A DNA stretch of 64,000 nt from Promicromonospora sp. AC04 (GTDB lineage Bacteria > Actinomycetota > Actinomycetes > Actinomycetales > Cellulomonadaceae): contig NZ_QBUG01000010.1 in assembly GCF_003058225.1 (NCBI RefSeq), forward strand, positions 186,001 through 250,000, written 5' to 3'. The position numbers were made by a program, and so were the translations under genes. How positions within the stretch are numbered: the first letter of the stretch is position 1; each line of letters starts with the position of its first letter. Below are positions 1 to 64,000 of the stretch, in pieces. Below the pieces are notes generated by a model. That model was not told where the DNA came from, did no database searches, and saw only the letters and a program-made list of their open reading frames with translations.

Positions 1-50
1 TCCGGGCGCGCCCGGCGTCGTCGGGCATACGCCCACGCAGGGAGGACAAC

Positions 51-1433
51 GTGTCCACTCCGACAACGCACGACGACCAGACCCCCACCACGAGCGAGCC
101 CGCCGGCTCGACCACCACCGGCACCGCGCCGGAGGCCGCCGCGACCACGTCGTTCGTGCAGCGCCACACCGGACGCTGGATCGAGCACTGGGACCCCGAG
201 GACAAGACCCTCTGGGAGGACGGCGGACGCCGGACCGCCCGGCGCAACCTCGTGCTCTCGATCTTCGCCGAGTTCCTCGGCTTCGGCGCCTGGGCCCTGT
301 GGTCGATCGTCGTGCCGCAGCTGCCCGCCGCCGGCTTCGACCTGACCGTCGACCAGATGTTCTGGCTCATCTCGGTCCCGAGCCTCGTCGGCGCGACCCT
401 CCGCATCCCCTACACGTTCGCGGTCCCCGTGTTCGGCGGACGCAACTGGACCATCGCGTCCGCGCTGCTCCTGCTCCTGCCCACGGGCGCGCTGATCCTC
501 GTGGTCGGCGACCCGACCACGCCGTTCCCCGTCCTGCTCGTCGCCGCGGCGCTCGCGGGCCTGGGCGGCGGCAACTTCGCCTCGTCGATGGCGAACATCT
601 CCTTCTTCTTCCCCGAGAAGGAGAAGGGCGCGGCCCTGGGCTGGAACGCCGCCGGCGGCAACATCGGCACGGCGGCCGTGCAGCTCGCGGTGCCGCTCGT
701 CATCGTGACCGGGGCGGGCGTGGCGCTCGACCGGGCCGGCCTGATCTTCATCCCGTTCATCCTGCTCGCCGCGTTCCTCGCGTGGCGCTGGATGGACAAC
801 CTCACCGAGGCCAAGGCGGACCCGCGCTCGTTCGGTGTCGCGGTCCACGACAAGCACACGTGGATCATCAGCTTCATCTACATCGGAACGTTCGGGTCGT
901 TCATCGGCTACGCGGGTGCCTTCCCGACTCTGCTCAAGGGCGAGTTCCCGGAGGTCGCCCTGCCGCTCGCGTTCATGGGCGCGCTCGTGGGGTCGATCGC
1001 TCGGCCGGTCGGCGGCATCCTCGCCGACCGCGTCGGCGGCGTGGCGGTGACCCTCGGGTCCTTCGCCGTCATGGCGCTCGGCGCCATGGGCGCGATCTAC
1101 GCTCTCGGGACGGGCAGCTTCGCGATGTTCTTCGGCTCGTTCCTCGTCCTGTTCGTCGCGACGGGCATGGGCAACGGGTCCGTGTACCGGATGATCCCGG
1201 CGGTCTTCCGGGCGAGCGGCGGGACGGTGAAGGCCGCCGCCGGGTGCATCGGCATCGCCGGCGCGATCGGCGCGTTCGGCGGGTTCCTCATCCCGCGCGG
1301 GTTCGCCCTCTCCACGACCCTGGCCGGGTCGCTCGTGCCCGCGCTGTGGCTGTTCATCGGGGTGTACGCCGTGATGGCCTTCGTGACCTGGTTCGTCTAC
1401 GGCCGCGGCGCCATGGCCGAGGCACGGGTCTGA
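51..1433 (+). CDS. narK: Nitrate/nitrite MFS transporter (NarK/NasA-transporter family)
   Basis: This inner-membrane carrier imports nitrate, or exchanges it for nitrite, for the reductases encoded downstream. The 460-residue protein has a hydrophilic N-terminus of about 60 residues, then about 12 hydrophobic segments. Two glycine-rich nitrate-porter signatures are visible: GGNIGTAAVQ near residue 205 and GIAGAIGAFGGF near residue 405. The GTG start at 51 follows GGGAGGA at a good distance. The stop lies 2 nt before the nasA start, so the genes are probably co-transcribed. The promoter lies at or beyond the left edge. Assimilatory rather than respiratory use is inferred from the nas/nir neighbours. 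Confidence 0.93.
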   Translation: MSTPTTHDDQTPTTSEPAGSTTTGTAPEAAATTSFVQRHTGRWIEHWDPEDKTLWEDGGRRTARRNLVLSIFAEFLGFGAWALWSIVVPQLPAAGFDLTVDQMFWLISVPSLVGATLRIPYTFAVPVFGGRNWTIASALLLLLPTGALILVVGDPTTPFPVLLVAAALAGLGGGNFASSMANISFFFPEKEKGAALGWNAAGGNIGTAAVQLAVPLVIVTGAGVALDRAGLIFIPFILLAAFLAWRWMDNLTEAKADPRSFGVAVHDKHTWIISFIYIGTFGSFIGYAGAFPTLLKGEFPEVALPLAFMGALVGSIARPVGGILADRVGGVAVTLGSFAVMALGAMGAIYALGTGSFAMFFGSFLVLFVATGMGNGSVYRMIPAVFRASGGTVKAAAGCIGIAGAIGAFGGFLIPRGFALSTTLAGSLVPALWLFIGVYAVMAFVTWFVYGRGAMAEARV

Positions 1434-1435
1434 AC

Positions 1436-3808
1436 ATGCCCGCCTCCCCCGGAACCCTGGTCGACTCGCACTGTCCCTACTGCGCGCTGCAGTGCGGGAT
1501 GTCGCTGACGCCCGGTCCCACGACAGGACCGCGCGAGGGCGCAGCTGTGCCGAGCACGCCAGAGGTGCAGCCCCGCGACTTCCCCACCAACCGGGGCGGG
1601 CTGTGCCAGAAGGGGTGGACGTCCGCAGCGGTGCTCGGGGCGTCCGACCGGATAGTCACCCCGCTGGTCCGGGGCGACTCCGGGGAGCTCGAGCCGACGA
1701 GCTGGGACGCGGCCCTCGACCTGGTCGCGTCCCGGCTCGGCGCCCTCGCCGCGGAGCACGGGCCGGAGGCGGTCGCGGTATTCGGCGGCGGCGGGCTGAC
1801 CAACGAGAAGGCGTACGCGCTCGGCAAGTTCGCGCGCACCGTGCTGCGCACGCCGAACATCGACTACAACGGACGGTTCTGCATGGCGTCCGCGGCGGCC
1901 GGGATGAACCGGTCGTTCGGCGTCGACCGCGGCCTGCCCTTCCCGCTGGCCGACCTCGGCGGCGCCCAGGCCGTGCTGCTCCTCGGCTCGAACATCGCCG
2001 AGACCATGCCGCCGGCCGTGCAGCACCTCGCCGGGGCACGGGCGGCGGGCGGGCTCGTCGTCGTCGACCCGCGGCGGTCCGCGACGGCCCGGCTCGCCGA
2101 GGACCCGGGCTCGGGGCAGCCCGCCGAGGGCGTGCACCTCGCCCCCGTGCCCGGCACGGACCTCGCGGTCCTGCTCGGGCTGCTGCACGTGGTGCTCGCG
2201 GAAGGGCTCGCCGACAGGGTGTACCTCGAGGAGCGCACCGCCGGGTTCGACGACGTCGCCCGGTCGGTCGCCGCCTGGTGGCCGGAGCGGGTCGAGTCCG
2301 TCTCGGGCGTGCCCGCCGCCGACCTGCGGCGCGTGGCCCGGCTGCTGGCCGCCGCCGCTCCCGTGCACGGCGGCGCCGGCGCGTACGTGCTGACCGGCCG
2401 CGGCGTCGAGCAGTCCACGCAGGGCACCGCCACCGTGACCGCGTCGATCAACCTGGCGCTCGCGCTCGGCCTGCCGGGCCGGGTCGGGTCGGGGTACGGC
2501 GCGATCACCGGACAGGGCAACGGGCAGGGCGGCCGCGAGCACGGGCAGAAGGCCGACCAGCTCCCGGGCTACCGCAAGATCGACGACCCGGCGGCGCGTG
2601 CGCACGTCGCCGCCGTGTGGGGCGTCGCCCCCGAGACGCTGCCGGGCCCGGGGCTGCCCGCGGTGCAGCTCCTCAGGTCGCTCGGCGCCCCCACCGGGCC
2701 GCGAGCCCTGCTGGTGCACGGCTCCAACCTCGTGGTCAGTGCGCCCAACGCGAGCACGGTGATCGACCGGTTGAAAAGCCTCGACCTCCTGGTGGTCTGC
2801 GACTTCGTCCCGAGCGAGACGGCGCTCCTGGCCGACGTCGTGCTCCCCGTGACCCAGTGGGCCGAGGAGGAGGGCACGATGACGTCGCTCGAGGGGCGCG
2901 TCATCCGCCGTCGGGCCGCCGTCGCGGCGCCGGGCGAGGCGCGCTCCGAGCTGTGGATCCTCGCCGAGCTGGCGCGCCGCCTCGGCGCGCCCGAGTCGCT
3001 CGCCTTCCCGACCGACCCCGCAGTGGTGTTCGACGAGCTCGCCCGCGCCTCCGCGGGCGGCCCCGCCGACTACTCCGGGCTGTCCCACGCCCGGCTCGAC
3101 GCCGACGAGGCGTCCGGGGGTCCGGGCCTGTTCTGGCCGGTCCCGGCCGCCTCCGCGGACGTGTCGGCCCCTGCCGACGGGGCAGACCCCGCCGATGTGT
3201 CAGACCCACAGGTCACCCCAGTGACCTCAGCGTCTGACATGCTCGCGCACCCCGGCACGCCGCGGCTGTTCCTCGACCGCTTCGCGACCCCGGACGGGCG
3301 GGCGCGCATGGTCGCCGTCGACCACGTGGGGCCGAGCGACGAGGTGCGGCCCGGCGCCCCGTTCTACCTGGTCACGGGACGGGTGCTGCAGCACTACCAG
3401 TCGGGCGCGCAGACGCACCGTGTCGCGGAGCTGGAGCGCCTCGTGTCCGAGCCCTACGTCGAGCTGCACCCGGTGCTCGGCTACCGCATCGGGGTGCCCG
3501 ACGGCGCCCGCGTGCGCCTCACCAGCTCCCGCGGCCGGGTCGAGGCGACGGCCCGCTGGACCGACGCCGTCCGCCCCGACACCGTCTTCATGCCGTTCCA
3601 CTGGAGCGGCATCGGGTCGGTCAACCAGGTGACGACCGACGCCACCGACCCGATCTCCGGGATGCCGGAGTTCAAGGTGTGCGCGGTGGACGTCTCGGTG
3701 GTCCCGCTCGATGCCGATTCGGTCTCGGCCGAGGACGAGCCTGTTTCCGCGCGGGTCGGGCCTGTCGAGACCCACCCGCGTCCCGCACAGAAGGAGCTCT
3801 CGACATGA
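1436..3808 (+). CDS. nasA: Assimilatory nitrate reductase catalytic subunit (molybdopterin oxidoreductase)
   Basis: This cytoplasmic Mo-bis-MGD enzyme reduces nitrate to nitrite. The 790-residue protein begins with a [4Fe-4S] cysteine set (C13, C16, C20, C57; CPYCALQC then GGLCQKGW), followed by the molybdopterin domains and a C-terminal dinucleotide-binding domain from about residue 640 (VTGRVLQHYQSG). The ATG at 1436 is chosen because it directly precedes the cluster motif; the same frame is open far upstream inside narK, but that is overlap only. Residues 588-602 are encoded by a 44-bp palindromic element and sit in an Ala/Asp-rich linker between domains. The last 30 residues are low complexity and carry a second repeat-like patch. 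The stop overlaps the next start (ATGA). Confidence 0.93.
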   Translation: MPASPGTLVDSHCPYCALQCGMSLTPGPTTGPREGAAVPSTPEVQPRDFPTNRGGLCQKGWTSAAVLGASDRIVTPLVRGDSGELEPTSWDAALDLVASRLGALAAEHGPEAVAVFGGGGLTNEKAYALGKFARTVLRTPNIDYNGRFCMASAAAGMNRSFGVDRGLPFPLADLGGAQAVLLLGSNIAETMPPAVQHLAGARAAGGLVVVDPRRSATARLAEDPGSGQPAEGVHLAPVPGTDLAVLLGLLHVVLAEGLADRVYLEERTAGFDDVARSVAAWWPERVESVSGVPAADLRRVARLLAAAAPVHGGAGAYVLTGRGVEQSTQGTATVTASINLALALGLPGRVGSGYGAITGQGNGQGGREHGQKADQLPGYRKIDDPAARAHVAAVWGVAPETLPGPGLPAVQLLRSLGAPTGPRALLVHGSNLVVSAPNASTVIDRLKSLDLLVVCDFVPSETALLADVVLPVTQWAEEEGTMTSLEGRVIRRRAAVAAPGEARSELWILAELARRLGAPESLAFPTDPAVVFDELARASAGGPADYSGLSHARLDADEASGGPGLFWPVPAASADVSAPADGADPADVSDPQVTPVTSASDMLAHPGTPRLFLDRFATPDGRARMVAVDHVGPSDEVRPGAPFYLVTGRVLQHYQSGAQTHRVAELERLVSEPYVELHPVLGYRIGVPDGARVRLTSSRGRVEATARWTDAVRPDTVFMPFHWSGIGSVNQVTTDATDPISGMPEFKVCAVDVSVVPLDADSVSAEDEPVSARVGPVETHPRPAQKELST
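3197..3240 (+). repeat. 44-bp in-frame palindromic element, copy 1 (inside nasA)
   Basis: The layout is GTGTCAGAC-N5-GGTCAC-N4-GTGACC-N5-GTCTGACAT, an inverted repeat with a central 6-bp stem, a 4-nt loop and an outer 8-bp stem. It is read as V-S-D-P-Q-V-T-P-V-T-S-A-S-D in the nasA frame. Copies with the same length and spacing lie in nirD (9658) and cobA (10605), and between genes at 25798, 46094, 53276 and, imperfectly, 53883. Confidence 0.9.
3754..3772 (+). repeat. Repeat-like patch GGTCGGGCCTGTCGAGACC in the nasA C-terminus
   Basis: This 19-nt quasi-palindromic patch lies in the low-complexity end of nasA and resembles the GGTCGAG...CGTCGAG units found in the next gene at 4761-4798. Similar sequences, from memory, are dispersed in Micrococcales genomes; that link is unverified. 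Confidence 0.4.
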
Positions 3809-5457
3809 ACCTACGTGTTCCCGTGAAGGTAGTGGTGGTGGGCTTCGGGATGGTCGGCTCGCGGCTCGTCGACGAGCTGCTGCGCCGCGAGCCCGAGGCG
3901 TTCGACATCACCGTGCTCGGCAGCGAGCCGTACGAGCCGTACAACCGGGTCCTGCTCAGCGACGTGGTGGCCGGCCGCACCGACGTCGCCGCCATCACGA
4001 TGCCCCTGCCCGACGGCGCCCGCGTCAACGTGCGCCGGGGCGTCGCCGCGGCGTCGATCGACCGGGCGTCGCGGGTGGTGATCGCCGACGACGGCAGCTC
4101 GCACCCGTACGACCACGTGGTCCTCGCGACCGGCGCGGCGGCCCGCATCCCGCCGATCCCCGGCCTGCGCACGCCCGACGGCGGCCTGCCGGCCGGCGTG
4201 CACGCGCTGCGCTCCCTCGACGACGCCCGCGAGATCGTGGCCGCCACCGTGAACTCCCCGCGCGCCGTGGTGGTGGGCGGGGGCGTCCTGGGGCTGGAGG
4301 CCGCCGTCGGGCTCGCGGGCCGCGGCCTGAACGTGACGCTGATCCACAACGTGCAGTCCCTCATGGAGCGCCAGCTCGACCCCGATGCCGCCGACGTCGT
4401 CCGGGCCGGCCTGGAGGGACAGGGCGTCACCGTGCGGCCGAACAGCCTGTCCAGCGAGGTCCTCGTGGCGGGCGGCCGCGCCGTGGGCATCCGCGTCCGG
4501 GACAACGCGGGCGAGGCCCGCGACGAGGTGGTCGCCGCCCGCCTGATCGTCTTCTCCGTCGGCACCATCCCGGAGACCGGGCTCGCCGCGGCGGCGGGAC
4601 TGGCGACGGACCGCGGCATCGTCGTCGGGTACGACCTCGCGAGCCCCGACGATCCCCGCGTGTACGCGATCGGCGACTGCGCGCAGCCGCCGAACGGCTC
4701 GCGCGGGCTGGTCGCTGAAGGCTGGGACCAGGCGCGACGCCTGGCAGAACACCTGGTCTCGCTGGTCGAGCCCGTCGCCTTGCTGGTCGAGGTCGTCGAG
4801 GCCAAGTCCGTCGCGGCCGGGCCTGCCGACGTCCATCTGCGCCTGCCGCAGGACGGCGCCCAGCCCAGCATGGCCGTGCGCCTGGGCGCCCTGCTGACGA
4901 GCGGCGCCACGAGTCGCGCGCAGTCGGACCGGGGGATCGACACGCGAGGCACCGACGTCGTGAAGGTCAAGGGCGGGGCGCTCAGCGTCACCACGATGGG
5001 GGTCTGCGGGCCGTCGCGCCCGGACGGCGTGGCGCAGCGTGCGGTCCGCCTGGCCGATCCCAGGGCTGGCCGGTACATCGAGGTGGTGGTCTCCGACGGC
5101 ATCCTCGTCGGGGCGACGTGTGTGGGTGACCCGCGAGTTGCCGCCGACCTCACCGCCGCCTACACCCGGCGCACGCCCGTCCCGCTGGACCCCGCGTTCC
5201 TGCTGCTTACGCCGGTGATGCCGGCGGCGGCTCCGGCGTCGTCCCCCGAGCACATGCCGGAGGACGCGGTCGTGTGCCGCTGCAACGGTGTGACCAAGGG
5301 CGACATCGCGGGTTCGTGCGCGGCGGGTACGCACTCGGTCGACGAGGTGGTGCGCGAGACCCGGGCGACGACGGGCTGCGGCTCGTGCAAGGACGCGGTG
5401 TGCGGGCTCGTGGACTGGCTCAAGGAGAGCGCGGAGGCGGTCCCGGAGCCGGCGTGA
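3805..5457 (+). CDS. nasB: FAD-dependent oxidoreductase with C-terminal BFD-like [2Fe-2S] domain (nitrate reductase electron-transfer subunit)
   Basis: This protein probably passes electrons from NAD(P)H to NasA. It has 550 residues when started at the ATG that overlaps the nasA stop. A Rossmann FAD motif (VVVGFGMVGSR) lies at about residue 10, and a second one for NAD(P)H (VVVGGGVLGLEAA) at about 153. The C-terminus has a BFD-type cluster site (VCRCNGVTKGD ... TGCGSCKDAV, about 490-535). The arrangement matches the N-terminal half of NirB, but there is no siroheme domain. Residues of about 315-335 (LVSLVEPVALLVEVVEA) are encoded by a short tandem repeat and look like an insertion between the FAD domain and the following region. 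The symbol follows Bacillus-type usage; some would call it nasC. Confidence 0.85.
   Translation: MNLRVPVKVVVVGFGMVGSRLVDELLRREPEAFDITVLGSEPYEPYNRVLLSDVVAGRTDVAAITMPLPDGARVNVRRGVAAASIDRASRVVIADDGSSHPYDHVVLATGAAARIPPIPGLRTPDGGLPAGVHALRSLDDAREIVAATVNSPRAVVVGGGVLGLEAAVGLAGRGLNVTLIHNVQSLMERQLDPDAADVVRAGLEGQGVTVRPNSLSSEVLVAGGRAVGIRVRDNAGEARDEVVAARLIVFSVGTIPETGLAAAAGLATDRGIVVGYDLASPDDPRVYAIGDCAQPPNGSRGLVAEGWDQARRLAEHLVSLVEPVALLVEVVEAKSVAAGPADVHLRLPQDGAQPSMAVRLGALLTSGATSRAQSDRGIDTRGTDVVKVKGGALSVTTMGVCGPSRPDGVAQRAVRLADPRAGRYIEVVVSDGILVGATCVGDPRVAADLTAAYTRRTPVPLDPAFLLLTPVMPAAAPASSPEHMPEDAVVCRCNGVTKGDIAGSCAAGTHSVDEVVRETRATTGCGSCKDAVCGLVDWLKESAEAVPEPA
4761..4798 (+). repeat. Short tandem repeat inside nasB
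   Basis: Two 17-nt units, GCTGGTCGAGCCCGTCG (4761-4777) and GCTGGTCGAGGTCGTCG (4782-4798), are separated by 4 nt and preserve the nasB frame. The encoded Leu/Val/Glu stretch is at a domain boundary. Confidence 0.6.
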
Positions 5458-5493
5458 GCGGGTCGGGGAGTGCGACGTGCGCGGCTGAACCTT

Positions 5494-5523
5494 CATGACA
5501 GTGTCATCAATGACACCGTCATG
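5494..5523. promoter_or_regulatory. Tandem TGACA-type operator-like palindromes
   Basis: The 30-nt stretch is an inverted repeat of CATGAC-A-GTGTCAT and ATGACAC-C-GTCATG with a 2-nt centre and a single mismatch. It contains one perfect 13-bp palindrome (ATGACA-G-TGTCAT) and one imperfect one. It lies in the 222-nt gap between nasB and the small kinase, which otherwise shows no convincing gene. The shape is that of a dimeric repressor site, for example TetR-like; the protein is unknown. It could alternatively form a hairpin ending the nas transcript. Confidence 0.5.
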
Positions 5524-5679
5524 GATGACGGCAAGTTGGAGTGCGAATGCCTCCAGGGCCGGTGTCGACGAGCGAGTCCGTGCGTCAGGAGCCGTGATGC
5601 TCGGCCCGGACGAACTGCTCGCCCAATGGTCGTAGCCGGGCGGCGCGGCACCCATCACCACGGTCGCTATCCTCGGCCC

Positions 5680-6153
5680 ATGACGAGTCGCCTGGTGCTC
5701 ATGTGCGGCCCCGCGGGGTCGGGGAAGTCGACCTTCGCTCGCCGGCTCGAGGACGCAGGCCATGTTCTGCTGTCCATCGACGAGCTCGCATGGGCGTCCG
5801 GCATCACGCAGGACCATCCGCTGCCCGACGGCGTTGCGGCCCGTCTCGACGCGGACCTCCGCGCACAGCTCGAGCAGCTGCTGCGAGATGGGCGTGACGT
5901 CGTCGTCGACAACTCCTTCTGGTCCCGCGCGGCGCGCGACGAGTACCGGGCGATCGGCGCAGCGCACGGGGTGATCGCCGAGACCGTCTTCGTGCGCGTG
6001 CCGCGCGAGGTCGCGCTCGCCCGGGTCGCGGCGCGCGGGGGAACAGGGCCTGGCGACGTCCGGCTTACGCCTGAAGTAGCGGCCGCCTACTACGACGGTC
6101 TTGAGACTCCGACGCCGGACGAGGGTCCGCTGCGGATCGTCGACGGAGCCTGA
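5680..6153 (+). CDS. Small P-loop ATP-binding protein / kinase-like (AAA_33 type)
   Basis: The 157-residue protein starts with a Walker A motif (GPAGSGKST, residues 10-18), followed by a zeta-toxin or polynucleotide-kinase-like pattern: SIDE at about 32 and VVVDNSFWSRAARDEYR at about 72, a typical lid/acceptor region. It probably phosphorylates a small molecule or nucleic-acid end; the substrate cannot be told. The ATG at 5680 begins the domain directly, and upstream in-frame codons encode non-conserved sequence. It ends 13 nt before the convergent methyltransferase. Its link to nitrate assimilation is only positional. Confidence 0.8.
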   Translation: MTSRLVLMCGPAGSGKSTFARRLEDAGHVLLSIDELAWASGITQDHPLPDGVAARLDADLRAQLEQLLRDGRDVVVDNSFWSRAARDEYRAIGAAHGVIAETVFVRVPREVALARVAARGGTGPGDVRLTPEVAAAYYDGLETPTPDEGPLRIVDGA

Positions 6154-6166
6154 CCGCTCGCATCCG

Positions 6167-6844
6167 TCAGGCCGGGTGCGTCCACTCCAGCGTGTAGCGG
6201 AAGAACAGCCGACGCCGGAGCCGCGCGCCCGGCAGCACGTCGCGCGCGATCCGGGAGATCTCCGCGAACGTCTCGGCGGGGTCGCGCACCGGCATCGCGG
6301 GGCCGACGTCGTCCACAGGCACCGTGACGGGCTGTGGATGCTTGATCATCCCGACCAGCGGGTTGAGCACCGACGACGGGATGTCCCAGGCGAGGTCGGC
6401 CAGGCTGTTGGCCCGGGCCAGGCCGACGACAAGCAGCCGGCCGCCGGGCTCGAGCAGCTCGGAGGCGTGCCGCAGCGCGGACCCGAGCGGCAGGTGATGC
6501 AGCACCGCGATCATGGTGATCGCGTCGAACGTGCCGTCGACCTCCTCGAACCGGGCGTGGTGCACGGTGACCGCCGGGTCGTCGGCGAACCGCTCCTTCG
6601 AGACGGCGGCCATGGCGGCGTCGGCGTCCACACCCAGCACCTCGTCGAAGCTTCCGCGCTGCCGGTCCAGCAGAGCCCCGGCGCCGCAGCCGACGTCGAG
6701 CGCCCGCCGCCGTCGGGCGGGGAGCCGCCGCAGGATCCAGCCGTGGAAGTGGTCGTTGTGGCTCCACGGGTGCCGCTGGTTGATCCGGTGGAGCCAGGAT
6801 CCGGCCGCGCGGACCAGCGGACTGGGCACGGTCCGGATGTCCAT
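6167..6844 (-). CDS. Class I SAM-dependent methyltransferase
   Basis: The 225-residue cytoplasmic protein has motif I (ALDVGCGAGALLD, about residues 48-60), an acidic motif II (VLGVDADAAM) and a motif IV/post region (FDAITMIAVLHHLPL). This is the Methyltransf_11/25 layout used for small-molecule substrates. The C-terminus (PGARLRRRLFFRYTLEW) is also seen in actinobacterial UbiE-like proteins. The ATG at 6844 gives a normal length. It is divergent from nirB across a 177-nt region with a strong palindrome. Its substrate is unknown. Confidence 0.85.
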   Translation of the reverse strand: MDIRTVPSPLVRAAGSWLHRINQRHPWSHNDHFHGWILRRLPARRRRALDVGCGAGALLDRQRGSFDEVLGVDADAAMAAVSKERFADDPAVTVHHARFEEVDGTFDAITMIAVLHHLPLGSALRHASELLEPGGRLLVVGLARANSLADLAWDIPSSVLNPLVGMIKHPQPVTVPVDDVGPAMPVRDPAETFAEISRIARDVLPGARLRRRLFFRYTLEWTHPA

Positions 6845-6886
6845 GCGGCCACCGTAGCGGCGCGAAACCTGGAGTAAGCCGTCTCG

Positions 6887-6917
6887 TTAATCCAAGTTTC
6901 GCCGAAACTTGGATTAA
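6887..6917. promoter_or_regulatory. Perfect 14-bp inverted repeat between divergent promoters (candidate nirB operator)
   Basis: TTAATCCAAGTTTC and its exact reverse complement are separated by GCC. A third half-site, GAAACCTGGAGTAA, 12 of 14 identical to the right arm, lies at 6864-6877. The position between two divergent starts, the AT-rich content in a GC-rich genome and the repeated half-site favour a regulator-binding site over a terminator. Nitrogen or nitrite control of nirBD is inferred. Confidence 0.65.
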
Positions 6918-7021
6918 GGACGCCGCACTCACCGGCCCGCGACCAGCCCTGTGAGGAAGATGTTCGGCCCGGGTAACCACCGGCGCACCAGCGCGAAAAA
7001 CCAGCGACATACGGTCAAGAC

Positions 7022-9646
7022 ATGGTCAACTCCGGCGATTCTCAGCACCTTGTCGTGATCGGCGGCGGCATGGTCGCGCAGCGGCTCGTCGAGGCGCTGC
7101 GCGCCCGGGACGACGCCGGCCGCTACCACGTCACCGTCTTCGCGGAAGAGCCCCGCGCGCCCTACGACCGCGTGGGCCTGACCCGCTGGTTCGCGGAGGG
7201 TCCCGAGGGCATTGCCCTGGGCGACGCGTCCCTGTGGGCCGACCCGCACGTCACTCTGCACACCGACCGCAAGATCGAGTCGATCGACCGCGAGGCGAAG
7301 ACCGTCACGGACCGCCTCGGCAACGTGCACCCGTACGACGAGCTGGTGCTCGCCACCGGCTCCAGCGCCGCGATGCCGCCCATCCCGGGCAACGACCTGC
7401 CGGGCGTCTTCGTCTACCGCACCATCGACGACGTCGCGGCGCTGCGCGGCTGGGTCGAGGAGAAGCGCAGGAGCTACCCGGCGGGCAAGCCGGTGCGCGG
7501 CGCCGTGATCGGCGGCGGCCTGCTCGGCCTGGAGGCCGCGGGCGCGCTCACCGCGCTCGACGCACAGGCCACCGTCATCGAGTTCGGCACGCACCTCATG
7601 GGCGTGCAGGTCGACCTCGGCGGCGGCCAGGCGCTGAAGCGCCTCATCAACGGCAAGGGCATCGGCGTCCGCGCCGAGACCGCGACCAGCCAGATGCGGC
7701 CGCACAAGCGCACCGGCCACGTGGGCCGGCTGGACTTCGCCGACGGCGGGCGGCTCGACGTCGACGTCGTCGTGGTGGCCACCGGCGTGCGTCCCCGCGA
7801 CGAGCTCGCCCGTGCGGCCGGACTGCCGATCGGGGAGCGCGGCGGCGCCGTCGTCGACCTGTCGTGCCGTACCGAGGACCCGAACATCTGGGCCGTGGGC
7901 GAGGTGGCCTGCATCGAGGGCCGCTGCATCGGCCTGGTCGCACCGGGCAACACGATGGCCGAGGTGGTCGTGGACCGCCTGCTGGGCGGCCTCGCGGAGT
8001 TCCCCGGAGCGGACACCGCGACCAAGCTCAAGCTCTCCGGGGTCGACGTCGCGTCGTTCGGCGACGCGCACGCCCGCACCGAGGACGCCGTCGAGGTCGT
8101 CTGGGCCGACCCGGTGGCCGGCGTCTACAAGAAGCTCGTCCTGTCCGACGACGCCCGCACCCTGCTCGGCGGCGTGTTCGTGGGCGACGCCGGACCCTAC
8201 GCGAGCCTGCGTCCGATGCTCGGCGCCGAGCTGCCGGGCGACGACCCGAGCGCCTTCCTGCTCCCCGAGGGCGGCGGTGGCGCCCCGAACCTGGAGCTGC
8301 CCGACGACGCCAACGTCTGCTCCTGCAACAGTGTCTCGGCCGGGACGATCCGCGGTGCCGTCACCGAGCACGAGTGCACCGACGTCCCGGGAGTGAAGGC
8401 CTGCACCCGCGCCGGCACCACCTGCGGTGCCTGCCTGCCGCTGGTGAAGAAGCTCGTCGACACCGAGCTGGAGCGGGCCGGCATCGAGGTCAGCACCGCC
8501 CTGTGCGAGCACTTCGACATGTCCCGCGCCCAGCTGTTCGACGCCGTCCGGGTCGCCGACCTGCACTCGTTCAGCGACATCGTGGGCAGGTTCGGGCGGG
8601 AGACCGTGGCCGCCGACGGCGGCGGCGTCGCGAAGGGCCGCGGCTGCGACATCTGCAAGCCGGTGGTGGCCTCGATCCTGGCGTCGCTGGGCAACGGGCA
8701 CATCCTGGCCGGCGAGCAGTCCACGCTGCAGGACACCAACGACCACATGCTCGCCAACCTGCAGAAGGACGGCACCTACTCGGTGGTGCCCCGGATGCCC
8801 GGCGGTGAGGTCACCCCGGAGCGGCTGATCGTCGTCGGGCAGGTCGCCAAGGACTTCGGGCTGTACACGAAGATCACGGGCGGCCAGCGGATCGACATGT
8901 TCGGGGCCCGCGTGGAGCAGCTGCCGGAGATCTGGCGCCGGCTGGTCGACGCGGGATTCGAGTCCGGGCACGCGTACGGCAAGTCGCTGCGCACCGTGAA
9001 GTCGTGCGTCGGGTCCACGTGGTGCCGGTACGGCGTGCAGGATTCGGTGGGCATGGCCGTCGAGCTGGAGCTGCGCTACCGCGGCCTGCGCTCGCCCCAC
9101 AAGCTCAAGATGGGTGTGTCCGGCTGCGCCCGCGAGTGCGCCGAGGCGCGCGGCAAGGACGTGGGCGTCATCGCCACGGACAAGGGCTGGAACATCTACG
9201 TGGGCGGCAACGGCGGTCAGACGCCGCGGCACGCGAAGCTGCTCGCCGAGGACCTGACGTCCGAGGAGCTCCTGCGCACCATCGACCGGTTCCTCATGTA
9301 CTACGTCCGCACGGCCGACCGGCTGCAGCGCACCGCGCCGTGGATCGAGGAGGTCGACGGCGGCCTGGACGGCGTGCGCGAGGTGATCATGGAGGACTCG
9401 CTCGGCATCTGCGCCGACCTGGACGCCGCCATGGCCCGCCACGTCGAGAACTACGAGGACGAGTGGAAGGCCGTGCTGGAGGACCCGGAGAAGCTGCGCC
9501 GGTTCTCGTCGTTCGTCAACGCCCCGAAGGACGCCGACCCGTCGCTCGCCTACGTCGAGGAGCGCGGCCAGCGCCGTCCTGCGACGACGGAGGAGCGCGC
9601 GTCCGGCGTCGTCATCGCGGGCCCGAAGCTGGAGGTGCGAGCATGA
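7022..9646 (+). CDS. nirB: Nitrite reductase (NADH) large subunit
   Basis: This enzyme carries out six-electron reduction of nitrite to ammonium in the cytoplasm. The 874-residue length is normal for NirB. In order: FAD motif (VIGGGMVAQRLVE, about 10), NAD motif (VIGGGLLGLEAAG, about 160), a BFD-type [2Fe-2S] site (VCSCNSVSAGTI ... GTTCGACLP, about 430-470), then the nitrite/sulfite reductase domain with siroheme-[4Fe-4S] cysteines CVGSTWC (about 660) and CARECAE (about 700). The ATG at 7022 follows the operator-like region. The stop overlaps the nirD start (ATGA), so the two subunits are translationally coupled. Confidence 0.97.
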   Translation: MVNSGDSQHLVVIGGGMVAQRLVEALRARDDAGRYHVTVFAEEPRAPYDRVGLTRWFAEGPEGIALGDASLWADPHVTLHTDRKIESIDREAKTVTDRLGNVHPYDELVLATGSSAAMPPIPGNDLPGVFVYRTIDDVAALRGWVEEKRRSYPAGKPVRGAVIGGGLLGLEAAGALTALDAQATVIEFGTHLMGVQVDLGGGQALKRLINGKGIGVRAETATSQMRPHKRTGHVGRLDFADGGRLDVDVVVVATGVRPRDELARAAGLPIGERGGAVVDLSCRTEDPNIWAVGEVACIEGRCIGLVAPGNTMAEVVVDRLLGGLAEFPGADTATKLKLSGVDVASFGDAHARTEDAVEVVWADPVAGVYKKLVLSDDARTLLGGVFVGDAGPYASLRPMLGAELPGDDPSAFLLPEGGGGAPNLELPDDANVCSCNSVSAGTIRGAVTEHECTDVPGVKACTRAGTTCGACLPLVKKLVDTELERAGIEVSTALCEHFDMSRAQLFDAVRVADLHSFSDIVGRFGRETVAADGGGVAKGRGCDICKPVVASILASLGNGHILAGEQSTLQDTNDHMLANLQKDGTYSVVPRMPGGEVTPERLIVVGQVAKDFGLYTKITGGQRIDMFGARVEQLPEIWRRLVDAGFESGHAYGKSLRTVKSCVGSTWCRYGVQDSVGMAVELELRYRGLRSPHKLKMGVSGCARECAEARGKDVGVIATDKGWNIYVGGNGGQTPRHAKLLAEDLTSEELLRTIDRFLMYYVRTADRLQRTAPWIEEVDGGLDGVREVIMEDSLGICADLDAAMARHVENYEDEWKAVLEDPEKLRRFSSFVNAPKDADPSLAYVEERGQRRPATTEERASGVVIAGPKLEVRA

Positions 9647-10083
9647 CGGTCAACGACGTGTCAGAAGCACAGGTCATCGAAGTGACCACTGCGTCCGACA
9701 ACTCGGAGGTGGGCCGCTGGGAGCGCGCCTGCCTGCTCACGGACCTGTTCCCCGAGCGCGGCGCCGCGGCGCTCTTCGGGGACGTCCAGGTGGCCCTCTT
9801 CCGGCTTCCCGACGATCCCGCCTACGCCGCTCACGGCGGGCAGGTGTACGCCGTCCAGAACCTCGACCCGTTCTCCGCGGCGAACGTCATGTCGCGGGGG
9901 ATCGTCGGCACGCGCGGCGGCGAGCCCACGGTTGCCGCGCCGGTCTACAAGCAGGTGTTCTCCCTGGTCACGGGCAAGTGCCTGGCTACAGCGGACAAGG
10001 CCCCCAAGGACGACCTGCCACCGGACCTGACCACCTACCCGGTGAAGATCCGCGACGGCGTGATCCACGTAAACCTCCCATGA
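9643..10083 (+). CDS. nirD: Nitrite reductase small subunit, Rieske-like
   Basis: This is the partner of NirB. The 146-residue protein has the NirD fold (WERACLLTDLFPERGAAA, YAVQNLDPFSAANVMSRGI, SPVYKQ-like AAPVYKQVFSLVTGKC). As in most NirD proteins, the Rieske cysteine/histidine ligands are missing, so it probably binds no cluster. The ATG at 9643 overlaps the nirB stop. Residues 6-20 (V-S-E-A-Q-V-I-E-V-T-T-A-S-D-N) are encoded by a 44-bp palindromic element, giving an N-terminal extension longer than expected for the family. The stop overlaps the cobA start. Confidence 0.93.
   Translation: MTVNDVSEAQVIEVTTASDNSEVGRWERACLLTDLFPERGAAALFGDVQVALFRLPDDPAYAAHGGQVYAVQNLDPFSAANVMSRGIVGTRGGEPTVAAPVYKQVFSLVTGKCLATADKAPKDDLPPDLTTYPVKIRDGVIHVNLP
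9658..9701 (+). repeat. 44-bp in-frame palindromic element, copy 2 (inside nirD)
   Basis: GTGTCAGAA-N5-GGTCAT-N4-GTGACC-N5-GTCCGACAA. It has the same length and spacing as the nasA copy and the same codon phase, read V-S-E-A-Q-V-I-E-V-T-T-A-S-D. It is more diverged than the other coding copies, with mismatches in both stems. Confidence 0.85.
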
Positions 10084-10970
10084 CCTCCGAACCTGTTGAG
10101 TGCGGGATCCTCGCTCCGTCCGGGGGCTCGGAGGGGGCGAAGATCCAGCACTCAACGAACGGACGGGTGACGCTCGTCGGGGGTGGGCCCGGGGCCGTTG
10201 ATCTGCTGACCGTGCGGGGTTGGCGGGCGCTGCAGGCCGCCGACGTCGTTGTTGCCGACCGGCTGGGTCCCGTCGAGATCCTCGCCGAGCTCCCGCCGCA
10301 CGTCCGCGTGGTCGACGTCGGCAAGGAGCCCGGCCGTCACCCCGTCCCACAGGAGCGGATCAACGAGCTGCTCGTGGAGCACGCGCGGGCCGGCGCGAAC
10401 GTGGTGCGGCTCAAGGGCGGCGACCCGTTCGTGCTCGGCCGGGGCGGCGAGGAGGTCGTCGCGTGCGTGGCGGCAGGCGTGCCGGTCGAGGTAGTGCCGG
10501 GCGTGACGTCCGCCGTCGCCGTGCCCGGGCTGGCCGGTATCCCGCTCACCCACCGCGGGGTCACCACGGGCTTCCACGTGGTCTCGGGCCACTGCGCCCC
10601 GGAGGTGTCAGACCCCCAGGTCAACGGGATCACCAGTACGTCTGACACATCGGGGCCGCTTGATTCCGCTGCCCTCTCCTGCGTGCGGGATGCCACGGCT
10701 ACCCTTGTAGTACTGATGGGGGTGCGGTCCCTCGGCGCGATCGTGGCGCAGTCCCTGGCCGCAGGTGCCGATCCCGGAACTCCCGTGGCGATCGTGGAGA
10801 ACGGTTCCACGCCGGAGCAGCGCGTCACGCGGGCTCGTCTCGAAGAGGCGGCCGATGTGGCAGCGGCCCGTGGTGTGCAGTCGCCCGCGGTCGTCGTCAT
10901 CGGCCGCGTGGCAGCTGTTGGGCTTCTGGAGGGTACAAGTGAACGACGTCTGGCAGGTGCCGGTGTCTGA
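10080..10970 (+). CDS. cobA: Uroporphyrinogen-III C-methyltransferase (SUMT)
   Basis: The enzyme makes precorrin-2 from uroporphyrinogen III with two SAM, the first step towards siroheme for NirB. The 296-residue protein shows the SUMT motifs VTLVGGGPGAVDLLTVRGW (about 30), VRLKGGDPFVLGRGGEE (about 110), VPGVTSA and PLTHRG (about 145-160). The ATG overlaps the nirD stop. The first 27 residues are poorly conserved. Residues 176-190, in the loop after VVSGH, are encoded by the third in-frame palindromic element. No precorrin-2 dehydrogenase/ferrochelatase domain is present, so siroheme synthesis must be completed by a gene elsewhere. Confidence 0.93.
   Translation: MTSEPVECGILAPSGGSEGAKIQHSTNGRVTLVGGGPGAVDLLTVRGWRALQAADVVVADRLGPVEILAELPPHVRVVDVGKEPGRHPVPQERINELLVEHARAGANVVRLKGGDPFVLGRGGEEVVACVAAGVPVEVVPGVTSAVAVPGLAGIPLTHRGVTTGFHVVSGHCAPEVSDPQVNGITSTSDTSGPLDSAALSCVRDATATLVVLMGVRSLGAIVAQSLAAGADPGTPVAIVENGSTPEQRVTRARLEEAADVAAARGVQSPAVVVIGRVAAVGLLEGTSERRLAGAGV
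10605..10648 (+). repeat. 44-bp in-frame palindromic element, copy 3 (inside cobA)
   Basis: GTGTCAGAC-N5-GGTCAA-N4-ATCACC-N5-GTCTGACAC. The outer 9-bp arms are perfect and the inner stem is partly degenerate. It is read V-S-D-P-Q-V-N-G-I-T-S-T-S-D, the same phase as in nasA and nirD, and lies in a surface loop of the SUMT fold. Confidence 0.9.
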
Positions 10971-12114
10971 CGTTGCAGCGCCCGCCCACGCCCAGGCGAC
11001 CCACCCGACGCTGGGCCAGGTCATGGCCGGCGCGACCGTGCTTGTCACGGCTGAGCGCCGGGCCTCCGAGCTCGCCGCCGCCCTGGAGCGCCGCGGCGCC
11101 ACGATCCGGCACGCGCCGGCGCTCAGCATGATTCCGCACGTCGACGACGAGACCCTGATCGCCGCCACACGCGCCATCGTCTCCGCCCCGCCCGACGTCG
11201 TGGTGGTCACCACCGGGATCGGCTTCCGCGCCTGGATCGAGGCCGCCGACGCGCACGGGCTCGCCGAGCCGCTCATCGAGCTGCTCGCGGGCACCCGGCT
11301 GGTCGCGCGCGGGCCCAAGGCCCGTGGCGCGATCCAGGCCGCCGGCCTGCAGGCCGACTGGGTCGCCGAGTCCGAGACGTCCGCCGAGGTGGCGGAAGCC
11401 CTGCTCAGCGAGGGTGTGGAGGGACTGCGCATAGCGATCCAGCACCACGGCGCGGGCGCCGACGGGCTGGACGAGGTGTTCGAGAAGGCGGGCGCGCAGG
11501 TCGCGAGCCTCGTCGTCTACCGGTGGGGTCCGGCGCCGGACTCGCAGGCGGTCCGCGAGTCCGTGTACGCCGTGGCCGACGGCGAGATCGACGCCGTCGT
11601 CTTCACGTCCGCCCCGGGCGCCGAGGCCTGGGTGCAGGCCGTCGAGGCGGAGGGCCTGATGGACCGGGTCCGCGCCCGGTTCGTCGACGGCGGGACGGTC
11701 GCGGCCGCCGTCGGGCCGATCACCGCCAAGCCCTTGGAACACCGGGGGATCGTGCCCCTGCAGCCGGAGCGCGGCAGGCTCGGGGCGCTCGTCCGCGCGT
11801 TGGTGGGGCACTACGAGCGCATCGAGTCCGTCGCGCTGAGCACGGTCGCCGGGTCGCTGGTGATCCGCGCGCGCGTGGCGGTGCTGGACGGGCAGGTGCT
11901 GCCGCTGTCGCCGACCGGCGTGGCGGTGCTGCGACTGCTCGCCGCCGCCAAGGGCGACGTCGTGCCGCGCGACCAGGTGCTCGCCGCGCTGCCGGGCGAC
12001 TCGCAGGACACGCACGCCGCGGAGGTCGCGATCGCGCGGCTGCGCGAGGCGGCCGGGCGCCGCGACCTGATCCGCACGGTGGTGAAGCGGGGCTACCGCA
12101 TCGAGCTGGCCTAG
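10939..12114 (+). CDS. hemD: Uroporphyrinogen-III synthase fused to a C-terminal winged-helix DNA-binding domain
   Basis: The 391-residue protein has a HEM4 domain (about residues 25-265; TVLVTAERRASELAAAL, VVVTTGIGFRAWIEAA, AVVFTSAPGAEAWV). This domain cyclises hydroxymethylbilane to uroporphyrinogen III, the CobA substrate. An OmpR-type winged helix follows (about 310-391; LSPTGVAVLRLLAA, VVKRGYRIEL). This fusion is known in actinobacteria and suggests a moonlighting regulator. The GTG at 10939 follows GGAGGG and overlaps cobA by 32 nt, showing tight coupling. The first 15 codons include GTGTCTGAC, possibly a fragment of the palindromic element. Confidence 0.9.
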   Translation: MNDVWQVPVSDVAAPAHAQATHPTLGQVMAGATVLVTAERRASELAAALERRGATIRHAPALSMIPHVDDETLIAATRAIVSAPPDVVVVTTGIGFRAWIEAADAHGLAEPLIELLAGTRLVARGPKARGAIQAAGLQADWVAESETSAEVAEALLSEGVEGLRIAIQHHGAGADGLDEVFEKAGAQVASLVVYRWGPAPDSQAVRESVYAVADGEIDAVVFTSAPGAEAWVQAVEAEGLMDRVRARFVDGGTVAAAVGPITAKPLEHRGIVPLQPERGRLGALVRALVGHYERIESVALSTVAGSLVIRARVAVLDGQVLPLSPTGVAVLRLLAAAKGDVVPRDQVLAALPGDSQDTHAAEVAIARLREAAGRRDLIRTVVKRGYRIELA

Positions 12115-12132
12115 GTTGTGTCCGGCGGCCGG

Positions 12133-12173
12133 CCGGATCGCGCCCCTCGGGGGGATACCGGATCGCGCCCCTC
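12133..12173 (+). repeat. Direct repeat CCGGATCGCGCCCCTC, two copies
   Basis: Identical 16-nt units at 12133-12148 and 12158-12173, 25 nt apart, lie just after hemD. Each is followed by a G-rich run that can pair with its CCCC, so the pair may act as the operon terminator. Confidence 0.4.
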
Positions 12174-12195
12174 CGGGCGAATACTCCGCGGGCGG

Positions 12196-12240
12196 GTTGT
12201 GTTGCTGTGAGTGGACTTCGTCTACTGTCAGCAACACAAC
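12196..12240. promoter_or_regulatory. 12-bp inverted repeat upstream of the small CxxC protein gene
   Basis: GTTGTGTTGCTG and CAGCAACACAAC are perfect reverse complements separated by 21 nt. They lie 42 nt before the likely start at 12283. The 45-nt structure could be an operator or an RNA hairpin in the leader. Confidence 0.55.
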
Positions 12241-12282
12241 TTATTGGGCCACCGCCACTCCATTGCCATGGGAGACTCACCC

Positions 12283-12564
12283 ATGCCCGCGATTGACGCC
12301 GCCGACCACGTCACCGGCACGGTCGACACGGTCGACGAAGACGGCGCCACCAGCGTGCTGCCGGCCGTTCCGCACGGGATCTGCGTGAACTGCGGATATG
12401 ACGTCACGCTCCGGGTGGTGGCTACCGAGGGCACTCGCCGTACCTACCAGTGGGTGCCGTTCGATGAGCCCGCCCGGCCTGGCCGGCGGTGCTACGAAGC
12501 CGCGATACCCGCCTACCACTGGGCCGACGGCGCCACCGCTGCCGTCTATCACGTCTCGACCTGA
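12283..12564 (+). CDS. Small hypothetical protein with a CxxC pair
   Basis: This 93-residue protein is not recognised. It has an acidic N-terminus, a CVNCGYD motif near residue 30 and the central stretch VVATEGTRRTYQWVPFDEPAR, and ends YHWADGATAAVYHVST. Only one CxxC is seen, so a zinc site would need a partner chain. The start at 12283 is preferred because GGAG lies 8 nt upstream; an in-frame ATG at 12268 is possible. It is convergent with the next gene (7-nt gap). Confidence 0.6.
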   Translation: MPAIDAADHVTGTVDTVDEDGATSVLPAVPHGICVNCGYDVTLRVVATEGTRRTYQWVPFDEPARPGRRCYEAAIPAYHWADGATAAVYHVST

Positions 12565-12570
12565 CCCGGA

Positions 12571-13068
12571 TCAGTCGGCCAGCTTGAAGGCGAGCTCCGT
12601 GTCCCACTCGGCCATGTCGGGCTGCTCGGCCGGGTCCGAGAAGTAGTGCTCGAACCGGCCGGCCCACGCGTCGCCGGCGTCGGTGTCGTGCCGGTCGAAC
12701 GTGAGCCCCTCGGCGTCCGCCCACTCCAGGAGCGCGGCGGTGGCGCCCATCAGGCCGTCGGGGTGCCCGTGGAAGACCGTCGTCACGTAGCGCCCGGCCG
12801 GGATCGTGCTCACCGTGACGTCTCCGGCGGAGGCGAGCACGGCGTCGTCGGGCACGGGGAAGCCGCACTCCACGACGAGGTGGGTCGCCATGTCGATCAC
12901 GTGATAGCGGAAGAACGGCGGGCCGGCGGGGTGCGTGCCGCGCTCGGCGAGCCAGCCGACGATCTCGGGGACGCGGTCGATGACCTTCCCGAACTCCGTC
13001 ATGGTGATGGTTTCGGTGATGCCTGCGGTGGGGGTCTCGGGGCGCGCCTCGATGCGGTAGGTGCTCAT
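12571..13068 (-). CDS. GyrI-like/AraC effector-binding domain protein
   Basis: The 165-residue protein matches the stand-alone SOUL/GyrI-like effector-binding fold: repeated beta-alpha-beta segments, FRYHVIDMATHLVVECGFPV, TIPAGRYVTTVFHGHPDGL and a C-terminal DTELAFKLAD. Such proteins bind or degrade small amphipathic molecules; no DNA-binding domain is attached. The start at 13068 (MSTYRIEARPE) is chosen because upstream in-frame codons encode non-conserved sequence. It is divergent from the lipoprotein at 13222. Confidence 0.8.
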   Translation of the reverse strand: MSTYRIEARPETPTAGITETITMTEFGKVIDRVPEIVGWLAERGTHPAGPPFFRYHVIDMATHLVVECGFPVPDDAVLASAGDVTVSTIPAGRYVTTVFHGHPDGLMGATAALLEWADAEGLTFDRHDTDAGDAWAGRFEHYFSDPAEQPDMAEWDTELAFKLAD

Positions 13069-13221
13069 GCGGTGTGGACTGCCCGTGGTGGTAGGACTCA
13101 TCGGTGATCTGTCGGCGGCTCGTCCGGCGCAGGGGAGCATGAGAGCGCCGATCAGCGCGACGCAAGACCACCTGGGGTCGCAACAGATAACTGATATCAA
13201 CGCCAGCTACCAGGAGCGGCA

Positions 13222-13950
13222 GTGTCGAGACGCAGAGCACGGCAGATGCGAAGAGCCCTGGTTGTTGCTGCCACGGGAGGGCTCCTCCTCGGTACTGCAG
13301 GGTGCACCGGCGATGAACCTGTGATCGCCGATGGCCCTGTGATCGCCCAAGGTTCTGACCGATACCCGAACACCACGGCCGAGGACTGGGTCACCTACGC
13401 CGACCATGTTGTGGTCGCCACCGCAGTGGCCGATGAGGCTCTGCCACTCGATGAGGATGCTGCGGCCAACGGAGAGGGTGGCGTGGACCGCATGGTGACC
13501 ATTCAGGTCGATGACGTGGTGTGGACTTCGGCGGAGCCGCGTCACGAGGCGCCTGCGACGTTCGAGTGGAGCGGCTGGGGCTGGGCCCTCCAGAACGGCG
13601 AGCGGATCGAGATGGCGGGTGAGGACGAACCACGCGTCGAGGTCGACCACACCTACGTGATGGCGCTGGTGCACGAGCCCGAGTTCACCGACGGTGGGAC
13701 GGACTATCCGGCGAAGTGGGTCAGCCTTGGTTCGGATTCCATCATCCCGTACGACGGTACGGAGCTCGGTGTCGGGGAGGTCCAGGGCGCGGTCCAGAGT
13801 GAACCGAAGGCCCACGACCAGGACGCGGTCGACTTCTCACTTGAGGATGAGATGGCCGGCAAGGGCGTCGACGAACTGGTCGCGGCGCTGAACGATGCGA
13901 CGCCGGGCACCCGGGGTGACTTCGGCCCGGTGTGGCGAACGGACGACTGA
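13222..13950 (+). CDS. Putative lipoprotein, unknown function
   Basis: The 242-residue protein has a twin-Arg-rich N-terminus, a hydrophobic stretch and a lipobox LGTAGC with Cys28, so it should be anchored outside the membrane. The mature part is acidic (DEDAAANGEGGVDRMVTIQVDDVVW), with Trp-rich beta segments (FEWSGWGWALQNG). It resembles no family I can name. The GTG at 13222 follows CAGGAGC; the ATG at 13246 would shorten the signal peptide. It lies directly upstream of the sigma array and may belong to its envelope theme. Confidence 0.7.
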   Translation: MSRRRARQMRRALVVAATGGLLLGTAGCTGDEPVIADGPVIAQGSDRYPNTTAEDWVTYADHVVVATAVADEALPLDEDAAANGEGGVDRMVTIQVDDVVWTSAEPRHEAPATFEWSGWGWALQNGERIEMAGEDEPRVEVDHTYVMALVHEPEFTDGGTDYPAKWVSLGSDSIIPYDGTELGVGEVQGAVQSEPKAHDQDAVDFSLEDEMAGKGVDELVAALNDATPGTRGDFGPVWRTDD

Positions 13951-14097
13951 ACGCGACGGCTGCCGGCGAGGCCTGGTGGCGTGAGATCCGTTCGCCGCCC
14001 GGTTCCGCGGTCGCTCTGTGCGATATGGCTTCGTGGTCCGCACTCAACGTTCTGCACCCTCCATGCGTTACAGGCGGTGGGGCGAGAGGAGCGTCGG

Positions 14098-15918
14098 ATG
14101 GGGCACTGGGAGGCGGAGCTCACCGAGCTCGTGATGCGGCGCAGCGGTGCGCTGGTCGGCTATGCGTACTCGCTGACGCGGGACAAGTCGCAGGCCGAGG
14201 ACCTGGTGCAGGACGCGCTGGTCAAGGTCTACTCCCGCCTGCGCCGTCCGCCGTCGGCCGGGTCGTCGCAGTTCGACCTGGACAGGCAGGAGGCCGCCAA
14301 CGCCGAGGGGTACGTTCGCCGGGCGATCCTGACGATCTACCTGGACGGGTACCGGCGGCGGAACCACTGGTCCGGTCTCAAGCATCTCCTGGCCGACGAG
14401 GACCGCTCGCCCGGGGCGGACCGGGTGGCCACCGCCCGCGTCGACGTGGGCGTCGCGCTGAAGCGGCTTGCGCCCCGGCAGCGGGAGGCCGTGGTGCTGC
14501 GGTTCTTCGAGGACATGACCGTGCCGCAGATCGCGGCGGCCCTCGGGACGAGCCAGGGCACGATCAAACGGCACCTGTTCGACGCGAGCGTTGTGCTGCG
14601 CCAGGCCCTCGCAGAGGCCTCGGCGCCCGCCATGGACACGGACCTGGACGAGCGGATGGACACGATGGCGGGCGCGGTGCGCCGCCGTCGTGCGGTGAAG
14701 GTCGGCGCCGTGGCAGGCGTGTCGATGGTCCTGGCAGTGGCGCTCGCGTGGGGCGCGTTCGCGGTCAAGCCGTGGATCCGGTCGGAGCCGCTGCCGGCGG
14801 ACGACAAGGTGGAGTACACGGCGGGGTACGTGCCCGCGAGCTGGGACCCTGCCATCGGGTTGTACTGCGGAATGCCGGTCGAGGAGCTCGACGCCATGGA
14901 CGCCGGGACCTATGACGTGGAGATCACCGGGGATCTCGCGCCGGTTGCCGAGGGAACTGACGCCTTCTGGCAGCTCCCGGTCGCGATCTCCGGGACAGTG
15001 CCGGACGACGTGCCCGATGACGAGCGGTCCTACTTCATGACCTCGCCGGTGATCGTCTGGGCGTACGAGGGGCGGGTGGTCGACCTGGGCTCCGGGTGGC
15101 GTGAAAACAGCCCGGACGTCTCGGTGGCGTTGTCCGACGACGGTGCCTGGAGCGGGACGGCAACCGCGGGGAGCTCGACGTCGTGCTGGGAGGAGACGCT
15201 CATACCCGACAGCTTCGGCCAGTACGACAACGAGCGGCCCGGAGCGCGCTACGAGCTGCGCGCGGTCATGGCCGACGGCTCTGTGGCCGGGCGGGCCGAT
15301 GGGAGGGAGGACCTCCTGGTCAGCGCTCCGATCACGGTCGACCTCGACAGCGGTGTGGCCCCGCTGCCGACCTTCGCCGCGCCGTCGGACGACTGCAGCG
15401 GGGCCGCGTACCGGGGCCGGCCCCTGCGGGCGCAGGACCTGCCGGACGACGTACGGGCCGCGGCCGCGGAGCTCCTGGAGGCAGTGACCACCTGCGACGA
15501 GGGCAGGATCGCCGATCTCGGCGCGTGGTTGGACACGGCGCCCAGCTCGGAGCCGAAGACCCGCACGGTCAACGATGTCTTCGCGCTCCCCGAGACCGGC
15601 GGCCGAACGCCGTACGCGACGGTCGCCCGGCTCCTGACCGAGACCGGACCGGTCACCGGGCGGTCGGAGACGTGGTGGACCTGGCCGCGGGTATCTAAGT
15701 GGGTCAACGATGACGCCTCCTGGCAGGAGGCGATAGACGCCGGCGCTGTCACTGAGGAACAGGCCGTGGCGGACCGCGCGGCCGGCCGGTACACGGGGTG
15801 GCAGCTGAAGATCGAGGACCGGCCCGACTCTCCTCGGAAGATCTGGAGCGCCTTCCACGAGGGCGACGACAGCTGGTGCTCCCGTCCGACCGCCCAGGCC
15901 GATCCAGAATGCACCTGA
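14098..15918 (+). CDS. Membrane-tethered SigE-family ECF sigma factor, fused copy 1
   Basis: A single 606-residue chain. Sigma2 spans about residues 15-90 (ALVGYAYSLTRDKSQAEDLVQDALVK is split by the DLVQDAL core) and sigma4 about 118-172 (LAPRQREAVVLRFFEDMT, helix-turn-helix with TSQGTIKRHLFDA). An Arg-rich linker (AVRRRRAVK) leads to one transmembrane helix at about 201-223, then some 380 extracytoplasmic residues. The outer part has one Cys-Gly domain (YCGMPVEEL) and a C-terminal domain (FALPETGGRTPYATVARLL ... WTWPRVSKW) that also ends two split-type partners (22348, 28141). No zinc anti-sigma motif is present. Release by proteolysis or action at the membrane is inferred. The ATG follows GAGAGGAG. 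Confidence 0.85.
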   Translation: MGHWEAELTELVMRRSGALVGYAYSLTRDKSQAEDLVQDALVKVYSRLRRPPSAGSSQFDLDRQEAANAEGYVRRAILTIYLDGYRRRNHWSGLKHLLADEDRSPGADRVATARVDVGVALKRLAPRQREAVVLRFFEDMTVPQIAAALGTSQGTIKRHLFDASVVLRQALAEASAPAMDTDLDERMDTMAGAVRRRRAVKVGAVAGVSMVLAVALAWGAFAVKPWIRSEPLPADDKVEYTAGYVPASWDPAIGLYCGMPVEELDAMDAGTYDVEITGDLAPVAEGTDAFWQLPVAISGTVPDDVPDDERSYFMTSPVIVWAYEGRVVDLGSGWRENSPDVSVALSDDGAWSGTATAGSSTSCWEETLIPDSFGQYDNERPGARYELRAVMADGSVAGRADGREDLLVSAPITVDLDSGVAPLPTFAAPSDDCSGAAYRGRPLRAQDLPDDVRAAAAELLEAVTTCDEGRIADLGAWLDTAPSSEPKTRTVNDVFALPETGGRTPYATVARLLTETGPVTGRSETWWTWPRVSKWVNDDASWQEAIDAGAVTEEQAVADRAAGRYTGWQLKIEDRPDSPRKIWSAFHEGDDSWCSRPTAQADPECT

Positions 15919-15968
15919 CCCGTGGCGCAGCCACCGCGGATCCGACACGCATTCTCGTCACCACCACT

Positions 15969-15996
15969 ATCGTTCTTCCCTCCCACCCGGCAGGGA
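15969..15996 (+). promoter_or_regulatory. Conserved upstream motif of the fused sigma genes, copy a
   Basis: ATCGTT followed by TTCCCT, CACCCGGC and AGGGA, 28 nt long and 29 nt before the start codon. Closely similar blocks lie at 17838 and 19881, each about 30 nt before a fused sigma gene, and at 19690 before a decayed copy. It may be a shared promoter or operator; TCCCT-N10-AGGGA is an inverted repeat. Confidence 0.55.
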
Positions 15997-16024
15997 CCAT
16001 GAGTGGGGAGAGGGGACATCTTCG

Positions 16025-17800
16025 ATGGCGCTGTGGGAGGCCGAGCTCACGGAGCTCGCGACAAGCCGTGGCGGGGCGCTGGTCGGGTACGCGTACTCGC
16101 TGACGCGGGACAAGTCGCAGGCCGAGGATCTGGTGCAGGACGCGCTGGTCAAGGTCTACTCCCGCCTGCGCCGCCCGCCGTCGGTGGGCGAGCAGTCCCA
16201 GCACGACCTGGACCGGCCGGAGCCGAACAACAACGCAGAGGGTTACGTCCGCCGCGCCATCCTGACGATCTACCTGGACGGGTATCGACGGCGGAACCAC
16301 TGGGCGGGCCTCAAGCACCTCCTCGCCGATGACGCCGACTCCCCCGGGGCGGACCGGGTAGCCACCGCCCGCGTCGACGTCGGTGTCGCGCTGAAGCAGC
16401 TCTCGCCCCGGCAGCGCGAGGCGGTGATGCTGCGGTTCTTCGACGACCTGACGGTGCCGCAGATCGCGGCCGCTCTGGGAACCAGTCAGGGGAACATCAA
16501 GCGGCACCTGTTCGACGCGACGGCCGTGCTGCGCCAGGCCCTGGCCGAGGTCTCGGTGCCCGCCATGGAGACCGACCTGGACGAGCGGCTGGACACGATG
16601 TCCGGTGCGGTGCGCCGCCGTCGGACCGCGAAGGTGGCCGCTGTCAGCGGCGCCTCCCTGGTGCTGGCGGGCCTGCTGGCGTTCGCTGTCTGGGGCCCCG
16701 GACGGCTCCTGTCGGAGCCGGTGCCGCCGGCCACCCCGAGCCCGGACGCAGCGGTCGGCGCCGCCTGGGCGCCCGAGGCCTGGCGCTCGCAAGGCCCGCA
16801 GTACCACTGCGGCATGGAGGTGACGGAGCTCGTGTCGTCCTCCGACACCGTGCGCCTGGAGCTCACGGGCGACGTCGGGCCGGCGGACACTCCGTCCGCG
16901 GACGGCGGGCTCGCCGCGCCCGTCCGGATCACCCGGACAGACGCCGAAGGCCCAGCGCTCGACGGCGGGCAGCCCAGGCTGGTCTTCGCGCGGGACGGCC
17001 AGGTGGTCGACCTCGGCCGAGGCTGGCACGAGAACGGTTACACCCTGCCCGGAGCCGGCCAGTCCGCCGACGACGTCGCTGATGCCACCGCCGCTACCGC
17101 GTGCGGGAGATGGACGACGTACGCCGGGGTCAGGGAGGACTGGGAACAGTACGTGGATCCGCGCCCGGCCGGTACCTACGACGTGTACGCGGTGATGCCG
17201 TGGGAAGACGACGCGGGCACGAGCCGCATCGCCGTCAGCGAGCCGGTCACCATGGAGGTCCCTGCGGTCGAGATGTCGGCGGCGGATCCGCTGACCGTCG
17301 ACATCCGCGACGGCTACCAGCCGCCGTGGCTCGAGGGCACGAGCCTCGCCTGCGGGGCCTACGCGTCCGACATCCCTGGTGGTCCGCAGCTGGCTTCGGA
17401 ACGGTCCGGTCTGAGGTTGTCGGCCGAGGCCACCGGCGAGTCCGGCGATCTCGCCGACAAGGTGACCGTCACGTTCACCGAGACCGAGGGGGAGGCGGTC
17501 GACGCGACCCGCACGCCGGTCACGCTGGTCTGGCTCAGCAACGGCAAAGTGGTGGCGGTCGGCAGCGACGTCTGGTCCGACCCCGCGGAGGACCTGCGGG
17601 TCGAAGCGAACGGCACGGCGTCCGTCGAACTGCCGATCGAGCCCGACCGGACCTGCCTCCAGGACCCGGACGCCGGGATGCCGAGGGGGAACCACGAGAA
17701 CTACGACGTGTATGCCCTCACGGAGCTCGACCCCGGCTCGGGCGGCGAGCGGCAGTTCGTCTCCGTGGGTGCATCGTCCACCTATGTCATCTGGGGGTGA
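16025..17800 (+). CDS. Membrane-tethered SigE-family ECF sigma factor, fused copy 2
   Basis: A 591-residue paralogue. Sigma2 and sigma4 occupy about residues 1-172 (DNA-contact turn TSQGNIKRHLFDA), linker VRRRRTAK at about 197 and one transmembrane helix at about 203-223. The outer region holds two related Cys-containing beta domains. The first runs from YHCGMEVTEL to AVSEPVTMEV; the second opens with RDGYQPPWLEGTSLACG and ends RTCLQDPDAG...YDVYALTEL. Paired cysteines in each suggest disulfides, consistent with export. It lacks the C-terminal LPE domain of copy 1. The start ATG lies after GGGGAGAGGGGA. Confidence 0.85.
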   Translation: MALWEAELTELATSRGGALVGYAYSLTRDKSQAEDLVQDALVKVYSRLRRPPSVGEQSQHDLDRPEPNNNAEGYVRRAILTIYLDGYRRRNHWAGLKHLLADDADSPGADRVATARVDVGVALKQLSPRQREAVMLRFFDDLTVPQIAAALGTSQGNIKRHLFDATAVLRQALAEVSVPAMETDLDERLDTMSGAVRRRRTAKVAAVSGASLVLAGLLAFAVWGPGRLLSEPVPPATPSPDAAVGAAWAPEAWRSQGPQYHCGMEVTELVSSSDTVRLELTGDVGPADTPSADGGLAAPVRITRTDAEGPALDGGQPRLVFARDGQVVDLGRGWHENGYTLPGAGQSADDVADATAATACGRWTTYAGVREDWEQYVDPRPAGTYDVYAVMPWEDDAGTSRIAVSEPVTMEVPAVEMSAADPLTVDIRDGYQPPWLEGTSLACGAYASDIPGGPQLASERSGLRLSAEATGESGDLADKVTVTFTETEGEAVDATRTPVTLVWLSNGKVVAVGSDVWSDPAEDLRVEANGTASVELPIEPDRTCLQDPDAGMPRGNHENYDVYALTELDPGSGGERQFVSVGASSTYVIWG

Positions 17801-17837
17801 CCCGGAGCGGGCGGCGAACATTCCTGCCGTCCGCTGC

Positions 17838-17866
17838 ATCGTTTTCGCGTTCCCGCCCGTCAGGGA
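17838..17866 (+). promoter_or_regulatory. Conserved upstream motif of the fused sigma genes, copy b
   Basis: ATCGTTTTCGCGTTCCCGCC followed by CGTCAGGGA, aligned base for base with the blocks at 15969 and 19881. It ends 30 nt before the GTG start at 17897. Confidence 0.5.
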
Positions 17867-17896
17867 GCGATGAAACAGGGAGAAGGGACGACTTCG

Positions 17897-19672
17897 GTGG
17901 CGCAGTGGGAGGCCGAGCTCACGGAGCTCGCGACGAGACGTGGCGGGGCTCTGGTGGGGTACGCGTACTCGTTGTGCCGGGACCGGGGGCAGGCCGAGGA
18001 CCTGGTGCAGGACGCGCTGGTGAAGGTGTTCTCGCGCCTGCGCCGTCCGCCCGGTATGTCCGACGGCGGACAGCAGGCCGTAGATCTGGACCGGCCGCAC
18101 CTGACGAACGCGGAGGCGTACGTCCGGCGCGCGATCCTGACGATCTACCTGGACGGCTACCGGCGGCAGAGCCACTGGACCGGCCTCAAGCACCTCCTGG
18201 CCGACGACGACCGGTCGCCCGGCGCGGACCGGGTCGCCACCGCGCGGGTCGACGTCGGCGTGGCCCTGGCCAAGCTGTCCCCGCGGCAGCGCGAGGCGGT
18301 GGTGCTGCGGTTCTTCGAGGACATGACGGTGCCGCAGATCGCGCAGACCCTGGGGACGAGGCCGGGCACGATCACGCGGTACCTCTCGGACGCGATGGTG
18401 CTGCTGCGCGGGTCGCTCGCGGAGATCGTGGCGCCCGCCATGGAGACGGACCTGGACGAGCGGCTGGGCACGGTGGCTGGTGCGGTGCGCCGCCGTCGGG
18501 CCGCGAAGGTGGGTGCGGTCGCCGGTGTGTCGATGGTGCTGGCGGTCCTGCTGGCGCTCGCGGCGCTGTGGGGGCCCGCACGGCTCCTTTCGGAGCCGGT
18601 GCCGCCGGCCACCCCGAGCCCCGACGCCGCGGTCGGCGGAGGCTCGTCGCCCACCTCCTGGCACTCGTTGGGCGAGCAGTATCACTGCGACATGGAGGTG
18701 ACGGACCTGGTGTCGTCCTCTGACACCGTGCGCCTGGAGATCACTGGCGACATCGCGCCAACGGACACTGGGCCAGTTCCCGGCCTCACCGCGCCCGTAC
18801 GGATCACCCGAACCGATGTCGAGGGTCCGGCCCTCGACGGCGGGCAACCGCTGCTGGTCTTCGCGCGGGACGGGCGGGTGGTCGACATCGGCCGGGGCTG
18901 GTACGACGGTGGGTATCAACTGCCTGGCGCCGGCCAGTCCGCGGACGATGTTGCCGAGGCGACCGCCGCCACCTCGTGCGGGTCGTGGACGACGCGCGGG
19001 GGACCCTGGGAGGTGTTCCTGGATCAGCGCCCGGCCGGTACCTATGACGTGTACGCGGTGATTTCGTGGGGCGACGGGTCGGGCATAAGCGATGTGGCTG
19101 TCAGCAAGCCGGTCACCATGGAGGTCCCGGCTGTCGAGATGCCCGACGAGGTGCCGCTGACCGTCGACATCCGCGAGGGTTACCAGCCGCCGTGGCTTGA
19201 GGGCACAACCCTCGCCTGCGGGGTCTACGCGTCCGACATCCCGGGCGGCCCGCGGGTGCAATCGGAGCGGTCGGGTTTGGGACTGGAGAGCGATGCCGCG
19301 CAGTCGGGCATGGGTCTGGACGGCGATTCCGCGGGAGACGATGTGACGATCACGTTCAACGAGACCGAGGGTGATGCCGTCGACATGACTCGCACGCCGA
19401 TCACGCTGGTCTGGCTCAGCGATGGGTACGTGGTCGGGGTCGGCCGCGACGTCTGGTCCGATCCCGTGGAGGACCTCCAGGTCGACGCAGAGGGCGAGAC
19501 GTCCGTCGTAGTGCCGGTCGAAGCCGACCGGACGTGCCTCGAGAATCCGGACGCAGGGATGCCTGCTGGGGACTATGACCTGCATGCGCTCATGGAGCTC
19601 GATCCGGGATCGGCCCGCGAGCGGCAGTTCCTGTCCCTGCACGCCGTGCTCGGATACCGCGTCGGAGGCTGA
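17897..19672 (+). CDS. Membrane-tethered SigE-family ECF sigma factor, fused copy 3
   Basis: A 591-residue protein, the same length and layout as the previous gene: sigma2/sigma4 (about 1-175), RRRRAAK linker, transmembrane helix (about 205-226), then two Cys-Gly beta domains (YHCDMEVTDL; EGYQPPWLEGTTLACG). The recognition turn reads TRPGTITRYLSDA, clearly different from copies 1, 2 and 4, so the promoter preference may have changed. The GTG at 17897 is preferred because it aligns with the MAxWE starts of the paralogues and keeps the GGGAGAAGGGA ribosome site; the ATG at 17870 would add nine residues. Confidence 0.83.
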   Translation: MAQWEAELTELATRRGGALVGYAYSLCRDRGQAEDLVQDALVKVFSRLRRPPGMSDGGQQAVDLDRPHLTNAEAYVRRAILTIYLDGYRRQSHWTGLKHLLADDDRSPGADRVATARVDVGVALAKLSPRQREAVVLRFFEDMTVPQIAQTLGTRPGTITRYLSDAMVLLRGSLAEIVAPAMETDLDERLGTVAGAVRRRRAAKVGAVAGVSMVLAVLLALAALWGPARLLSEPVPPATPSPDAAVGGGSSPTSWHSLGEQYHCDMEVTDLVSSSDTVRLEITGDIAPTDTGPVPGLTAPVRITRTDVEGPALDGGQPLLVFARDGRVVDIGRGWYDGGYQLPGAGQSADDVAEATAATSCGSWTTRGGPWEVFLDQRPAGTYDVYAVISWGDGSGISDVAVSKPVTMEVPAVEMPDEVPLTVDIREGYQPPWLEGTTLACGVYASDIPGGPRVQSERSGLGLESDAAQSGMGLDGDSAGDDVTITFNETEGDAVDMTRTPITLVWLSDGYVVGVGRDVWSDPVEDLQVDAEGETSVVVPVEADRTCLENPDAGMPAGDYDLHALMELDPGSARERQFLSLHAVLGYRVGG

Positions 19673-19689
19673 ATTCCTCACTGCGGCAC

Positions 19690-19800
19690 ATCGTTTTCCC
19701 TTCCCCATCCGTCATCGAGCAGGCCGGTCCGCGGACGGCGTCGCCGAGTCGGACGGTGAGCGGCAGTTCATCTCCGCGAGCACGTTGCACGTTGTACGAG
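19690..19800 (+). pseudogene. Decayed remnant of another fused sigma gene
   Basis: The remnant starts with a degenerate copy of the upstream motif (ATCGTTTTCCCTTCC, 19690 on). It is followed at about 19720-19755 by sequence resembling the paralogues' 'GCCGGCCAGTCCGCGGACG' segment, and at about 19757-19785 by sequence resembling their 3' end (GAGCGGCAGTTC). The order promoter, middle, 3' end with large parts missing suggests an internally deleted paralogue. No open frame is left. Confidence 0.55.
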
Positions 19801-19880
19801 TACGGCGTCGAAAACTGACGATGACCACCGCGGCACGGACCGTTGGCCGCGGTCCCTGTGAATTTCTCGCTGGCAGCCTC

Positions 19881-19909
19881 ATCGTTCTTCCCTTCTCACC
19901 CGTCAGGGA
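19881..19909 (+). promoter_or_regulatory. Conserved upstream motif of the fused sigma genes, copy c
   Basis: ATCGTTCTTCCCTTCTCACC followed by CGTCAGGGA, 27 nt before the start at 19937. Of the copies it agrees best with both others. Confidence 0.55.
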
Positions 19910-19936
19910 GGATGACAGCGAGAGGGGAAGTCTTCG

Positions 19937-21697
19937 ATGGCGCAGTGGGAGAACGAGCTCGAGGAGCTCATGGCGCGGCGCAGCCGCGCACTGGTGGGGT
20001 ACGCGTACACGCTGACGCGGGACAGGGTGCAGGCCGAGGACCTGGTGCAGGACGCGCTGGTCAAGGTCTTCTCGCGCCTGCGGCGCCCGCGGGGGATGGA
20101 CGACGACGGCGGGCACGTCATGGACCTGGACCGCGACCAACCCGTGCTGACGAACGCGGAGGCCTACGTGCGCCGGACGATGCTGACCATCTACCTGGAC
20201 CGCTTTCGGCGGCAGAGGAACTGGACGGGGATCAAGCACCTGCTGGCCGATGAGGACCGGGTCCCCGCGGCGGAGGGCGTCGCGACGGCCCGGGTCGACG
20301 TCGGCGTGGCGCTGGCCCAGCTGTCCCCGCGGCAGCGCGAGGCGGTGGTGCTCCGGTTCTTCGAGGACATGACGGTGCCGCAGATCGCGCAGACCCTCGG
20401 CACGAGCCCCGGCACCATCAAGCGGCACCTGTTCAACGCGATGGAGCTGCTGCGCGGTTCGCTCGCGGAGATCGCGGCCCCCGAGATGGACACCTCGTTC
20501 GAGGAGCGGCTCGGCGCGGTGTCCGGTTCGGTGCGCCGCCGCCGGGCGGTGAAGGTCGGCGCCCTCAGCGGCGCCTCGCTGGTGCTGGCGGGCCTGCTGG
20601 CGATGGCGGCCCTGTGGGGGCCCGCGCGGCTCCTGTCGGAGCCGGTCGTACCGGCCACGCAGAGCCCCGATGCCGCGGTCGGCGGCGGCTGGGTGCCCAG
20701 CGCCTGGGAGGAACAGGGCCCGCAGTACGAGTGCGGCATGGAGGTGACGGAGCTGACGTCCACCTCCGACAGGGTGCGCCTCGAGCTCACCGGCGACGTC
20801 AGGCCGTCGGGCTACGGCCTGGAGGCGCACGTCCGGGTCACGCGGACCGACAAGGCCGGGCTTGCCCTCGACGGCGGCGCGCCCCTGCTGGTCTTCGCGC
20901 AGAACGGCCAGGTGGTCGACCTGGGCCAGGGCTGGCACGAGGGCGGTTACGTGATCCCCGAGGCCGGCGACACCAAGGCCGACGTCGCGACAGCGTCCGC
21001 GGCGACGGCGTGCGGGGACTGGACGAGCGGCGCGATCAGCGAGGAGTACCTGGACGCGCGCCCGGCCGGCACCTACGAGGTGTACGCGGTGATGCCGTGG
21101 TTCGAACCGGCGTCCGACGACGGTGCCGGCCAGATGGCCGTCAGCGAGCCGGTCACCATGGAGGTTCCCGAGGTCGAGCTACCGGGCGAGGCGCCCCTGA
21201 CTGTCGACATCCGCGACGGCTACCAGCCGGAGTGGCTCGAGGGCACCGATCTGACCTGCGGCGCGCACGCGTCCGACATCCCGGCCGGGCCGCAGGTGCC
21301 GAGGATCCGGTCGGGCCTGGAGCTGACGGCGCAGCCCGCCGGCAGCGCCGACGCCCCCGACGAGAAGGTGAGGATCACGTTCACGGAGACGAAGGGCGAG
21401 GCCGTCGACACGACCCGTACTCCGTTCGCGCTGGTCTGGCTGAGAGAGGGGCGCGTGGTCGGCTTCGGACACGACATCTGGTCCGAACCGGCGGAGAGGC
21501 TGCACGTCGACGCGAAGGGCGAGGCGTCCGTCGTCGTCCCGGTCGAGCCCGACACGACCTGCCTGACGCACCCCGAGGCGGGGCTCCCGGACGGCAGCTA
21601 CGACGTCTACGCCTTCACCGAGCTCGACCCCGGCTCGGACGATGAGCCGCAGTACGTAGCCGTCGAGGCAGCGCTGGGGTACTTCATCGGCGACTGA
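19937..21697 (+). CDS. Membrane-tethered SigE-family ECF sigma factor, fused copy 4
   Basis: A 586-residue paralogue of copies 2 and 3. It has sigma2, a linker loop with DDDGGHVMDLD, sigma4 with TSPGTIKRHLFNA, an Arg-rich linker VRRRRAVK and a transmembrane helix at about 206-227. Two extracytoplasmic Cys domains follow (YECGMEVTEL; RDGYQPEWLEGTDLTCG). Final residues YDVYAFTELDPGSDDE...GYFIGD align with the ends of copies 2 and 3. The ATG follows GAGAGGGGAAG. The next gene is a split-type sigma 75 nt downstream. Confidence 0.85.
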   Translation: MAQWENELEELMARRSRALVGYAYTLTRDRVQAEDLVQDALVKVFSRLRRPRGMDDDGGHVMDLDRDQPVLTNAEAYVRRTMLTIYLDRFRRQRNWTGIKHLLADEDRVPAAEGVATARVDVGVALAQLSPRQREAVVLRFFEDMTVPQIAQTLGTSPGTIKRHLFNAMELLRGSLAEIAAPEMDTSFEERLGAVSGSVRRRRAVKVGALSGASLVLAGLLAMAALWGPARLLSEPVVPATQSPDAAVGGGWVPSAWEEQGPQYECGMEVTELTSTSDRVRLELTGDVRPSGYGLEAHVRVTRTDKAGLALDGGAPLLVFAQNGQVVDLGQGWHEGGYVIPEAGDTKADVATASAATACGDWTSGAISEEYLDARPAGTYEVYAVMPWFEPASDDGAGQMAVSEPVTMEVPEVELPGEAPLTVDIRDGYQPEWLEGTDLTCGAHASDIPAGPQVPRIRSGLELTAQPAGSADAPDEKVRITFTETKGEAVDTTRTPFALVWLREGRVVGFGHDIWSEPAERLHVDAKGEASVVVPVEPDTTCLTHPEAGLPDGSYDVYAFTELDPGSDDEPQYVAVEAALGYFIGD

Positions 21698-21772
21698 CCA
21701 ACGAAACCCTCACCCGGCGCGTCATGGTGGTTGTGGAGACGATGACAGCACATACGCACCGGGGAGGTGGCC

Positions 21773-22351
21773 ATGGCGGTATGGGAGAGCGAGCTCGATG
21801 AGCTCATGAGGACGCGCGGAAGCGCCCTCGTCCGCTATGCCTACATGCTCTCCGGCGATCGCGCGCTCGCCGAGGACCTGGTCCAGGACGCACTGGTCAA
21901 GGTCTACTCGCGGCTACGCGGCGTCCCGGGCCGGGGCAGATCGGTGGCCGTGGCCCAGGGCAGCCAGGCGCACGACCTCGAGTCCCCGTTCACGAACGCG
22001 GAGGGCTACGTGCGACGCGCCGTTCTCACCATCTACCTGGACGGCTACCGCAAGCGGCAGCGCTGGACCGGGGTCAAGCACCTCCTGGCCGACGACGACA
22101 GCACCCGCGGCGCCGACCAGGCGGCGTCGGCGCGCGTCGACGTGATGGCGGCGCTCGCCAAGCTCGGCGCGCGCGAACGGGCCTGCGTGGTCCTGCGCTA
22201 CTTCGAGGACATGACGGTGCCGCAGATCGCCGACGCGCTCGGCACCGCCCAGGGCACGGTCAAGCGCTACCTGTCCGACGCCACCGCGAACCTGCAGGAG
22301 ATCCTGCGCCCCGACGATTTCCGACCGGCCGAAGGGAGGGCCGCCCGATGA
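21773..22351 (+). CDS. SigE-family ECF sigma factor, split pair 1
   Basis: A 192-residue stand-alone sigma with sigma2 (ALVRYAYMLSGDRALAEDLV) and sigma4 (LGARERACVVLRYFEDMTV, helix-turn-helix TAQGTVKRYLSDA). It ends shortly after sigma4 at RPAEGRAAR, where the fused genes continue into the membrane helix. The ATG at 21773 has GGGGAGG upstream; a GTG two codons earlier is less well placed. Its stop overlaps the next start as ATGA, so the partner is translationally coupled. Confidence 0.9.
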   Translation: MAVWESELDELMRTRGSALVRYAYMLSGDRALAEDLVQDALVKVYSRLRGVPGRGRSVAVAQGSQAHDLESPFTNAEGYVRRAVLTIYLDGYRKRQRWTGVKHLLADDDSTRGADQAASARVDVMAALAKLGARERACVVLRYFEDMTVPQIADALGTAQGTVKRYLSDATANLQEILRPDDFRPAEGRAAR

Positions 22352-24090
22352 GCCATGAGAACTGGACCGACGACAACGACTTCCTGAGCGGCGCGCTCCA
22401 CGGCGCCGCCGACGAGATGCCCGGTGGGGAGGTGGACGACCTGCACATCTCATTCGGAGTGATCCGTGATCGTGTGCGGCGCCGTCGCGCCGCCAAGATC
22501 GGCAGCCTCGCGGGCGGCAGCCTCGTGGTGGCGGGTGTGCTCGCCTTCGGCGTCGTGCAGACGCCGCTGTGGGACAGCGCCGATCCGGTCGTCCCGGGAG
22601 CGCAGTCGCCTGACGCGTACGCGAGCCCGGACGACGCCCCGAGCCGGGGGCTGGACCCGACGGCGGAACCGACCACTGCGCCCGCCACGGGCGTCATCCA
22701 GGACGGGTACCAGCCCTCCTGGCTCGAGTGGAGCGACCTGACGTGCGGCATGCCGGTGGACGACCTGCAGTCCACGGCGCCGGGTTGGTCGGTTGCCGCG
22801 GCCGGTGACATCTACGCCCGGACGTCGGACTTCGACGGTGAGCCCTCGACGTCGTGGGGCATGGCGGCGACGGTAGCGGAGGGGGAGGGCACGCTCGACG
22901 TCGCCCCCGTTCTGGTGTGGAGCCAGGGTGGCGTGGTCGTGGACCTGGGGTCGAACGTCCTCGAGGCGCCGGGCCCGCAGAGCGAGCCGCTGCTCGGTGC
23001 AGGCCAGGGAGCGATCGCGGCCACGGGCAACGGGTTGACGACCTGCGCGCCGAGCGAGACCGGCACGACCGACCTCTTCGAGACGCAGCTCCCCGAGGGC
23101 GACTACGAGGTGCGGGTGGTTGCCTACCCGCAGATCGCCTCGGGCCAATGGGCGACGGCGGTGAGCGAGCCGGTCTCGGTCCGCATCGACGCCGACGGTG
23201 CGCACACCGCGACGGGGACGCGCGGCGGCGCCGCGACTGTCGAACCGTCGGCCCCAAGCCCCGGCGAGCAGTCGCGGTTCGTGCTCGACCGGACCACGGA
23301 ATGGGTCACGGCGGAGCTGACCCAACGCGGCTACTCGACGGACGGCGTCGTGTCGGTCACTGCCCAGTGCGAGAGCCCGAACCCGGCGGACAGCGTGTCG
23401 TTCGACGTGGTGCTGCCCTCCACCGGCGACGTGCTCGGCTCCGGCGAGATCGCCTGCGGCGGCGCTCGGTCCGTGACTCCCCTCGGGGTCCTCGCGGGCG
23501 GCGGGGAGGTGCTGGACATCCGTCTGGGTACCGTGCCTGACGGCGTCGCGCGGCTCTGGGCGGTCCTCGGCCCGGCCGTATCGGCCGATGGCGAGGACAC
23601 GACGAGCGACTGCTCGGCGAGCACCTTCGACCCCGACCTGGTCTACGACCCGGAGAGCTCGCCGACCGCGGCCGCCGGTACGACCGCCCAGCTCATCGTG
23701 GCGGCGGCCGTGTCCTGCGACTCCGATTCGATGATCCAGCTGGCGACCGAGCACGGCACGGAGCTCATGTTCAGTACCGAGACCCCGGAGCAGGTCTTCG
23801 GCCTGCCCGAGACCGACGCATTGCCGTACGAGACGCTGGTCCGCCTGCTGACCGGCACCAGCGGCGTCGTGAACGGCGGGGACGCCGGGAACGAGACGAT
23901 CACGTGGCCGCGGGTCTCTACCGAGGAGTTCCGCGACTCGGACGAGGCCTGGGCGGAGGTCGTCGAGTCCGGCCTGCTCACCCAGGCTGAGGCCGACGCC
24001 CAGCGCGCGGACGAGACCTTCGGCTACACAGGAATGGTGATCGGCATCGCCGAGGACGGAACCTGGCGGTACTACTCCCCCACCGACTGA
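22348..24090 (+). CDS. Single-pass membrane protein partner of ECF sigma, split pair 1
   Basis: A 580-residue protein with a short cytoplasmic tail (residues 1-50, ending RVRRRRAAK), a transmembrane helix at about 51-71, and a large exported part. The tail-helix segment resembles the linker-helix of the fused sigma proteins, as if one gene had been cut there. The outer part has DGYQPSWLEWSDLTCGM (about 113), a beta region and a C-terminal domain (QVFGLPETDALPYETLVRLLTG ... DSDEAWAEVVESGLLTQAEA ... GTWRYYSPTD). It probably controls the sigma upstream, as anti-sigma or sensor, but has no zinc-anti-sigma HxxxCxxC motif. Its function is inferred from overlap and paralogy. Confidence 0.8.
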   Translation: MSHENWTDDNDFLSGALHGAADEMPGGEVDDLHISFGVIRDRVRRRRAAKIGSLAGGSLVVAGVLAFGVVQTPLWDSADPVVPGAQSPDAYASPDDAPSRGLDPTAEPTTAPATGVIQDGYQPSWLEWSDLTCGMPVDDLQSTAPGWSVAAAGDIYARTSDFDGEPSTSWGMAATVAEGEGTLDVAPVLVWSQGGVVVDLGSNVLEAPGPQSEPLLGAGQGAIAATGNGLTTCAPSETGTTDLFETQLPEGDYEVRVVAYPQIASGQWATAVSEPVSVRIDADGAHTATGTRGGAATVEPSAPSPGEQSRFVLDRTTEWVTAELTQRGYSTDGVVSVTAQCESPNPADSVSFDVVLPSTGDVLGSGEIACGGARSVTPLGVLAGGGEVLDIRLGTVPDGVARLWAVLGPAVSADGEDTTSDCSASTFDPDLVYDPESSPTAAAGTTAQLIVAAAVSCDSDSMIQLATEHGTELMFSTETPEQVFGLPETDALPYETLVRLLTGTSGVVNGGDAGNETITWPRVSTEEFRDSDEAWAEVVESGLLTQAEADAQRADETFGYTGMVIGIAEDGTWRYYSPTD

Positions 24091-24121
24091 TCCGAGGAGG
24101 CCGGCCCACGCCCCAACGGTT

Positions 24122-24161
24122 CCTGTGCCCCGCTCGTAAGACAGTTTGAGCGGGGCACAGG
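24122..24161 (+). terminator. 14-bp perfect hairpin after split pair 1
   Basis: CCTGTGCCCCGCTC, a 12-nt loop and GAGCGGGGCACAGG. There is no T run, so it is a candidate actinobacterial terminator without a U-tract. It separates split pairs 1 and 2. Confidence 0.65.
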
Positions 24162-24218
24162 GCCCGCCGGCGAGGAGACGGACAAGGTGGCTGGAGAACA
24201 GCTGGACAGGGGTGCGTG

Positions 24219-24770
24219 GTGAGCACCCGCTGGGACGACGAGCTCACGGAGCTCGTGACACGCAGGGGGCGTGCCCTCGTGGGGTACGGGTACGCGCTGA
24301 CGGGTGACGTGCGCCGGGCGGAGGACCTGGTGCAGGACGCCCTGGTCCGCGTCTTCCGGCGGTTCCGCCGCCCCGAGGCCGCGGGCACGGAGGGCCACAC
24401 CGAGTTCCCCCTGAACGACGGCGGGAGCCACGCGGGCATCGAGGCGTACGTGCGCCGGACGATGCTCAACCTCTACCTCGATGAGACGCGCCGGTTCGCG
24501 CTCTGGCGCAAGGCGGAGCCCAAGGTGGCGGTGGAGGACCGGGTGAAGGCCCCGGCGTCGGACATCACCGCCCGCGCCGACGTGACGGCCGCGCTGCGCG
24601 GCCTGAGCCCGCGCCAGCGTGCGTGCGTGGTGCTCCGCTTCTACGACGATCTGACCGTGCCCCAGATCGCCGACACGCTCGGCATCGCGCAGGGCACCAT
24701 CAAGCGACACCTGGCCGACGGGATCCACGCCCTGCGTGGGGTGCTGGTGCCGGAAGGAGGCCTCCTATGA
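24219..24770 (+). CDS. SigE-family ECF sigma factor, split pair 2
   Basis: A 183-residue sigma factor with sigma2 (ALVGYGYALTGDVRRAEDLV) and sigma4 (LSPRQRACVVLRFYDDLTV, then IAQGTIKRHLADG). Two adjacent GTG codons could start it; the one at 24219 has better spacing (6 nt) from AGGGG. The stop overlaps the partner start as ATGA. The hairpin upstream suggests its own promoter in the 128-nt gap. Confidence 0.88.
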   Translation: MSTRWDDELTELVTRRGRALVGYGYALTGDVRRAEDLVQDALVRVFRRFRRPEAAGTEGHTEFPLNDGGSHAGIEAYVRRTMLNLYLDETRRFALWRKAEPKVAVEDRVKAPASDITARADVTAALRGLSPRQRACVVLRFYDDLTVPQIADTLGIAQGTIKRHLADGIHALRGVLVPEGGLL

Positions 24771-25792
24771 ACGGGCACGACGACCTCGGGTTCGACGCCG
24801 ATCTCGGCCCCGGCCGCGACGTCCTGAAGCAGACCATCGACGCGCTGGTCGACGGCGCAACGCCCGCCGGCGTGCCCAGCACACCGGAGCAGAACCTCGG
24901 GCTCCTGCGGCGCAGGGTGCGCACCTGGCGCCTCGCCAAGGCCGGGGCGGTCGGGCTGAGCACGGCGGTGGTGATCAGCGCGCTCGCCTTCAGCGCGGCG
25001 CAGGCCAGCACGTGGAGCCGGTCCGAGCCGCTGCCCGGCCGGCCCACGGTGCAGAGCACCGAGACGGGGCCGGTGCCGTCGGAGGTCCCGACGTCGCGCG
25101 TCTCGCCGAGCCCGACGGTGTCCGCGAGCCCGACGCCGTCCGCGACGCCGTCGAGCACCCCGGAGGCGACGCCGTCGGGGGCCGCGTCCGTCGAACCGAC
25201 CCCGGAGGTGAGCGCGTCGTCCGTCGCGACGAACACGGACCTGATCACCGCGCCGTTCGACGACGGGTACCAGCCATGGGGGGACAGCTTCCCGTTGTGG
25301 TGCGGCATGTCGGACGAGGACCTCGTGTCGACGAGCCCGTCGGTGTCGATCGAGATCACCGGCGACCTGAGCTACCAGCGCGGTGAGGGCGGATCGATCC
25401 CGGTCCGGCTCACCGGGGAGATGCCGGGGTTCGTCCAGGGCGCGGGGAGCGGCGTCTACACGGAGAACATCGGGGACACCGCGCTGCTGATCTGGTCGCA
25501 GGGCGGTCGGGTGGTCGAGATGGGGAGGTCGTGGGCGGAGGCCAACTACGACATCCCGCCCGCGCTCAACGAGACGGGGGAGTGGAACGGCGAGGCCAGG
25601 ACGGGCTCGGAGAACTCCTGCATCGAGGCGGACAAGGTCGATGTCGACGAGGGACTCGGCTACGACAACGTCCGCTCGGCAGGGACGTACCAGGTCCGGG
25701 CCGTGCAGGCGCACAACATCGGTGACCCCGGGTCCGGTGACACCGAGGAGTACCTGCTCTTCAGCGACCCCGTCACGGTCACCATCCCCTGA
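24767..25792 (+). CDS. Single-pass membrane protein partner of ECF sigma, split pair 2
   Basis: A 341-residue protein, the shortest of the partners. It has a cytoplasmic tail with VLKQTIDALVDGATPAGVP (a motif recurring in pair 3 as LLKQTFSAMASG), a transmembrane helix at about 57-78, a Ser/Pro/Thr stalk at about 90-150, and one Cys domain (DGYQPWGDSFPLWCGM ... LLIWSQGGRVVEMGRSW ... PVTVTIP). It lacks the C-terminal LPE domain of pairs 1 and 3. The stalk suggests the domain is held away from the membrane in the wall. It ends 5 nt before a 44-bp palindromic element shared with the convergent gene. Confidence 0.8.
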   Translation: MNGHDDLGFDADLGPGRDVLKQTIDALVDGATPAGVPSTPEQNLGLLRRRVRTWRLAKAGAVGLSTAVVISALAFSAAQASTWSRSEPLPGRPTVQSTETGPVPSEVPTSRVSPSPTVSASPTPSATPSSTPEATPSGAASVEPTPEVSASSVATNTDLITAPFDDGYQPWGDSFPLWCGMSDEDLVSTSPSVSIEITGDLSYQRGEGGSIPVRLTGEMPGFVQGAGSGVYTENIGDTALLIWSQGGRVVEMGRSWAEANYDIPPALNETGEWNGEARTGSENSCIEADKVDVDEGLGYDNVRSAGTYQVRAVQAHNIGDPGSGDTEEYLLFSDPVTVTIP

Positions 25793-25797
25793 CCCGC

Positions 25798-25841
25798 GGG
25801 TCGGGCGTCCAGGTCACTGGGGTGACCTGGACGCCCGACCC
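25798..25841. repeat. 44-bp palindromic element, intergenic copy (perfect), between convergent genes
   Basis: GGGTCGGGC-N5-GGTCAC-TGGG-GTGACC-N5-GCCCGACCC, with all 20 arm positions paired. It has the geometry of the nasA/nirD/cobA inserts. Read on the minus strand in the matching phase it gives G-V-Q-V-T-P-V-T-W-T-P-D, close to the coded V-S-D-P-Q-V-T-P-V-T-S-A-S-D. In place it probably acts as a bidirectional terminator. Confidence 0.85.
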
Positions 25842-25842
25842 G

Positions 25843-27393
25843 TCAGGGAAGTTCTGGCCGGTAGCTCGCGAGGGTCGTGTCGTTACGGCGTCGTGCCCAG
25901 CGTTCGAGACACTCCCGTCCCCAGCGGGAGCGCCCGAGCAGGTGGTAACGCCACACGTTGAGCGGCAGCACATATGCGTGCGCCCACGGCGGGCGCAGCG
26001 GCAGGCCGAGCTCGCGCATGCTGCGCACCCCGAGGAACACAGTGAGCATCGACAGCAGCCGCTCGCGCTCGAACCGCGCCCGCCACGGCTGCCACCAGGC
26101 CGGCCCGGGGTACACCCGCTCGGCCTGCGCGGCGATCACCGCCTGGGCAAGGCGCGGCCCCGCGTCGGAGATCCCGGCCTGCGCGCGCAGCACGTGGTAG
26201 TTGATGCGGTGCCGCGCCCACTCGTCGTCGACGAGGAAGTCGGGATGCACGCCCATCAGGTGCCCCACCCACTTCCACAGGTGCACCACGGCCCGGCTGT
26301 CCGACGGCGGGATGCGCACCCCGAGCGACCGGCACCCGACGATCAGGGCGCCGTCGAACAGCCCGAGCGTCGCCGCCTGGTCGGCCTGGTTGATCGGCAG
26401 ACCCCACCGGCCGGTATCCCACGAGCCGGCGTCCCGCCGGCCGGAGCGCGACGAGTTGGCGCGCGATGCGCCGGTGCCGGATGGGCTGGTGCTGGATGAG
26501 TTGGCGCGCGATGCGCTGGTGCCGGATGGGCTGGTGCTGGATGAGGTAGCGCCCAATGACCTGGCGCGCGACGAGCTCGTGAACGACGCGCTGACCAGCG
26601 CGTGCATCGCCCGGACGTGCACGGTGGTGCGCCACGCCGGGCCGTACGGTCGCAGGGCTCCGGGCTCGTACAGCCCGACCGTCCACTCCTGCGTCTCCAC
26701 GAGCCGCCGCAGCGTCCCGCCCGTCAGCGCGCCGGTCGCTGCGAGCAGGTCCGCCGGCCCGCCGAACCGGTACCCGCCCACGAGCGACAGCTGCAGCAAC
26801 ACGTCGCCCGCGTTCTGCCCGAGCCGGCGCTGCACGGCGGCACCCGCCTCGACAAGATCCCAGTCCACCCAGCTGGGCACGGCGGTGACCTCGTCGAGGA
26901 ACCGGCGCAACGGCTCTGGGGTGCCCGCGCCGAAATCGGTCCTTTGCTGGCCTCCCCCGTCGAGATCGGTCCTTTGCTGACTTCTCGTGCCGAGATCGGT
27001 CTCTTGCACCGAGATCGGTCCATTAATTGACCGATCTCGGTGCAACGGACCGACCTCGCGGTCATCCCCGTGCAACCGACCGATCTCGTGATCAGCGGAC
27101 CCTTGCGGAGGAGCGGTCAGCGCTTCACGGAGTTGCGCATGCGTCACTCGTCCCGGGTCCCCGGCCGGGAGTCGCATCGCGGTGGCGAGCGCCGCCCCGG
27201 CGTCGTCCTCCTCGAAGAAGGCGCGGCCGATCCGGTCCAGGAGCGCCTCGTCAACCCCGCGCACGCGTCCGAGCAGACGCAGCGGCCGGCCGATCCGCGC
27301 TCCGCGTGCCTCGGCGGCGCGAAACCGTGCCGGATACGGCGACCGGGCGGATCGCCCGACGTCGTCCACAGGGTTGTCCACCGTCTCGACCAT
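25843..27393 (-). CDS. DUF2236 / MpaB-like oxygenase-family protein with repeat inserts
   Basis: A 516-residue protein. The DUF2236 (latex-clearing-protein/MpaB) core is seen in FFEEDDAGAALATAMRLPAG near the N-terminus, VRAMHALVSASF, WGLPINQADQAATLGLFDG and HLWKWVGHLMGVHPDFLVDD. Proteins of this family often bind b-type heme and act as oxygenases; the substrate here is unknown. Two stretches interrupt the core: about residues 101-155, encoded by GATCGGTC-type repeats (QETDLGTRSQQRTDL), and about 283-313, a 15-residue Ser/Thr-rich tandem repeat between MHA and WGLPIN. The ATG at 27393 is preferred over in-frame codons further upstream that run into a 7-bp repeat. It interrupts the sigma array on the opposite strand. 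Confidence 0.75.
   Translation of the reverse strand: MVETVDNPVDDVGRSARSPYPARFRAAEARGARIGRPLRLLGRVRGVDEALLDRIGRAFFEEDDAGAALATAMRLPAGDPGRVTHAQLREALTAPPQGSADHEIGRLHGDDREVGPLHRDRSINGPISVQETDLGTRSQQRTDLDGGGQQRTDFGAGTPEPLRRFLDEVTAVPSWVDWDLVEAGAAVQRRLGQNAGDVLLQLSLVGGYRFGGPADLLAATGALTGGTLRRLVETQEWTVGLYEPGALRPYGPAWRTTVHVRAMHALVSASFTSSSRARSLGATSSSTSPSGTSASRANSSSTSPSGTGASRANSSRSGRRDAGSWDTGRWGLPINQADQAATLGLFDGALIVGCRSLGVRIPPSDSRAVVHLWKWVGHLMGVHPDFLVDDEWARHRINYHVLRAQAGISDAGPRLAQAVIAAQAERVYPGPAWWQPWRARFERERLLSMLTVFLGVRSMRELGLPLRPPWAHAYVLPLNVWRYHLLGRSRWGRECLERWARRRNDTTLASYRPELP
26455..26544 (-). repeat. 45-bp tandem repeat inside the DUF2236 gene
   Basis: Two nearly identical 45-nt units start at 26455 and 26500, with a degenerate third copy after 26545. 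Each unit encodes 15 residues of the A-N-S-S-S-T-S-P-S-G-T type on the minus strand. The length is a multiple of three, so the frame is kept. Confidence 0.75.
26928..27090 (-). repeat. Cluster of CGAGATCGGTC direct and inverted repeats inside the DUF2236 gene
   Basis: Four units of (C)CGAGATCGGTC, at about 26930, 26960, 26990 and 27009, are followed by two or three in the opposite orientation (27029, 27049, 27074). The centre is a perfect 17-bp inverted repeat: TTGCACCGAGATCGGTC (27004-27020), an 8-nt AT-rich loop and the reverse complement (27029-27045). The whole block is open in the gene's frame. Confidence 0.75.
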
Positions 27394-27407
27394 GTCCCTA
27401 TCCTTAC

Positions 27408-27454
<47 letters not shown>

Positions 27455-27556
27455 AGGACACAGCCCCGCCCGGACAGAGAACTGATGCGGCCCCTACCCC
27501 AACCTCCTGGCCGGTTGGTTCGTCGATACGTTCAAGTTGGCAGGAAGGAGCCGGCA

Positions 27557-28144
27557 ATGGGCTGGCACGAAGACTTGGAGACGCTTGTCGCGCAGCGCGG
27601 CTCGGTGCTCGTCGGGTACGCCTACACGCTGTGCGGCGACGTCCGGCAGGCCGAGGACCTGGTGCAGGAGGCGCTCGTCAAGTACTGCTCGCGCCTGGTG
27701 CGGCCGGGCGGACGCCGCGATCGGACGACGCCGGGCATGCACACGGTGCCGCTGGACGGCGGCGCGCGGGGCAAGCACGCACCCGTGGAGTTCGCCGAGG
27801 CGTACGTGCGCCGCATGGTGCTGAACCTGTACCTGGACGGATGGCGCCGCAGGAAGCGCTGGGCCGATATCGAGCCCAGGGTCGCGACGGACGACCGGGT
27901 GCGGTTCCCCGACTCGGGCATCACGGCCCGGGCGGACGTGGTGCAGGCGCTCACCCGGCTCTCGCCCCGGCAGCGGGCGTGCGTGGTGCTGCGCTACTTC
28001 GAGGACATGACGATCGAGCAGGTGGCGGAGACGCTCGGGAACGCCCCGGGGACCGTCAAGCGGCACCTGCATGACGCGCTGCACGCCCTGCGGGACGTGC
28101 TGGAACCGGCCGGAGCGGCCGCGGCGGAAGGAGCACTGCGATGA
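27557..28144 (+). CDS. SigE-family ECF sigma factor, split pair 3
   Basis: A 195-residue sigma factor with sigma2 (SVLVGYAYTLCGDVRQAEDLV), a spacer with PGMHTVPLDGGARGK, and sigma4 (LSPRQRACVVLRYFEDMTIEQ, then NAPGTVKRHLHDA). The ATG at 27557 follows AGGAAGGAG. The stop overlaps the membrane partner as ATGA. It is separated from pair 2 by the inserted minus-strand DUF2236 gene, suggesting that gene arrived within an existing array. Confidence 0.9.
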   Translation: MGWHEDLETLVAQRGSVLVGYAYTLCGDVRQAEDLVQEALVKYCSRLVRPGGRRDRTTPGMHTVPLDGGARGKHAPVEFAEAYVRRMVLNLYLDGWRRRKRWADIEPRVATDDRVRFPDSGITARADVVQALTRLSPRQRACVVLRYFEDMTIEQVAETLGNAPGTVKRHLHDALHALRDVLEPAGAAAAEGALR

Positions 28145-29835
28145 ACCAGCACGACGACGGCCCGGGCCAGGACCACGGCTGGGTGGACCCGGCCGAGAGC
28201 GGCCTGTTGAAGCAGACCTTCAGCGCGATGGCATCCGGGGTGGACCCGGCATCGCCCACGGGGCCAGCCGCGGCCATGCCGATCATGAACAGGCGCGTGC
28301 GGCGGCGTCGGACGGCGAAGCTGGGCGGGCTCGGCGGCGGGGCGCTCGCCCTGGCGGGTGCGCTGGTGCTCGGGGCGGGGCAGCTTGCGCCGCCGGACCA
28401 GGCAGAGCTGTTGCCGGGGACGTCCGCGCCGACGCCGGAGTTCAAGCTCCAGGACGGCTACCAGCCGCCCTGGCTCGACTGGAGCGACCTGACCTGCGGC
28501 ATGCCGGTGGCCGACCTGAAGTCCACGGCGCCGGGCTGGTCGGTGGCCTCGGCAGGTGACATCTACGCAAGGACGGCGGCCCTCGAGGGCGACCCCACGA
28601 TGTCGTGGGGCATGGCGTCGAGGCTCATGGGCGGGCCAGGCACGCTCGACGCTTCTCTGGCACTGGTGTGGAGCCGGGACGGCGTAGTTGTGGACCTCGG
28701 TCCCGACGTGTTCGGTGGCTCGGACGAGCGCCAGCCACTGCTCCGGACCGACCCGGACGGCACGGTCGAGGCCCAGGGTGGTGCGGCGACCTCGTGCGCA
28801 CCGACGGAGACCGGGACCGATCCGGTCTTCGAGACGCCACTGCCCGAGGGTGACTACGAGGTACGGGTGGTCGGCTTTCCGCAGGTTGCCTCAGGCCAGC
28901 GGACCGCGGCCGTGAGCCAGCCGGTGACGGTTCACATCGACACCGACGGTGCCCACAGCCCGGGGACGCGTGGCGGTGAGTCGACCATCGAGTTCCCGGA
29001 GCCGGCCGAAGGCGAGGTCTCGCGGTTCGAGCTGGACCGCACCACGGACTGGGTCACGGCCGAGATGACCCAGCGCACCTACCCGTATGACACCGCGATG
29101 AGGGTCATCGGCCAGTGTGAGGGCTCCGACCCGGAGGCAGTGCTCTCGATCGAGCTGGTGCTGCCATCCACCGGCAAGGTGCTCGGGACGAGCCAGATCT
29201 CCTGCGACGGAGACGAGGCCGGGTCGGAAGTCGGGGTCCTGCCATACCCGGAAAGCGGTTGGGAGGCCGTCGACGTCCGGCTGCCGAGCGTGCCCGACGG
29301 TGTAGCGCGGGCCTGGGTGTCTCTCGAGCCGGCGACGCCCGTTGGCGAAGACACCGGGCCCGACTGCTCGGCGACCGACTTCGACCCGCCGTTCGTCCCG
29401 GGGAACTCGCCGAGGGAGGGTGCGGCGGCAACTTCTGGGGCCATCGTGATCGCGGCGATGGACTGCGACTCCGACGCGCTGATCGCTCTGGCGGAGGACT
29501 CGGAGACGGAGCTCATGTCCGGCGCCGAGACCCCGGAGCAGACCTTCGCCCTGCCCGAGTCCGACGCGGAGCACTACCGGACGCTCGCCGCCCTGCTGAC
29601 CGGTACCCGCGGTGGCCAGGTCAGCGGCGAGGAGCCGGGTAGCGAGACGGTCGTCTGGCCCGGGGTCGCCACCCCGGAGTTCGCCGACTCGGACGAGGCG
29701 TGGCAGGAGGTGGTGGACGCGGGCCTGCTCACGGCCGAGGAGGCCGAGGCCCAGCGGACGGATGGCTACCAGGGCATGCGGATCGCCATCTCTGCCACCG
29801 ACGGCACCTGGCAGTACTACTCCGCCGGCGACTGA
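28141..29835 (+). CDS. Single-pass membrane protein partner of ECF sigma, split pair 3
   Basis: A 564-residue paralogue of the protein at 22348. It has a cytoplasmic tail with GLLKQTFSAMASG, RRVRRRRTAK, a transmembrane helix at about 61-80, then DGYQPPWLDWSDLTCGM (about 101), a long beta region with RFELDRTTDWVTAEMTQR, and the C-terminal domain TFALPESDAEHYRTLAALLTG ... DSDEAWQEVVDAGLLT ... GTWQYYSAGD. The same C-terminal domain ends fused copy 1, which shows exchange of modules across the array. A regulatory role for the upstream sigma is inferred. Confidence 0.8.
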   Translation: MNQHDDGPGQDHGWVDPAESGLLKQTFSAMASGVDPASPTGPAAAMPIMNRRVRRRRTAKLGGLGGGALALAGALVLGAGQLAPPDQAELLPGTSAPTPEFKLQDGYQPPWLDWSDLTCGMPVADLKSTAPGWSVASAGDIYARTAALEGDPTMSWGMASRLMGGPGTLDASLALVWSRDGVVVDLGPDVFGGSDERQPLLRTDPDGTVEAQGGAATSCAPTETGTDPVFETPLPEGDYEVRVVGFPQVASGQRTAAVSQPVTVHIDTDGAHSPGTRGGESTIEFPEPAEGEVSRFELDRTTDWVTAEMTQRTYPYDTAMRVIGQCEGSDPEAVLSIELVLPSTGKVLGTSQISCDGDEAGSEVGVLPYPESGWEAVDVRLPSVPDGVARAWVSLEPATPVGEDTGPDCSATDFDPPFVPGNSPREGAAATSGAIVIAAMDCDSDALIALAEDSETELMSGAETPEQTFALPESDAEHYRTLAALLTGTRGGQVSGEEPGSETVVWPGVATPEFADSDEAWQEVVDAGLLTAEEAEAQRTDGYQGMRIAISATDGTWQYYSAGD

Positions 29836-29856
29836 CCCACGACGTGTCCGCGATGC

Positions 29857-29908
29857 AGAGCGCCTGCCCGAGTCTCTCCGTGCACCTGGGAACACGGGCA
29901 GGCGCTCT
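29857..29908 (+). terminator. 14-bp hairpin at the end of the sigma array
   Basis: AGAGCGCCTGCCCG, a 24-nt loop and CGGGCAGGCGCTCT, perfectly paired. It lies between the last array gene and the aminopeptidase. There is no T run. Confidence 0.6.
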
Positions 29909-29943
29909 CAGTCGCGGGTAGGCCGCGGCGACATAATGGGCAG

Positions 29944-31275
29944 GTGACCGTCCAGACATCCCCAGCCCAGACCGCAGCCTCCGCCGTCCCTGAGGAGGCC
30001 CGCCTCCACGCCGAGGACCTGGGCGCGCTCGTCGCGGCGTCGCCGTCGTCCTTCCACGCTGCCGCGGAGGTGGCCCGGCGCGCACAGGCGGCGGGCTTCA
30101 CCCTCCTCGCGGAGGACGCCGCCTGGGGCGTGACCCCGGGCGGGCGCTATGCAGTGGTCCGCGACGGCTCGGTCATCGTCTTCACCGTGCCCGACGCCGC
30201 GGGCCCCACCACCCGCTTCACCATCGTCGGCGCCCACACCGACACCACGGGCTTCAAGCTCAAGCCCAAGCCGACCACGCACGGCGCGGGCGGCTGGTGG
30301 CAGGCCGGCGTTGAGGTGTACGGCGGGCCGCTGCTCAACTCCTGGCTCGACCGTGAGCTGGAGCTGGCCGGCCGGATCGTCACGCACGACGGCACCGAGC
30401 ACCTGGTGCGCACCGGACCGATGCTGCGCATCCCCCAGCTCGCGATCCACCTGGACCGGGGCGTCAACGACAAAGGTCTGGCCCTGGACAAGCAGCGCCA
30501 CACGCAGCCCGTCTGGGGCCTGGGGGACGCGGAGAGCGCGGACATCCTGGCGGCGCTCGCGGCGGACGCCGGCGTCGACCCCGCGGCGATCGGCGGCTAC
30601 GACATAGTGCTGGCCGACACGCAGCCTGCCCGCGCCTTCGGCGCCGGCCAGGCGCTGTTCGCCTCGGCGCGGCTGGACAACCTGCTCTCCACGCACGCGG
30701 GGCTGACGGCGATCCTGGGCCGGAGCGCATCCGGAGCCGGCTCGACCAGCGTCGAGGTGTTCGCCGCCTTCGACCACGAGGAGATCGGCAGCGCGTCCCG
30801 CTCGGGCGCTGCGGGGCCGTTCCTGGAGGAGGTGCTCGTCCGCATCTCGACCGCCCTGGGCGCCACCGCGGAGGAGCGGGCCCGCGCGTTCTCGGCGTCG
30901 CTGCACGTGTCGTCCGACGTCGGGCACGCGGTGCACCCGAACTACGCCGAGCGCCACGACCCGGCCAACCACCCCGTCGCCGGCGGCGGCCCGATCCTCA
31001 AGATCAACGCGAACCAGCGCTACGCCACGGACGCGCACGGCGCGGCGGCCTGGAACGCGGCCTGCCGAGACGCGGGCGTGCCCACCCAGGAGTTCGTCTC
31101 CAACAACGTGATGCCGTGCGGCTCCACGATCGGCCCGATCTCCGCGACGCGTCTGGGCATCCGCACCGTGGACGTCGGAGTGCCAATTTTGTCGATGCAC
31201 TCGGCGCGCGAGCTCACCGCCGTCGTCGACCCGTGGTACCTCTCGCGGGCGATGACGGCCGTTCTCGGTCGCTGA
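29944..31275 (+). CDS. M18 family aminopeptidase
   Basis: This cytoplasmic zinc or cobalt aminopeptidase trims N-terminal residues, usually acidic or neutral. The 443-residue length is normal. Metal-site and catalytic motifs are IVGAHTDTTGFKLKPK (about 78), SARLDNLLS (about 243), AFDHEEIGSASRSGA (about 276) and the final VDVGVPILSMHSARE (about 413). The GTG at 29944 is 36 nt after the array terminator. In E. coli terms it resembles ApeB. No signal peptide is present. Confidence 0.92.
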   Translation: MTVQTSPAQTAASAVPEEARLHAEDLGALVAASPSSFHAAAEVARRAQAAGFTLLAEDAAWGVTPGGRYAVVRDGSVIVFTVPDAAGPTTRFTIVGAHTDTTGFKLKPKPTTHGAGGWWQAGVEVYGGPLLNSWLDRELELAGRIVTHDGTEHLVRTGPMLRIPQLAIHLDRGVNDKGLALDKQRHTQPVWGLGDAESADILAALAADAGVDPAAIGGYDIVLADTQPARAFGAGQALFASARLDNLLSTHAGLTAILGRSASGAGSTSVEVFAAFDHEEIGSASRSGAAGPFLEEVLVRISTALGATAEERARAFSASLHVSSDVGHAVHPNYAERHDPANHPVAGGGPILKINANQRYATDAHGAAAWNAACRDAGVPTQEFVSNNVMPCGSTIGPISATRLGIRTVDVGVPILSMHSARELTAVVDPWYLSRAMTAVLGR

Positions 31276-31363
31276 ATCGTCGAAACCTCCCGGATCGGGG
31301 CGGAACCGGGGTTCTTCGGAGCGACCTGCGGTTTTGCATGTTTTTGTTTGATCCGTCCCGGTC

Positions 31364-31405
31364 TACAATTGACGCAATTCGGGCACAAGTTGGACGTTCG
31401 TCCAA
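31364..31405 (+). promoter_or_regulatory. Candidate promoter and operator upstream of the XRE/TPR-like regulator
   Basis: The 275-nt gap before 31551 is unusually AT-rich for this genome. It holds TACAAT (31364-31369), a good -10 box, with the T-rich TTTTTG 17 nt upstream as a weak -35. Just downstream is the palindrome TTGGACGTTCGTCCAA (31390-31405), where a bound repressor would block transcription, possibly by autoregulation. About 145 nt of leader follow, with no recognised RNA element. Confidence 0.5.
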
Positions 31406-31550
31406 GTAAGGCCGCGGCTGACCTGCGAAAACGTACGATCCAGGTTGTCCGTTGGTCTGGAGAAAAATACCTAGTACCGTCCGGATGCATGGACCTCGTG
31501 GGGGTGATACCACTGTGGTCATCCAGAGCCGTGAACTCGGCAAAAGAGAA

Positions 31551-33197
31551 ATGCCGGACCCTCAGGAGCCCCCTGTGCCTCGTGCAACCGTTCGCACCTG
31601 CGCCCGATGTGGCTGTGTCCTCAGCCGCTACAACTCCGAAGCCCGCTGCGCCGCGTGCCGGCGCACCGAGTCAGTCCCCGTGGTGTCGCTGCCCAGCGTG
31701 CCGTCACGGGTCTGGCAGGACGAAGCAGTCCGATCGGCGCTCGCCGACTGGGACTTCGGCCAGGTCAGCCGCATGGTGCGGCAGCTCGTCCCACTGCGCC
31801 AGGAGGACGTGGCGGCCCTGACCGGGCTGAGCCAGTCCTACCTGTCGATGCTCGAGTGCGGCGACCGCCGCCTCACCGACGTCTCACGCGTGGTCCAGTT
31901 CCTCACGGGGCTGGGCACGCCGCCGGACCTGGTGCGCCTCCCGCTCCCGGGCATCAGCCCCCTGCCCGACGCCGCCGCGCCCGCGCGCACCGCGACGTCC
32001 GGCCAGGCCGTCGCCGTACAGGAGCCCGTGACGCCCACCGCGCCCGACCCCACGCTGCCGTGGACGGCTGACCGCATGCTCACCGCGCTCCGCCTGGCGC
32101 ACGTCGCCGACAACACCGCGGACTGGCTGCCCACCGACGCGAACGGCCCGGTGACGGCCACCGCGATGAGCGACGCGGCCGGGACCGACTCGCCACGGCC
32201 GGCGTCGGGCATCGCGCTGAACTCGATGATCCAGCGGTGGGACGCCGAGCAGGCCGAGCCCCTGCGCCGCGCCACGGCCGGCACCCGGGTGTCGCTCGAG
32301 CTGTGCGGGCACCTGCAGGGCACGCTCGACGAGCTGCGGGTCATGGACAAGGGCTCGGGCAGCGGGGCGGTGGCCGACCTGGCCCGCGCCCACCTCGCCC
32401 TGGTGGTCCGGGTCCTGGAGCGCAGCACGTACGACGAGGTCACTGGCCGCAAGCTCGCCGCCGTCGCCGCGGACACCGCCACCCAGGCGGGCTGGTTCGC
32501 CTTCGACGCCGGACGGCCGGACGCGGCACGCGCCTACATGCTCGCCGGGCTGCGGGCCGCGCACGCGGCGGCCGACGACCGGCTCGGCGCGGGCGCGCTG
32601 TCCTACCTCGCGATCCACGGCTACTCCAGCGGCGACCCGCGGGACGCGGTCCGTGCCGCTGAGGCGGGCCGACGTCGGATCGCCCGCCTGGACGCGCCGC
32701 ACCTCTCCGCGACGCTCCTGACCCGGCAGGCGCGCGGCCACGCCGCCGCCGGCGAGGGCGAGGCGGCCCGCCGGGCCCTCGGCGAGGCCTCGGAGCTGTG
32801 CGCGCGCGGCCGCGGCGAGGACGACCCGCACTGGCTGTACTGGATGAACGAGGGCGAGATCCACGGGCAGTCCGGATCCGCGCACCTGGCGCTCGGGAAC
32901 ACGGCGCGCGCCGTGGAGAGCTTCGGGCACGCGATCCACGCGGAGCGCGCGGGCGAGCGCCGCACCCACGGGCTGTTCCTCAGCCGGGCGGCCCAGGCGC
33001 ATGCCCGGGCCGGCGACCTCGACGCGGCCTGCGCGACCGGCGAGGAAGCGGTGAGCATCGCGGAGACCGTGCAGTCGGCTCGGCTGCGGGAGCACCTGCG
33101 CGACCTGTCGGCCGACCTCCGCCGAGGCGGGTCGACGAGACGTTCCGGCGTGGGAGCGCGGGTGCTGACCGAGCGGATAGCGGCATTGACGTCGTGA
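31551..33197 (+). CDS. Helix-turn-helix regulator with N-terminal zinc ribbon and TPR-like repeats
   Basis: The 548-residue protein has a cysteine pattern RTCARCGCVLSRY...RCAACRR (about 16-40), an XRE helix-turn-helix (LRQEDVAALTGLSQSYLSMLE, about 82-102, counted in two halves), a Pro/Ala linker, and an alpha-helical C-terminal half of TPR-like repeats (GALSYLAIHGYSSGDPRDA, AHLALGNTARAVESFGHAI, AQAHARAGDLDAAC). This is the layout of actinobacterial regulators that sense peptides or hormones through the TPR part. The ATG at 31551 follows AAAGAGAA; the frame is open upstream but reads through the promoter-like region. Its stop overlaps the HAD gene (GTGA). Confidence 0.85.
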   Translation: MPDPQEPPVPRATVRTCARCGCVLSRYNSEARCAACRRTESVPVVSLPSVPSRVWQDEAVRSALADWDFGQVSRMVRQLVPLRQEDVAALTGLSQSYLSMLECGDRRLTDVSRVVQFLTGLGTPPDLVRLPLPGISPLPDAAAPARTATSGQAVAVQEPVTPTAPDPTLPWTADRMLTALRLAHVADNTADWLPTDANGPVTATAMSDAAGTDSPRPASGIALNSMIQRWDAEQAEPLRRATAGTRVSLELCGHLQGTLDELRVMDKGSGSGAVADLARAHLALVVRVLERSTYDEVTGRKLAAVAADTATQAGWFAFDAGRPDAARAYMLAGLRAAHAAADDRLGAGALSYLAIHGYSSGDPRDAVRAAEAGRRRIARLDAPHLSATLLTRQARGHAAAGEGEAARRALGEASELCARGRGEDDPHWLYWMNEGEIHGQSGSAHLALGNTARAVESFGHAIHAERAGERRTHGLFLSRAAQAHARAGDLDAACATGEEAVSIAETVQSARLREHLRDLSADLRRGGSTRRSGVGARVLTERIAALTS

Positions 33198-33946
33198 CCA
33201 CGCCGGTCACCTCCCGCGGAGATGCCCGGGCCCTCGTGCTCTGGGACATCGACCGGACGCTCGTCTATGTCGGGGAGGTGGACCGGACCGCATACCGGGA
33301 GGCGTTCGCCGAGGTCGTGGGACGGCCCGCCGAACGCCTCCCGGCGAGGGGCACCGGCGTGACCATGCCGCTGGCGATCCGTGGCCTCCTGGAGGACAAC
33401 GGGGTCACCGAGCGCGAGGTGGACGACCTGCTGCCGCACATGCTCGAGGTGGTGCCGCTGCGGTTCGCGGCGCACGCCGCGGACGTGCGGCGCCTCGGCT
33501 CCGTGCTGCCCGGCGCCATGCACGCGCTCATGACCGTCGCGGCGGAGCCTGACCTGGTGTCCACCGTCCTGACGGGCAACCTAGAGGCGAACGCCCTGAT
33601 CAAGCTGCGCGTCTTCGGCATGGACCGGTACGTCGACGCGGCGGTGGGTGGCTTCTCGTCCGACGACGCGCACCGGCCGGCCCTCGTGGCCGTCGCCCAG
33701 CGTCGCGCGGGCTACACCTACGACAGCACCTTCCACCTCGGCAACACGGTGATCGTCGGGGACTCCCTCGAGGACGTGCGCACGGGGTTGGAGGGCGGCG
33801 CGCGCGTGGTCGCCGTGGCCTCGGGCACGACACCGGCGGACCAGCTCGCCGAGGCGGGCGCCGACGTGGTGCTGCCCGACCTCACGGACGCGGACCGGCT
33901 GCTCCAGGAGATCCGCGAGCTCACCGACACAGCGGAACCTCAGTAA
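33194..33946 (+). CDS. HAD-superfamily hydrolase (phosphoglycolate phosphatase-like)
   Basis: The 250-residue cytoplasmic phosphatase has motif I (LWDIDRTLV, Asp nucleophile at about residue 19), motif II (TVLTGN, about 125) and motif IV (VIVGDSLEDVRTG, about 189), with a helical cap between. The GTG at 33194 overlaps the stop of the regulator, so the two are probably one operon. The substrate is unknown. Proteins of this type clear phosphoglycolate or nucleotide by-products. Confidence 0.9.
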   Translation: MTTPVTSRGDARALVLWDIDRTLVYVGEVDRTAYREAFAEVVGRPAERLPARGTGVTMPLAIRGLLEDNGVTEREVDDLLPHMLEVVPLRFAAHAADVRRLGSVLPGAMHALMTVAAEPDLVSTVLTGNLEANALIKLRVFGMDRYVDAAVGGFSSDDAHRPALVAVAQRRAGYTYDSTFHLGNTVIVGDSLEDVRTGLEGGARVVAVASGTTPADQLAEAGADVVLPDLTDADRLLQEIRELTDTAEPQ

Positions 33947-33985
33947 ACGCACCGGATCCGGGCGTGGTACCTGCCAGTTTCGACA

Positions 33986-34014
33986 TAGTGACTGCCGTCA
34001 CATGTGGGTAGACT
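33986..34014 (+). promoter_or_regulatory. Candidate hppA promoter
   Basis: TAGACT (34009-34014) as -10 with a weak -35 (TAGTGA, 33986-33991) at 17 nt. A GTGAC-TGCC-GTCAC palindrome (33988-34001) overlaps the spacer and could bind a regulator. The leader of about 110 nt can fold by GCCCTGT/ACAGGGC pairing (about 34060-34088); no known riboswitch was recognised. Confidence 0.4.
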
Positions 34015-34131
34015 CTGCTTCTTCCCCACCATCGACGGTGCTGGCGGGGCGCATCGGCCCTGTGCAGGTAAAGCAGGTACAGGGCAATACATATCTGGGG
34101 GAACAGCCCCGGAGCTCGTCGAGGAGGACGA

Positions 34132-36435
34132 ATGCTCGAAGACGGCATTGTTTTCGGCGCAGGCAGCTACACCACGGTGGCGGTGATCGCCCTCATCGCG
34201 GTTGCCGCACTCGGGTGTGCGTTCGTGCTGCGTCGCCAGGTGCTAGCCGCGCCTGATGGGACCGCCAAGATGCAGGACATCGGCCAGGCCGTGCAGGAGG
34301 GCGCCTCCGCATACCTGAAGCGGCAGTTCCGCACCCTCGTGCTGTTCGCCGCGGTCGTGTTCGGACTGCTCTTCCTGCTGCCGGGCGACAGCGGCATCCG
34401 GGTCGGGCGCTCCATCGCGTTCGTGTTCGGCGCCGGGTTCTCCGCCGCGATCGGCTACCTGGGCATGTGGCTCGCGGTCCGGGCGAACGTCCGCGTCGCG
34501 TCGGCCGCTACCCGCCCCGGCGGCCGTGCCGAGGGCGCCCGGATCGCCTTCCGCACCGGCGGCGTCGTCGGCATGTCCGTGGTGGGCCTGGGCCTGCTCG
34601 GTGCCGCGCTCGTCGTGCTCGTGTACGACGTCGACGCGCCCGCCGTGCTCGAGGGCTTCGGGTTCGGCGCCGCGCTGCTCGCCATGTTCATGCGCGTGGG
34701 CGGCGGCATTTTCACCAAGGCGGCCGACGTCGGCGCCGACCTGGTCGGCAAGGTCGAGCAGGGCATCCCCGAGGACGACCCCCGGAACGCGGCCACCATC
34801 GCCGACAACGTGGGCGACAACGTCGGCGACTGCGCCGGCATGGCGGCCGACCTCTTCGAGTCCTACGCCGTGACCCTCGTGGCCGCCCTGATCCTGGGCA
34901 AGGCAGCGATGGGCGAGCAGGGCCTCGTGTTCCCGCTGATCGTCACCGCGATCGGCGCGTTCGTCGCGCTGCTGGGCGTCTTCATCACCCGTGTGCGCGG
35001 GAGCGAGAGCGGGCTCGCCGCGATCAACCGCGGGTTCTACATCTCCGCAGTCGTCGGCGCCGTGCTGGCCGGGATCGCGGCCTTCGCCTACCTGCCGTCG
35101 TCGTTCGACCAGATGACCGGCACCGCCGACCTCTCCGACGTGACCGCCGACCCGCGAATCGTCTCCGCGCTCGCCGTGCTCATCGGCGTCGTGCTCGCCG
35201 GCGTCATCCTCTGGGTGACCGGCTACTTCACCGGCACCGACAAGAAGCCGACGCTGCACGTGGCGGCGACCTCCCGGACGGGCGCCGCGACAGTTGTGCT
35301 CTCCGGCATCGGCGTGGGCTTCGAGTCCGCCGTCTACACGGCTGGCATCATCGCCGCCGCGATCTGCGGCGTGTTCCTGCTGGCCGGCGGCTCCGTCTCG
35401 CTGGCCCTGTTCCTCGTGGCCCTCGCGGGCTGCGGCCTGCTCACCACGGTCGGCGTCATCGTCGCCATGGACACGTTCGGCCCGGTCAGCGACAACGCGC
35501 AGGGCATCGCCGAGATGTCCGGCGACGTCGACGAGGAGGGCGCGCAGATCCTCACCGACCTGGACGCCGTCGGCAACACCACCAAGGCCATCACCAAGGG
35601 CATCGCGATCGCCACGGCCGTGCTCGCCGCGACCGCGCTGTTCGGCTCGTACGCCGACGCCGTGTCGCACGCGCTCGCCCAGGTCGGGACCGTCGGCACC
35701 GGGCTCGTCACCTCGATGCTCAGCTACGAGATCATCTCGCCCGTCACCCTGGTGGGCGTGATCCTCGGCGGGGCCACCGTGTTCCTGTTCTCCGGCCTCG
35801 CGATCGACGCCGTGACGCGCGCCGCGGGCGCCATCGTGTTCGAGGTGCGCCGCCAGTTCCGCGAGCACCCGGGCATCATGACCTACGACGAGCGCCCCGA
35901 GTACGGCAAGGTCGTCGACATCTGCACCCGGGACTCGCTGCGCGAGCTCATCACCCCTGGCCTGCTGGCCGCGTTCGCACCCATCGCGGTGGGCTTCGGG
36001 CTCGGCGTCGGGCCGCTGGCCGGGTTCCTGGCCGGCGCCATCGGATCCGGCGTCCTCATGGCGATCTTCCTGGCCAACTCGGGTGGCTCCTGGGACAACG
36101 CGAAGAAGATCGTCGAGGACGGCAAGTACGGCGGCAAGGGCTCCGACGCCCACGCCGCGACCGTCATCGGTGACACCGTGGGCGACCCGTTCAAGGACAC
36201 CGCCGGCCCGGCGATCAACCCGCTGATCAAGGTGATGAACCTGGTGGCGCTGCTGATCGCCCCGGCAGTGGTGGCGATCAGCGTGCCCGCGGACGCCAAC
36301 CACGCGCTCCGCATCGGCATCGCGCTCGCGGCGGCGGCGGTGGCGTTCGGCGCGGTGATCTGGTCCCGGGTTCGGGCGTCCCGCGTCGACGCGGAGCAGC
36401 AGGCCGAGCAGGACCGGGCCACGGCCTCGGTGTGA
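34132..36435 (+). CDS. hppA: K+-insensitive H+-translocating membrane pyrophosphatase
   Basis: This integral membrane pump couples hydrolysis of cytoplasmic pyrophosphate to proton export. The 767-residue length and about 16 transmembrane segments are typical. Catalytic motifs: KAADVGADLVGKVEQGIPED (about 200), DNVGDNVGDCAGMAADLFES (about 225) and DTVGDPFKDTAGPAINPL (about 680). GNTTKAITKG (about 482) carries the Lys and Thr characteristic of the K+-independent subfamily. The ATG at 34132 follows GAGGAGGACGA. It is monocistronic, ending at a long hairpin. Confidence 0.97.
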   Translation: MLEDGIVFGAGSYTTVAVIALIAVAALGCAFVLRRQVLAAPDGTAKMQDIGQAVQEGASAYLKRQFRTLVLFAAVVFGLLFLLPGDSGIRVGRSIAFVFGAGFSAAIGYLGMWLAVRANVRVASAATRPGGRAEGARIAFRTGGVVGMSVVGLGLLGAALVVLVYDVDAPAVLEGFGFGAALLAMFMRVGGGIFTKAADVGADLVGKVEQGIPEDDPRNAATIADNVGDNVGDCAGMAADLFESYAVTLVAALILGKAAMGEQGLVFPLIVTAIGAFVALLGVFITRVRGSESGLAAINRGFYISAVVGAVLAGIAAFAYLPSSFDQMTGTADLSDVTADPRIVSALAVLIGVVLAGVILWVTGYFTGTDKKPTLHVAATSRTGAATVVLSGIGVGFESAVYTAGIIAAAICGVFLLAGGSVSLALFLVALAGCGLLTTVGVIVAMDTFGPVSDNAQGIAEMSGDVDEEGAQILTDLDAVGNTTKAITKGIAIATAVLAATALFGSYADAVSHALAQVGTVGTGLVTSMLSYEIISPVTLVGVILGGATVFLFSGLAIDAVTRAAGAIVFEVRRQFREHPGIMTYDERPEYGKVVDICTRDSLRELITPGLLAAFAPIAVGFGLGVGPLAGFLAGAIGSGVLMAIFLANSGGSWDNAKKIVEDGKYGGKGSDAHAATVIGDTVGDPFKDTAGPAINPLIKVMNLVALLIAPAVVAISVPADANHALRIGIALAAAAVAFGAVIWSRVRASRVDAEQQAEQDRATASV

Positions 36436-36463
36436 CACCGGGTTAGCCGCGGAGTCTGCCTCC

Positions 36464-36515
36464 GGAATGACCTCAGGTACCGATCCGAGCCGGATCCGGT
36501 ACCTGAGGTCATTCC
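36464..36515. terminator. Long bidirectional hairpin between hppA and the DinB-like gene
   Basis: GGAATGACCTCAGGTACC-GATCCG pairs with CGGATC-C-GGTACCTGAGGTCATTCC: a 24-bp stem, AGC loop and one bulged C. Flanking GGAGTCTGCC and GCGGACTTCC extend it imperfectly. It serves two convergent genes. Confidence 0.75.
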
Positions 36516-36554
36516 TGAAGCGGACTTCCGGGTGCAGCAGCGAACCTGCTCGCG

Positions 36555-37133
36555 CTACTGGCCCACGCGGCCGTCCACGCACTCGCGGAGCAGGTCGGCG
36601 TGGCCCAGGTGGCGGGCGTACTCCTCGACCATGTGGACCAGGACGTCGCGGATCGGGATCTCTTCGCCGTTGCGGCTGACCGTTCGGCCGAGCCCGTCCT
36701 CGGGGAGCGCCTCCATCCAGTCGTCGGCGGCCTTGACCTCGCGCCGCCAGGTGGTCCACGCCTCGTCGACGACGGCGGGGTCGGCCACTGCGCCGTCGAA
36801 GTCGGCGTCCGGGTTCTCCTCCGACTTGCCGAAGTGCCTGGGCAGGTCCGGCTGCCCCTGCAGCACGCGCTGGAACCAGCTCTGCTCGACGTGCGCGAGG
36901 TGCCGCACCAGCCCGAGCAGCGACATGGTCGACGGCGGCACCGACCGTCGCGCCAGCTGCTCGGCGTCGAGCCCGTCACACTTCATCTCCAGCGTGATGC
37001 GGTAGTGCTTGAGATAGTTCCAGAGGGTTTCCTTCTCGCCGACGGGATTTGCCAGCGCCTCGCGCGGGTCGTCGTCGGGGTCTGCCCACATGTCGGGGTA
37101 GACGGTGGCGGTGGTCCAGCGCTCGGTGGTCAT
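36555..37133 (-). CDS. DinB family protein (DUF664)
   Basis: The 192-residue four-helix-bundle protein has the likely metal-binding histidines HLAHVEQSW (about 74) and HMVEEYARHLGHADLLRE (about 170). The family includes mycothiol-dependent enzymes and damage-inducible proteins; the substrate here is unknown. The start at 37133 (MTTERWTTATVYPDM) fits the family. Longer in-frame starts upstream run into an Arg-rich artefact overlapping the M14 gene's leader. Confidence 0.88.
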   Translation of the reverse strand: MTTERWTTATVYPDMWADPDDDPREALANPVGEKETLWNYLKHYRITLEMKCDGLDAEQLARRSVPPSTMSLLGLVRHLAHVEQSWFQRVLQGQPDLPRHFGKSEENPDADFDGAVADPAVVDEAWTTWRREVKAADDWMEALPEDGLGRTVSRNGEEIPIRDVLVHMVEEYARHLGHADLLRECVDGRVGQ

Positions 37134-37225
37134 GCGAACAGTGCACCCCCGGGTTCGGGTCCGGTCAACGGGATTGTCCGGCTGGATGGGTGAGAATTGG
37201 CTGACCTGCCGCTGGGGAGGCACCG

Positions 37226-39856
37226 TTGCTCGTTCGCACCTGCTCGCTCGCCGCGCTGCTGGGCGTGGTGCTCGCCGCCGGCTCGCTCGCGGCGCCCGCC
37301 GTCGCGGCGCCCGACGTCGCATCGCCCGTCAACGCCGCACCCGCCGTCGCCTTGCCCGACCCGCCCTACCCGGTCCAGCGCGGCGGTGCCGAGCTGCGCA
37401 TGCCGACGTCGTACCCGTACCAGCCGGACCTCCGGGTCTTCCCGCCGAACGAGCGGGACGCCACGGAGCGGAACCGGACCGTCAGCCACGCGGACCTCGC
37501 GCCGCGCCTGACGGAGCTGATGGAGCGGAGCGACCGGGTGTCGACGCAGGTCGTGGGGCAGTCGTCCGAGGGCCGCGACCTGTACCTGGTCACCGTGACG
37601 GCGCCGGAGCGCTGGCAGGAGACCTCCCGGCAGGCCGCGTGGCGCGACGAGATCCGGGAGCGTCCCGCCCGCGCCGCGCGCGACCCGGCGCTGATGGCGG
37701 GCTACAAGACCCCGATCTGGATCAGCGCGAACATCCACGGTGACGAGTGGGAGGGGACCGACGCGGCGCTGCGCGTCGTCGAGGACCTCGCGACGTCGAA
37801 CGACCCGGCGACGAGGGAGAACCTGGAGCGCCACCGGCTGGTGTTCAGCCTCACGCTCAACCCCGACGGCCGCACCCACGCGACCCGGTCGACCTCCCTC
37901 GGCCTGGACGCGAACCGCGACATGATCACGCTCGCCACGCCGGAGGCGCGCTCGTTCGTACGCACTGCGCAGGCCGTGCAGCCGCTGTTCGCGGCGGACT
38001 TCCACGGCTACACGGACGTGCTCCAGGTGGAGCCGGCCGGCCCGCCGCACGGCGAGAACTACGAGTACGACCTGCTCATCCCGCACGGCTACGCGATAGC
38101 GCGCCAGGTGGAGGACGACGTCGTCGCGGCGGGGATCGACGGCAACACCTACTACGACCCGGGCACGGGCGACGCGGTCGAGGACAACACGGGGTTCGTC
38201 AAGATCCCGTACCGGGACACACCGTCGGGCTGGGACGACTACCCGCCGGTCTTCACCGCGCAGTACACGGCGCTCCACGGCGCGGTGACCAGCACGGTCG
38301 AGCTGCCGCTCGGCCCGACGGGCAGCACCACGTCGCCCGCGGACTCGGCGGTGGACACCGAGGTCGCGATCGCGGCCATGACGTCGATGATCGACTACGT
38401 CCACACCCACTCGGACGCCATGCTGGCGAACCAGGTCGAGATGTTCCGGCGCGGTGCGGCGGGCGCGCCCAAGGTCCGGCTCAGCACGGAGAACCTCGAC
38501 GGCGTCCCCGGCCCGGACGAGTGGAAGCCGCTCTGGGACGTCACTGACGACCAGGACCCGGTGCGCCTGCCGCGCGCGTACGTGATCCCGGTGGGTCCCG
38601 GGCAGCGGTCGGCGAGCGACGCCGAGGACCTGGTGGACGCGCTGCTGTTCCACGGCGTCGAGGTGGAGCGGCTGGTCGCCCCCGCGCGCGTCGCCGGCGC
38701 CACCTACCCCGCGGGCTCGTACGTCGTGGACCTGCACCAGCCCCTGCGCGGGCTGGCGAACTCGCTGCTCGGCCTCGGCTCCGACATCTCCGCCAAGGTC
38801 CCCGGGATGTACGACGTCTCCGCATGGTCGCTCGGCTCCCTCTGGGGCGCGACGGTGGACCCGGTGGGCGCCACGACGGACGGCCCGGTCGGGCGGACCA
38901 CCCCGGTCCGCGCAACCGCCGAGCCCGGCACCGTTCCGCGCGGGGCGCGGTACGTCGGGTTCCCTCTGGCAGGTGTCGCGGACCATCGCGCCCTGAACCA
39001 CCTCCTCGGACAGGGCGTGACGGTGCGGCTGACGGCGGACGGGAGCGCCGTCGTCGGTCCGCACGGGCGGCAGGCGGCACGCGACGTCGCCGACCGGTAC
39101 GGCATCGACTTCGTGGCCGCCACGCGCGCCGACTACGTGGCGGGGGAGCCGGCCGAGGACCTGACCATCGCGTACGCGGGCGACCAGGACGACAGGCTGT
39201 CGCTCACGGCGCTCGGGTTCGACGACCTGATCCCGGTCTCGGCGAGGGGGATCCAGGCGGACGCGTCCGCCGGAATCACCACCGGCCTCGAGGACGCCGA
39301 CGTGCTGTGGGTGGGTTCGTCCCTGAACCTCCCGGCAGGCTCGGCCGGCCACGCCTACGTCCGCTCCTGGCTGCACGACGGCAGCGCCATCGTCGGGCGC
39401 GGGGCAGGCGCGTTCGCGGCCGCGGAGGCGTACGGGCTGGTCAGCGGCACTGTGGAGACGGGAGACCTGGCCGGCAACGGCATCATCGAGACCGAGGCTC
39501 CCGGCGACGTGCTGGACGACCACGCCCAGGACCGAGGGTTCGTCTACCCGGCCGTCTGGTTCACGCACCTGGGCGTGGGCACCGCGGCGGAGCTGACCTA
39601 CGGCGACTTCCTGGCCGGCCACTGGGCCGGGCGCGTGGGCGAGGCGAGTGGGGTGGGTGAGGCGAGCGGGGAGGGCGACGCGGCCGGGTCGGGCGCACCC
39701 AACGGGCCGAAAGCCGCCGACGGGCAGGTTGCCGCCGTATCCGGCAAAATAGGACAGGCGCGGGCGTTTGTGTTCGGCACCTCGATCTTCTTCCGTACCC
39801 ACCCCCGGGGTGGCCTGAGCCAGGCGGCGACGGCGATCCACTGGGCGGCCGGGTGA
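37226..39856 (+). CDS. Secreted M14-family zinc carboxypeptidase
   Basis: The 876-residue protein has a signal peptide (LAALLGVVLAAGSLAAPAVA, cleavage about residue 28). The catalytic M14 domain has the zinc pair in SANIHGDEWEGTD (about 170), DANRDMI as the substrate Arg region (about 228), and FHGYTDVLQ (about 258). A large C-terminal region follows, with a GVGEASG-type Gly/Ala patch (about 805-830) and a VFGTSIFFRTHP end. The start is TTG at 37226 with GGGGAGG 5 nt upstream; no ATG or GTG fits the signal peptide. It probably degrades peptides outside the cell. Confidence 0.88.
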   Translation: MLVRTCSLAALLGVVLAAGSLAAPAVAAPDVASPVNAAPAVALPDPPYPVQRGGAELRMPTSYPYQPDLRVFPPNERDATERNRTVSHADLAPRLTELMERSDRVSTQVVGQSSEGRDLYLVTVTAPERWQETSRQAAWRDEIRERPARAARDPALMAGYKTPIWISANIHGDEWEGTDAALRVVEDLATSNDPATRENLERHRLVFSLTLNPDGRTHATRSTSLGLDANRDMITLATPEARSFVRTAQAVQPLFAADFHGYTDVLQVEPAGPPHGENYEYDLLIPHGYAIARQVEDDVVAAGIDGNTYYDPGTGDAVEDNTGFVKIPYRDTPSGWDDYPPVFTAQYTALHGAVTSTVELPLGPTGSTTSPADSAVDTEVAIAAMTSMIDYVHTHSDAMLANQVEMFRRGAAGAPKVRLSTENLDGVPGPDEWKPLWDVTDDQDPVRLPRAYVIPVGPGQRSASDAEDLVDALLFHGVEVERLVAPARVAGATYPAGSYVVDLHQPLRGLANSLLGLGSDISAKVPGMYDVSAWSLGSLWGATVDPVGATTDGPVGRTTPVRATAEPGTVPRGARYVGFPLAGVADHRALNHLLGQGVTVRLTADGSAVVGPHGRQAARDVADRYGIDFVAATRADYVAGEPAEDLTIAYAGDQDDRLSLTALGFDDLIPVSARGIQADASAGITTGLEDADVLWVGSSLNLPAGSAGHAYVRSWLHDGSAIVGRGAGAFAAAEAYGLVSGTVETGDLAGNGIIETEAPGDVLDDHAQDRGFVYPAVWFTHLGVGTAAELTYGDFLAGHWAGRVGEASGVGEASGEGDAAGSGAPNGPKAADGQVAAVSGKIGQARAFVFGTSIFFRTHPRGGLSQAATAIHWAAG

Positions 39857-39895
39857 CCTCCTGGACGTCGGAACCTTGCGGCGTCCAGGATCACC
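39852..39895 (+). terminator. Hairpin after the M14 gene
   Basis: TCCTGGACG (39859-39867) pairs with CGTCCAGGA (39882-39890). An outer GGTGA/TCACC pairing is interrupted by two bulged bases. The stem starts within the stop codon of the carboxypeptidase gene. Confidence 0.55.
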
Positions 39896-40034
39896 GGGGG
39901 ATCTGTGGAAAACCGGGTGCGACCGCTATCGTCTGCGGTGTTGCGCTCCCGAATGCCATGTGGTTCTCGGGTGTGGACGAGAGCCCCGACGCAGGAGCCC
40001 CCATCGTGGGAGACCCGGAGCAGGAGAAGGTCCC

Positions 40035-41762
40035 GTGAGTGCCGACATCGACCCGACCGAGGCCATCCCTCAGGTCACGGCCGAAATGATCGCGAAGACG
40101 TCAGCCCAGCGGGCGCCGTCGCCCGCCGTCGAGCCGACACCTGAGGCGCGCCCGCAAGCAGCGTCGACGCCGGCGGCGTCGACGCTGCTCTCGGCGACGC
40201 GCCCGGACACGTCGCTCGCGCGCTCCGTGCGAGCCGCGTCCAGGACGCCGGACGCGCGCGAGGCGCCCTCCGCCGCGCCGGAGAAGGACGCGCCGGACAA
40301 GAAGGGACAGCCGGTCGCCGAGCAGCCCGCGGCGCCGGACGCCGTGCTGTCCGAGCAGCCGGGCTCGTCCTCCTTCGTCCCGGCGGAGCCGTACGGCGAG
40401 GGGCACGCCTCGGCGGGCCTCATCGCGGCCGGGCACCTGTCCTCGCTCGTCCAGATCCCGACGGTGTCCGCGTGGGACCCGCAGTACGTCGACCACGACG
40501 CGTTCGCCCGGCACCGGGCCGCGCTGGCGACGTTCTACCCGCGCGTGCACGCCCTGCAGAGCGAGCCGGCGGGCAACCACGGCCTGCTCTACCGCTGGCC
40601 GGGCCGGGGCCGCCGGGACGTGCTGCACCCCTACCCCGTGGTGCTCGTGGCGCACCAGGACGTGGCGCCGGTCGACGGCATGGACTGGGCCGACAACCCG
40701 TTCTCGGGCCAGATCCGCGACGGCGTGGTGCACGGCCGCGGCACGCTCGACGACAAGGGTTCGCTCGTCGCGGTGCTCGACGCCGTGGAGACGCTGCTCG
40801 GTGAGTCCTTCGTGCCCGAGCGCGACATCTGGCTGTTCTTCGGCGCGGACGAGGAGACCACGGGGGAGTCGGCCCAGATCGCCGTCCGCCGCCTGTACGA
40901 GCTCGGCGTGCGCCCATGGCTCGTGATCGACGGGGGCGGGTCCGTCGTGACCGACGTCTTCCCCGGGCTCGACCGGCAGACGGCGCTGGTCGGCGTCGCG
41001 GAGAAGGGCCTGGTCGGGGTCAACCTGTACACCACCGACGTCGGCGGCCATGCCGCCACGCCCGGCCGGCGGTCCGCGACCACGCGCCTCGCCCGCGCGG
41101 TGACCCGCGTGGGCCGACGCCGGTTCGCGGCCAGGGTCAACGCGCCCACCGTCGACATGCTGGGGCGGGTGGCCCCGAGCGCCACCGGTCTCAAGGGCAC
41201 GTTCCTCAGGGTCGTGACCAAGGTGGCCTCCGGGCCGCTCAGCAAGCTCGCGGCCTGGGTGCTGGCAGGGGGCGGCCCCGAGGCCTCGGCTACGGTCCGC
41301 ACCACAGTGGCGGTCACCGAGCTCGAGGGCAGCGCGGGCGCGAACGTCGCGGCGTCGACGGCCCGCGCGCACCTCGACGTCAGGGTGGCGCTCGGCGACA
41401 CGGTGGACCGGACGGTGAAGCGGCTGCGACGCGCCATCCGCGACAAGAAGGTCGAGATCGAGGTCGTCGAGAGCAGCGAGCCCAGCGAGGTCTCACCCGC
41501 GGACGGCCAGCAGTTCGCGCTGCTGAGCGAGGCGATCGGCGCGTCGTACCCGGACGCGCTCGTGGTGCCGTACGTCATGCTGGCCGCCTCCGACGCCCGC
41601 ACCTTCACGCCGATCAGCGACCACGTCTACCGATTCAGCCCGTTCGTCATGACGTGTGAGCAACGGCAGTCGATCCATGGTGCCGGCGAACACCTGAGCG
41701 TTGATTCCCTGGGCCGCGGTGTGCATTTCTATCGTGAGGTACTGCGCAAAATACCCGGCTGA
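40035..41762 (+). CDS. M20 family metallopeptidase (dipeptidase/carboxypeptidase-like)
   Basis: The 575-residue protein has an Ala/Pro-rich disordered N-terminus of about 130 residues, then the M20 catalytic domain: first metal His in LVAHQDVAPVDG (about 210), bridging Asp in GTLDDKGSLVA (about 238) and the Glu-Glu pair in FGADEETTGES (about 276). A dimerisation domain and a final HGAGEHLSVDSL His motif follow. The GTG at 40035 follows AGGAGAAGG. No signal peptide is seen, so it should be cytoplasmic. The long N-terminal extension is unusual for the family. Confidence 0.88.
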   Translation: MSADIDPTEAIPQVTAEMIAKTSAQRAPSPAVEPTPEARPQAASTPAASTLLSATRPDTSLARSVRAASRTPDAREAPSAAPEKDAPDKKGQPVAEQPAAPDAVLSEQPGSSSFVPAEPYGEGHASAGLIAAGHLSSLVQIPTVSAWDPQYVDHDAFARHRAALATFYPRVHALQSEPAGNHGLLYRWPGRGRRDVLHPYPVVLVAHQDVAPVDGMDWADNPFSGQIRDGVVHGRGTLDDKGSLVAVLDAVETLLGESFVPERDIWLFFGADEETTGESAQIAVRRLYELGVRPWLVIDGGGSVVTDVFPGLDRQTALVGVAEKGLVGVNLYTTDVGGHAATPGRRSATTRLARAVTRVGRRRFAARVNAPTVDMLGRVAPSATGLKGTFLRVVTKVASGPLSKLAAWVLAGGGPEASATVRTTVAVTELEGSAGANVAASTARAHLDVRVALGDTVDRTVKRLRRAIRDKKVEIEVVESSEPSEVSPADGQQFALLSEAIGASYPDALVVPYVMLAASDARTFTPISDHVYRFSPFVMTCEQRQSIHGAGEHLSVDSLGRGVHFYREVLRKIPG

Positions 41763-41829
41763 CCTGGGCATTCAACAAATCACCAAAATTGGACTAAGTT
41801 CTCCCTTTACGTAGGTGAGGGGGACCTTC

Positions 41830-42162
41830 ATGAGCAGCTCGGACATACCACCCGTAGTCCCGGGCCGACCGCGTGCGCCCGTGAACGTCAACGTCCATAC
41901 CTACCCGGCGCAGCTCCAGTACCCGCCGCGGTCGTATCTCGTGTTCGCCGTTCTGGTGACCATCTTCTGTTTCTGGCCCACGGGAATCATCGCCATCGTG
42001 AACGCGGCACGCGTGAATTCCCTGTGGAAGGCGCAGGAGCACGACAAGGCCCGGAAGGCGTCCCGCCGCGCGCGCGACTGGGGTCTCCTGACGCTCGCCA
42101 TCGGAGTCGTGGCGATCGTCGCCGTCGTGCTCTGGGCGAGCATCGCCTACCTGAACGCGTAG
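41830..42162 (+). CDS. Small two-helix membrane protein (CD225/dispanin-like)
   Basis: A 110-residue protein with a Pro/Val-rich N-terminus and two transmembrane segments, YLVFAVLVTIFCFWPTGIIA (about 40-60) and LLTLAIGVVAIVAVVLWASI (about 86-106). They are joined by a basic loop (ARVNSLWKAQEHDKARKASRRAR). The pattern FCFWPTGIIAIVNAARVN is that of the CD225/dispanin family. The ATG at 41830 follows GAGGGGGA. A weak promoter (TTGGAC, 17 nt, TAGGTG) ends just before it, so the leader is short. Its function is unknown. Confidence 0.85.
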   Translation: MSSSDIPPVVPGRPRAPVNVNVHTYPAQLQYPPRSYLVFAVLVTIFCFWPTGIIAIVNAARVNSLWKAQEHDKARKASRRARDWGLLTLAIGVVAIVAVVLWASIAYLNA

Positions 42163-42241
42163 CAACTTCACCCACCGTTCGTCACCTATCACACGATTGC
42201 CCCTCCTGTCCTGGTGGGGGATGCGGGTAAAGTTCGCGGCT

Positions 42242-43393
42242 ATGAGTGCGACACGGCGCAAGGGCTCGCGGGGCGGTCGTGCTGTTTCCCGCGCTGGAGG
42301 TCCCCCTGCAAGCAATGCGCTCACCTGGGCGGAGAGCCTCGCGGCCGGCGAGGCCGCACCCAGTGCCAGCGCCCTCGAGTGGGCCGAAGGGCTCGCGCAG
42401 AACGACGCCACGCCCAGCCCGTGGGGTAGCGCGAGCACAGCCGCTCCCGCAGCTCCCGCCTCGGTCGAGGAGGGCACGGGCTCCGTCTGGGGGCCGGTGC
42501 CGGCGCCCGCGGTGTCGGACGGCGACGGCGACGCCGACGCGAACCCGTGGGGCTCCGTCGCGGCGGCAGAGCCGGCCGTGCCCCGCGGCCGCGGCAAGAA
42601 CGCCGGCGGCAAGAGCAGCAAGCCCAGCAAGACCAGGTCCAAGGGCAAGGGCGCCAAGTCCGGCACCAAGGGCGCGCCGAAGAGCGAACCCGCGCCCACC
42701 CCCGCCGGCGGCTTCCCGCTCAACGCGGGTCCCGTGGCCGACGACTTCTCGCCCGATCCGCTGTCGGAGCCGCTGCCGGAGCCCCTCCTGGAGGACGCCC
42801 CGCCCGTCCGGCCGGGCAAGTCCGGGTCGAAGAAGGCCGGGTCCACGAAGTCGGGCAAAGGCCCCAAGGGGCGCATCCCCACCCCCAGCACGGCGCAGCA
42901 GCGGAAGATCAAGAAGTCGCTGCGCCGCGGCCTGCCCAAGGCGCTCGACAAGCCGCTGGTGCTCGTGACGGCGGGCGTCCTCGCCGCCGTCCTGGGCCTG
43001 GGCACGGGCTGGGGCATGAACCTCTACCAGACGGGCGGCTCCCTGCCGTCGGCGGACGCGGCGTCGTGCGCGCAGACGCAGATGGCGTGGACGCAGGCCG
43101 CCAACGCGCAGTCGGGGATGGTCGAGGACCAGCCCGACACCCTGCGCAAGGGGTTCGTCAACGCGCGCAACGCCATGGAGGGCGTGACCCCGCCCGGGGC
43201 GATCTCGGAGGACTGGGCCGTCGCCTTCACCTACTACTCGACGGTGGCGAACAACATCGAGAAGGTGAAGGCCAACGACGGCCCTGCGGTGATCTCGGCA
43301 GTGGGCGGCGCGCAGGAGGAGCTCGACACCGCGGCCATGGTCAGCGCGTTCGAGACCATCTCCGCCTACGTCAACTCGAACTGCAACCAGTAG
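42242..43393 (+). CDS. Hypothetical membrane protein with Lys/Ser-rich cytoplasmic region
   Basis: A 383-residue protein. Residues 1-240 are low complexity: two short Ala-Leu-x-Trp-Ala-Glu motifs (ALTWAESLAAG, ALEWAEGLAQN) followed by Lys/Gly/Ser/Pro-rich sequence. One transmembrane helix (about 242-262; LVLVTAGVLAAVLGLGTGWG) leads to a helical extracytoplasmic domain with two cysteines (SCAQTQ, NSNCNQ). No family is recognised. The start at 42242 is uncertain; an in-frame ATG at 42221 has a better G-rich upstream site. Confidence 0.75.
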   Translation: MSATRRKGSRGGRAVSRAGGPPASNALTWAESLAAGEAAPSASALEWAEGLAQNDATPSPWGSASTAAPAAPASVEEGTGSVWGPVPAPAVSDGDGDADANPWGSVAAAEPAVPRGRGKNAGGKSSKPSKTRSKGKGAKSGTKGAPKSEPAPTPAGGFPLNAGPVADDFSPDPLSEPLPEPLLEDAPPVRPGKSGSKKAGSTKSGKGPKGRIPTPSTAQQRKIKKSLRRGLPKALDKPLVLVTAGVLAAVLGLGTGWGMNLYQTGGSLPSADAASCAQTQMAWTQAANAQSGMVEDQPDTLRKGFVNARNAMEGVTPPGAISEDWAVAFTYYSTVANNIEKVKANDGPAVISAVGGAQEELDTAAMVSAFETISAYVNSNCNQ

Positions 43394-43410
43394 CCCGTCA
43401 GGATGGGCTC

Positions 43411-44994
43411 GTGCAGCCTCCTGTGACCGACCCCGTCCTCGTCGCCTCCCTCCGCGACGACCTCGTCTCCGCCGCCTACGACGTCGACGGCGTCGAGGAC
43501 CTCTTCGGCCCGCTCGCCGCGGCCGCGCTGCACCGGGAGCAGGCGTTGCCGGCGCGCCGGGCGGTCGCCGCGGCGGTGGACGGCAAGCCGCCGTCGGACC
43601 GCGACCCGCGCGCGACCCTGGCCGCGCTGTTCCTGCTGGGCGCGGCGGTGCCGCGCGCCGCGCTGGACCGGGCGCTGCCCGCGACGGGGGCGGCGGGCGC
43701 GGAGCGCCTGGGCCTGGTCGCCGCCCAGGGCACCGGGGACGACGACGAGGTGCGTGCCGTCGTGGACCTGCGCCCCTATGCCTCCGCCGACGCCGTCGGC
43801 GACGCGCGCTGGTGGCTCGCCTCCGACCTGGGCGAGCTCGCGACCGGCGGCCGCCTGGCGACCGACCACGTGCTCGGCGCCGGCGGCGCGTCCCTGACGC
43901 TGGCGCAGGTCACGGTGCGCAACCCGACCGGCCGGGTGCTCGACCTGGGCACCGGCTGCGGCATCCAGGCCCTGCACGCGGCGCGGCACGCCCGGCAGGT
44001 GGTGGCGACCGACATCTCGCGGCGGGCGCTGTCGTTCGCGGGCTTCAACGTCGCGCTGAACCTGCCCGCCGGGGCGGAGGTGGAGCTGCGGCACGGCTCC
44101 ATGCTGGAGCCGGTGGCGGGGGAGCAGTTCGACCTCGTCGTCTCGAACCCCCCGTTCGTGATCACCCCGCACGCCGGCGCGGCCGGCCGGGCAGTGGCCG
44201 ACGCACTCGGCGACTACGAGTACCGCGACGGCGGCCGGGCGGGCGACGACCTGGTGCGGGACCTGGTCCTCGGCGTCGGCGGCGTGCTCGCGCCGGGCGG
44301 CACGGCCCAGCTCCTGGCCAACTGGGAGCATCGCCGGGGCGAGCCGTGGACCGAGCGGGTCGGCACCTGGCTCGACCAGGCCGGCCTGGACGGCTGGATC
44401 ATCCAGCGCGAGGTGCTCGATCCCGCCGAGTACGCCGAGACCTGGATCCGCGACGGCGGGACCACGCCCGACCGCGAGCCGGAGGCCTGGGCCGCCGCCT
44501 ACGGCGCGTGGCTCGACGACTTCGCGTCCCGGGACGTCGAGGCGGTCGGCTTCGGGATCGTCACCCTCCGCCGCCCCGCATCGGGGGCCGTGACGCTGCG
44601 GCGCCTCGAGGAGCACACCGGATCGGTCCGCCAGCCGCTCGGGGCGCACATCGCCCGCAGCCTCGCCGGGCACGACTGGCTCGCGGCCCGCGACGATGCG
44701 GCGCTGGCAGCGGCGCACCTGGTGACGGCGGCTGACGTCACGGAGGAGCGCTACCTGACGCCGGGGGCAGCCGACCCGAACGTCGTCGTGCTGCGGCAGG
44801 GGGACGGGCTGGGGCGCGGCGTGCACGCGTCGAGCCCGCTCGCGGCCCTGGTCGGCGCGTGCGACGGCGAGCTCACGGTGGGGCAGATCGTGGGCGCGCT
44901 CGCGGCGCTGTTCGAGGTCCCGGCGGACGCCCTTGCCGCTGAGCTGTTCCCGGCAGTTCGTGGTCTGGTTCGTGACGGCTTCCTGGAAGAATGA
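43411..44994 (+). CDS. Class I methyltransferase, MTS/HemK type
   Basis: A 527-residue protein with an N-terminal helical region (about 1-150), then a SAM-binding motif (RVLDLGTGCGIQALHAARH, about 176) and the catalytic VSNPPFVITPH (about 246). The NPPF motif indicates N-methylation of a nucleic-acid base or a glutamine side chain. The C-terminal part (about 400-527) is a winged-helix-like region ending VRGLVRDGFLEE. The start is GTG at 43411, with AGGATGGG upstream; another GTG four codons later is possible. Actinobacterial relatives of this length exist; their target is not known to me. Confidence 0.85.
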   Translation: MQPPVTDPVLVASLRDDLVSAAYDVDGVEDLFGPLAAAALHREQALPARRAVAAAVDGKPPSDRDPRATLAALFLLGAAVPRAALDRALPATGAAGAERLGLVAAQGTGDDDEVRAVVDLRPYASADAVGDARWWLASDLGELATGGRLATDHVLGAGGASLTLAQVTVRNPTGRVLDLGTGCGIQALHAARHARQVVATDISRRALSFAGFNVALNLPAGAEVELRHGSMLEPVAGEQFDLVVSNPPFVITPHAGAAGRAVADALGDYEYRDGGRAGDDLVRDLVLGVGGVLAPGGTAQLLANWEHRRGEPWTERVGTWLDQAGLDGWIIQREVLDPAEYAETWIRDGGTTPDREPEAWAAAYGAWLDDFASRDVEAVGFGIVTLRRPASGAVTLRRLEEHTGSVRQPLGAHIARSLAGHDWLAARDDAALAAAHLVTAADVTEERYLTPGAADPNVVVLRQGDGLGRGVHASSPLAALVGACDGELTVGQIVGALAALFEVPADALAAELFPAVRGLVRDGFLEE

Positions 44995-45054
44995 GACATA
45001 TGGGTCACGTTCCGACCGGCGCGCGGGAATTCTTCCGTTTCCAGGACGTAACGG

Positions 45055-45071
45055 TCGGTCGCGCGGACCGA
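45055..45071. promoter_or_regulatory. Inverted repeat upstream of the LysR gene
   Basis: TCGGTC-GCGCG-GACCGA lies 33 nt before the LysR start and next to an AT-rich GATAAATTTT that could hold the -10 box. It is a candidate autoregulatory site for the LysR protein. Confidence 0.45.
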
Positions 45072-45104
45072 TAAATTTTGTCCATATCAGAGACATCTGC
45101 GCCT

Positions 45105-46079
45105 ATGACAGATATTTTCCACCGTGTGGAACTCGACATGCGGCACTTGAGGATGGTCGTCGCTGTTGCCGAGTCGGGCAGCGTCACAAAGGCGGCCGCC
45201 GCCCTCGGCATCGCGCAGCCGGCGTTGACTGCGCAGCTCAACCGCATCGACCGGTCACTGGGCGGGAACGTCTTCGTCCGCGACCGCTTCGGTGCGCGAC
45301 CGACGGAGCTCGGTGAGCTGGTACTCAGGCACGCTCGCGTGCTTCTCCCCGCCATGGCGGCCCTCGCCGAAGACGCCGAGCGCCTCGTCAACGGCGACGT
45401 CGCCCACGGCGAGACCGTTCGGGTCGGCATTACCGGGACGGGGCTGGGTGGCCTGTTCGTCAACCAGCTGCACATCGGCATCCCCGGTGCGGAGGTCACC
45501 ACGGCCATGCCCCACCTGCCTGACGACGTCGCGTCCCGGCTCGCCCGGGGCACCATCGACGTCGGGCTGGTGGGGATGTGCTCGGACGTCTCGCCGCCGG
45601 CCGCCGTGGAGGTCGCGTGGACCCGGGTCTGCACCGACCCGATGTTCGTGCTGCTCGACGAGCACCACCCGTACGCGGGCAAGCCCGAGGTCTCGCTCGC
45701 CGAGCTGTCCGAGGAGCAGTGGCTCTGCGTGCCGTCGTACGGCTGCCTCGAGGAGTGTTTCGTGTCGGCGTGCGTGCGCGCCGGGTTCACGCCACGGGGC
45801 ATGGGTGAGGCCGGGTGGACCACCGCCGTCGACCAGGTGCGGGCGGGGCGCGCCGTCGCGCTCGTGGAGCCCGGCCAGCCGGACCCGACGGGTGTCGTCG
45901 CGGTGCCTCTCTCCGGCGCGCCCCTGCGGCGCACCCACTACCTGGGCTGGCGGCACGACGCCGACCTGCGCGTGGACCTGGAGGCCGTCGAGGGCGCCGC
46001 TCACCGCGCCCACCGCGACGCCGTCCGGCGCAGTCCGCAGTACGAACAGTGGTTGGCGATGTACGGGATGCTCGGCTGA
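45105..46079 (+). CDS. LysR-family transcriptional regulator
   Basis: The 324-residue protein has an N-terminal winged helix-turn-helix (MRHLRMVVAVAESGSVTKAA, then ALGIAQPALTAQLNRIDRSLG) and a periplasmic-binding-like effector domain (about 105-300; VRVGITGTGLGGLF, GTIDVGLVGM). The ATG at 45105 is used, but the conserved core starts at the ATG at 45138. It lies upstream of two secreted protease genes and may control them; that is positional inference. A 44-bp palindrome follows its stop. Confidence 0.88.
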   Translation: MTDIFHRVELDMRHLRMVVAVAESGSVTKAAAALGIAQPALTAQLNRIDRSLGGNVFVRDRFGARPTELGELVLRHARVLLPAMAALAEDAERLVNGDVAHGETVRVGITGTGLGGLFVNQLHIGIPGAEVTTAMPHLPDDVASRLARGTIDVGLVGMCSDVSPPAAVEVAWTRVCTDPMFVLLDEHHPYAGKPEVSLAELSEEQWLCVPSYGCLEECFVSACVRAGFTPRGMGEAGWTTAVDQVRAGRAVALVEPGQPDPTGVVAVPLSGAPLRRTHYLGWRHDADLRVDLEAVEGAAHRAHRDAVRRSPQYEQWLAMYGMLG

Positions 46080-46093
46080 CCACAGCCCCCGAC

Positions 46094-46137
46094 GGGTCAG
46101 GCGTACAGGTCGCTCCGGTGATCTGTGCGCCTGACCC
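46094..46137. repeat. 44-bp palindromic element, intergenic copy after the LysR gene
   Basis: GGGTCAGGC-N5-GGTCGC-TCCG-GTGATC-N5-GCCTGACCC. It has the geometry of the coding copies, with GAC/GTC extending the outer arms to 46091-46140. In the matching phase it would read G-V-Q-V-A-P-V-I-C-A-P-D. It lies where a terminator is expected. Confidence 0.8.
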
Positions 46138-46309
46138 GTCGTGCGTGGGATCCGCGCGGGCACGTACGTGGTTTGCCCTCCATAGGAAATATGTATGACC
46201 TGAGTGTGATCTGGGCGTGACGTCCGTCTCCTCCTACAGTGGCGCTGCGGGTGAAAAGTCGCCCGTGGGTGGATATTCACCCGCTCTACGACCCAAGGAG
46301 TCGCTGGAG

Positions 46310-47431
46310 ATGAGACGTACTTCCCTCCGGGGCGTCGCCGTGGCAACAGCCACCGTGGGCCTCTTTGCCGGCACCATCAGCGCCGTCGCAGCTGCACCGT
46401 CCGACGTCGAGTCCGCAGCCGCGGGCTACACGCCGGGCCTCGTCGCCGCCATGGAGCGCGACCTGAACCTGAGCACGGCGGACGCCGTGGCCCAGCTCGA
46501 GGCCCAGGAGATCCTGGCCGACACGCAGCAGAGCCTGGAGAAGTCACTCGGTGCGTCCTACGCCGGTGCCTGGGTCGAGGGCACGGACGCCCTGCACGTC
46601 GCGGTGACCGACGCCGCAGAGGCGGCCGACGTCCGCGCGGCCGGGGCCACCCCCGTGACCGTGGACAACTCGCTCAAGGCGCTCGACGCCTGGACGGCCG
46701 ACCTGGACGGTGCGCTGTCCCCGGCCGACGTGACCTCGTACCACGTGGACGTGGAGACCAACGAGATAGTCGTCTCCGTCGTCGAGGGCGCACAGGCCGA
46801 CGTCGAGGCCGCCGTGGCCGAGGCCGGCGTGCCCGCCTCCGCCGTCTCCCTGACCGCGGCGACGGAGCGTCCCCGGACCTTCGCCGACGTGATCGGTGGC
46901 GAGGCGTACTTCATCGACGACAGCGCGCGCTGCTCGGTCGGCTTCGCCGTCACCGGCGGCTTCGTGTCGGCCGGCCACTGCGGTTCGGTGGGCTCCTCGG
47001 CGAGCGAGCCGAGCGGCACCTTCGAGGTCTCCGAGTTCCCGGGCAGCGACTACAGCTACGTCTCGGTCGACACGGACACTCCGGTCGGCGTGGTGGACGA
47101 CTGGGCCGGCGGCACCGTCGCCGTCCAGGGTTCGACGCCGGCCGCCGTCGGCGCCACCGTCTGCCGCTCGGGCTCCACGACCGGCTGGCACTGCGGCACC
47201 ATCGAGGCGCTCAACGCCACGGTTAACTACGCCGAGGGCAGCGTCTTCGGCCTCATCCAGACAGACGTCTGCGCGGAGCCGGGCGACTCGGGCGGCTCGC
47301 TGCTCGCGGGCTCGCAGGCCCAGGGCATGACCTCCGGCGGGTCGGGCAACTGCTCGTCCGGTGGCCAGACCTTCTTCCAGCCGGTGGGCGAGGCGCTGAG
47401 CGCGGCAGGTGTGTCGCTCCTGACGAACTGA
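46310..47431 (+). CDS. Secreted S1-family serine protease (streptogrisin/alpha-lytic type), copy 1
   Basis: A 373-residue preproprotease. It has a signal peptide (VAVATATVGLFAGTISAVAA, about 8-28), a pro-domain of the alpha-lytic type (about 30-190; AMERDLNLSTADAVAQL, GASYAGAWVEG), and a mature chymotrypsin-fold protease from about 192. The catalytic residues are His in FVSAGHCG, Asp in SDYSYV and Ser in EPGDSGGSLL. Three disulfide pairs of the streptogrisin pattern are visible. The ATG follows AAGGAG. It is paralogous to the next gene but lacks its C-terminal domain. Confidence 0.95.
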   Translation: MRRTSLRGVAVATATVGLFAGTISAVAAAPSDVESAAAGYTPGLVAAMERDLNLSTADAVAQLEAQEILADTQQSLEKSLGASYAGAWVEGTDALHVAVTDAAEAADVRAAGATPVTVDNSLKALDAWTADLDGALSPADVTSYHVDVETNEIVVSVVEGAQADVEAAVAEAGVPASAVSLTAATERPRTFADVIGGEAYFIDDSARCSVGFAVTGGFVSAGHCGSVGSSASEPSGTFEVSEFPGSDYSYVSVDTDTPVGVVDDWAGGTVAVQGSTPAAVGATVCRSGSTTGWHCGTIEALNATVNYAEGSVFGLIQTDVCAEPGDSGGSLLAGSQAQGMTSGGSGNCSSGGQTFFQPVGEALSAAGVSLLTN

Positions 47432-47473
47432 CCCGCACGCGCCGCTGAGCGCGGACGGTCCGTCGGGCCGCGG

Positions 47474-47500
47474 AGCAGGTAGGGAAGTCCCCTACCTGCT
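47474..47500 (+). terminator. 11-bp hairpin between the two protease genes
   Basis: AGCAGGTAGGG, loop AAGTC and CCCTACCTGCT, followed by TCGTGG. It is a likely terminator of protease copy 1. The remaining 120 nt before copy 2 are AT-richer and should hold its promoter. Confidence 0.65.
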
Positions 47501-47622
47501 TCGTGGTATGTCCGCATATTGCTCCGATATGTCCTAAACGGTATCTGGGAGTTACCTGAAAGCGACCTTACGCTGTGCCGCACTGGGTGAATCCATTGCC
47601 CCGACGACAGGAGTCGCTGGAC

Positions 47623-49071
47623 ATGAGACGCACATCCTTCAAGGCGATCACCGTGGCTACCGCCGCGGCGACGCTCCTCGCCGGCAGCATCACCGCTGCT
47701 ACCGCAAGCGCAGCCGCCGGAGCCGACAAGCCCGAGGTCTCCAGCTACGCCCCGGGCATGGTCGCGGCCATGGAGCGTGACCTCGGCCTGACCACCTCAC
47801 AGGCCGTGGCCCGCCTCAAGACCGACGAAGCCCTGTCCGACAAGCAGCACGCCATCGCCAAGGCCCTCGACACGGGCTACGCGGGCGCCTGGGTGGACGG
47901 CACCGAGCTGTTCGTCGCGGTCACCGACAAGGCCGGAGCGGCCGAGGTCCGGGCCGCCGGCGCCACGGCGGTCGCTGTCGACAAGTCCCTGAGCCAGCTC
48001 GACCGGCTCGCCACGAAGGCCTTCCGGGCAGCGCCGGACGCCAAGGTCGCCGGCGCCTACGTCGACGTCGCGTCCAACGCGGTGGTCCTGGAGGTGGCCA
48101 AGGGCGCCAAGGCGGCCGTCGCGGCCGCCGTCAAGCAGGCCGGGATCCCGGCGGGCTCGGTCTCCCTCGTCGAGGTGACGGAGATGCCCCGCACCTTCAT
48201 CAACGTGATCGGCGGTAACGCGTACTACATCGGCGGGTCGCGCTGCTCGGTCGGCTTCTCGGCCACCGGCGGCTTCGTGTCGGCGGGCCACTGCGGCGAC
48301 GTCGGCAACACCACTACCTCGCCGAGCGGCACGTTCCGTACGTCGTCGTTCCCGGGCAACGACTACAGCTACGTGAACACCGGCACCGACGACACCCCGG
48401 TGGGCTCCGTCAACAACTACTCCGGTGGCACCGTGGGTGTCGCGGGCTCGACGGCGGCCGCCGTCGGCGCGACCGTCTGCCGCTCCGGTTCCACGACCGG
48501 CTGGCACTGCGGCACCATCCAGGCCCTGAACGCGTCGGTCACCTACGCCGAGGGCACCGTCTCCGGCCTGATCCGGACCAACGTGTGCGCCGAGCCGGGC
48601 GACTCGGGCGGCTCGCTGCTCGCGGGCTCGCAGGCCCAGGGCATGACCTCGGGTGGCTCCGGCAACTGCTCCTCGGGCGGCACCACCTACTTCCAGCCGG
48701 TGAACGAGGCGCTCAGCGCCGCGGGCGTCTCGCTGGTCACCGGTGGCGGTGGCACCCCGACGGGCTGCACCGGCTACGAGTCCACCTTCAGCGGCACCGC
48801 CGCCTCGGGCTCGGCGTACGCGAAGCCGTCGGCCAGCGGGTTCTCGGCAGCCTCGGGCACGTTCCGTGGCTGCCTGGACGGGCCGAGCGGGGTGGACTTC
48901 GACCTCTACCTGCAGAAGCTGAGCGGCAGCACCTGGACCGACGTGGCCCAGGGCATCACCTCGGCTCCGGACGAGACGGTCACGTACTCGGGCACGTCGG
49001 GCACCTACCGCTGGGTCATAGACGCGTACTCCGGTTCGGGCTCCTACACGGGCGGTTACGACACCCCGTGA
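47623..49071 (+). CDS. Secreted S1-family serine protease with C-terminal PPC-like domain, copy 2
   Basis: A 482-residue preproprotease: signal peptide (about 8-32), alpha-lytic-type pro-domain (about 40-195) and protease domain (about 198-380) with His in FVSAGHCGD, Asp in NDYSYV and Ser in EPGDSGGSLL. A C-terminal beta domain of about 100 residues (GFSAASGTFRGCLDGP, DFDLYLQKLSGSTW, YRWVIDAYSGSGSYTGG) resembles pre-peptidase C-terminal domains that aid substrate binding or secretion. The ATG follows CAGGAG. Long stretches around the active-site serine are almost identical in DNA to copy 1. Confidence 0.95.
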   Translation: MRRTSFKAITVATAAATLLAGSITAATASAAAGADKPEVSSYAPGMVAAMERDLGLTTSQAVARLKTDEALSDKQHAIAKALDTGYAGAWVDGTELFVAVTDKAGAAEVRAAGATAVAVDKSLSQLDRLATKAFRAAPDAKVAGAYVDVASNAVVLEVAKGAKAAVAAAVKQAGIPAGSVSLVEVTEMPRTFINVIGGNAYYIGGSRCSVGFSATGGFVSAGHCGDVGNTTTSPSGTFRTSSFPGNDYSYVNTGTDDTPVGSVNNYSGGTVGVAGSTAAAVGATVCRSGSTTGWHCGTIQALNASVTYAEGTVSGLIRTNVCAEPGDSGGSLLAGSQAQGMTSGGSGNCSSGGTTYFQPVNEALSAAGVSLVTGGGGTPTGCTGYESTFSGTAASGSAYAKPSASGFSAASGTFRGCLDGPSGVDFDLYLQKLSGSTWTDVAQGITSAPDETVTYSGTSGTYRWVIDAYSGSGSYTGGYDTP

Positions 49072-49088
49072 CGGCCTGATCCGCCGAA

Positions 49089-49160
49089 CGTGAAGTAGGG
49101 CCAGGGCGAGACAGAACCGCAGCCTCCTGCGGTGCCTGTCTCGCCCTGGCCTACTTCACG
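49089..49160. terminator. Very long bidirectional hairpin between protease copy 2 and the PAP2 gene
   Basis: About 34 paired positions: CGTGAAGTAGG, CCAGGGCGAGACAG and ACCGCAG pair with their complements, with one bulged G and a small mismatch. The loop is CCTC. It occupies nearly the whole gap between convergent genes. Confidence 0.75.
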
Positions 49161-49173
49161 GGGCCGGCGGGGT

Positions 49174-50238
49174 TCAGGGGCGCGCGGTCGACTGGCGCAC
49201 GAGCAGCATCAGCGCGAACGAACCAAGGGTCACGGCCGCCACCCCGAGCATCCCGCCCATGTACGCGGTGAGGTCTCCGCCGAGCGGCAGCGCCCAGCCG
49301 TACCCGCGCACGCTGCCGAGCGCACCGAGAGCGAGCGCCCCGGTGACCACCGCGCCGAGGAGCAGCAGGCCGGCCGCGCCGGACGACCCGGGCTCCACAC
49401 CGCCCCGCGGCTCGTCCAGGGACGACGACGAGCTCAGCATGCAGACGCCGGCGCTCCAGGCGAGCACGACCAGGATGGCGGCGACGACGTCTGAGGGCCG
49501 GTGCCACTGCCCGACCAGCGTCGACACCCCCGTCGCCCCCGTGTAGACGGCGCCCGCGACCGCGACGACCGGCCGCCAGCGCCGGGGCACCGCGATGAGG
49601 AGGCCGGCGGCGATGGACGCGGCGACGGTCGTGTGCCCGCTGGGGAGGGTGTTGATGTCGGCGCGCGCGATGTCGAGCAGCGGAGGCCGGTCGAGGACCA
49701 CGTGCTTGAGCACCTGCGTGGTGAGGTTCGACCCGGCCACGAGGATCACCACCTGCCCCGCGAGCCACCAGCGGCCGCGGGCCAGCGCGAGGATCACCGC
49801 GGCCGCAAGGCCCAGGCCGACGAACGTGTTCGACACCACACCGAGCACCGGCTCGGCGAGGTCCCAGAGCACGCCCTGCCCGCGGGCGGCGCCTTCGAGC
49901 GCGAGCTGGTCGGCGCGCTGGCCGCGCTCCGAGGCGACGAAGGTGTCCCACGTGGCCCACACGCCCCACAGCGCGAGCACGGCGACGACGCCGGCGGCGA
50001 TGCGCGGCTGCAGCCGTGGCCGGAGCCCCGCCGTCCGCCCCGGCATCGGGCTACCGACGCTGCCCGACGCCGGAGGTGGGGGCGGGCTGGCCGGACGCGG
50101 TGCCGGAGGCCGCGCCGGGCCGGCCTTGCGGGCCTTCGGAGCGGGCGCGGCCGGCGGCGTGTAGCCCTTGGCCGTGCCGACGACCCGGCCCCGCGAGGGC
50201 TGCGGCAGCTCGGGCAGCGGAAGGGTGGGGTCGGTCAT
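49174..50238 (-). CDS. PAP2-family membrane phosphatase
   Basis: A 354-residue protein with a Pro-rich cytoplasmic N-terminus (about 1-85) and about six to eight transmembrane helices. The PAP2 phosphatase signature is present: KHVVLDRPP (about 187), LPSGHTT (about 207) and GQWHRPSDVV (about 250). It probably removes phosphate from a lipid such as phosphatidic acid or a polyprenyl diphosphate, facing outward. The start at 50238 (MTDPTLPLPEL) is chosen because further upstream codons encode non-conserved sequence. It is divergent from topA. Confidence 0.88.
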   Translation of the reverse strand: MTDPTLPLPELPQPSRGRVVGTAKGYTPPAAPAPKARKAGPARPPAPRPASPPPPPASGSVGSPMPGRTAGLRPRLQPRIAAGVVAVLALWGVWATWDTFVASERGQRADQLALEGAARGQGVLWDLAEPVLGVVSNTFVGLGLAAAVILALARGRWWLAGQVVILVAGSNLTTQVLKHVVLDRPPLLDIARADINTLPSGHTTVAASIAAGLLIAVPRRWRPVVAVAGAVYTGATGVSTLVGQWHRPSDVVAAILVVLAWSAGVCMLSSSSSLDEPRGGVEPGSSGAAGLLLLGAVVTGALALGALGSVRGYGWALPLGGDLTAYMGGMLGVAAVTLGSFALMLLVRQSTARP

Positions 50239-50459
50239 GGTCTCAACCGTAGGGGAGCCGCCTGAAGACACCGTGTGGCTCGTGTGACGCTCCAACCGTC
50301 TTTGGTGCCACGGGTGAAAATCACAACGGTCATGCGAGACTGCCGGGCAACGCGCGGTCAGCCCGGATAGGGTGCGATCCGTCGCGCCTGGCGTACCGTG
50401 AACTCTCCAACGCCACTCGGCGCACCTCCCCAGACCCCGCAGGAAGCAGGCAGGACCGG

Positions 50460-53273
50460 ATGTCCCAGGCACGCAAGCTCGTGATCGTGGAGTCGCCCAC
50501 GAAGGCTCGAAAGATCCAGGGCTACCTCGGCGACGGCTACGAGGTCGAGGCCAGCGTCGGGCATATTCGCGACCTTCCGCAGCCCAAGGACCTGCCCGCG
50601 GAGATGAAGAAGGGCCCCTACGCCAAGTTCTCCGTGGACGTGGACAACGGGTTCGACCCGTACTACGTGGTCCACGCGGACAAGAAGAAGAAGGTCAGCG
50701 AGCTCAAGAAAGCGCTCAAGGACGCCGACGAGCTCTTCCTCGCGACCGATGAGGACCGCGAGGGCGAGGCCATCGCCTGGCACCTGATCCAGGAGCTCAA
50801 GCCCAAGGTCCCGGTCAAGCGCATGGTGTTCCACGAGATCACCCGGGACGCGATCCTCCGGGCGCTGGAAAACACGCGCGAGCTGGACCAGGACCTGGTG
50901 GACGCCCAGGAGACGCGGCGCATCCTCGACCGCCTGTACGGCTACGAGGTGTCGCCGGTCCTGTGGCGCAAGGTGCGCCAGGGCCTGTCCGCGGGCCGCG
51001 TGCAGTCCGTGGCGACGCGCCTCGTGGTCGAGCGGGAGCGCGAGCGCATGGCGTTCGTCTCGGCGGACTACTGGGACGTCGCGGGCACCTTCGCCGTGGC
51101 GGACGACGGCGGCGCGGCCACCTCCGGCCAGCCCTCCTTCCGCGCCCGGCTCACCCAGCTCGCGGGCGACAAGGTCGCCTCGGGCCGCGACTTCGACGAC
51201 CGGGGCCGGCTCAAGGTCCGCACCGGCGTGCGGCAGCTCGACGAGGCGACGGCGAACGCCGTCGTCGCCGGGCTGGAGGCCGCCGACTTCGCCGTCCGCA
51301 GCCTGGAGACCAAGCCGTACACGCGCCGTCCCGCGGCGCCGTTCACCACCTCCACCATGCAGCAGGAGGCGGGCCGCAAGCTGCGGATGTCGTCGCGCCA
51401 GGCGATGCGTACCGCGCAGGGCCTGTACGAGAACGGCTACATCACCTACATGCGTACCGACAGCCCGTCGCTGTCGGCCGAGGCCACGAACGCGGCGCGC
51501 CGGCAGGCGGCCGAGCTGTACGGCCCCGAGTACGTGCCGGGCGCGCCCCGGCTGTACGCCAGCAAGGCGAAGGGCGCCCAGGAGGCGCACGAGGCGATCC
51601 GCCCCGCCGGCGACTCGTTCCGCACCCCGGCGCAGGTCGCCGGCGAGCTCAGTGGCGACCAGTTCCGCCTGTACGAGCTGATCTGGAAGCGCACCGTGGC
51701 CTCGCAGATGGCGGATGCGAAGGGGTCGACGGCGTCCGTCCGGCTCGGCGCGACCATCACCGGCGGCGCGCAGGACGGCAACGAGGCGGTGTTCTCGGCG
51801 TCGGGCACGGTGATCTCGTTCCGCGGCTTCCTCGCCGCGTACGAGGAGGGTGCGGACGCCGACACCGAGGCGCCCGAGGGCGCCGCGGCGAAGGAGACGC
51901 GCCTGCCGACGATGGCCGAGGGCGACGCGCTGGCCGGCACCGACCTCGCCGCGGACGGCCACTCCACGACGCCGCCCGCCCGGTACACGGAGGCCTCGCT
52001 GGTCAAGGCGCTGGAGGAGCGCGGCATCGGCCGCCCGTCCACGTACGCCGCGACGATCTCGACCATCCAGGACCGCGGCTACGTGATCACGCGCGGTCAG
52101 GCGCTGGTGCCGACGTGGCTCGCGTTCGCGGTGATCCGCCTGCTGGAGGAGCACTTCGACCGGCTCGTCGACTACGACTTCACGGCCACTATGGAGGAGG
52201 ACCTCGACGAGATCGCCGCCGGCTCGCGCGAGCGGGTGGCGTGGCTGCGCGAGTTCTACTTCGGCGAGGTCCCGGGCAACATCGGCACGTCCGACGAGCT
52301 CGGCGTGGACAGCGAGGGCGGGGGCCTCCGCGCGCTCGTCGCGAACCTCGGCGAGATCGACGCCGCGGCGATCAACTCCGTGGACATCGGCGAGGGCATC
52401 CGGGTGCGCGTGGGCCGCTACGGCCCGTACATCGAGGACCTCGCGGCCGAGGTCGAGGAGGGCAAGACCCCGCCCCGCGCCTCGGTGCCCGACGAGATCG
52501 CGCCCGACGAGCTGACCGTCGAGAAGGCCCGTGAACTGCTCGCCGCCGGGGCCGACGACGGCCGCGTGCTCGGCACGCACCCCGAGTCGGGCAACCCGAT
52601 CGTGGCGAAGAACGGCCGGTACGGCCCGTACGTGACGGAGCAGCTGCCCGAGCCCGACCTCGACCCCGACCTGTCGGCCGCGGCGAAGAAGCGCGCCCTG
52701 GCCGCCCTGCCCAAGCCGCGCACGGCGTCGCTGCTCAAGACGCAGGCCCTCGACTCGGTGACCCTGGAGGACGCGCTGCAGCTCATGTCGCTGCCGCGGG
52801 TCGTGGGCACCGACCCGGAGTCGGGCGACGAGATCACTGCGCAGAACGGCCGCTACGGCCCGTACCTGAAGAAGGGCACGGACTCGCGCACCCTGCCGTC
52901 CGAGGAGGCCATGTTCACGGTCACCCTGGACGAGGCGCTGGAGATCTACAAGCAGCCCAAGCGGGGCCGCGGGCGCACCGCGACGCCGCCGCTGCGCGAG
53001 CTCGGCGACGACCCGACCAGCGGCAAGCCGATCCAGGTCAAGGACGGCCGGTTCGGCCCGTACGTGACCGACGGTGAGACCAACCGCACCCTGCCGCGCG
53101 ACGTCACCCCGGAATCGATCACCGCCGAGCGCGCGATCGAGCTGCTCGCCGAGAAGCGCGCCCAGGGGCCGGCGAAGAAGCGCACCACCCGGTCGACGAC
53201 GGCCAAGAAGCCGGCCGCGAAGAAGCCGGCCGCGAAGAAGGCTCCGGCGAAGAAGGCGTCGACCTCGAAGTAG
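50460..53273 (+). CDS. topA: DNA topoisomerase I (type IA)
   Basis: The enzyme relaxes negative supercoils. The 937-residue protein has a TOPRIM domain (VIVESPTKARKIQGYLG, about 8; ATDEDREGEAIAW, about 98), the catalytic Tyr in GYITYMRTDS (about 326), and four C-terminal repeats with GRYGPYI-type motifs. The tail is Lys/Ala-rich (KKPAAKKPAAKKAPAKKAS), as in other actinobacteria, in place of zinc fingers. The ATG at 50460 follows AGGCAGGACC. The tail repeats are normal for the group and aid DNA binding and strand passage. Confidence 0.98.
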   Translation: MSQARKLVIVESPTKARKIQGYLGDGYEVEASVGHIRDLPQPKDLPAEMKKGPYAKFSVDVDNGFDPYYVVHADKKKKVSELKKALKDADELFLATDEDREGEAIAWHLIQELKPKVPVKRMVFHEITRDAILRALENTRELDQDLVDAQETRRILDRLYGYEVSPVLWRKVRQGLSAGRVQSVATRLVVERERERMAFVSADYWDVAGTFAVADDGGAATSGQPSFRARLTQLAGDKVASGRDFDDRGRLKVRTGVRQLDEATANAVVAGLEAADFAVRSLETKPYTRRPAAPFTTSTMQQEAGRKLRMSSRQAMRTAQGLYENGYITYMRTDSPSLSAEATNAARRQAAELYGPEYVPGAPRLYASKAKGAQEAHEAIRPAGDSFRTPAQVAGELSGDQFRLYELIWKRTVASQMADAKGSTASVRLGATITGGAQDGNEAVFSASGTVISFRGFLAAYEEGADADTEAPEGAAAKETRLPTMAEGDALAGTDLAADGHSTTPPARYTEASLVKALEERGIGRPSTYAATISTIQDRGYVITRGQALVPTWLAFAVIRLLEEHFDRLVDYDFTATMEEDLDEIAAGSRERVAWLREFYFGEVPGNIGTSDELGVDSEGGGLRALVANLGEIDAAAINSVDIGEGIRVRVGRYGPYIEDLAAEVEEGKTPPRASVPDEIAPDELTVEKARELLAAGADDGRVLGTHPESGNPIVAKNGRYGPYVTEQLPEPDLDPDLSAAAKKRALAALPKPRTASLLKTQALDSVTLEDALQLMSLPRVVGTDPESGDEITAQNGRYGPYLKKGTDSRTLPSEEAMFTVTLDEALEIYKQPKRGRGRTATPPLRELGDDPTSGKPIQVKDGRFGPYVTDGETNRTLPRDVTPESITAERAIELLAEKRAQGPAKKRTTRSTTAKKPAAKKPAAKKAPAKKASTSK

Positions 53274-53275
53274 GA

Positions 53276-53319
53276 CGGGCAGGCGTGCGGGTCACCCGGG
53301 TGACCCGCACGCCTGACAC
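53276..53319. repeat. 44-bp palindromic element, intergenic copy after topA
   Basis: CGGGCAGGC-N5-GGTCAC-CCGG-GTGACC-N5-GCCTGACAC. The central 36 nt form a perfect palindrome (18-bp arms). It starts 3 nt after the topA stop. In the matching phase on the minus strand it reads V-S-G-V-R-V-T-R-V-T-R-T-P. It probably ends the topA transcript. Confidence 0.85.
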
Positions 53320-53380
53320 CGATGAGGCCGGTGGTGGATCTCGCTGAGCGTCGCTCGCGCGCACGGCGCACGATGGACAT

Positions 53381-53782
53381 ATGACCGACAACGAGCAGAG
53401 CATCACGCCGATGACCGAGGACGAGTGCTGGGAGTTCCTCTCGATGCAGCCCATCGGGCGGCTCGGCACTGCCGTCGCGGGAGAGCCCGAGATCTTCCCC
53501 CTGAACTTCGCCACGGCGGGCCGGGCCATCTACTTCCACACCATCCCCGGCACCAAGGTCGCGGAGGTCGCGATCAACGAGAAGGTCGCCTTCGAGGTCG
53601 ACCAGTGGGGCCCGGAGATCGCGTACAGCGTCGTCGTGAAGGGCACGGCCGAGATCCTGGAGACCGACGCCGACATCGCCGCCGCCGAGTCGACCAACCT
53701 GATCAGCTACCTGGACGACACGAGGGACACCTGGGTGCGCATCACACCCACCCGGGTGACGGGCCGCCGCTTGCGGCGTTGA
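53381..53782 (+). CDS. FMN-binding split-barrel protein (pyridoxamine 5'-phosphate oxidase family)
   Basis: The 133-residue protein has the split-barrel layout: MTEDECWEFLSMQPIGRLGT, then IFPLNFATAGRAIYFHTIPG and VAFEVDQWGPEIAYSVVVKG. Family members bind FMN or F420 and reduce small molecules or quinones. The ATG at 53381 is close to a possible site AGCG only, so translation may be weak or leaderless. It is a single gene between hairpins. Confidence 0.88.
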   Translation: MTDNEQSITPMTEDECWEFLSMQPIGRLGTAVAGEPEIFPLNFATAGRAIYFHTIPGTKVAEVAINEKVAFEVDQWGPEIAYSVVVKGTAEILETDADIAAAESTNLISYLDDTRDTWVRITPTRVTGRRLRR

Positions 53783-53794
53783 CGCGTCGCCTAG

Positions 53795-53825
53795 TGCAAC
53801 TCCAGCAATAGTAACTGGAGTTGCA
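53795..53825 (+). terminator. 11-bp hairpin after the split-barrel gene
   Basis: TGCAACTCCAG, a 9-nt AT-rich loop and CTGGAGTTGCA. The stem is perfect and AT-rich for this genome. No T run follows. Confidence 0.6.
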
Positions 53826-53882
53826 ATAGAGGACTTGAGCGGCGACGTCCTGGCGTTGGCCGACTTCGATGGAGCACCTCGG

Positions 53883-53927
53883 GTGTCTGACGTTCGGGTC
53901 ACCTGAGTGGACCCGTAGACCTGACAG
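53883..53927. repeat. Degenerate palindromic element upstream of tmk
   Basis: GTGTCTGAC-N5-GGTCAC-N4-GTGGACC-N5-ACCTGACAG. It has the geometry of the 44-bp family with one inserted base in the right inner arm and weaker outer pairing. It lies about 46 nt before tmk, where it might act as a regulator site or be a worn copy. Confidence 0.6.
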
Positions 53928-53973
53928 GTCGGTCCGACCGGTCGATGTCGGCGGTCGCAGTTAGGGTTGCGGC

Positions 53974-54666
53974 GTGAATGCACCTGGCTACTTCATCTCC
54001 TTCGAGGGCGGCGAGGGCGTGGGCAAGTCGACCCAGTCGCGCCTCCTCGGCGACTGGCTGGCGGACCTGACGGGCCGCGAGGTCGTGCTCACGTTCGAGC
54101 CGGGCGGTACCGCGCTCGGCAAGGAGCTGCGGGCCGCCGTCATGCACGGCCAGGACATGGGCCCGCGGGCCGAGGCGCTCATCTACGCCGCGGACCGGGC
54201 CCACCACGTCGAGACGGTGGTGCGGCCCGCGCTGGGGCGCGGCGCCGTGGTGATCACCGACCGCTACATCGACTCCTCGGTCGCCTACCAGTCCGGCGGG
54301 CGGGACCTGCCCGACACGGAGGTGGAGCACATCTCCCTGTGGGCCACCAAGGGCCTGCGGCCCGACATCACGATCCTGCTCGACCTCGAGCCAGGGGCCG
54401 CTGCGACCCGTCGCGCCGCCGCGGAGGGGAAGGGCGCGCTGGACCGGCTGGAGCGCGCCGGCCTCGAGTTCCACACCCGGGTCCGGGACACGTTCCTCCA
54501 GCGCGCGACGGCGGACCCGGCGCGCTGGGTGGTCATCGACGCGGCGGCCGGGGTGGACGACATCCAGGCGCAGATCCGGGTGGACGTCGCGGCCCGGCTG
54601 GGCCTCACGCCGGTGGTCGACGAGGCCACCAGCGTCGCGAGGACCGGCAGCGAGGACCCCTCATGA
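53974..54666 (+). CDS. tmk: Thymidylate kinase
   Basis: The enzyme phosphorylates dTMP to dTDP. The 230-residue protein has the P-loop FEGGEGVGKSTQ (about 9), the DR(Y/H) motif in ITDRYIDSSVAYQ (about 95) and a lid region near RRAAAEGKGALDRLE. The GTG at 53974 is at the usual distance from the P-loop. It overlaps holB by ATGA, the common actinobacterial tmk-holB pair. Confidence 0.96.
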   Translation: MNAPGYFISFEGGEGVGKSTQSRLLGDWLADLTGREVVLTFEPGGTALGKELRAAVMHGQDMGPRAEALIYAADRAHHVETVVRPALGRGAVVITDRYIDSSVAYQSGGRDLPDTEVEHISLWATKGLRPDITILLDLEPGAAATRRAAAEGKGALDRLERAGLEFHTRVRDTFLQRATADPARWVVIDAAAGVDDIQAQIRVDVAARLGLTPVVDEATSVARTGSEDPS

Positions 54667-55799
54667 CGGTGTGGGACGACGTCGTCGGGCAGGAGGCCGC
54701 CGTCGCCGCGCTGCAGGGCGCCGTGGCCAACCCGGCCGCGATGACGCACGCGTGGCTGGTGACGGGGCCGCCCGGGTCGGGCCGGTCGGTGGCCGCGCGC
54801 GCCTTCGCCGCCGCGCTGCAGTGCCCGCAGGGCGGGTGCGGCGTCTGCCAGGCGTGCACCACGACCATGGCGGGCACACACCCGGACGTGACGCTGCTGG
54901 CCACGGAGAAGGTGGTCATCACCATCGACGAGGTGCGGGACCTGATCATGACCGCGTCGCGGTCGCCGTCGGGCGGCCGGTGGCGCGTGATAGTGATCGA
55001 GGACGCCGACCGCATGGCGGAGCGCACCACGAACGTCCTGCTCAAGGTCATCGAGGAGCCGCCGCCGCACACGGTGTGGGTGCTGTGCGCGCCGTCGGCC
55101 CAGGACGTGCTGCCGACCATCCGGTCGCGCTGCCGCGCCGTGGTGCTGCGCGTCCCGCCGCCGCAGGCGGTCGCCGACCTGCTGGTGCGGCGCGACGGCG
55201 CGGACCCCGCGGTGGCGCTGACCGCGGCCCGGGCGGCGCAGAGCCACGTCGGCCTCGCGAAGCGGCTGGCACGCGACGCCGGAGCCCGGGAGCGGCGTAC
55301 GGCCGTGCTGAGCATCGCGCGGCGCATCCGCGGCGTCGGCGACGCCGTGCTCGCCGCGGGCGAGCTCGTGGACGTCGCGAAGGCGGAGGCGGTGTCGGCC
55401 ACGCAGGAGCGGGACGCAGTCGAGAAGGCCGAGCTGCTGCGCGCCCTGGGCGTGGCCGACGGCGAGACGCTGCCACCGCGCCTGCGCTCGCAGCTCAAGC
55501 AGCTCGAGGACGACCAGAAGCGACGCGCCACGCGGCACCAGCGCGACGTGCTCGACCGCGCGATGGTGGACCTGCTGTCCCTCTACCGGGACGTGCTCGT
55601 GGTGCAGCTCGGGGCGGAGGTCGAGCTGGTGAACGCGGAGCTCGCCGACACGGTGCGCGCGCTCGCCGCCGACTCCACCCCTGAGCAGACCGTGCGGCGC
55701 ATGGACTCCATCGGGGTGGCCCGCACCCGCCTGGACGGCAACGTGGCGCCACTCCTGGCGCTGGAGGCCATGGCGATAGCCCTGCGCCCGCAAGGGTGA
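54663..55799 (+). CDS. holB: DNA polymerase III subunit delta'
   Basis: This clamp-loader subunit has 378 residues. It shows a modified P-loop GPPGSGRSVAAR (Arg in place of the catalytic Lys), a zinc-binding set in QGGCGVCQACTTTM, then VVITIDEVRDLIMTA, IEDADRMAERTTNVLLK and sensor SRCRAVVLRVP. The altered Walker A agrees with delta' being an ATPase-inactive subunit. The start ATG overlaps tmk. Confidence 0.96.
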   Translation: MTVWDDVVGQEAAVAALQGAVANPAAMTHAWLVTGPPGSGRSVAARAFAAALQCPQGGCGVCQACTTTMAGTHPDVTLLATEKVVITIDEVRDLIMTASRSPSGGRWRVIVIEDADRMAERTTNVLLKVIEEPPPHTVWVLCAPSAQDVLPTIRSRCRAVVLRVPPPQAVADLLVRRDGADPAVALTAARAAQSHVGLAKRLARDAGARERRTAVLSIARRIRGVGDAVLAAGELVDVAKAEAVSATQERDAVEKAELLRALGVADGETLPPRLRSQLKQLEDDQKRRATRHQRDVLDRAMVDLLSLYRDVLVVQLGAEVELVNAELADTVRALAADSTPEQTVRRMDSIGVARTRLDGNVAPLLALEAMAIALRPQG

Positions 55800-55941
55800 G
55801 CCGCCCGAGATGGTCCGGCGCCTGTGAAGATTTCGCGCGGGTGATACTGAACCACCGAGGCACATTGTCCCGATTGCCGTCCCTGGTTAGGCTGCGGGGC
55901 GCCCCCAGAGCTTTTCCGTGCGACAAGGAGTCCACCGCCCG

Positions 55942-57612
55942 ATGAGGATCCTCCTGCTGGTTTCTGCCTTCAACGGTCTCACCCAGCGGGTCTGGTGCTC
56001 CCTGAGGGAGCAGGGGCACGACGTCGGTGTCGAGCTCGCCCCGACGTTCGAGTCGGCCGCCGCCATGACCCGCGCCGTCGAGCGTGCGGACCCGGACCTG
56101 ATCCTGTGCCCGTTCCTCAAGCACCGCGTGCCGGACTCGATCTACGACCGCTGGCCGACCGTCATCGTGCACCCGGGTCCGGTGGGTGACCGCGGGCCGT
56201 CCTCGCTGGACCACGCGATCCGCGACGGCCGGGACCGGTGGGGCGTCACCGCCCTGTCCGCGGTCGAGGAGCTGGACGCCGGACCGGTGTGGGCCACCGC
56301 CGTCTTCGACATGCCCGACCAGCCGATCGCCAAGAGCGCCCTCTACAACAGCCGCGTCGCGGACGCCGCGATGGCCTGCATCGGCGAGGTGGTCCGCAAG
56401 GTGGCCGACGGCGAGCGGCCGATCCCGGCGGAGGCCTGCCTGCGGATCGTGCCCGTCAGCGGTGAGCTGCCGTTGCTGCGCCGCGAGGACTTCCGAGTCG
56501 ACTGGAGCCGCCCCGCTGCCGAGCTGGAACGGCTTGTTGCCGCGGCCGACGGCGCCCCCGGCGCCCCCGCCGGCGTGAACGGCCGGTCGGTCTGCGTGTT
56601 CGACGCCTTCGCGTCGGCGGAGCACACCGGCGCCCCGCCCGGCACCGTGGTGGGCCGCAACCTCGACGCCGTGGCGATCGCCTGCGGCGTCGGCACCCTC
56701 TGGGTGGGCTACGCCGCCGAGCTGAGCGGCCGCCGCGGCGCGAAGCTCCCCGCCGCGCAGGTGATCGACGCGAGCAACGCCCCGTTCCGCCGCGTCCCGG
56801 ACGCCATGGCGGAGACGACGTACGTGCGCGACGGCGCCGTCGGGTACCTGACGATCCGCTCCTACAGCGGGGCGATGTACACGGAGCAGTGCCGCCGGCT
56901 GACGAGCGCCTTGGAGAAGGCCCTCACCGAGGACACCCGGGTGCTCGTCATCAAGGGCACCGAGCACGCGTTCTCCAACGGGATCCACCTGGGCACCGTC
57001 GACGCGTCGCCGGACCCGGCCGCGGAGGCCTGGGACAACATCTGCGCCATCGACGAGCTGTGCCTCACCATCGCCACCGCCGAGCAGCTCACCGTCGCCG
57101 CGTTCACCGCCAACGCGGGTGCGGGCGGAGTCATGGCCGGGCTGTGCGCGGACGTCACGCTCGCCCGCGAGGGCGTGGTCCTCAACCCGTACTACGACAT
57201 GGGGATCTACGGCTCCGAGCTGCACTCGTGGAGCATGCCCGCGCGCGTGGGGGACCACCGCGCGTCGCTGCTCCTGTCCCGCAAGCTGCCGATCTCGGTG
57301 GCCGAGGCGGCCCGCATCGGGCTGATCAGCGCTGTCGGGCCGCGGGAGTGGGGCGAGTTCACGACCTGGCTGTCCTCGGCGGCCCAGGGCTACGAGGAGC
57401 CCGCCACGCTCGGCTGGATGCTCGCCGCGCGCGCGGAGCGCCGGGCCACCGACCGGCCGCTGTCGTACTACAAGACCATCGAGCTGGCCGAGATGGCGCG
57501 CGACTTCTTCGACGACCGCAACGCCTTCTCCGTGCACCGCCGGGCGTTCCTGCGCAAGACCGCGGCGGACGCCACCCCGGAGAAGCTGCGCTTCTCGTCG
57601 GCCCGCGTGTGA
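55942..57612 (+). CDS. hypX: HypX/HoxX-like protein (formyltransferase-like plus enoyl-CoA hydratase domains)
   Basis: The 556-residue protein has an N-terminal formyl-THF hydrolase/transferase domain (about 1-270; MRILLLVSAFNGLTQRVW, then VIVHPGPVGDRGPSSLD) and a C-terminal crotonase domain (about 290-500; FSNGIHLGTVDASPDP, AGAGGVMAGLCADVTLA, LNPYYDMGIYGSE). HypX makes CO from formyl groups for the Fe ligand of [NiFe] hydrogenase under oxygen. No hydrogenase gene is in the window, so the partner is elsewhere or the role differs. The ATG at 55942 follows AAGGAG. Confidence 0.85.
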   Translation: MRILLLVSAFNGLTQRVWCSLREQGHDVGVELAPTFESAAAMTRAVERADPDLILCPFLKHRVPDSIYDRWPTVIVHPGPVGDRGPSSLDHAIRDGRDRWGVTALSAVEELDAGPVWATAVFDMPDQPIAKSALYNSRVADAAMACIGEVVRKVADGERPIPAEACLRIVPVSGELPLLRREDFRVDWSRPAAELERLVAAADGAPGAPAGVNGRSVCVFDAFASAEHTGAPPGTVVGRNLDAVAIACGVGTLWVGYAAELSGRRGAKLPAAQVIDASNAPFRRVPDAMAETTYVRDGAVGYLTIRSYSGAMYTEQCRRLTSALEKALTEDTRVLVIKGTEHAFSNGIHLGTVDASPDPAAEAWDNICAIDELCLTIATAEQLTVAAFTANAGAGGVMAGLCADVTLAREGVVLNPYYDMGIYGSELHSWSMPARVGDHRASLLLSRKLPISVAEAARIGLISAVGPREWGEFTTWLSSAAQGYEEPATLGWMLAARAERRATDRPLSYYKTIELAEMARDFFDDRNAFSVHRRAFLRKTAADATPEKLRFSSARV

Positions 57613-57640
57613 CGGCTGACGCCGCGGGTGATCGGTAGAG

Positions 57641-57685
57641 GGTCAGGTGATCGGCAGCTCGGACTGCTGGTCACCTGACCTTTTT
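57641..57685 (+). terminator. Rho-independent terminator after the HypX-like gene
   Basis: GGTCAGGTGATCGGCAG, loop CTCGGA and CTGCTGGTCACCTGACC, followed by TTTTT (57681-57685). Two mismatches are present in a 17-bp stem. It is the only hairpin in the window directly followed by five Ts. Confidence 0.85.
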
Positions 57686-57798
57686 CGATCTGGTCGTCGT
57701 GCAAGGGGCGGGGGCCTCGCCACATGACAAGGGGTGGAGGCGTCGCAATCCTGCGATGCTCACCCAGTGGGGTCAGAGGCGAGTGGAAGGATCTGGGC

Positions 57799-58461
57799 AT
57801 GGAGATCAGGCGGATGAACCGGTCAGGCACGGCGGCACGGGCACTGGCACGTGCTGGTGCGACGGCCTTGGGCATCAGCGTGACGGCGGCGCTCGCGCTG
57901 TCGGGGTGCGCGCAGTCCGACGTCGGCGGGTCCGAAGGGGACTCGTTGACCGCGGCCACGACCCCGTCCACCGAGGAGAGCGACATGACCAGCCCCAGCC
58001 CGTCCGACGGCGCGGGCGAGGACGGCACGCTGCCGGAGGCCGCCGACATGGAGATCGTCGCCGGTAGCTCCGGGCGCGGTCTGCCCCCCGGCCTGGAGGG
58101 GAGCACGGACTCGACGGCCGGTGTGGCCTGGGCGCCCGAGCCCGGCCTGCTCTACGTCGTGACGAACGGGTCCAGCTCGTGCCCGACCATCGCGGAGCCC
58201 GCGGCGACCATCGGCTCGGGTTCGGACGGCAAGGGCGCCGACGTCGCCGCCGCGGACGGCGTTCTCACCGTGACGTTCGTGCCCCCGAGCAACGGCATCT
58301 GCACCATGGACTTCGTGCCGACCACCACCGTGGTCGAGGCGCCCGCAGAGTCCGATACTGGCGGGCCGGTGCCGGTCATGCTGGGCGACAAGGGGAAGGT
58401 CCAGCTCCAGCCTCGCAGCGCTGACGGCGAGCCCGGACCGATCGCCTGGCTCGACTCGTGA
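57799..58461 (+). CDS. Putative lipoprotein, unknown function
   Basis: The 220-residue protein has a basic N-terminus, hydrophobic segment and lipobox LALSGC (Cys37). A Ser/Thr/Asp-rich spacer (about 40-90) leads to a small beta domain with two cysteines (SSSCPTIAEPA, NGICTMDFVP) that probably form a disulfide. No family is recognised. The ATG at 57799 follows GGAAGGATC. It is separated from the next gene by 63 nt, which hold a CTACCG/CCGGTAG inverted repeat. Confidence 0.72.
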   Translation: MEIRRMNRSGTAARALARAGATALGISVTAALALSGCAQSDVGGSEGDSLTAATTPSTEESDMTSPSPSDGAGEDGTLPEAADMEIVAGSSGRGLPPGLEGSTDSTAGVAWAPEPGLLYVVTNGSSSCPTIAEPAATIGSGSDGKGADVAAADGVLTVTFVPPSNGICTMDFVPTTTVVEAPAESDTGGPVPVMLGDKGKVQLQPRSADGEPGPIAWLDS

Positions 58462-58524
58462 GGGTCGCGTGTCGGTTCGCCAGCAGGTAAGAAATCTACC
58501 GAGCACAACCGGTAGGTTGTCCGG

Positions 58525-60066
58525 GTGATTCGCCCCGCCCGCCGTCGTCAGCCTGCGGCCGTCGTCGCCACGCTGCTCGCCACCGTTCTTCTCCTCGCCG
58601 CCTGCGGTGCACCCCCCAAGGTGCAGACGGCGCTGGAAGACGTGGGCAAATCGGATGGCTCGGCGACGGAGGGCGCCCCGGAGGGTTACGAGGACTACTA
58701 CGGCCAGTCGCTGGAGTGGACCGACTGCGGCGAGGGCTTCCAGTGCGCCACGGCGTCCGCCCCGCTCTCCTGGCACGACCCGGGGGAGGGGAGCATCGAG
58801 ATCGCGCTCAAGCGGATCCCCGCTTCCGGGCAGAAGATCGGGTCGTTGCTGGTCAACCCGGGCGGGCCGGGCGGCTCGGGAGTGGACTTCGTGGGCGACC
58901 CGGCGCGGTTCGGGCAGGCGCTGCGCACATCGTTCGACATAGTGGGCTTCGACCCCCGCGGGGTGGGGCAGTCGACGCCGGTGAAGTGCTATGACGATGC
59001 GGGCAAGGACGAGTTCCTCAGCACCGACTACCCCTACACGCCCGACGGCCTGGCGGCCCGGCAGGACTCGGTGCGGGACTGGGCAGAGGCCTGCGCCGAG
59101 AACACCGGGCCGCTGCTGGAGAACGTCGACACGCAGTCCGCCGCGCGCGACATGGACATGCTCCGGGGTGCGCTCGGCGACGACAAGCTCAACTACCTCG
59201 GGTTCTCCTACGGCACCCAACTCGGCGCCACCTACGCCGGCCTGTTCCCCGACCGGGCCGGGCGCCTGGTGCTCGACGGTGCGCTCGACACCACGCTCGG
59301 CTCCGACGAGGTGGCGCTGCAGCAGGCCGAGGGCTTCGAGAGCGCGCTGCGCGCCTACGTGACGGACTGCCAGGCGGGCAGCGACTGCCCGCTGGAGGGC
59401 GACGTCACGGCCGGTCTGCAGCAGATCCAGGCTTTGGTCGAGGACGCCGAACCCAACCCGATCCCGACGTCGTCGGGGCGCACGGTGACCAAGAAGCTCG
59501 CGTTCTACGGCGTGGCCGTGACGATGTACGACGAGGCCTCCTGGCCGTTCCTCACGCAGGCCCTGCAGGAGGTCCTCTGGGAGGGCACCGGGGACGACCT
59601 GCTCTACCTGGCGGACGTCTACAACGAGCGCAACGACGACGGCACCTTCAAGTCCAACAGCGAGGAGGCGTTCCGCGCGATCAACTGCGCCGACTCCCGC
59701 GCGGAGGACGACATGGCGAAGATGCGGGAGCTCGCCGCCGACATCCAGGAGGCGGCCCCCACGCTCGGCGAGTCGTTCGGGTACTCCGGCATCGAGTGCA
59801 CCGACTGGCCGTACCCGCCGGCGAAGCAGGAGTTCGACGCCGCCGCGAAGGGTGCGCCGCCGATCGTCGTCATCGGCACCACCAACGACCCCGCCACCCC
59901 GTACCGCTGGGCCGAGTCGCTCGCGAAGACGCTCTCGTCGGGCGTCCTGGTCACGTACGAGGGCGAGGGGCACACCGCGTACGGCCGGTCCAACAACTGC
60001 ATCGGCGGGGCCGTGGAGGACTACCTGGTGGAGGGCGTGATCCCTGAGGACGGCCTCACCTGCTGA
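58525..60066 (+). CDS. Lipoprotein alpha/beta hydrolase, tripeptidyl aminopeptidase-like (TAP family)
   Basis: The 513-residue exported protein has a lipobox LLLAAC with Cys27. Its hydrolase fold has LLVNPGGPGGSG (oxyanion region, about 108), FDPRGVGQS (about 143), nucleophile Ser in LGFSYGTQLG (about 230), acid in GTTNDPATPY (about 455) and His in YEGEGHTAYG (about 480). A TAP-like C-terminal domain is present. Such enzymes release tripeptides or hydrolyse esters outside the cell. The start is GTG at 58525, one of several GTG starts in the region. Confidence 0.92.
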   Translation: MIRPARRRQPAAVVATLLATVLLLAACGAPPKVQTALEDVGKSDGSATEGAPEGYEDYYGQSLEWTDCGEGFQCATASAPLSWHDPGEGSIEIALKRIPASGQKIGSLLVNPGGPGGSGVDFVGDPARFGQALRTSFDIVGFDPRGVGQSTPVKCYDDAGKDEFLSTDYPYTPDGLAARQDSVRDWAEACAENTGPLLENVDTQSAARDMDMLRGALGDDKLNYLGFSYGTQLGATYAGLFPDRAGRLVLDGALDTTLGSDEVALQQAEGFESALRAYVTDCQAGSDCPLEGDVTAGLQQIQALVEDAEPNPIPTSSGRTVTKKLAFYGVAVTMYDEASWPFLTQALQEVLWEGTGDDLLYLADVYNERNDDGTFKSNSEEAFRAINCADSRAEDDMAKMRELAADIQEAAPTLGESFGYSGIECTDWPYPPAKQEFDAAAKGAPPIVVIGTTNDPATPYRWAESLAKTLSSGVLVTYEGEGHTAYGRSNNCIGGAVEDYLVEGVIPEDGLTC

Positions 60067-60115
60067 CCTGTCGTCGGCCCGGTGCGGCGGGTTGAAGACG
60101 TCACACCGTTTCGCT

Positions 60116-60145
60116 TTGAAACCTGGGCCATCCATTGGGTACAGT
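60116..60145 (+). promoter_or_regulatory. Promoter of the tRNA-Thr gene
   Basis: TTGAAA (60116-60121), an 18-nt spacer and TACAGT (60140-60145), about 43 nt before the mature tRNA. It is a good match to the housekeeping sigma consensus and one of the clearest promoters in the window. Confidence 0.75.
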
Positions 60146-60188
60146 GATGCCCGCTCACCCATCCGGTTCACCGGACAGCGGTGCGCGC

Positions 60189-60264
60189 GCCGCCTTAGCT
60201 CAGTCGGTAGAGCGTCTCACTCGTAATGAGAAGGTCGTGAGTTCGATTCTCACAGGCGGCTCCA
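60189..60264 (+). tRNA. tRNA-Thr (anticodon CGT)
   Basis: The full cloverleaf is visible: acceptor GCCGCCT/AGGCGGC, D stem GCTC/GAGC, anticodon stem TCTCA/TGAGA with loop CTCGTAA giving anticodon CGT (reads ACG, Thr), T stem GTGAG/CTCAC with TTCGATT loop, and an encoded CCA end at 60262-60264. Confidence 0.95.
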
Positions 60265-60272
60265 TGGAAAGA

Positions 60273-60320
60273 CCCCGCTTGACCAGGCCAAAAGGCCAAG
60301 GCCAGGCGGGGTTTCTTGTT
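60273..60320 (+). terminator. Terminator after the tRNA
   Basis: CCCCGCTTGACC and GGCCAGGCGGGG with an inner GGCC/GGCC pairing, followed by TTTCTTGTT. It begins 9 nt after the tRNA CCA end. Confidence 0.75.
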
Positions 60321-60353
60321 GCCTGGGAGGCCTCCTACCCCGAGCCGGTCGGA

Positions 60354-60740
60354 TCAGCCGACGAAGGCCTCCGGCCCGAAGCGGCCCCACGCCACGAAGG
60401 CGGCCAGGGCGAGGTATGTCAGGTCGGCCAGCATGAGGCCGTACTCGTGACGCCCGATGCGCGTGATCGCGGCGCCCACCATGATCATCACCAGGCCGAG
60501 GGCAGCCAGCGGCACCAGCTCCTGCGCGATGCCGAGCACGGCAGGCAGCACCAGGCCCAGGCCGCCCAGTACCTCCAAGGCCCCGATGGCCTTGACGCTG
60601 CTGGGCCGGAAGTCCTCGACCCATTCCGCGGCAGGCCCCGTCGCAGCGATCCTCTCCCTGCTCATGATCACTTTGAGCCCGCCACCAGCTACGTAGGCGA
60701 CGGAAAGGAGCCCGGCGACTGTCCACAGGGCGATGTTCAT
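60354..60740 (-). CDS. DoxX family membrane protein
   Basis: A 128-residue protein with four transmembrane helices. The DoxX pattern is seen in LLSVAYVAGGGLKVI, FRPSSVKAIGALEVLGGLGLVLP and VPLAALGLVMIMVGAAITR. The start at 60740 has GGAGAACC upstream on the minus strand. DoxX proteins act in respiration or thiol stress in some actinobacteria; the role here is unknown. Confidence 0.87.
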   Translation of the reverse strand: MNIALWTVAGLLSVAYVAGGGLKVIMSRERIAATGPAAEWVEDFRPSSVKAIGALEVLGGLGLVLPAVLGIAQELVPLAALGLVMIMVGAAITRIGRHEYGLMLADLTYLALAAFVAWGRFGPEAFVG

Positions 60741-60849
60741 ACGGTTCTCCTCGGGTGCGTCGACCTTTCACCCCTCCGACGGCGCAGCCGCCCTCGGCGT
60801 GACGGCCCCACGCCGGCGGACCGGTCAGAGGTCCGCTTCGAGCAAGGCA

Positions 60850-61287
60850 TCAGGACTGGTTCCGGGCCGATCTACGTGCGTAACCGCTTGGTCGAAGCGG
60901 ACCGGCGATCCGGTGCAGCGCCCACCCCGCCGCGACCCCCAGCGCGTAGAACGGCAGGTCCGGCGCGTTGAACGTGGTGCCGAGCACCAGCCGGGCGAAC
61001 GCGCTGTGCGCGCCCAGCTCAGCGGGAACACCCGTGAGCTGGAAGAGCTCGACGGCCGCGCTCACCCCGAACGCCACCACCGCGGCCACCCACCCGCGCG
61101 TGCGCGGCGCCACCACCAGCACGAGCCAGAAGATCAGCAGCGCGTAGAGCGCGTCGCCCGCGTACTTCGCCAGGTCGCCCCCGAGCACGGACCGCACGGA
61201 GAGTCCCGCGGCCACGGTCACCACGGCCGCGACGGCAGGCGCCGTCCGACGTCGGAGCCCGGCCAGGGCGGTCCCGTCACCGCTCAC
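60850..61287 (-). CDS. DUF2809 family membrane protein
   Basis: A 145-residue protein with about four transmembrane helices. The DUF2809 pattern is present: AKYAGDALYALLIFWLVLV, FGVSAAVELFQLTGVP, LVLGTTFNAPDLPFYALGV. The GTG at 61287 is favoured by GAGGGG upstream; a GTG two codons earlier is possible. Distantly VanZ-like. Its function is unknown. Confidence 0.82.
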   Translation of the reverse strand: MSGDGTALAGLRRRTAPAVAAVVTVAAGLSVRSVLGGDLAKYAGDALYALLIFWLVLVVAPRTRGWVAAVVAFGVSAAVELFQLTGVPAELGAHSAFARLVLGTTFNAPDLPFYALGVAAGWALHRIAGPLRPSGYARRSARNQS

Positions 61288-61397
61288 GCGCACCCCTCAC
61301 GCGCACCGCTCAGGTGGGCGGTCCGCAGCGGTGCGCGCAGCGCTCGCGGCGTCTCGGATCGGCGTGGACCGCATGCGCCGAAGGTACCCTCTGTGCC

Positions 61398-62087
61398 ATG
61401 GCATGGACCCGCCCCGGACGGCGCAAGCCCGTCACGTACCTGCTCGGCGAGCCGACCGAGGACTACCCCGCGACGGCCCCCGAGGTGGACCGCGGCCGAG
61501 TGCTGCGCATCACCGAGATCGGTGAGCCGGTGCTGCACAACCCGGCCCGGACCGTCGAGGAGTTCTCCACCCCGGAGCTCGCCCGGCTGATCGACGACCT
61601 GTTCGCCACCATGGAGTCGGCGCAGGGCGTCGGCCTCGCGGCCCCCCAGGTGGGCGTGGACCTGCGGGTGTTCGTGTACGACCTCACGGACTCGTCCGGC
61701 GACCGGCACGTGGGGCACGTGGTGAACCCGGTGCTGGAGATGGACCTCGACGCCGAGCCCGAGACCGAGGAGGAGGGCTGCCTCTCCGTCGTCGGCGCGT
61801 ACGAGCCGCTGGAACGCCCCGGCGCCGCCACGGTGCGCGGCGTGGACCAGCACGGCGGGCCGGTGCAGCTGTCGGGCACGGGGTACCTGGCGCGCTGCTT
61901 CATCCACGAGTCGCAGCACCTCGACGGCATCCTGTACTGGGACCACCTGAGCGCCGACCTGCAGGCGGACGCGCTGGAGCAGCGGGACGAGGAGCGGGCG
62001 GAGATCATCGCGGAGCGCCGCGAGATCGCCATCGAGCTGGACAAGACCCCGCCGACCTACCCGGAAAAACCCGCCGGCGGCCGCTGA
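61398..62087 (+). CDS. def: Peptide deformylase
   Basis: The enzyme removes the formyl group from new proteins. The 229-residue protein has the three metal/active-site motifs GVGLAAPQVG (about 78), EEGCLSV (about 130) and CFIHESQHLDG (about 172, HExxH). N- and C-terminal extensions (EIIAERREIAIELDK) make it longer than the E. coli enzyme, as in other actinobacterial type I enzymes. The ATG at 61398 is the first reasonable start; no strong ribosome site is seen. Confidence 0.95.
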   Translation: MAWTRPGRRKPVTYLLGEPTEDYPATAPEVDRGRVLRITEIGEPVLHNPARTVEEFSTPELARLIDDLFATMESAQGVGLAAPQVGVDLRVFVYDLTDSSGDRHVGHVVNPVLEMDLDAEPETEEEGCLSVVGAYEPLERPGAATVRGVDQHGGPVQLSGTGYLARCFIHESQHLDGILYWDHLSADLQADALEQRDEERAEIIAERREIAIELDKTPPTYPEKPAGGR

Positions 62088-62095
62088 CCCCCCGT

Positions 62096-62147
62096 GGGCG
62101 TGATCGTTGCGCCCAGAACGGTCGGGCAGTCGCAAACGATCACGCCC
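62096..62147. terminator. Bidirectional hairpin between def and the alpha/beta hydrolase
   Basis: GGGCGTGATCGTT (62096-62108) pairs perfectly with AACGATCACGCCC (62135-62147), with GCG/CGC extending inward past a bulge. The right arm covers the last codons of the convergent hydrolase. Confidence 0.7.
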
Positions 62148-62724
62148 GCAACGAGGCGATCCAGGTCGCCACGGCCTGTGCCACTGCCTGCTCCCGTGCC
62201 GTGCCGCGCATGTCGTGCGCGCCGGACAGCGTGACGGTGGTGACCGGCCCCGGGATCGCCGCGACGTGCTCGGCGAGCTCCTCGGGTGTACCGAACGGGT
62301 CCTTGTCGCCGGACACGAACAGCGTGGGCACCCCGATCTGCCCGAAGTGCTCCACGCGGAGCTTCTCCGGCCGCCCCGGCGGGTGCAGCGGGTAGCTGAG
62401 CAGCACCAGACCGGCGGCGGGCAGGCCTTCGGCCACCGCCATGGAGCACATCCGCCCGCCGTACGATCGCCCGCCCAGGAGCAGCCGGTCCGTCCCGACG
62501 CCGAGCTCGTTCGCCCAGGCGGCGGCCTCGGCCCGCAGGTGCGCGACGGCGACCGGCGCCCGGTCCGGCATCCGGCGTCCCTCCAGGCGGTACGGGAAGT
62601 CGACGCGGCGAACGGGGACCGGCGGGTCGGCGTCGGCCAGCGTGTGCTCGACCGTGACGAGCGTCGAGCTGTCGCGGCTCGCGCCCGCGCCGGGTGTCAG
62701 GAGGAGGCCAGCGGGTGTGGTCAC
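62140..62724 (-). CDS. Alpha/beta hydrolase (KANL3/Tex30-like)
   Basis: The 194-residue cytoplasmic protein has a nucleophile elbow LGGRSYGGRM (about 85), LVLLSYPLHPPGRPE (about 110), acid in FVSGDKDPFGTPEE (about 137) and His in LSGAHDMRG (about 165). This is the compact Tex30/KANL3 (dienelactone-hydrolase-like) type. The start is GTG at 62724. Substrate unknown. Confidence 0.85.
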   Translation of the reverse strand: MTTPAGLLLTPGAGASRDSSTLVTVEHTLADADPPVPVRRVDFPYRLEGRRMPDRAPVAVAHLRAEAAAWANELGVGTDRLLLGGRSYGGRMCSMAVAEGLPAAGLVLLSYPLHPPGRPEKLRVEHFGQIGVPTLFVSGDKDPFGTPEELAEHVAAIPGPVTTVTLSGAHDMRGTAREQAVAQAVATWIASLRA

Positions 62725-62774
62725 CAGCCCAGTCTGCCCCGGAGGCCCCGGCTCGGCAGGGAGCGCAGGACGGC

Positions 62775-63581
62775 TCAGGTCAGCCGGCGCCAGAGAACCA
62801 GCGCGCCGCCCGCGGTGAGGAGCGCGCCGCCGCCGAGCACGGCGACCCAGCCCTCCGGCGAGATGATCTCGTCCTCCTCGACGGCCACGCCCTGCGCCTT
62901 TGCCACCGACTGCTCCTGGAGACCCTGCACCAGGGCGGCCTCGGGCGACGTGTGCGACGGCGAAGGGGTCGGCGTGCTCGAGGCCGTCGGAGACGGCGTC
63001 GGGCTGGGTGTCGAGGTCGGGGTGGGCGTCGGCACGGGCGTGGGCGTCGGCGCGACGACCTCGGGCTCGGCGAGCGTCGGCGTCGCGGTCGGCGTGGGAG
63101 TGGCTTTGTCGTTCTTCTTGGGGGTGGGTGTCGGCGTGGAGGTCGCGGCCGGCTCGACGACGTAGCACGCGGTGCTGTCTTCCGTCTCGTGCCAGTCGTC
63201 CGCGTCCTCGACCTCCACCGACACCACGCAGTAGCCGTCCGAGTAGGCCTGGCGGGCCTCCCGGAACGCGGCCCAGCCGCTGTTCTGCTCGCCGCGGGTG
63301 AGATCTCGCCAGAACGTCCGCTCGTCGTCGGACCCTGCGGGCCGGACCGTGTAGGCGACCTCGTCGCTCTCGGGGCCGCTCTCGAACGCGACGCCGTCGG
63401 CGCTCACCCGGATGTCGTCGTCGCCCCAGGTCTCGACGGCGGCAGCGCGCTGCCCGACGGCGGCCGTGCCCACCAGGGCGAGCACCGTCAGCAGGAGCAG
63501 GGTCAGCAGGAGCCGGCGATGTGTCGTGGCGCGACGCGCCGCCGGCCGCAGCACTGCGACGGAGGCGGTGGCACGGATCAC
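62775..63581 (-). CDS. Putative wall-exposed protein with Thr/Pro stalk and C-terminal membrane helix
   Basis: The 268-residue protein has an N-terminal signal or anchor (LLLTLLLLTVLALVGTAAVG, about 24-43), a folded domain (about 45-140) with two cysteines (SDGYCVVSVEVED, DSTACYVVEP), a long Thr/Pro/Ser stalk (about 145-205), and a C-terminal transmembrane helix (WVAVLGGGALLTAGGALVL) ending in RRLT. There is no LPxTG motif. The GTG at 63581 fits the signal; further upstream codons do not. No family is recognised. Confidence 0.75.
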   Translation of the reverse strand: MIRATASVAVLRPAARRATTHRRLLLTLLLLTVLALVGTAAVGQRAAAVETWGDDDIRVSADGVAFESGPESDEVAYTVRPAGSDDERTFWRDLTRGEQNSGWAAFREARQAYSDGYCVVSVEVEDADDWHETEDSTACYVVEPAATSTPTPTPKKNDKATPTPTATPTLAEPEVVAPTPTPVPTPTPTSTPSPTPSPTASSTPTPSPSHTSPEAALVQGLQEQSVAKAQGVAVEEDEIISPEGWVAVLGGGALLTAGGALVLWRRLT

Positions 63582-63615
63582 AGCGGAGATCCTACCGCCG
63601 CGGCCGCGGGCCCGG

Positions 63616-64000
63616 TCAGAACCGGGGCCCCTCTTCGCCGTGGAGGAGATTGCGGATGGGGCGGGTGATGACGTCGACCCGGTCCACCAGGTCGGCGGGC
63701 CCGGTGACGACCACCGCACGGTCGGCGGCCGGGGAGTAGACGGCGGTCACGTTGCGCACGGTGACCCGCATGCAGCGCTTGGCCGTGCCGTCGACGTAGA
63801 ACTGGCGGGTCTCGCACGGGACGTCGTCGACCTCGGCGACTATCGCGCGCATCGCGCTGCGGTAGTCCTGGTACGACTCGGCGAGGTCGGTCACGTCGGC
63901 CACCCCGGGCGGGGCGGCCGGATCGACGTCGGCGTGCAGCGGGGCGACGAGTGCACCGCTGCAGGCGGCGCGGACGATGTCCTCGATCTGCGCCGGTGTG
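63616..64000 (-). CDS. Hypothetical protein, 5' end beyond the window
   Basis: At least 127 codons are open to the right edge. The C-terminal part reads AIVAEVDDVPCETRQFYVDG, RCMRVTVRNVTAVYSP and ADLVDRVDVITRPIRNLLHG. An in-frame GTG at 63903 could be a start. However, the frame continues upstream with plausible coding (TPAQIEDIVRAACSGALVAP), so the gene is probably cut by the edge. Not recognised. Confidence 0.6.
   Translation of the reverse strand, partial: TPAQIEDIVRAACSGALVAPLHADVDPAAPPGVADVTDLAESYQDYRSAMRAIVAEVDDVPCETRQFYVDGTAKRCMRVTVRNVTAVYSPAADRAVVVTGPADLVDRVDVITRPIRNLLHGEEGPRF

Follow-up and report, generated by a model that had tools for sequence, protein, structure and literature searches.

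The nas cluster of Promicromonospora sp. AC04 raises the question of why three genes encoding unrelated proteins should carry the same short palindrome in the same reading frame. The best-known cases of palindromic repeats in frame within genes come from Rickettsia and Wolbachia. We analyzed a stretch of 64,000 nucleotides around this locus (contig NZ_QBUG01000010.1, positions 186,001 to 250,000; here called the window), together with the whole genome, further genomes of the genus, and genomes of other genera.

In-frame copies in the nas cluster

The cluster includes nasA (1436..3808, + strand), encoding a molybdopterin oxidoreductase that is by context the assimilatory nitrate reductase, nirB (7022..9646, +) for the nitrite reductase large subunit, nirD (9643..10083, +) for the Rieske-like small subunit, and cobA (10080..10970, +) for uroporphyrin-III C-methyltransferase. 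The nirB stop overlaps the nirD start, and the cobA ATG overlaps the nirD stop. As originally predicted, 44-nt quasi-palindromes lie within nasA (3197..3240, +; VSDPQVTPVTSASD), nirD (9658..9701, +; VSEAQVIEVTTASD), and cobA (10605..10648, +; VSDPQVNGITSTSD), all beginning at codon position 1 and sharing a frame. The description of the hosts as nitrate-assimilation genes fits nasA and nirD, while cobA adjoins nitrate reduction proper. Placement in a linker, an N terminus, and a loop was borne out by Pfam domain limits for the first two proteins and by a modeled loop for the third. The NasA element (residues 588 to 602; 16/19 arm pairs) occupies the linker that joins the Molybdopterin domain (72-514) to the Molydop_binding domain (643-750). 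In NirD, residues 6 to 20 precede the Rieske_2 domain (25-143), with the nirB stop 11 nt upstream. The CobA element falls within the TP_methylase domain (28-256), where the structure model shows a loop at low confidence.

Allowing up to 3 mismatches, a search with a 42-nt pattern gave six strand matches in the window, corresponding to these three places, and 0 matches in 100 dinucleotide shuffles of it. Rfam at the gathering score matched only a tRNA in the window and no family at the elements.

A genus-wide, mainly intergenic family

The whole-genome search proposed with the original prediction yielded 25 forward and 23 reverse matches to the 42-nt pattern, compared with 0 and 0 in a backwards control. 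Altogether, this family (family 1) occupies at least 76 places in the genome. It is frequent in all 13 Promicromonospora genomes and rare in 16 other genomes. Its ends are GTGTCAG..CTGACAC, and the palindrome is supported by paired-arm covariation (47 both-side cells versus 16.8 after shuffling). The element measures 44 bp, with the top-scoring copies of one relative reaching about 48 bp. The 44-bp element as first described is real, but the family it belongs to is larger and mostly intergenic, and the three copies in the nas cluster are degraded members of it.

Of the 76 places, 68 are intergenic, mostly shortly 3' of stop codons: 61 of these 68 copies lie no more than 50 nt after a stop codon (median, 16 nt), compared with 23% of random intergenic placements, and divergent gaps hold only 4 of the 68 versus 47% of random placements. 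The intergenic copies in the window are a copy with 20/20 arm pairs between convergent genes (25798..25841), one about 15 nt after a stop (46094..46137), one 2 to 3 nt after the stop of a topoisomerase gene (53276..53319), and a weak copy of 26 bits (53884..53926). Minimum free energies in the window were -23.6, -17.4, and -14.6 for the in-gene copies versus -45.7, -40.9, and -35.6 for three intergenic ones. Arm pairing was 13.7/19 for in-gene copies of the nas cluster across several species and 16.5/19 for intergenic copies of this genome only. Nesting of the elements in preexisting stems was considered and rejected: pairing of the flanks beyond the element was significant in the genus genome G005 (16/2000 shuffles) and not significant in this genome (331/2000) or in the in-gene set.

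A single-arm search of the genome found 86 arms, of which 79 fall within known places. The remaining seven comprise the two arms of an additional intergenic palindrome, a decayed copy inside a gene, an isolated arm, and three that resemble chance hits. Since single arms are rare, a reading of the family as DNA uptake sequences was dropped. The same search revealed no recognizable autonomous partner or parent element, and no transposase was identified. A peptide-profile search for further coding copies returned only known places at E < 0.01, and the five internal copies among these matches all lie in open frames of at least 424 codons. Besides those of the nas cluster, an in-gene copy lies in an FGE-sulfatase-domain gene, and it too varies between species.

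Variation between species, reading frame, and a sister genus

Among the 13 genus genomes, the element is present in NasA in 7, in NirD in 9, in the CobA loop in 7, and at a fourth site, the CobA N terminus, in 4. In-gene copies vary by erosion and by absence in some relatives; a nirB tree (a single gene, with support of 88 for the key split) requires several losses. The orthologue alignment called for by the original prediction showed the insert residues of NasA, NirD, and CobA to be missing from the three genomes of other genera examined, and the CobA loop insert from all 18 CobA sequences compared outside the genus. Within the searches made, neither the same residues in distant orthologues nor matches in shuffled controls, either of which would have spoken against the prediction, were found.

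At the CobA N terminus, four species carry family 1 and three an unrelated palindrome family. The window belongs to the latter type, with a 62-nt family-2 palindrome (GTTGAGTGC..GCACTCAAC; 10095..10156, +) located 11 nt past the nirD stop, which counts as coding only with a cobA start at 10080. Provided that both proteins begin at the nirD overlap, CobA of G005 is 16 residues longer than that of G006. The overlap of start and upstream stop is conserved, which argues for, but does not prove, translation of the NirD and CobA N-terminal copies from the upstream, overlapping start; they would be extragenic if translation begins downstream, in line with a warning in PMC3733652 that N-terminal REPs may lie outside the translated gene. 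At the N terminus of HemD, the residues VSDVWQVPVSD were considered as a decayed copy, a reading dropped because nearly the same residues occur in G014, a genome with only three weak family matches.

One frame is common to all 26 nas-cluster elements scoring at least 24/36, a threshold that omits lower-scoring candidates and hence remnants. This is no independent surprise, as the other frames of family 1 usually contain a stop and the shared frame is thus largely forced. Judged by this frame, the inserts are probably translated. Crude pN/pS values of 0.67 to 0.93 for the insert, compared with 0.26 to 0.49 for whole genes, indicate that the peptide is weakly constrained.

The sister-genus species Isoptericola luteus carries its own, different hairpin family, for which the pattern search gave no control matches. 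Seven of its genes are hosts to copies. Its tandem pairs are spaced 60 nt apart within genes (6/6) and 61 nt apart between genes (17/17), although not all pairs are independent; on 5 and 13 arrays, Fisher's test gave 1.2e-4, or 1.6e-4 when two arrays that have part of their sequence in common (L363 and L365, both kept in the counts) are counted once. One tandem pair occupies the same NasA linker as the Promicromonospora element. Although two frames are open in the in-gene copies, all 13 distinct copies use the same one; distinct counts omit a 2-mismatch chance hit (L374:215) and the duplicated stretches L359=L347 and L366=L363. The difference between 60 and 61 nt offers a natural experiment on selection for reading frame.

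Origin of the in-gene copies and comparison with known systems

Very probably, the element is a palindromic repeat of 44 to 48 bp, specific to the genus and dispersed through its genomes, similar to REP or MITE hairpins, that resides after genes and is sometimes captured in frame. This reading draws directly on the single family, its 3' bias, the frame, presence and absence between species, and the weaker pairing and weaker peptide constraint of in-gene copies. Just past a stop codon, the transcript of an intergenic copy would form a strong hairpin that probably serves as, or hitchhikes on, a 3'-end structure. Some agent, as distribution and polymorphism suggest, would spread copies to new sites; an occasional copy may land inside an open reading frame and survive in the frame usually free of stops, provided that the length change is divisible by three, mostly at N termini, linkers, and loops. 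There its translation would yield a hydrophilic spacer, VSDxQVTxVTxxSD, which may then drift under weak constraint, lose its palindrome, and shrink via in-frame deletions. That overlapping operon genes are hit may be due to the site just past one stop being the N terminus of the next gene. Three of the six known in-gene copies lie in one 7.5-kb cluster, a clustering that random capture does not explain. The proposed mobile or selfish element that persists by being translatable agrees with the finding of one family both between genes and in frame, while mobility and selfishness are only inferred from distribution and polymorphism. The Y1_Tnp transposase PF01797 (RAYT) was found in 0 of 13 genus genomes, with a control positive in 5 of 14, and neither a target-site duplication nor a clean empty/filled pair was established for family 1.

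Among the alternatives, terminators formed in place and homogenized by gene conversion, with in-gene copies arising via recombination instead of transposition, are unlikely but carry the most weight. They would account for the strong 3' bias, the turnover of the hairpin sequence at one 3' site, behind the topoisomerase gene, and the flank pairing in G005; against them stand the nonsignificant flank pairing in this genome, identical perfect copies next to different genes in G005, and in-coding copies at several sites in two genera. A role of the nas-cluster copies as functional regulatory elements (a nitrogen-regulator operator or intragenic attenuators), kept for the regulation of nitrate assimilation, is improbable: the cluster does hold a second palindrome family besides three copies and a fourth site of the first, and many species keep copies, but the same sequence family adjoins dozens of other genes, other genera examined and some genus members lack copies in the cluster, and the in-gene hairpins are weaker by free energy than the three intergenic ones. 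Selection on the inserted peptide itself, as an interaction tag or linker, is more improbable still. Residues S2, Q5, and D14 hardly vary among 22 hand-chosen peptides, and I. luteus uses just one of its two open frames, yet this conservation of residues is a consequence of the conserved DNA arms, and the pN/pS values as well as erosion and absence in related species speak against it. Nothing was found in favor of chance similarity or an assembly artefact, which is refuted by the empty shuffles and controls and by the family's occurrence in 13 genus genomes.

A broader proposal, which we put forward tentatively as a possible though not the likeliest case, is that Promicromonosporaceae hold a standing hairpin class whose sequence differs by genus and whose plan is common (a 42-nt core, TGTCAG..CTGACA ends, and a variable paired middle). 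Length and one benign hydrophilic frame would be selected for translatability, linkers of core metabolic enzymes would be repeatedly seeded by a non-RAYT agent, and in Isoptericola a coding 60-nt form would have split from an extragenic 61-nt form.

Such repeats are here found in two genera of free-living actinobacteria from soil, whose different repeat families occupy the same NasA linker; this makes the process accessible to experiments in species that can be cultured and for which many genomes exist. The suggested analogy with the protein-coding palindromic elements of Rickettsia (RPEs) is upheld by one palindromic family that is both intergenic and in frame within unrelated proteins, and by insert residues that at the nas-cluster sites are missing from orthologues in other genera. 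Compared by description, Rickettsia RPEs and the Wolbachia protein-coding palindromes likewise lie between genes and are fused in frame in unrelated conserved proteins; they differ in phylum, and family-1 copies are mostly extragenic, just past stop codons. RPEs measure 105 to 146 bp (PMC2229807), but RPE-4 and RPE-6 have been equated with short CGTC repeats (PMC3733652), so that size alone does not separate them from family 1. REPs of the GTAG and CGTC superfamilies, as described in PMC3733652, are also short, dispersed, mainly extragenic hairpins, intragenic in several species, and the many short, mainly extragenic palindromes of family 1 agree with this. Family 1 differs by its near-perfect symmetry, the lack of a PF01797 gene in 13 genomes, and its ends, which read GTGTC/GACAC; neither GTAG nor CGTC stands at the foot, although CGTC does occur inside the arm. 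The CGTC type likewise lacks a dedicated transposase, and intragenic palindromes have already been published for bacteria other than Rickettsia (PMC3733652). Finally, family 1 is shorter than Correia/NEMIS and ERIC, without a recognized target duplication or parent insertion sequence, and shares with these bacterial MITEs with reading frames (PMC2229807) its nonautonomous nature, inverted ends, and in-frame fusion to genes.

Family 1 hairpins in the window and the genome

The original prediction placed a 44-nt quasi-palindrome (family 1) in nasA (3197-3240), nirD (9658-9701) and a loop of cobA (10605-10648), and the window sequence confirmed all three elements, each starting at codon position 1 (3/3). 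A search of the window with a 42-nt pattern (up to 3 mismatches) yielded 6 strand matches at 3 places, versus 0 matches in 100 dinucleotide shuffles. Well-paired intergenic copies were also found in the window at 25798, 46094 and 53276, and a weak one at 53884.

Alignment of 26 copies selected by pattern revealed covariation of the arms, with 47 cells changed on both sides versus 16.8 in shuffles and a covariation score of 0.284 versus 0.146; the count of further pair types, reached by 35 of 500 shuffles, gave a less clear signal. A covariance model built from these copies detected at least 148 strand matches in this genome, merged to at least 76 places, and other searches added at least 3 more. 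Each of the 13 Promicromonospora genomes, including this one, contained between 25 and at least 150 strand matches (E up to 0.1), and 16 genomes of other genera had 0 to 8 each. In the genus genome G005, 20 copies taken from among the best-scoring ones, a selection that disfavours decayed in-gene copies, were all intergenic, with 20/20 arm pairs in 16 and 19 in 4; most differences between them fell in a three-base paired stretch. The flanking bases extend the palindrome by AC..GT (A at -2 in 20/20, C at -1 in 17/20, G at +1 in 18/20 and T at +2 in 18/20), which indicates a fresh unit of about 48 bp. One copy (C4:350254, stretch L102, 2486-2557) tops a locus-specific stem, so that the inverted repeat there measures about 72 nt.

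Position relative to stop codons

Using gene positions from our own simple gene caller, 68 of the 76 places were intergenic, 3 touched gene edges and 5 lay inside genes. Most intergenic copies (61/68) lie no more than 50 nt past a stop codon (median distance, 16 nt), compared with 23% of random intergenic placements, and divergent gaps hold 4/68 versus 47% expected from random placement. This is the habit of a putative 3'-end hairpin. At the end of a topoisomerase gene, a family 1 match is present in 7 of the 13 genus genomes (this genome, G003, G004, G005, G008, G011 and G012); G001 carries a different palindrome immediately 3' of the stop, and none could be seen there in G006 and G010. Stretches from two other Promicromonospora species contain other inverted repeats 3' of this gene (L289 near 2401 and L297 near 2407). 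The contrast with family 1 at this position in this genome points to hairpin turnover at one 3' site.

Copies within genes

The NasA, NirD and CobA sequences of the genus were aligned with those of three genomes from other genera, and the family 1 insert was missing from all three of the latter, as it was from 18/18 CobA sequences of other genera at the loop site. Within the genus, the elements occur in 7/13 (NasA), 9/13 (NirD) and 7/13 (CobA loop) genomes. Apparent remnants are seen in NasA of G004, CobA of G001 and perhaps CobA of G012. Erosion is strong in the NirD copies of G003 and G012. At a fourth site, the CobA N terminus, family 1 elements in G004, G005, G009 and G011 are patchy among sister species. 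In a nirB tree (one gene; split support, 88), G011 and G007, both devoid of the NasA, NirD and CobA loop elements, branch first, a pattern that fits a gain in the common ancestor of the remaining eleven genomes, followed by losses.

This genome has two more internal copies, in genes for an FGE-sulfatase-domain protein (also variable within the genus) and an FAA-hydrolase-like protein. An ABC transporter gene also holds a weak copy that has decayed. Of these six internal copies, three belong to the 7.5-kb nas cluster, a concentration explained at most in part. A simple reason for the NirD and CobA N-terminal sites would be that the genes overlap by 4 nt, so that a position 3 to 11 nt past one stop falls at the beginning of the following gene. 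Passages of PMC3733652 note that N-terminal REPs may be misannotated; here, the genus genomes keep the nirD start overlapping the nirB stop whether or not they carry the element, and three other genera have it too, a point in favour of the NirD insert being translated.

One frame is common to all 26 nas-cluster elements scoring at least 24/36 against the consensus. A perfect element has TGA in two of three frames, the GCT subtype has no open frame, and among 43 42-nt copies of this genome a stop occurs in the used frame in 8 and in the other frames in 29 and 22; the common frame therefore mostly reflects survival. Arm pairing is lower in genes (13.7/19) than in 38 other 42-nt copies of this genome (16.5; Mann-Whitney p 9e-6), and RNA folding energies agree with this (-23.6, -17.4 and -14.6 kcal/mol for in-gene copies versus -45.7, -40.9 and -35.6 kcal/mol for three intergenic ones). 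By a crude count, pN/pS was 0.67 to 0.93 for elements versus 0.26 to 0.49 for whole genes, the latter figure including the element and some upstream codons. Surface exposure had also been predicted; in the CobA model (mean pLDDT, 75.9), insert residues 172-189 have pLDDT below 50 and are flanked by a strand (164-168) and a helix (195-203), suggesting disorder or a surface position.

Isoptericola luteus has a palindrome of its own, TGTCAGG-N28-CCTGACA, with at least 73 matches (up to 1 mismatch; control, 0). Removing two duplicated stretches reduced the 53 copies examined to 48, of which 13 lie in genes and 35 are intergenic. Hosts include histidine ammonia-lyase, a thioredoxin/NHL protein, a LUD-domain protein, a 2-oxoacid dehydrogenase acyltransferase, a P-type ATPase (two places), uroporphyrinogen decarboxylase and NasA, with one tandem pair in the same linker as the Promicromonospora element. 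Tandem spacing is 60 nt in 6/6 in-gene pairs and 61 nt in 17/17 intergenic pairs (by arrays, 5 versus 13, Fisher p 1.2e-4; 1.6e-4 when two partly shared stretches count once). A single frame is used by all 13 distinct in-gene copies. Because nearly all copies also have a second open frame, stops alone do not force the choice there. Pairing differed weakly between in-gene and intergenic copies (p 0.05). Five tandem hairpins with 61-nt spacing lie 3' of an I. luteus gene (stretch L360, 1501-1786). In two other genera of the bacterial family, 42-nt TGTCAG..CTGACA palindromes occur in the nitrate cluster (L152, 2887-2928; L153, 8972-9013), one 27 nt past a stop and one in a gene in the same frame.

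Other palindromes and relation to known repeats

In this genome, G001 and G008, the CobA N terminus carries a palindrome of an unrelated family (family 2; GTTGAGTGCTGGATCTTCGC..). The window copy (10095-10156, + strand) spans 62 nt with 17/19 outer pairs, compared with 17/19 in G008 and 14/19 in G001. Its translation is uncertain, as the gene caller starts cobA downstream of the palindrome. A search of this genome with the family 2 half-site matched 29 times on the forward and 28 times on the reverse strand (control, 1 and 1), with 25 facing pairs; ten loci examined represent 7 distinct places, all called intergenic and at most 29 nt past a stop. Other long near-perfect palindromes lie in the window at 27004-27045, 36467-36512, 6881-6923 and 12197-12239, some with a related copy in other examined stretches. 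Several families of hairpins may coexist in this genome. The window also holds a row of genes of similar length (14098-24090; about 580 to 606 codons) that look paralogous from repeated partial matches.

PF01797 was absent from all 13 genus genomes, and single-arm matches in this genome gave no sign of a parent transposon. In the open-access literature searched, no palindromic coding repeats were found for Promicromonospora, Isoptericola or other actinobacteria, and the word "actinobacteria" does not occur in PMC3733652 or PMC2229807. Intragenic REPs of several other bacteria, and RPE that lie in frame, are already described in these papers. The likeness to RPE originally proposed applies to the hairpins captured in frame, but most family 1 places are intergenic. 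The elements are best explained as a class of dispersed, REP/RPE-like hairpins whose home would be the 3' end of genes, with some copies captured in frame inside genes, where they would then drift.
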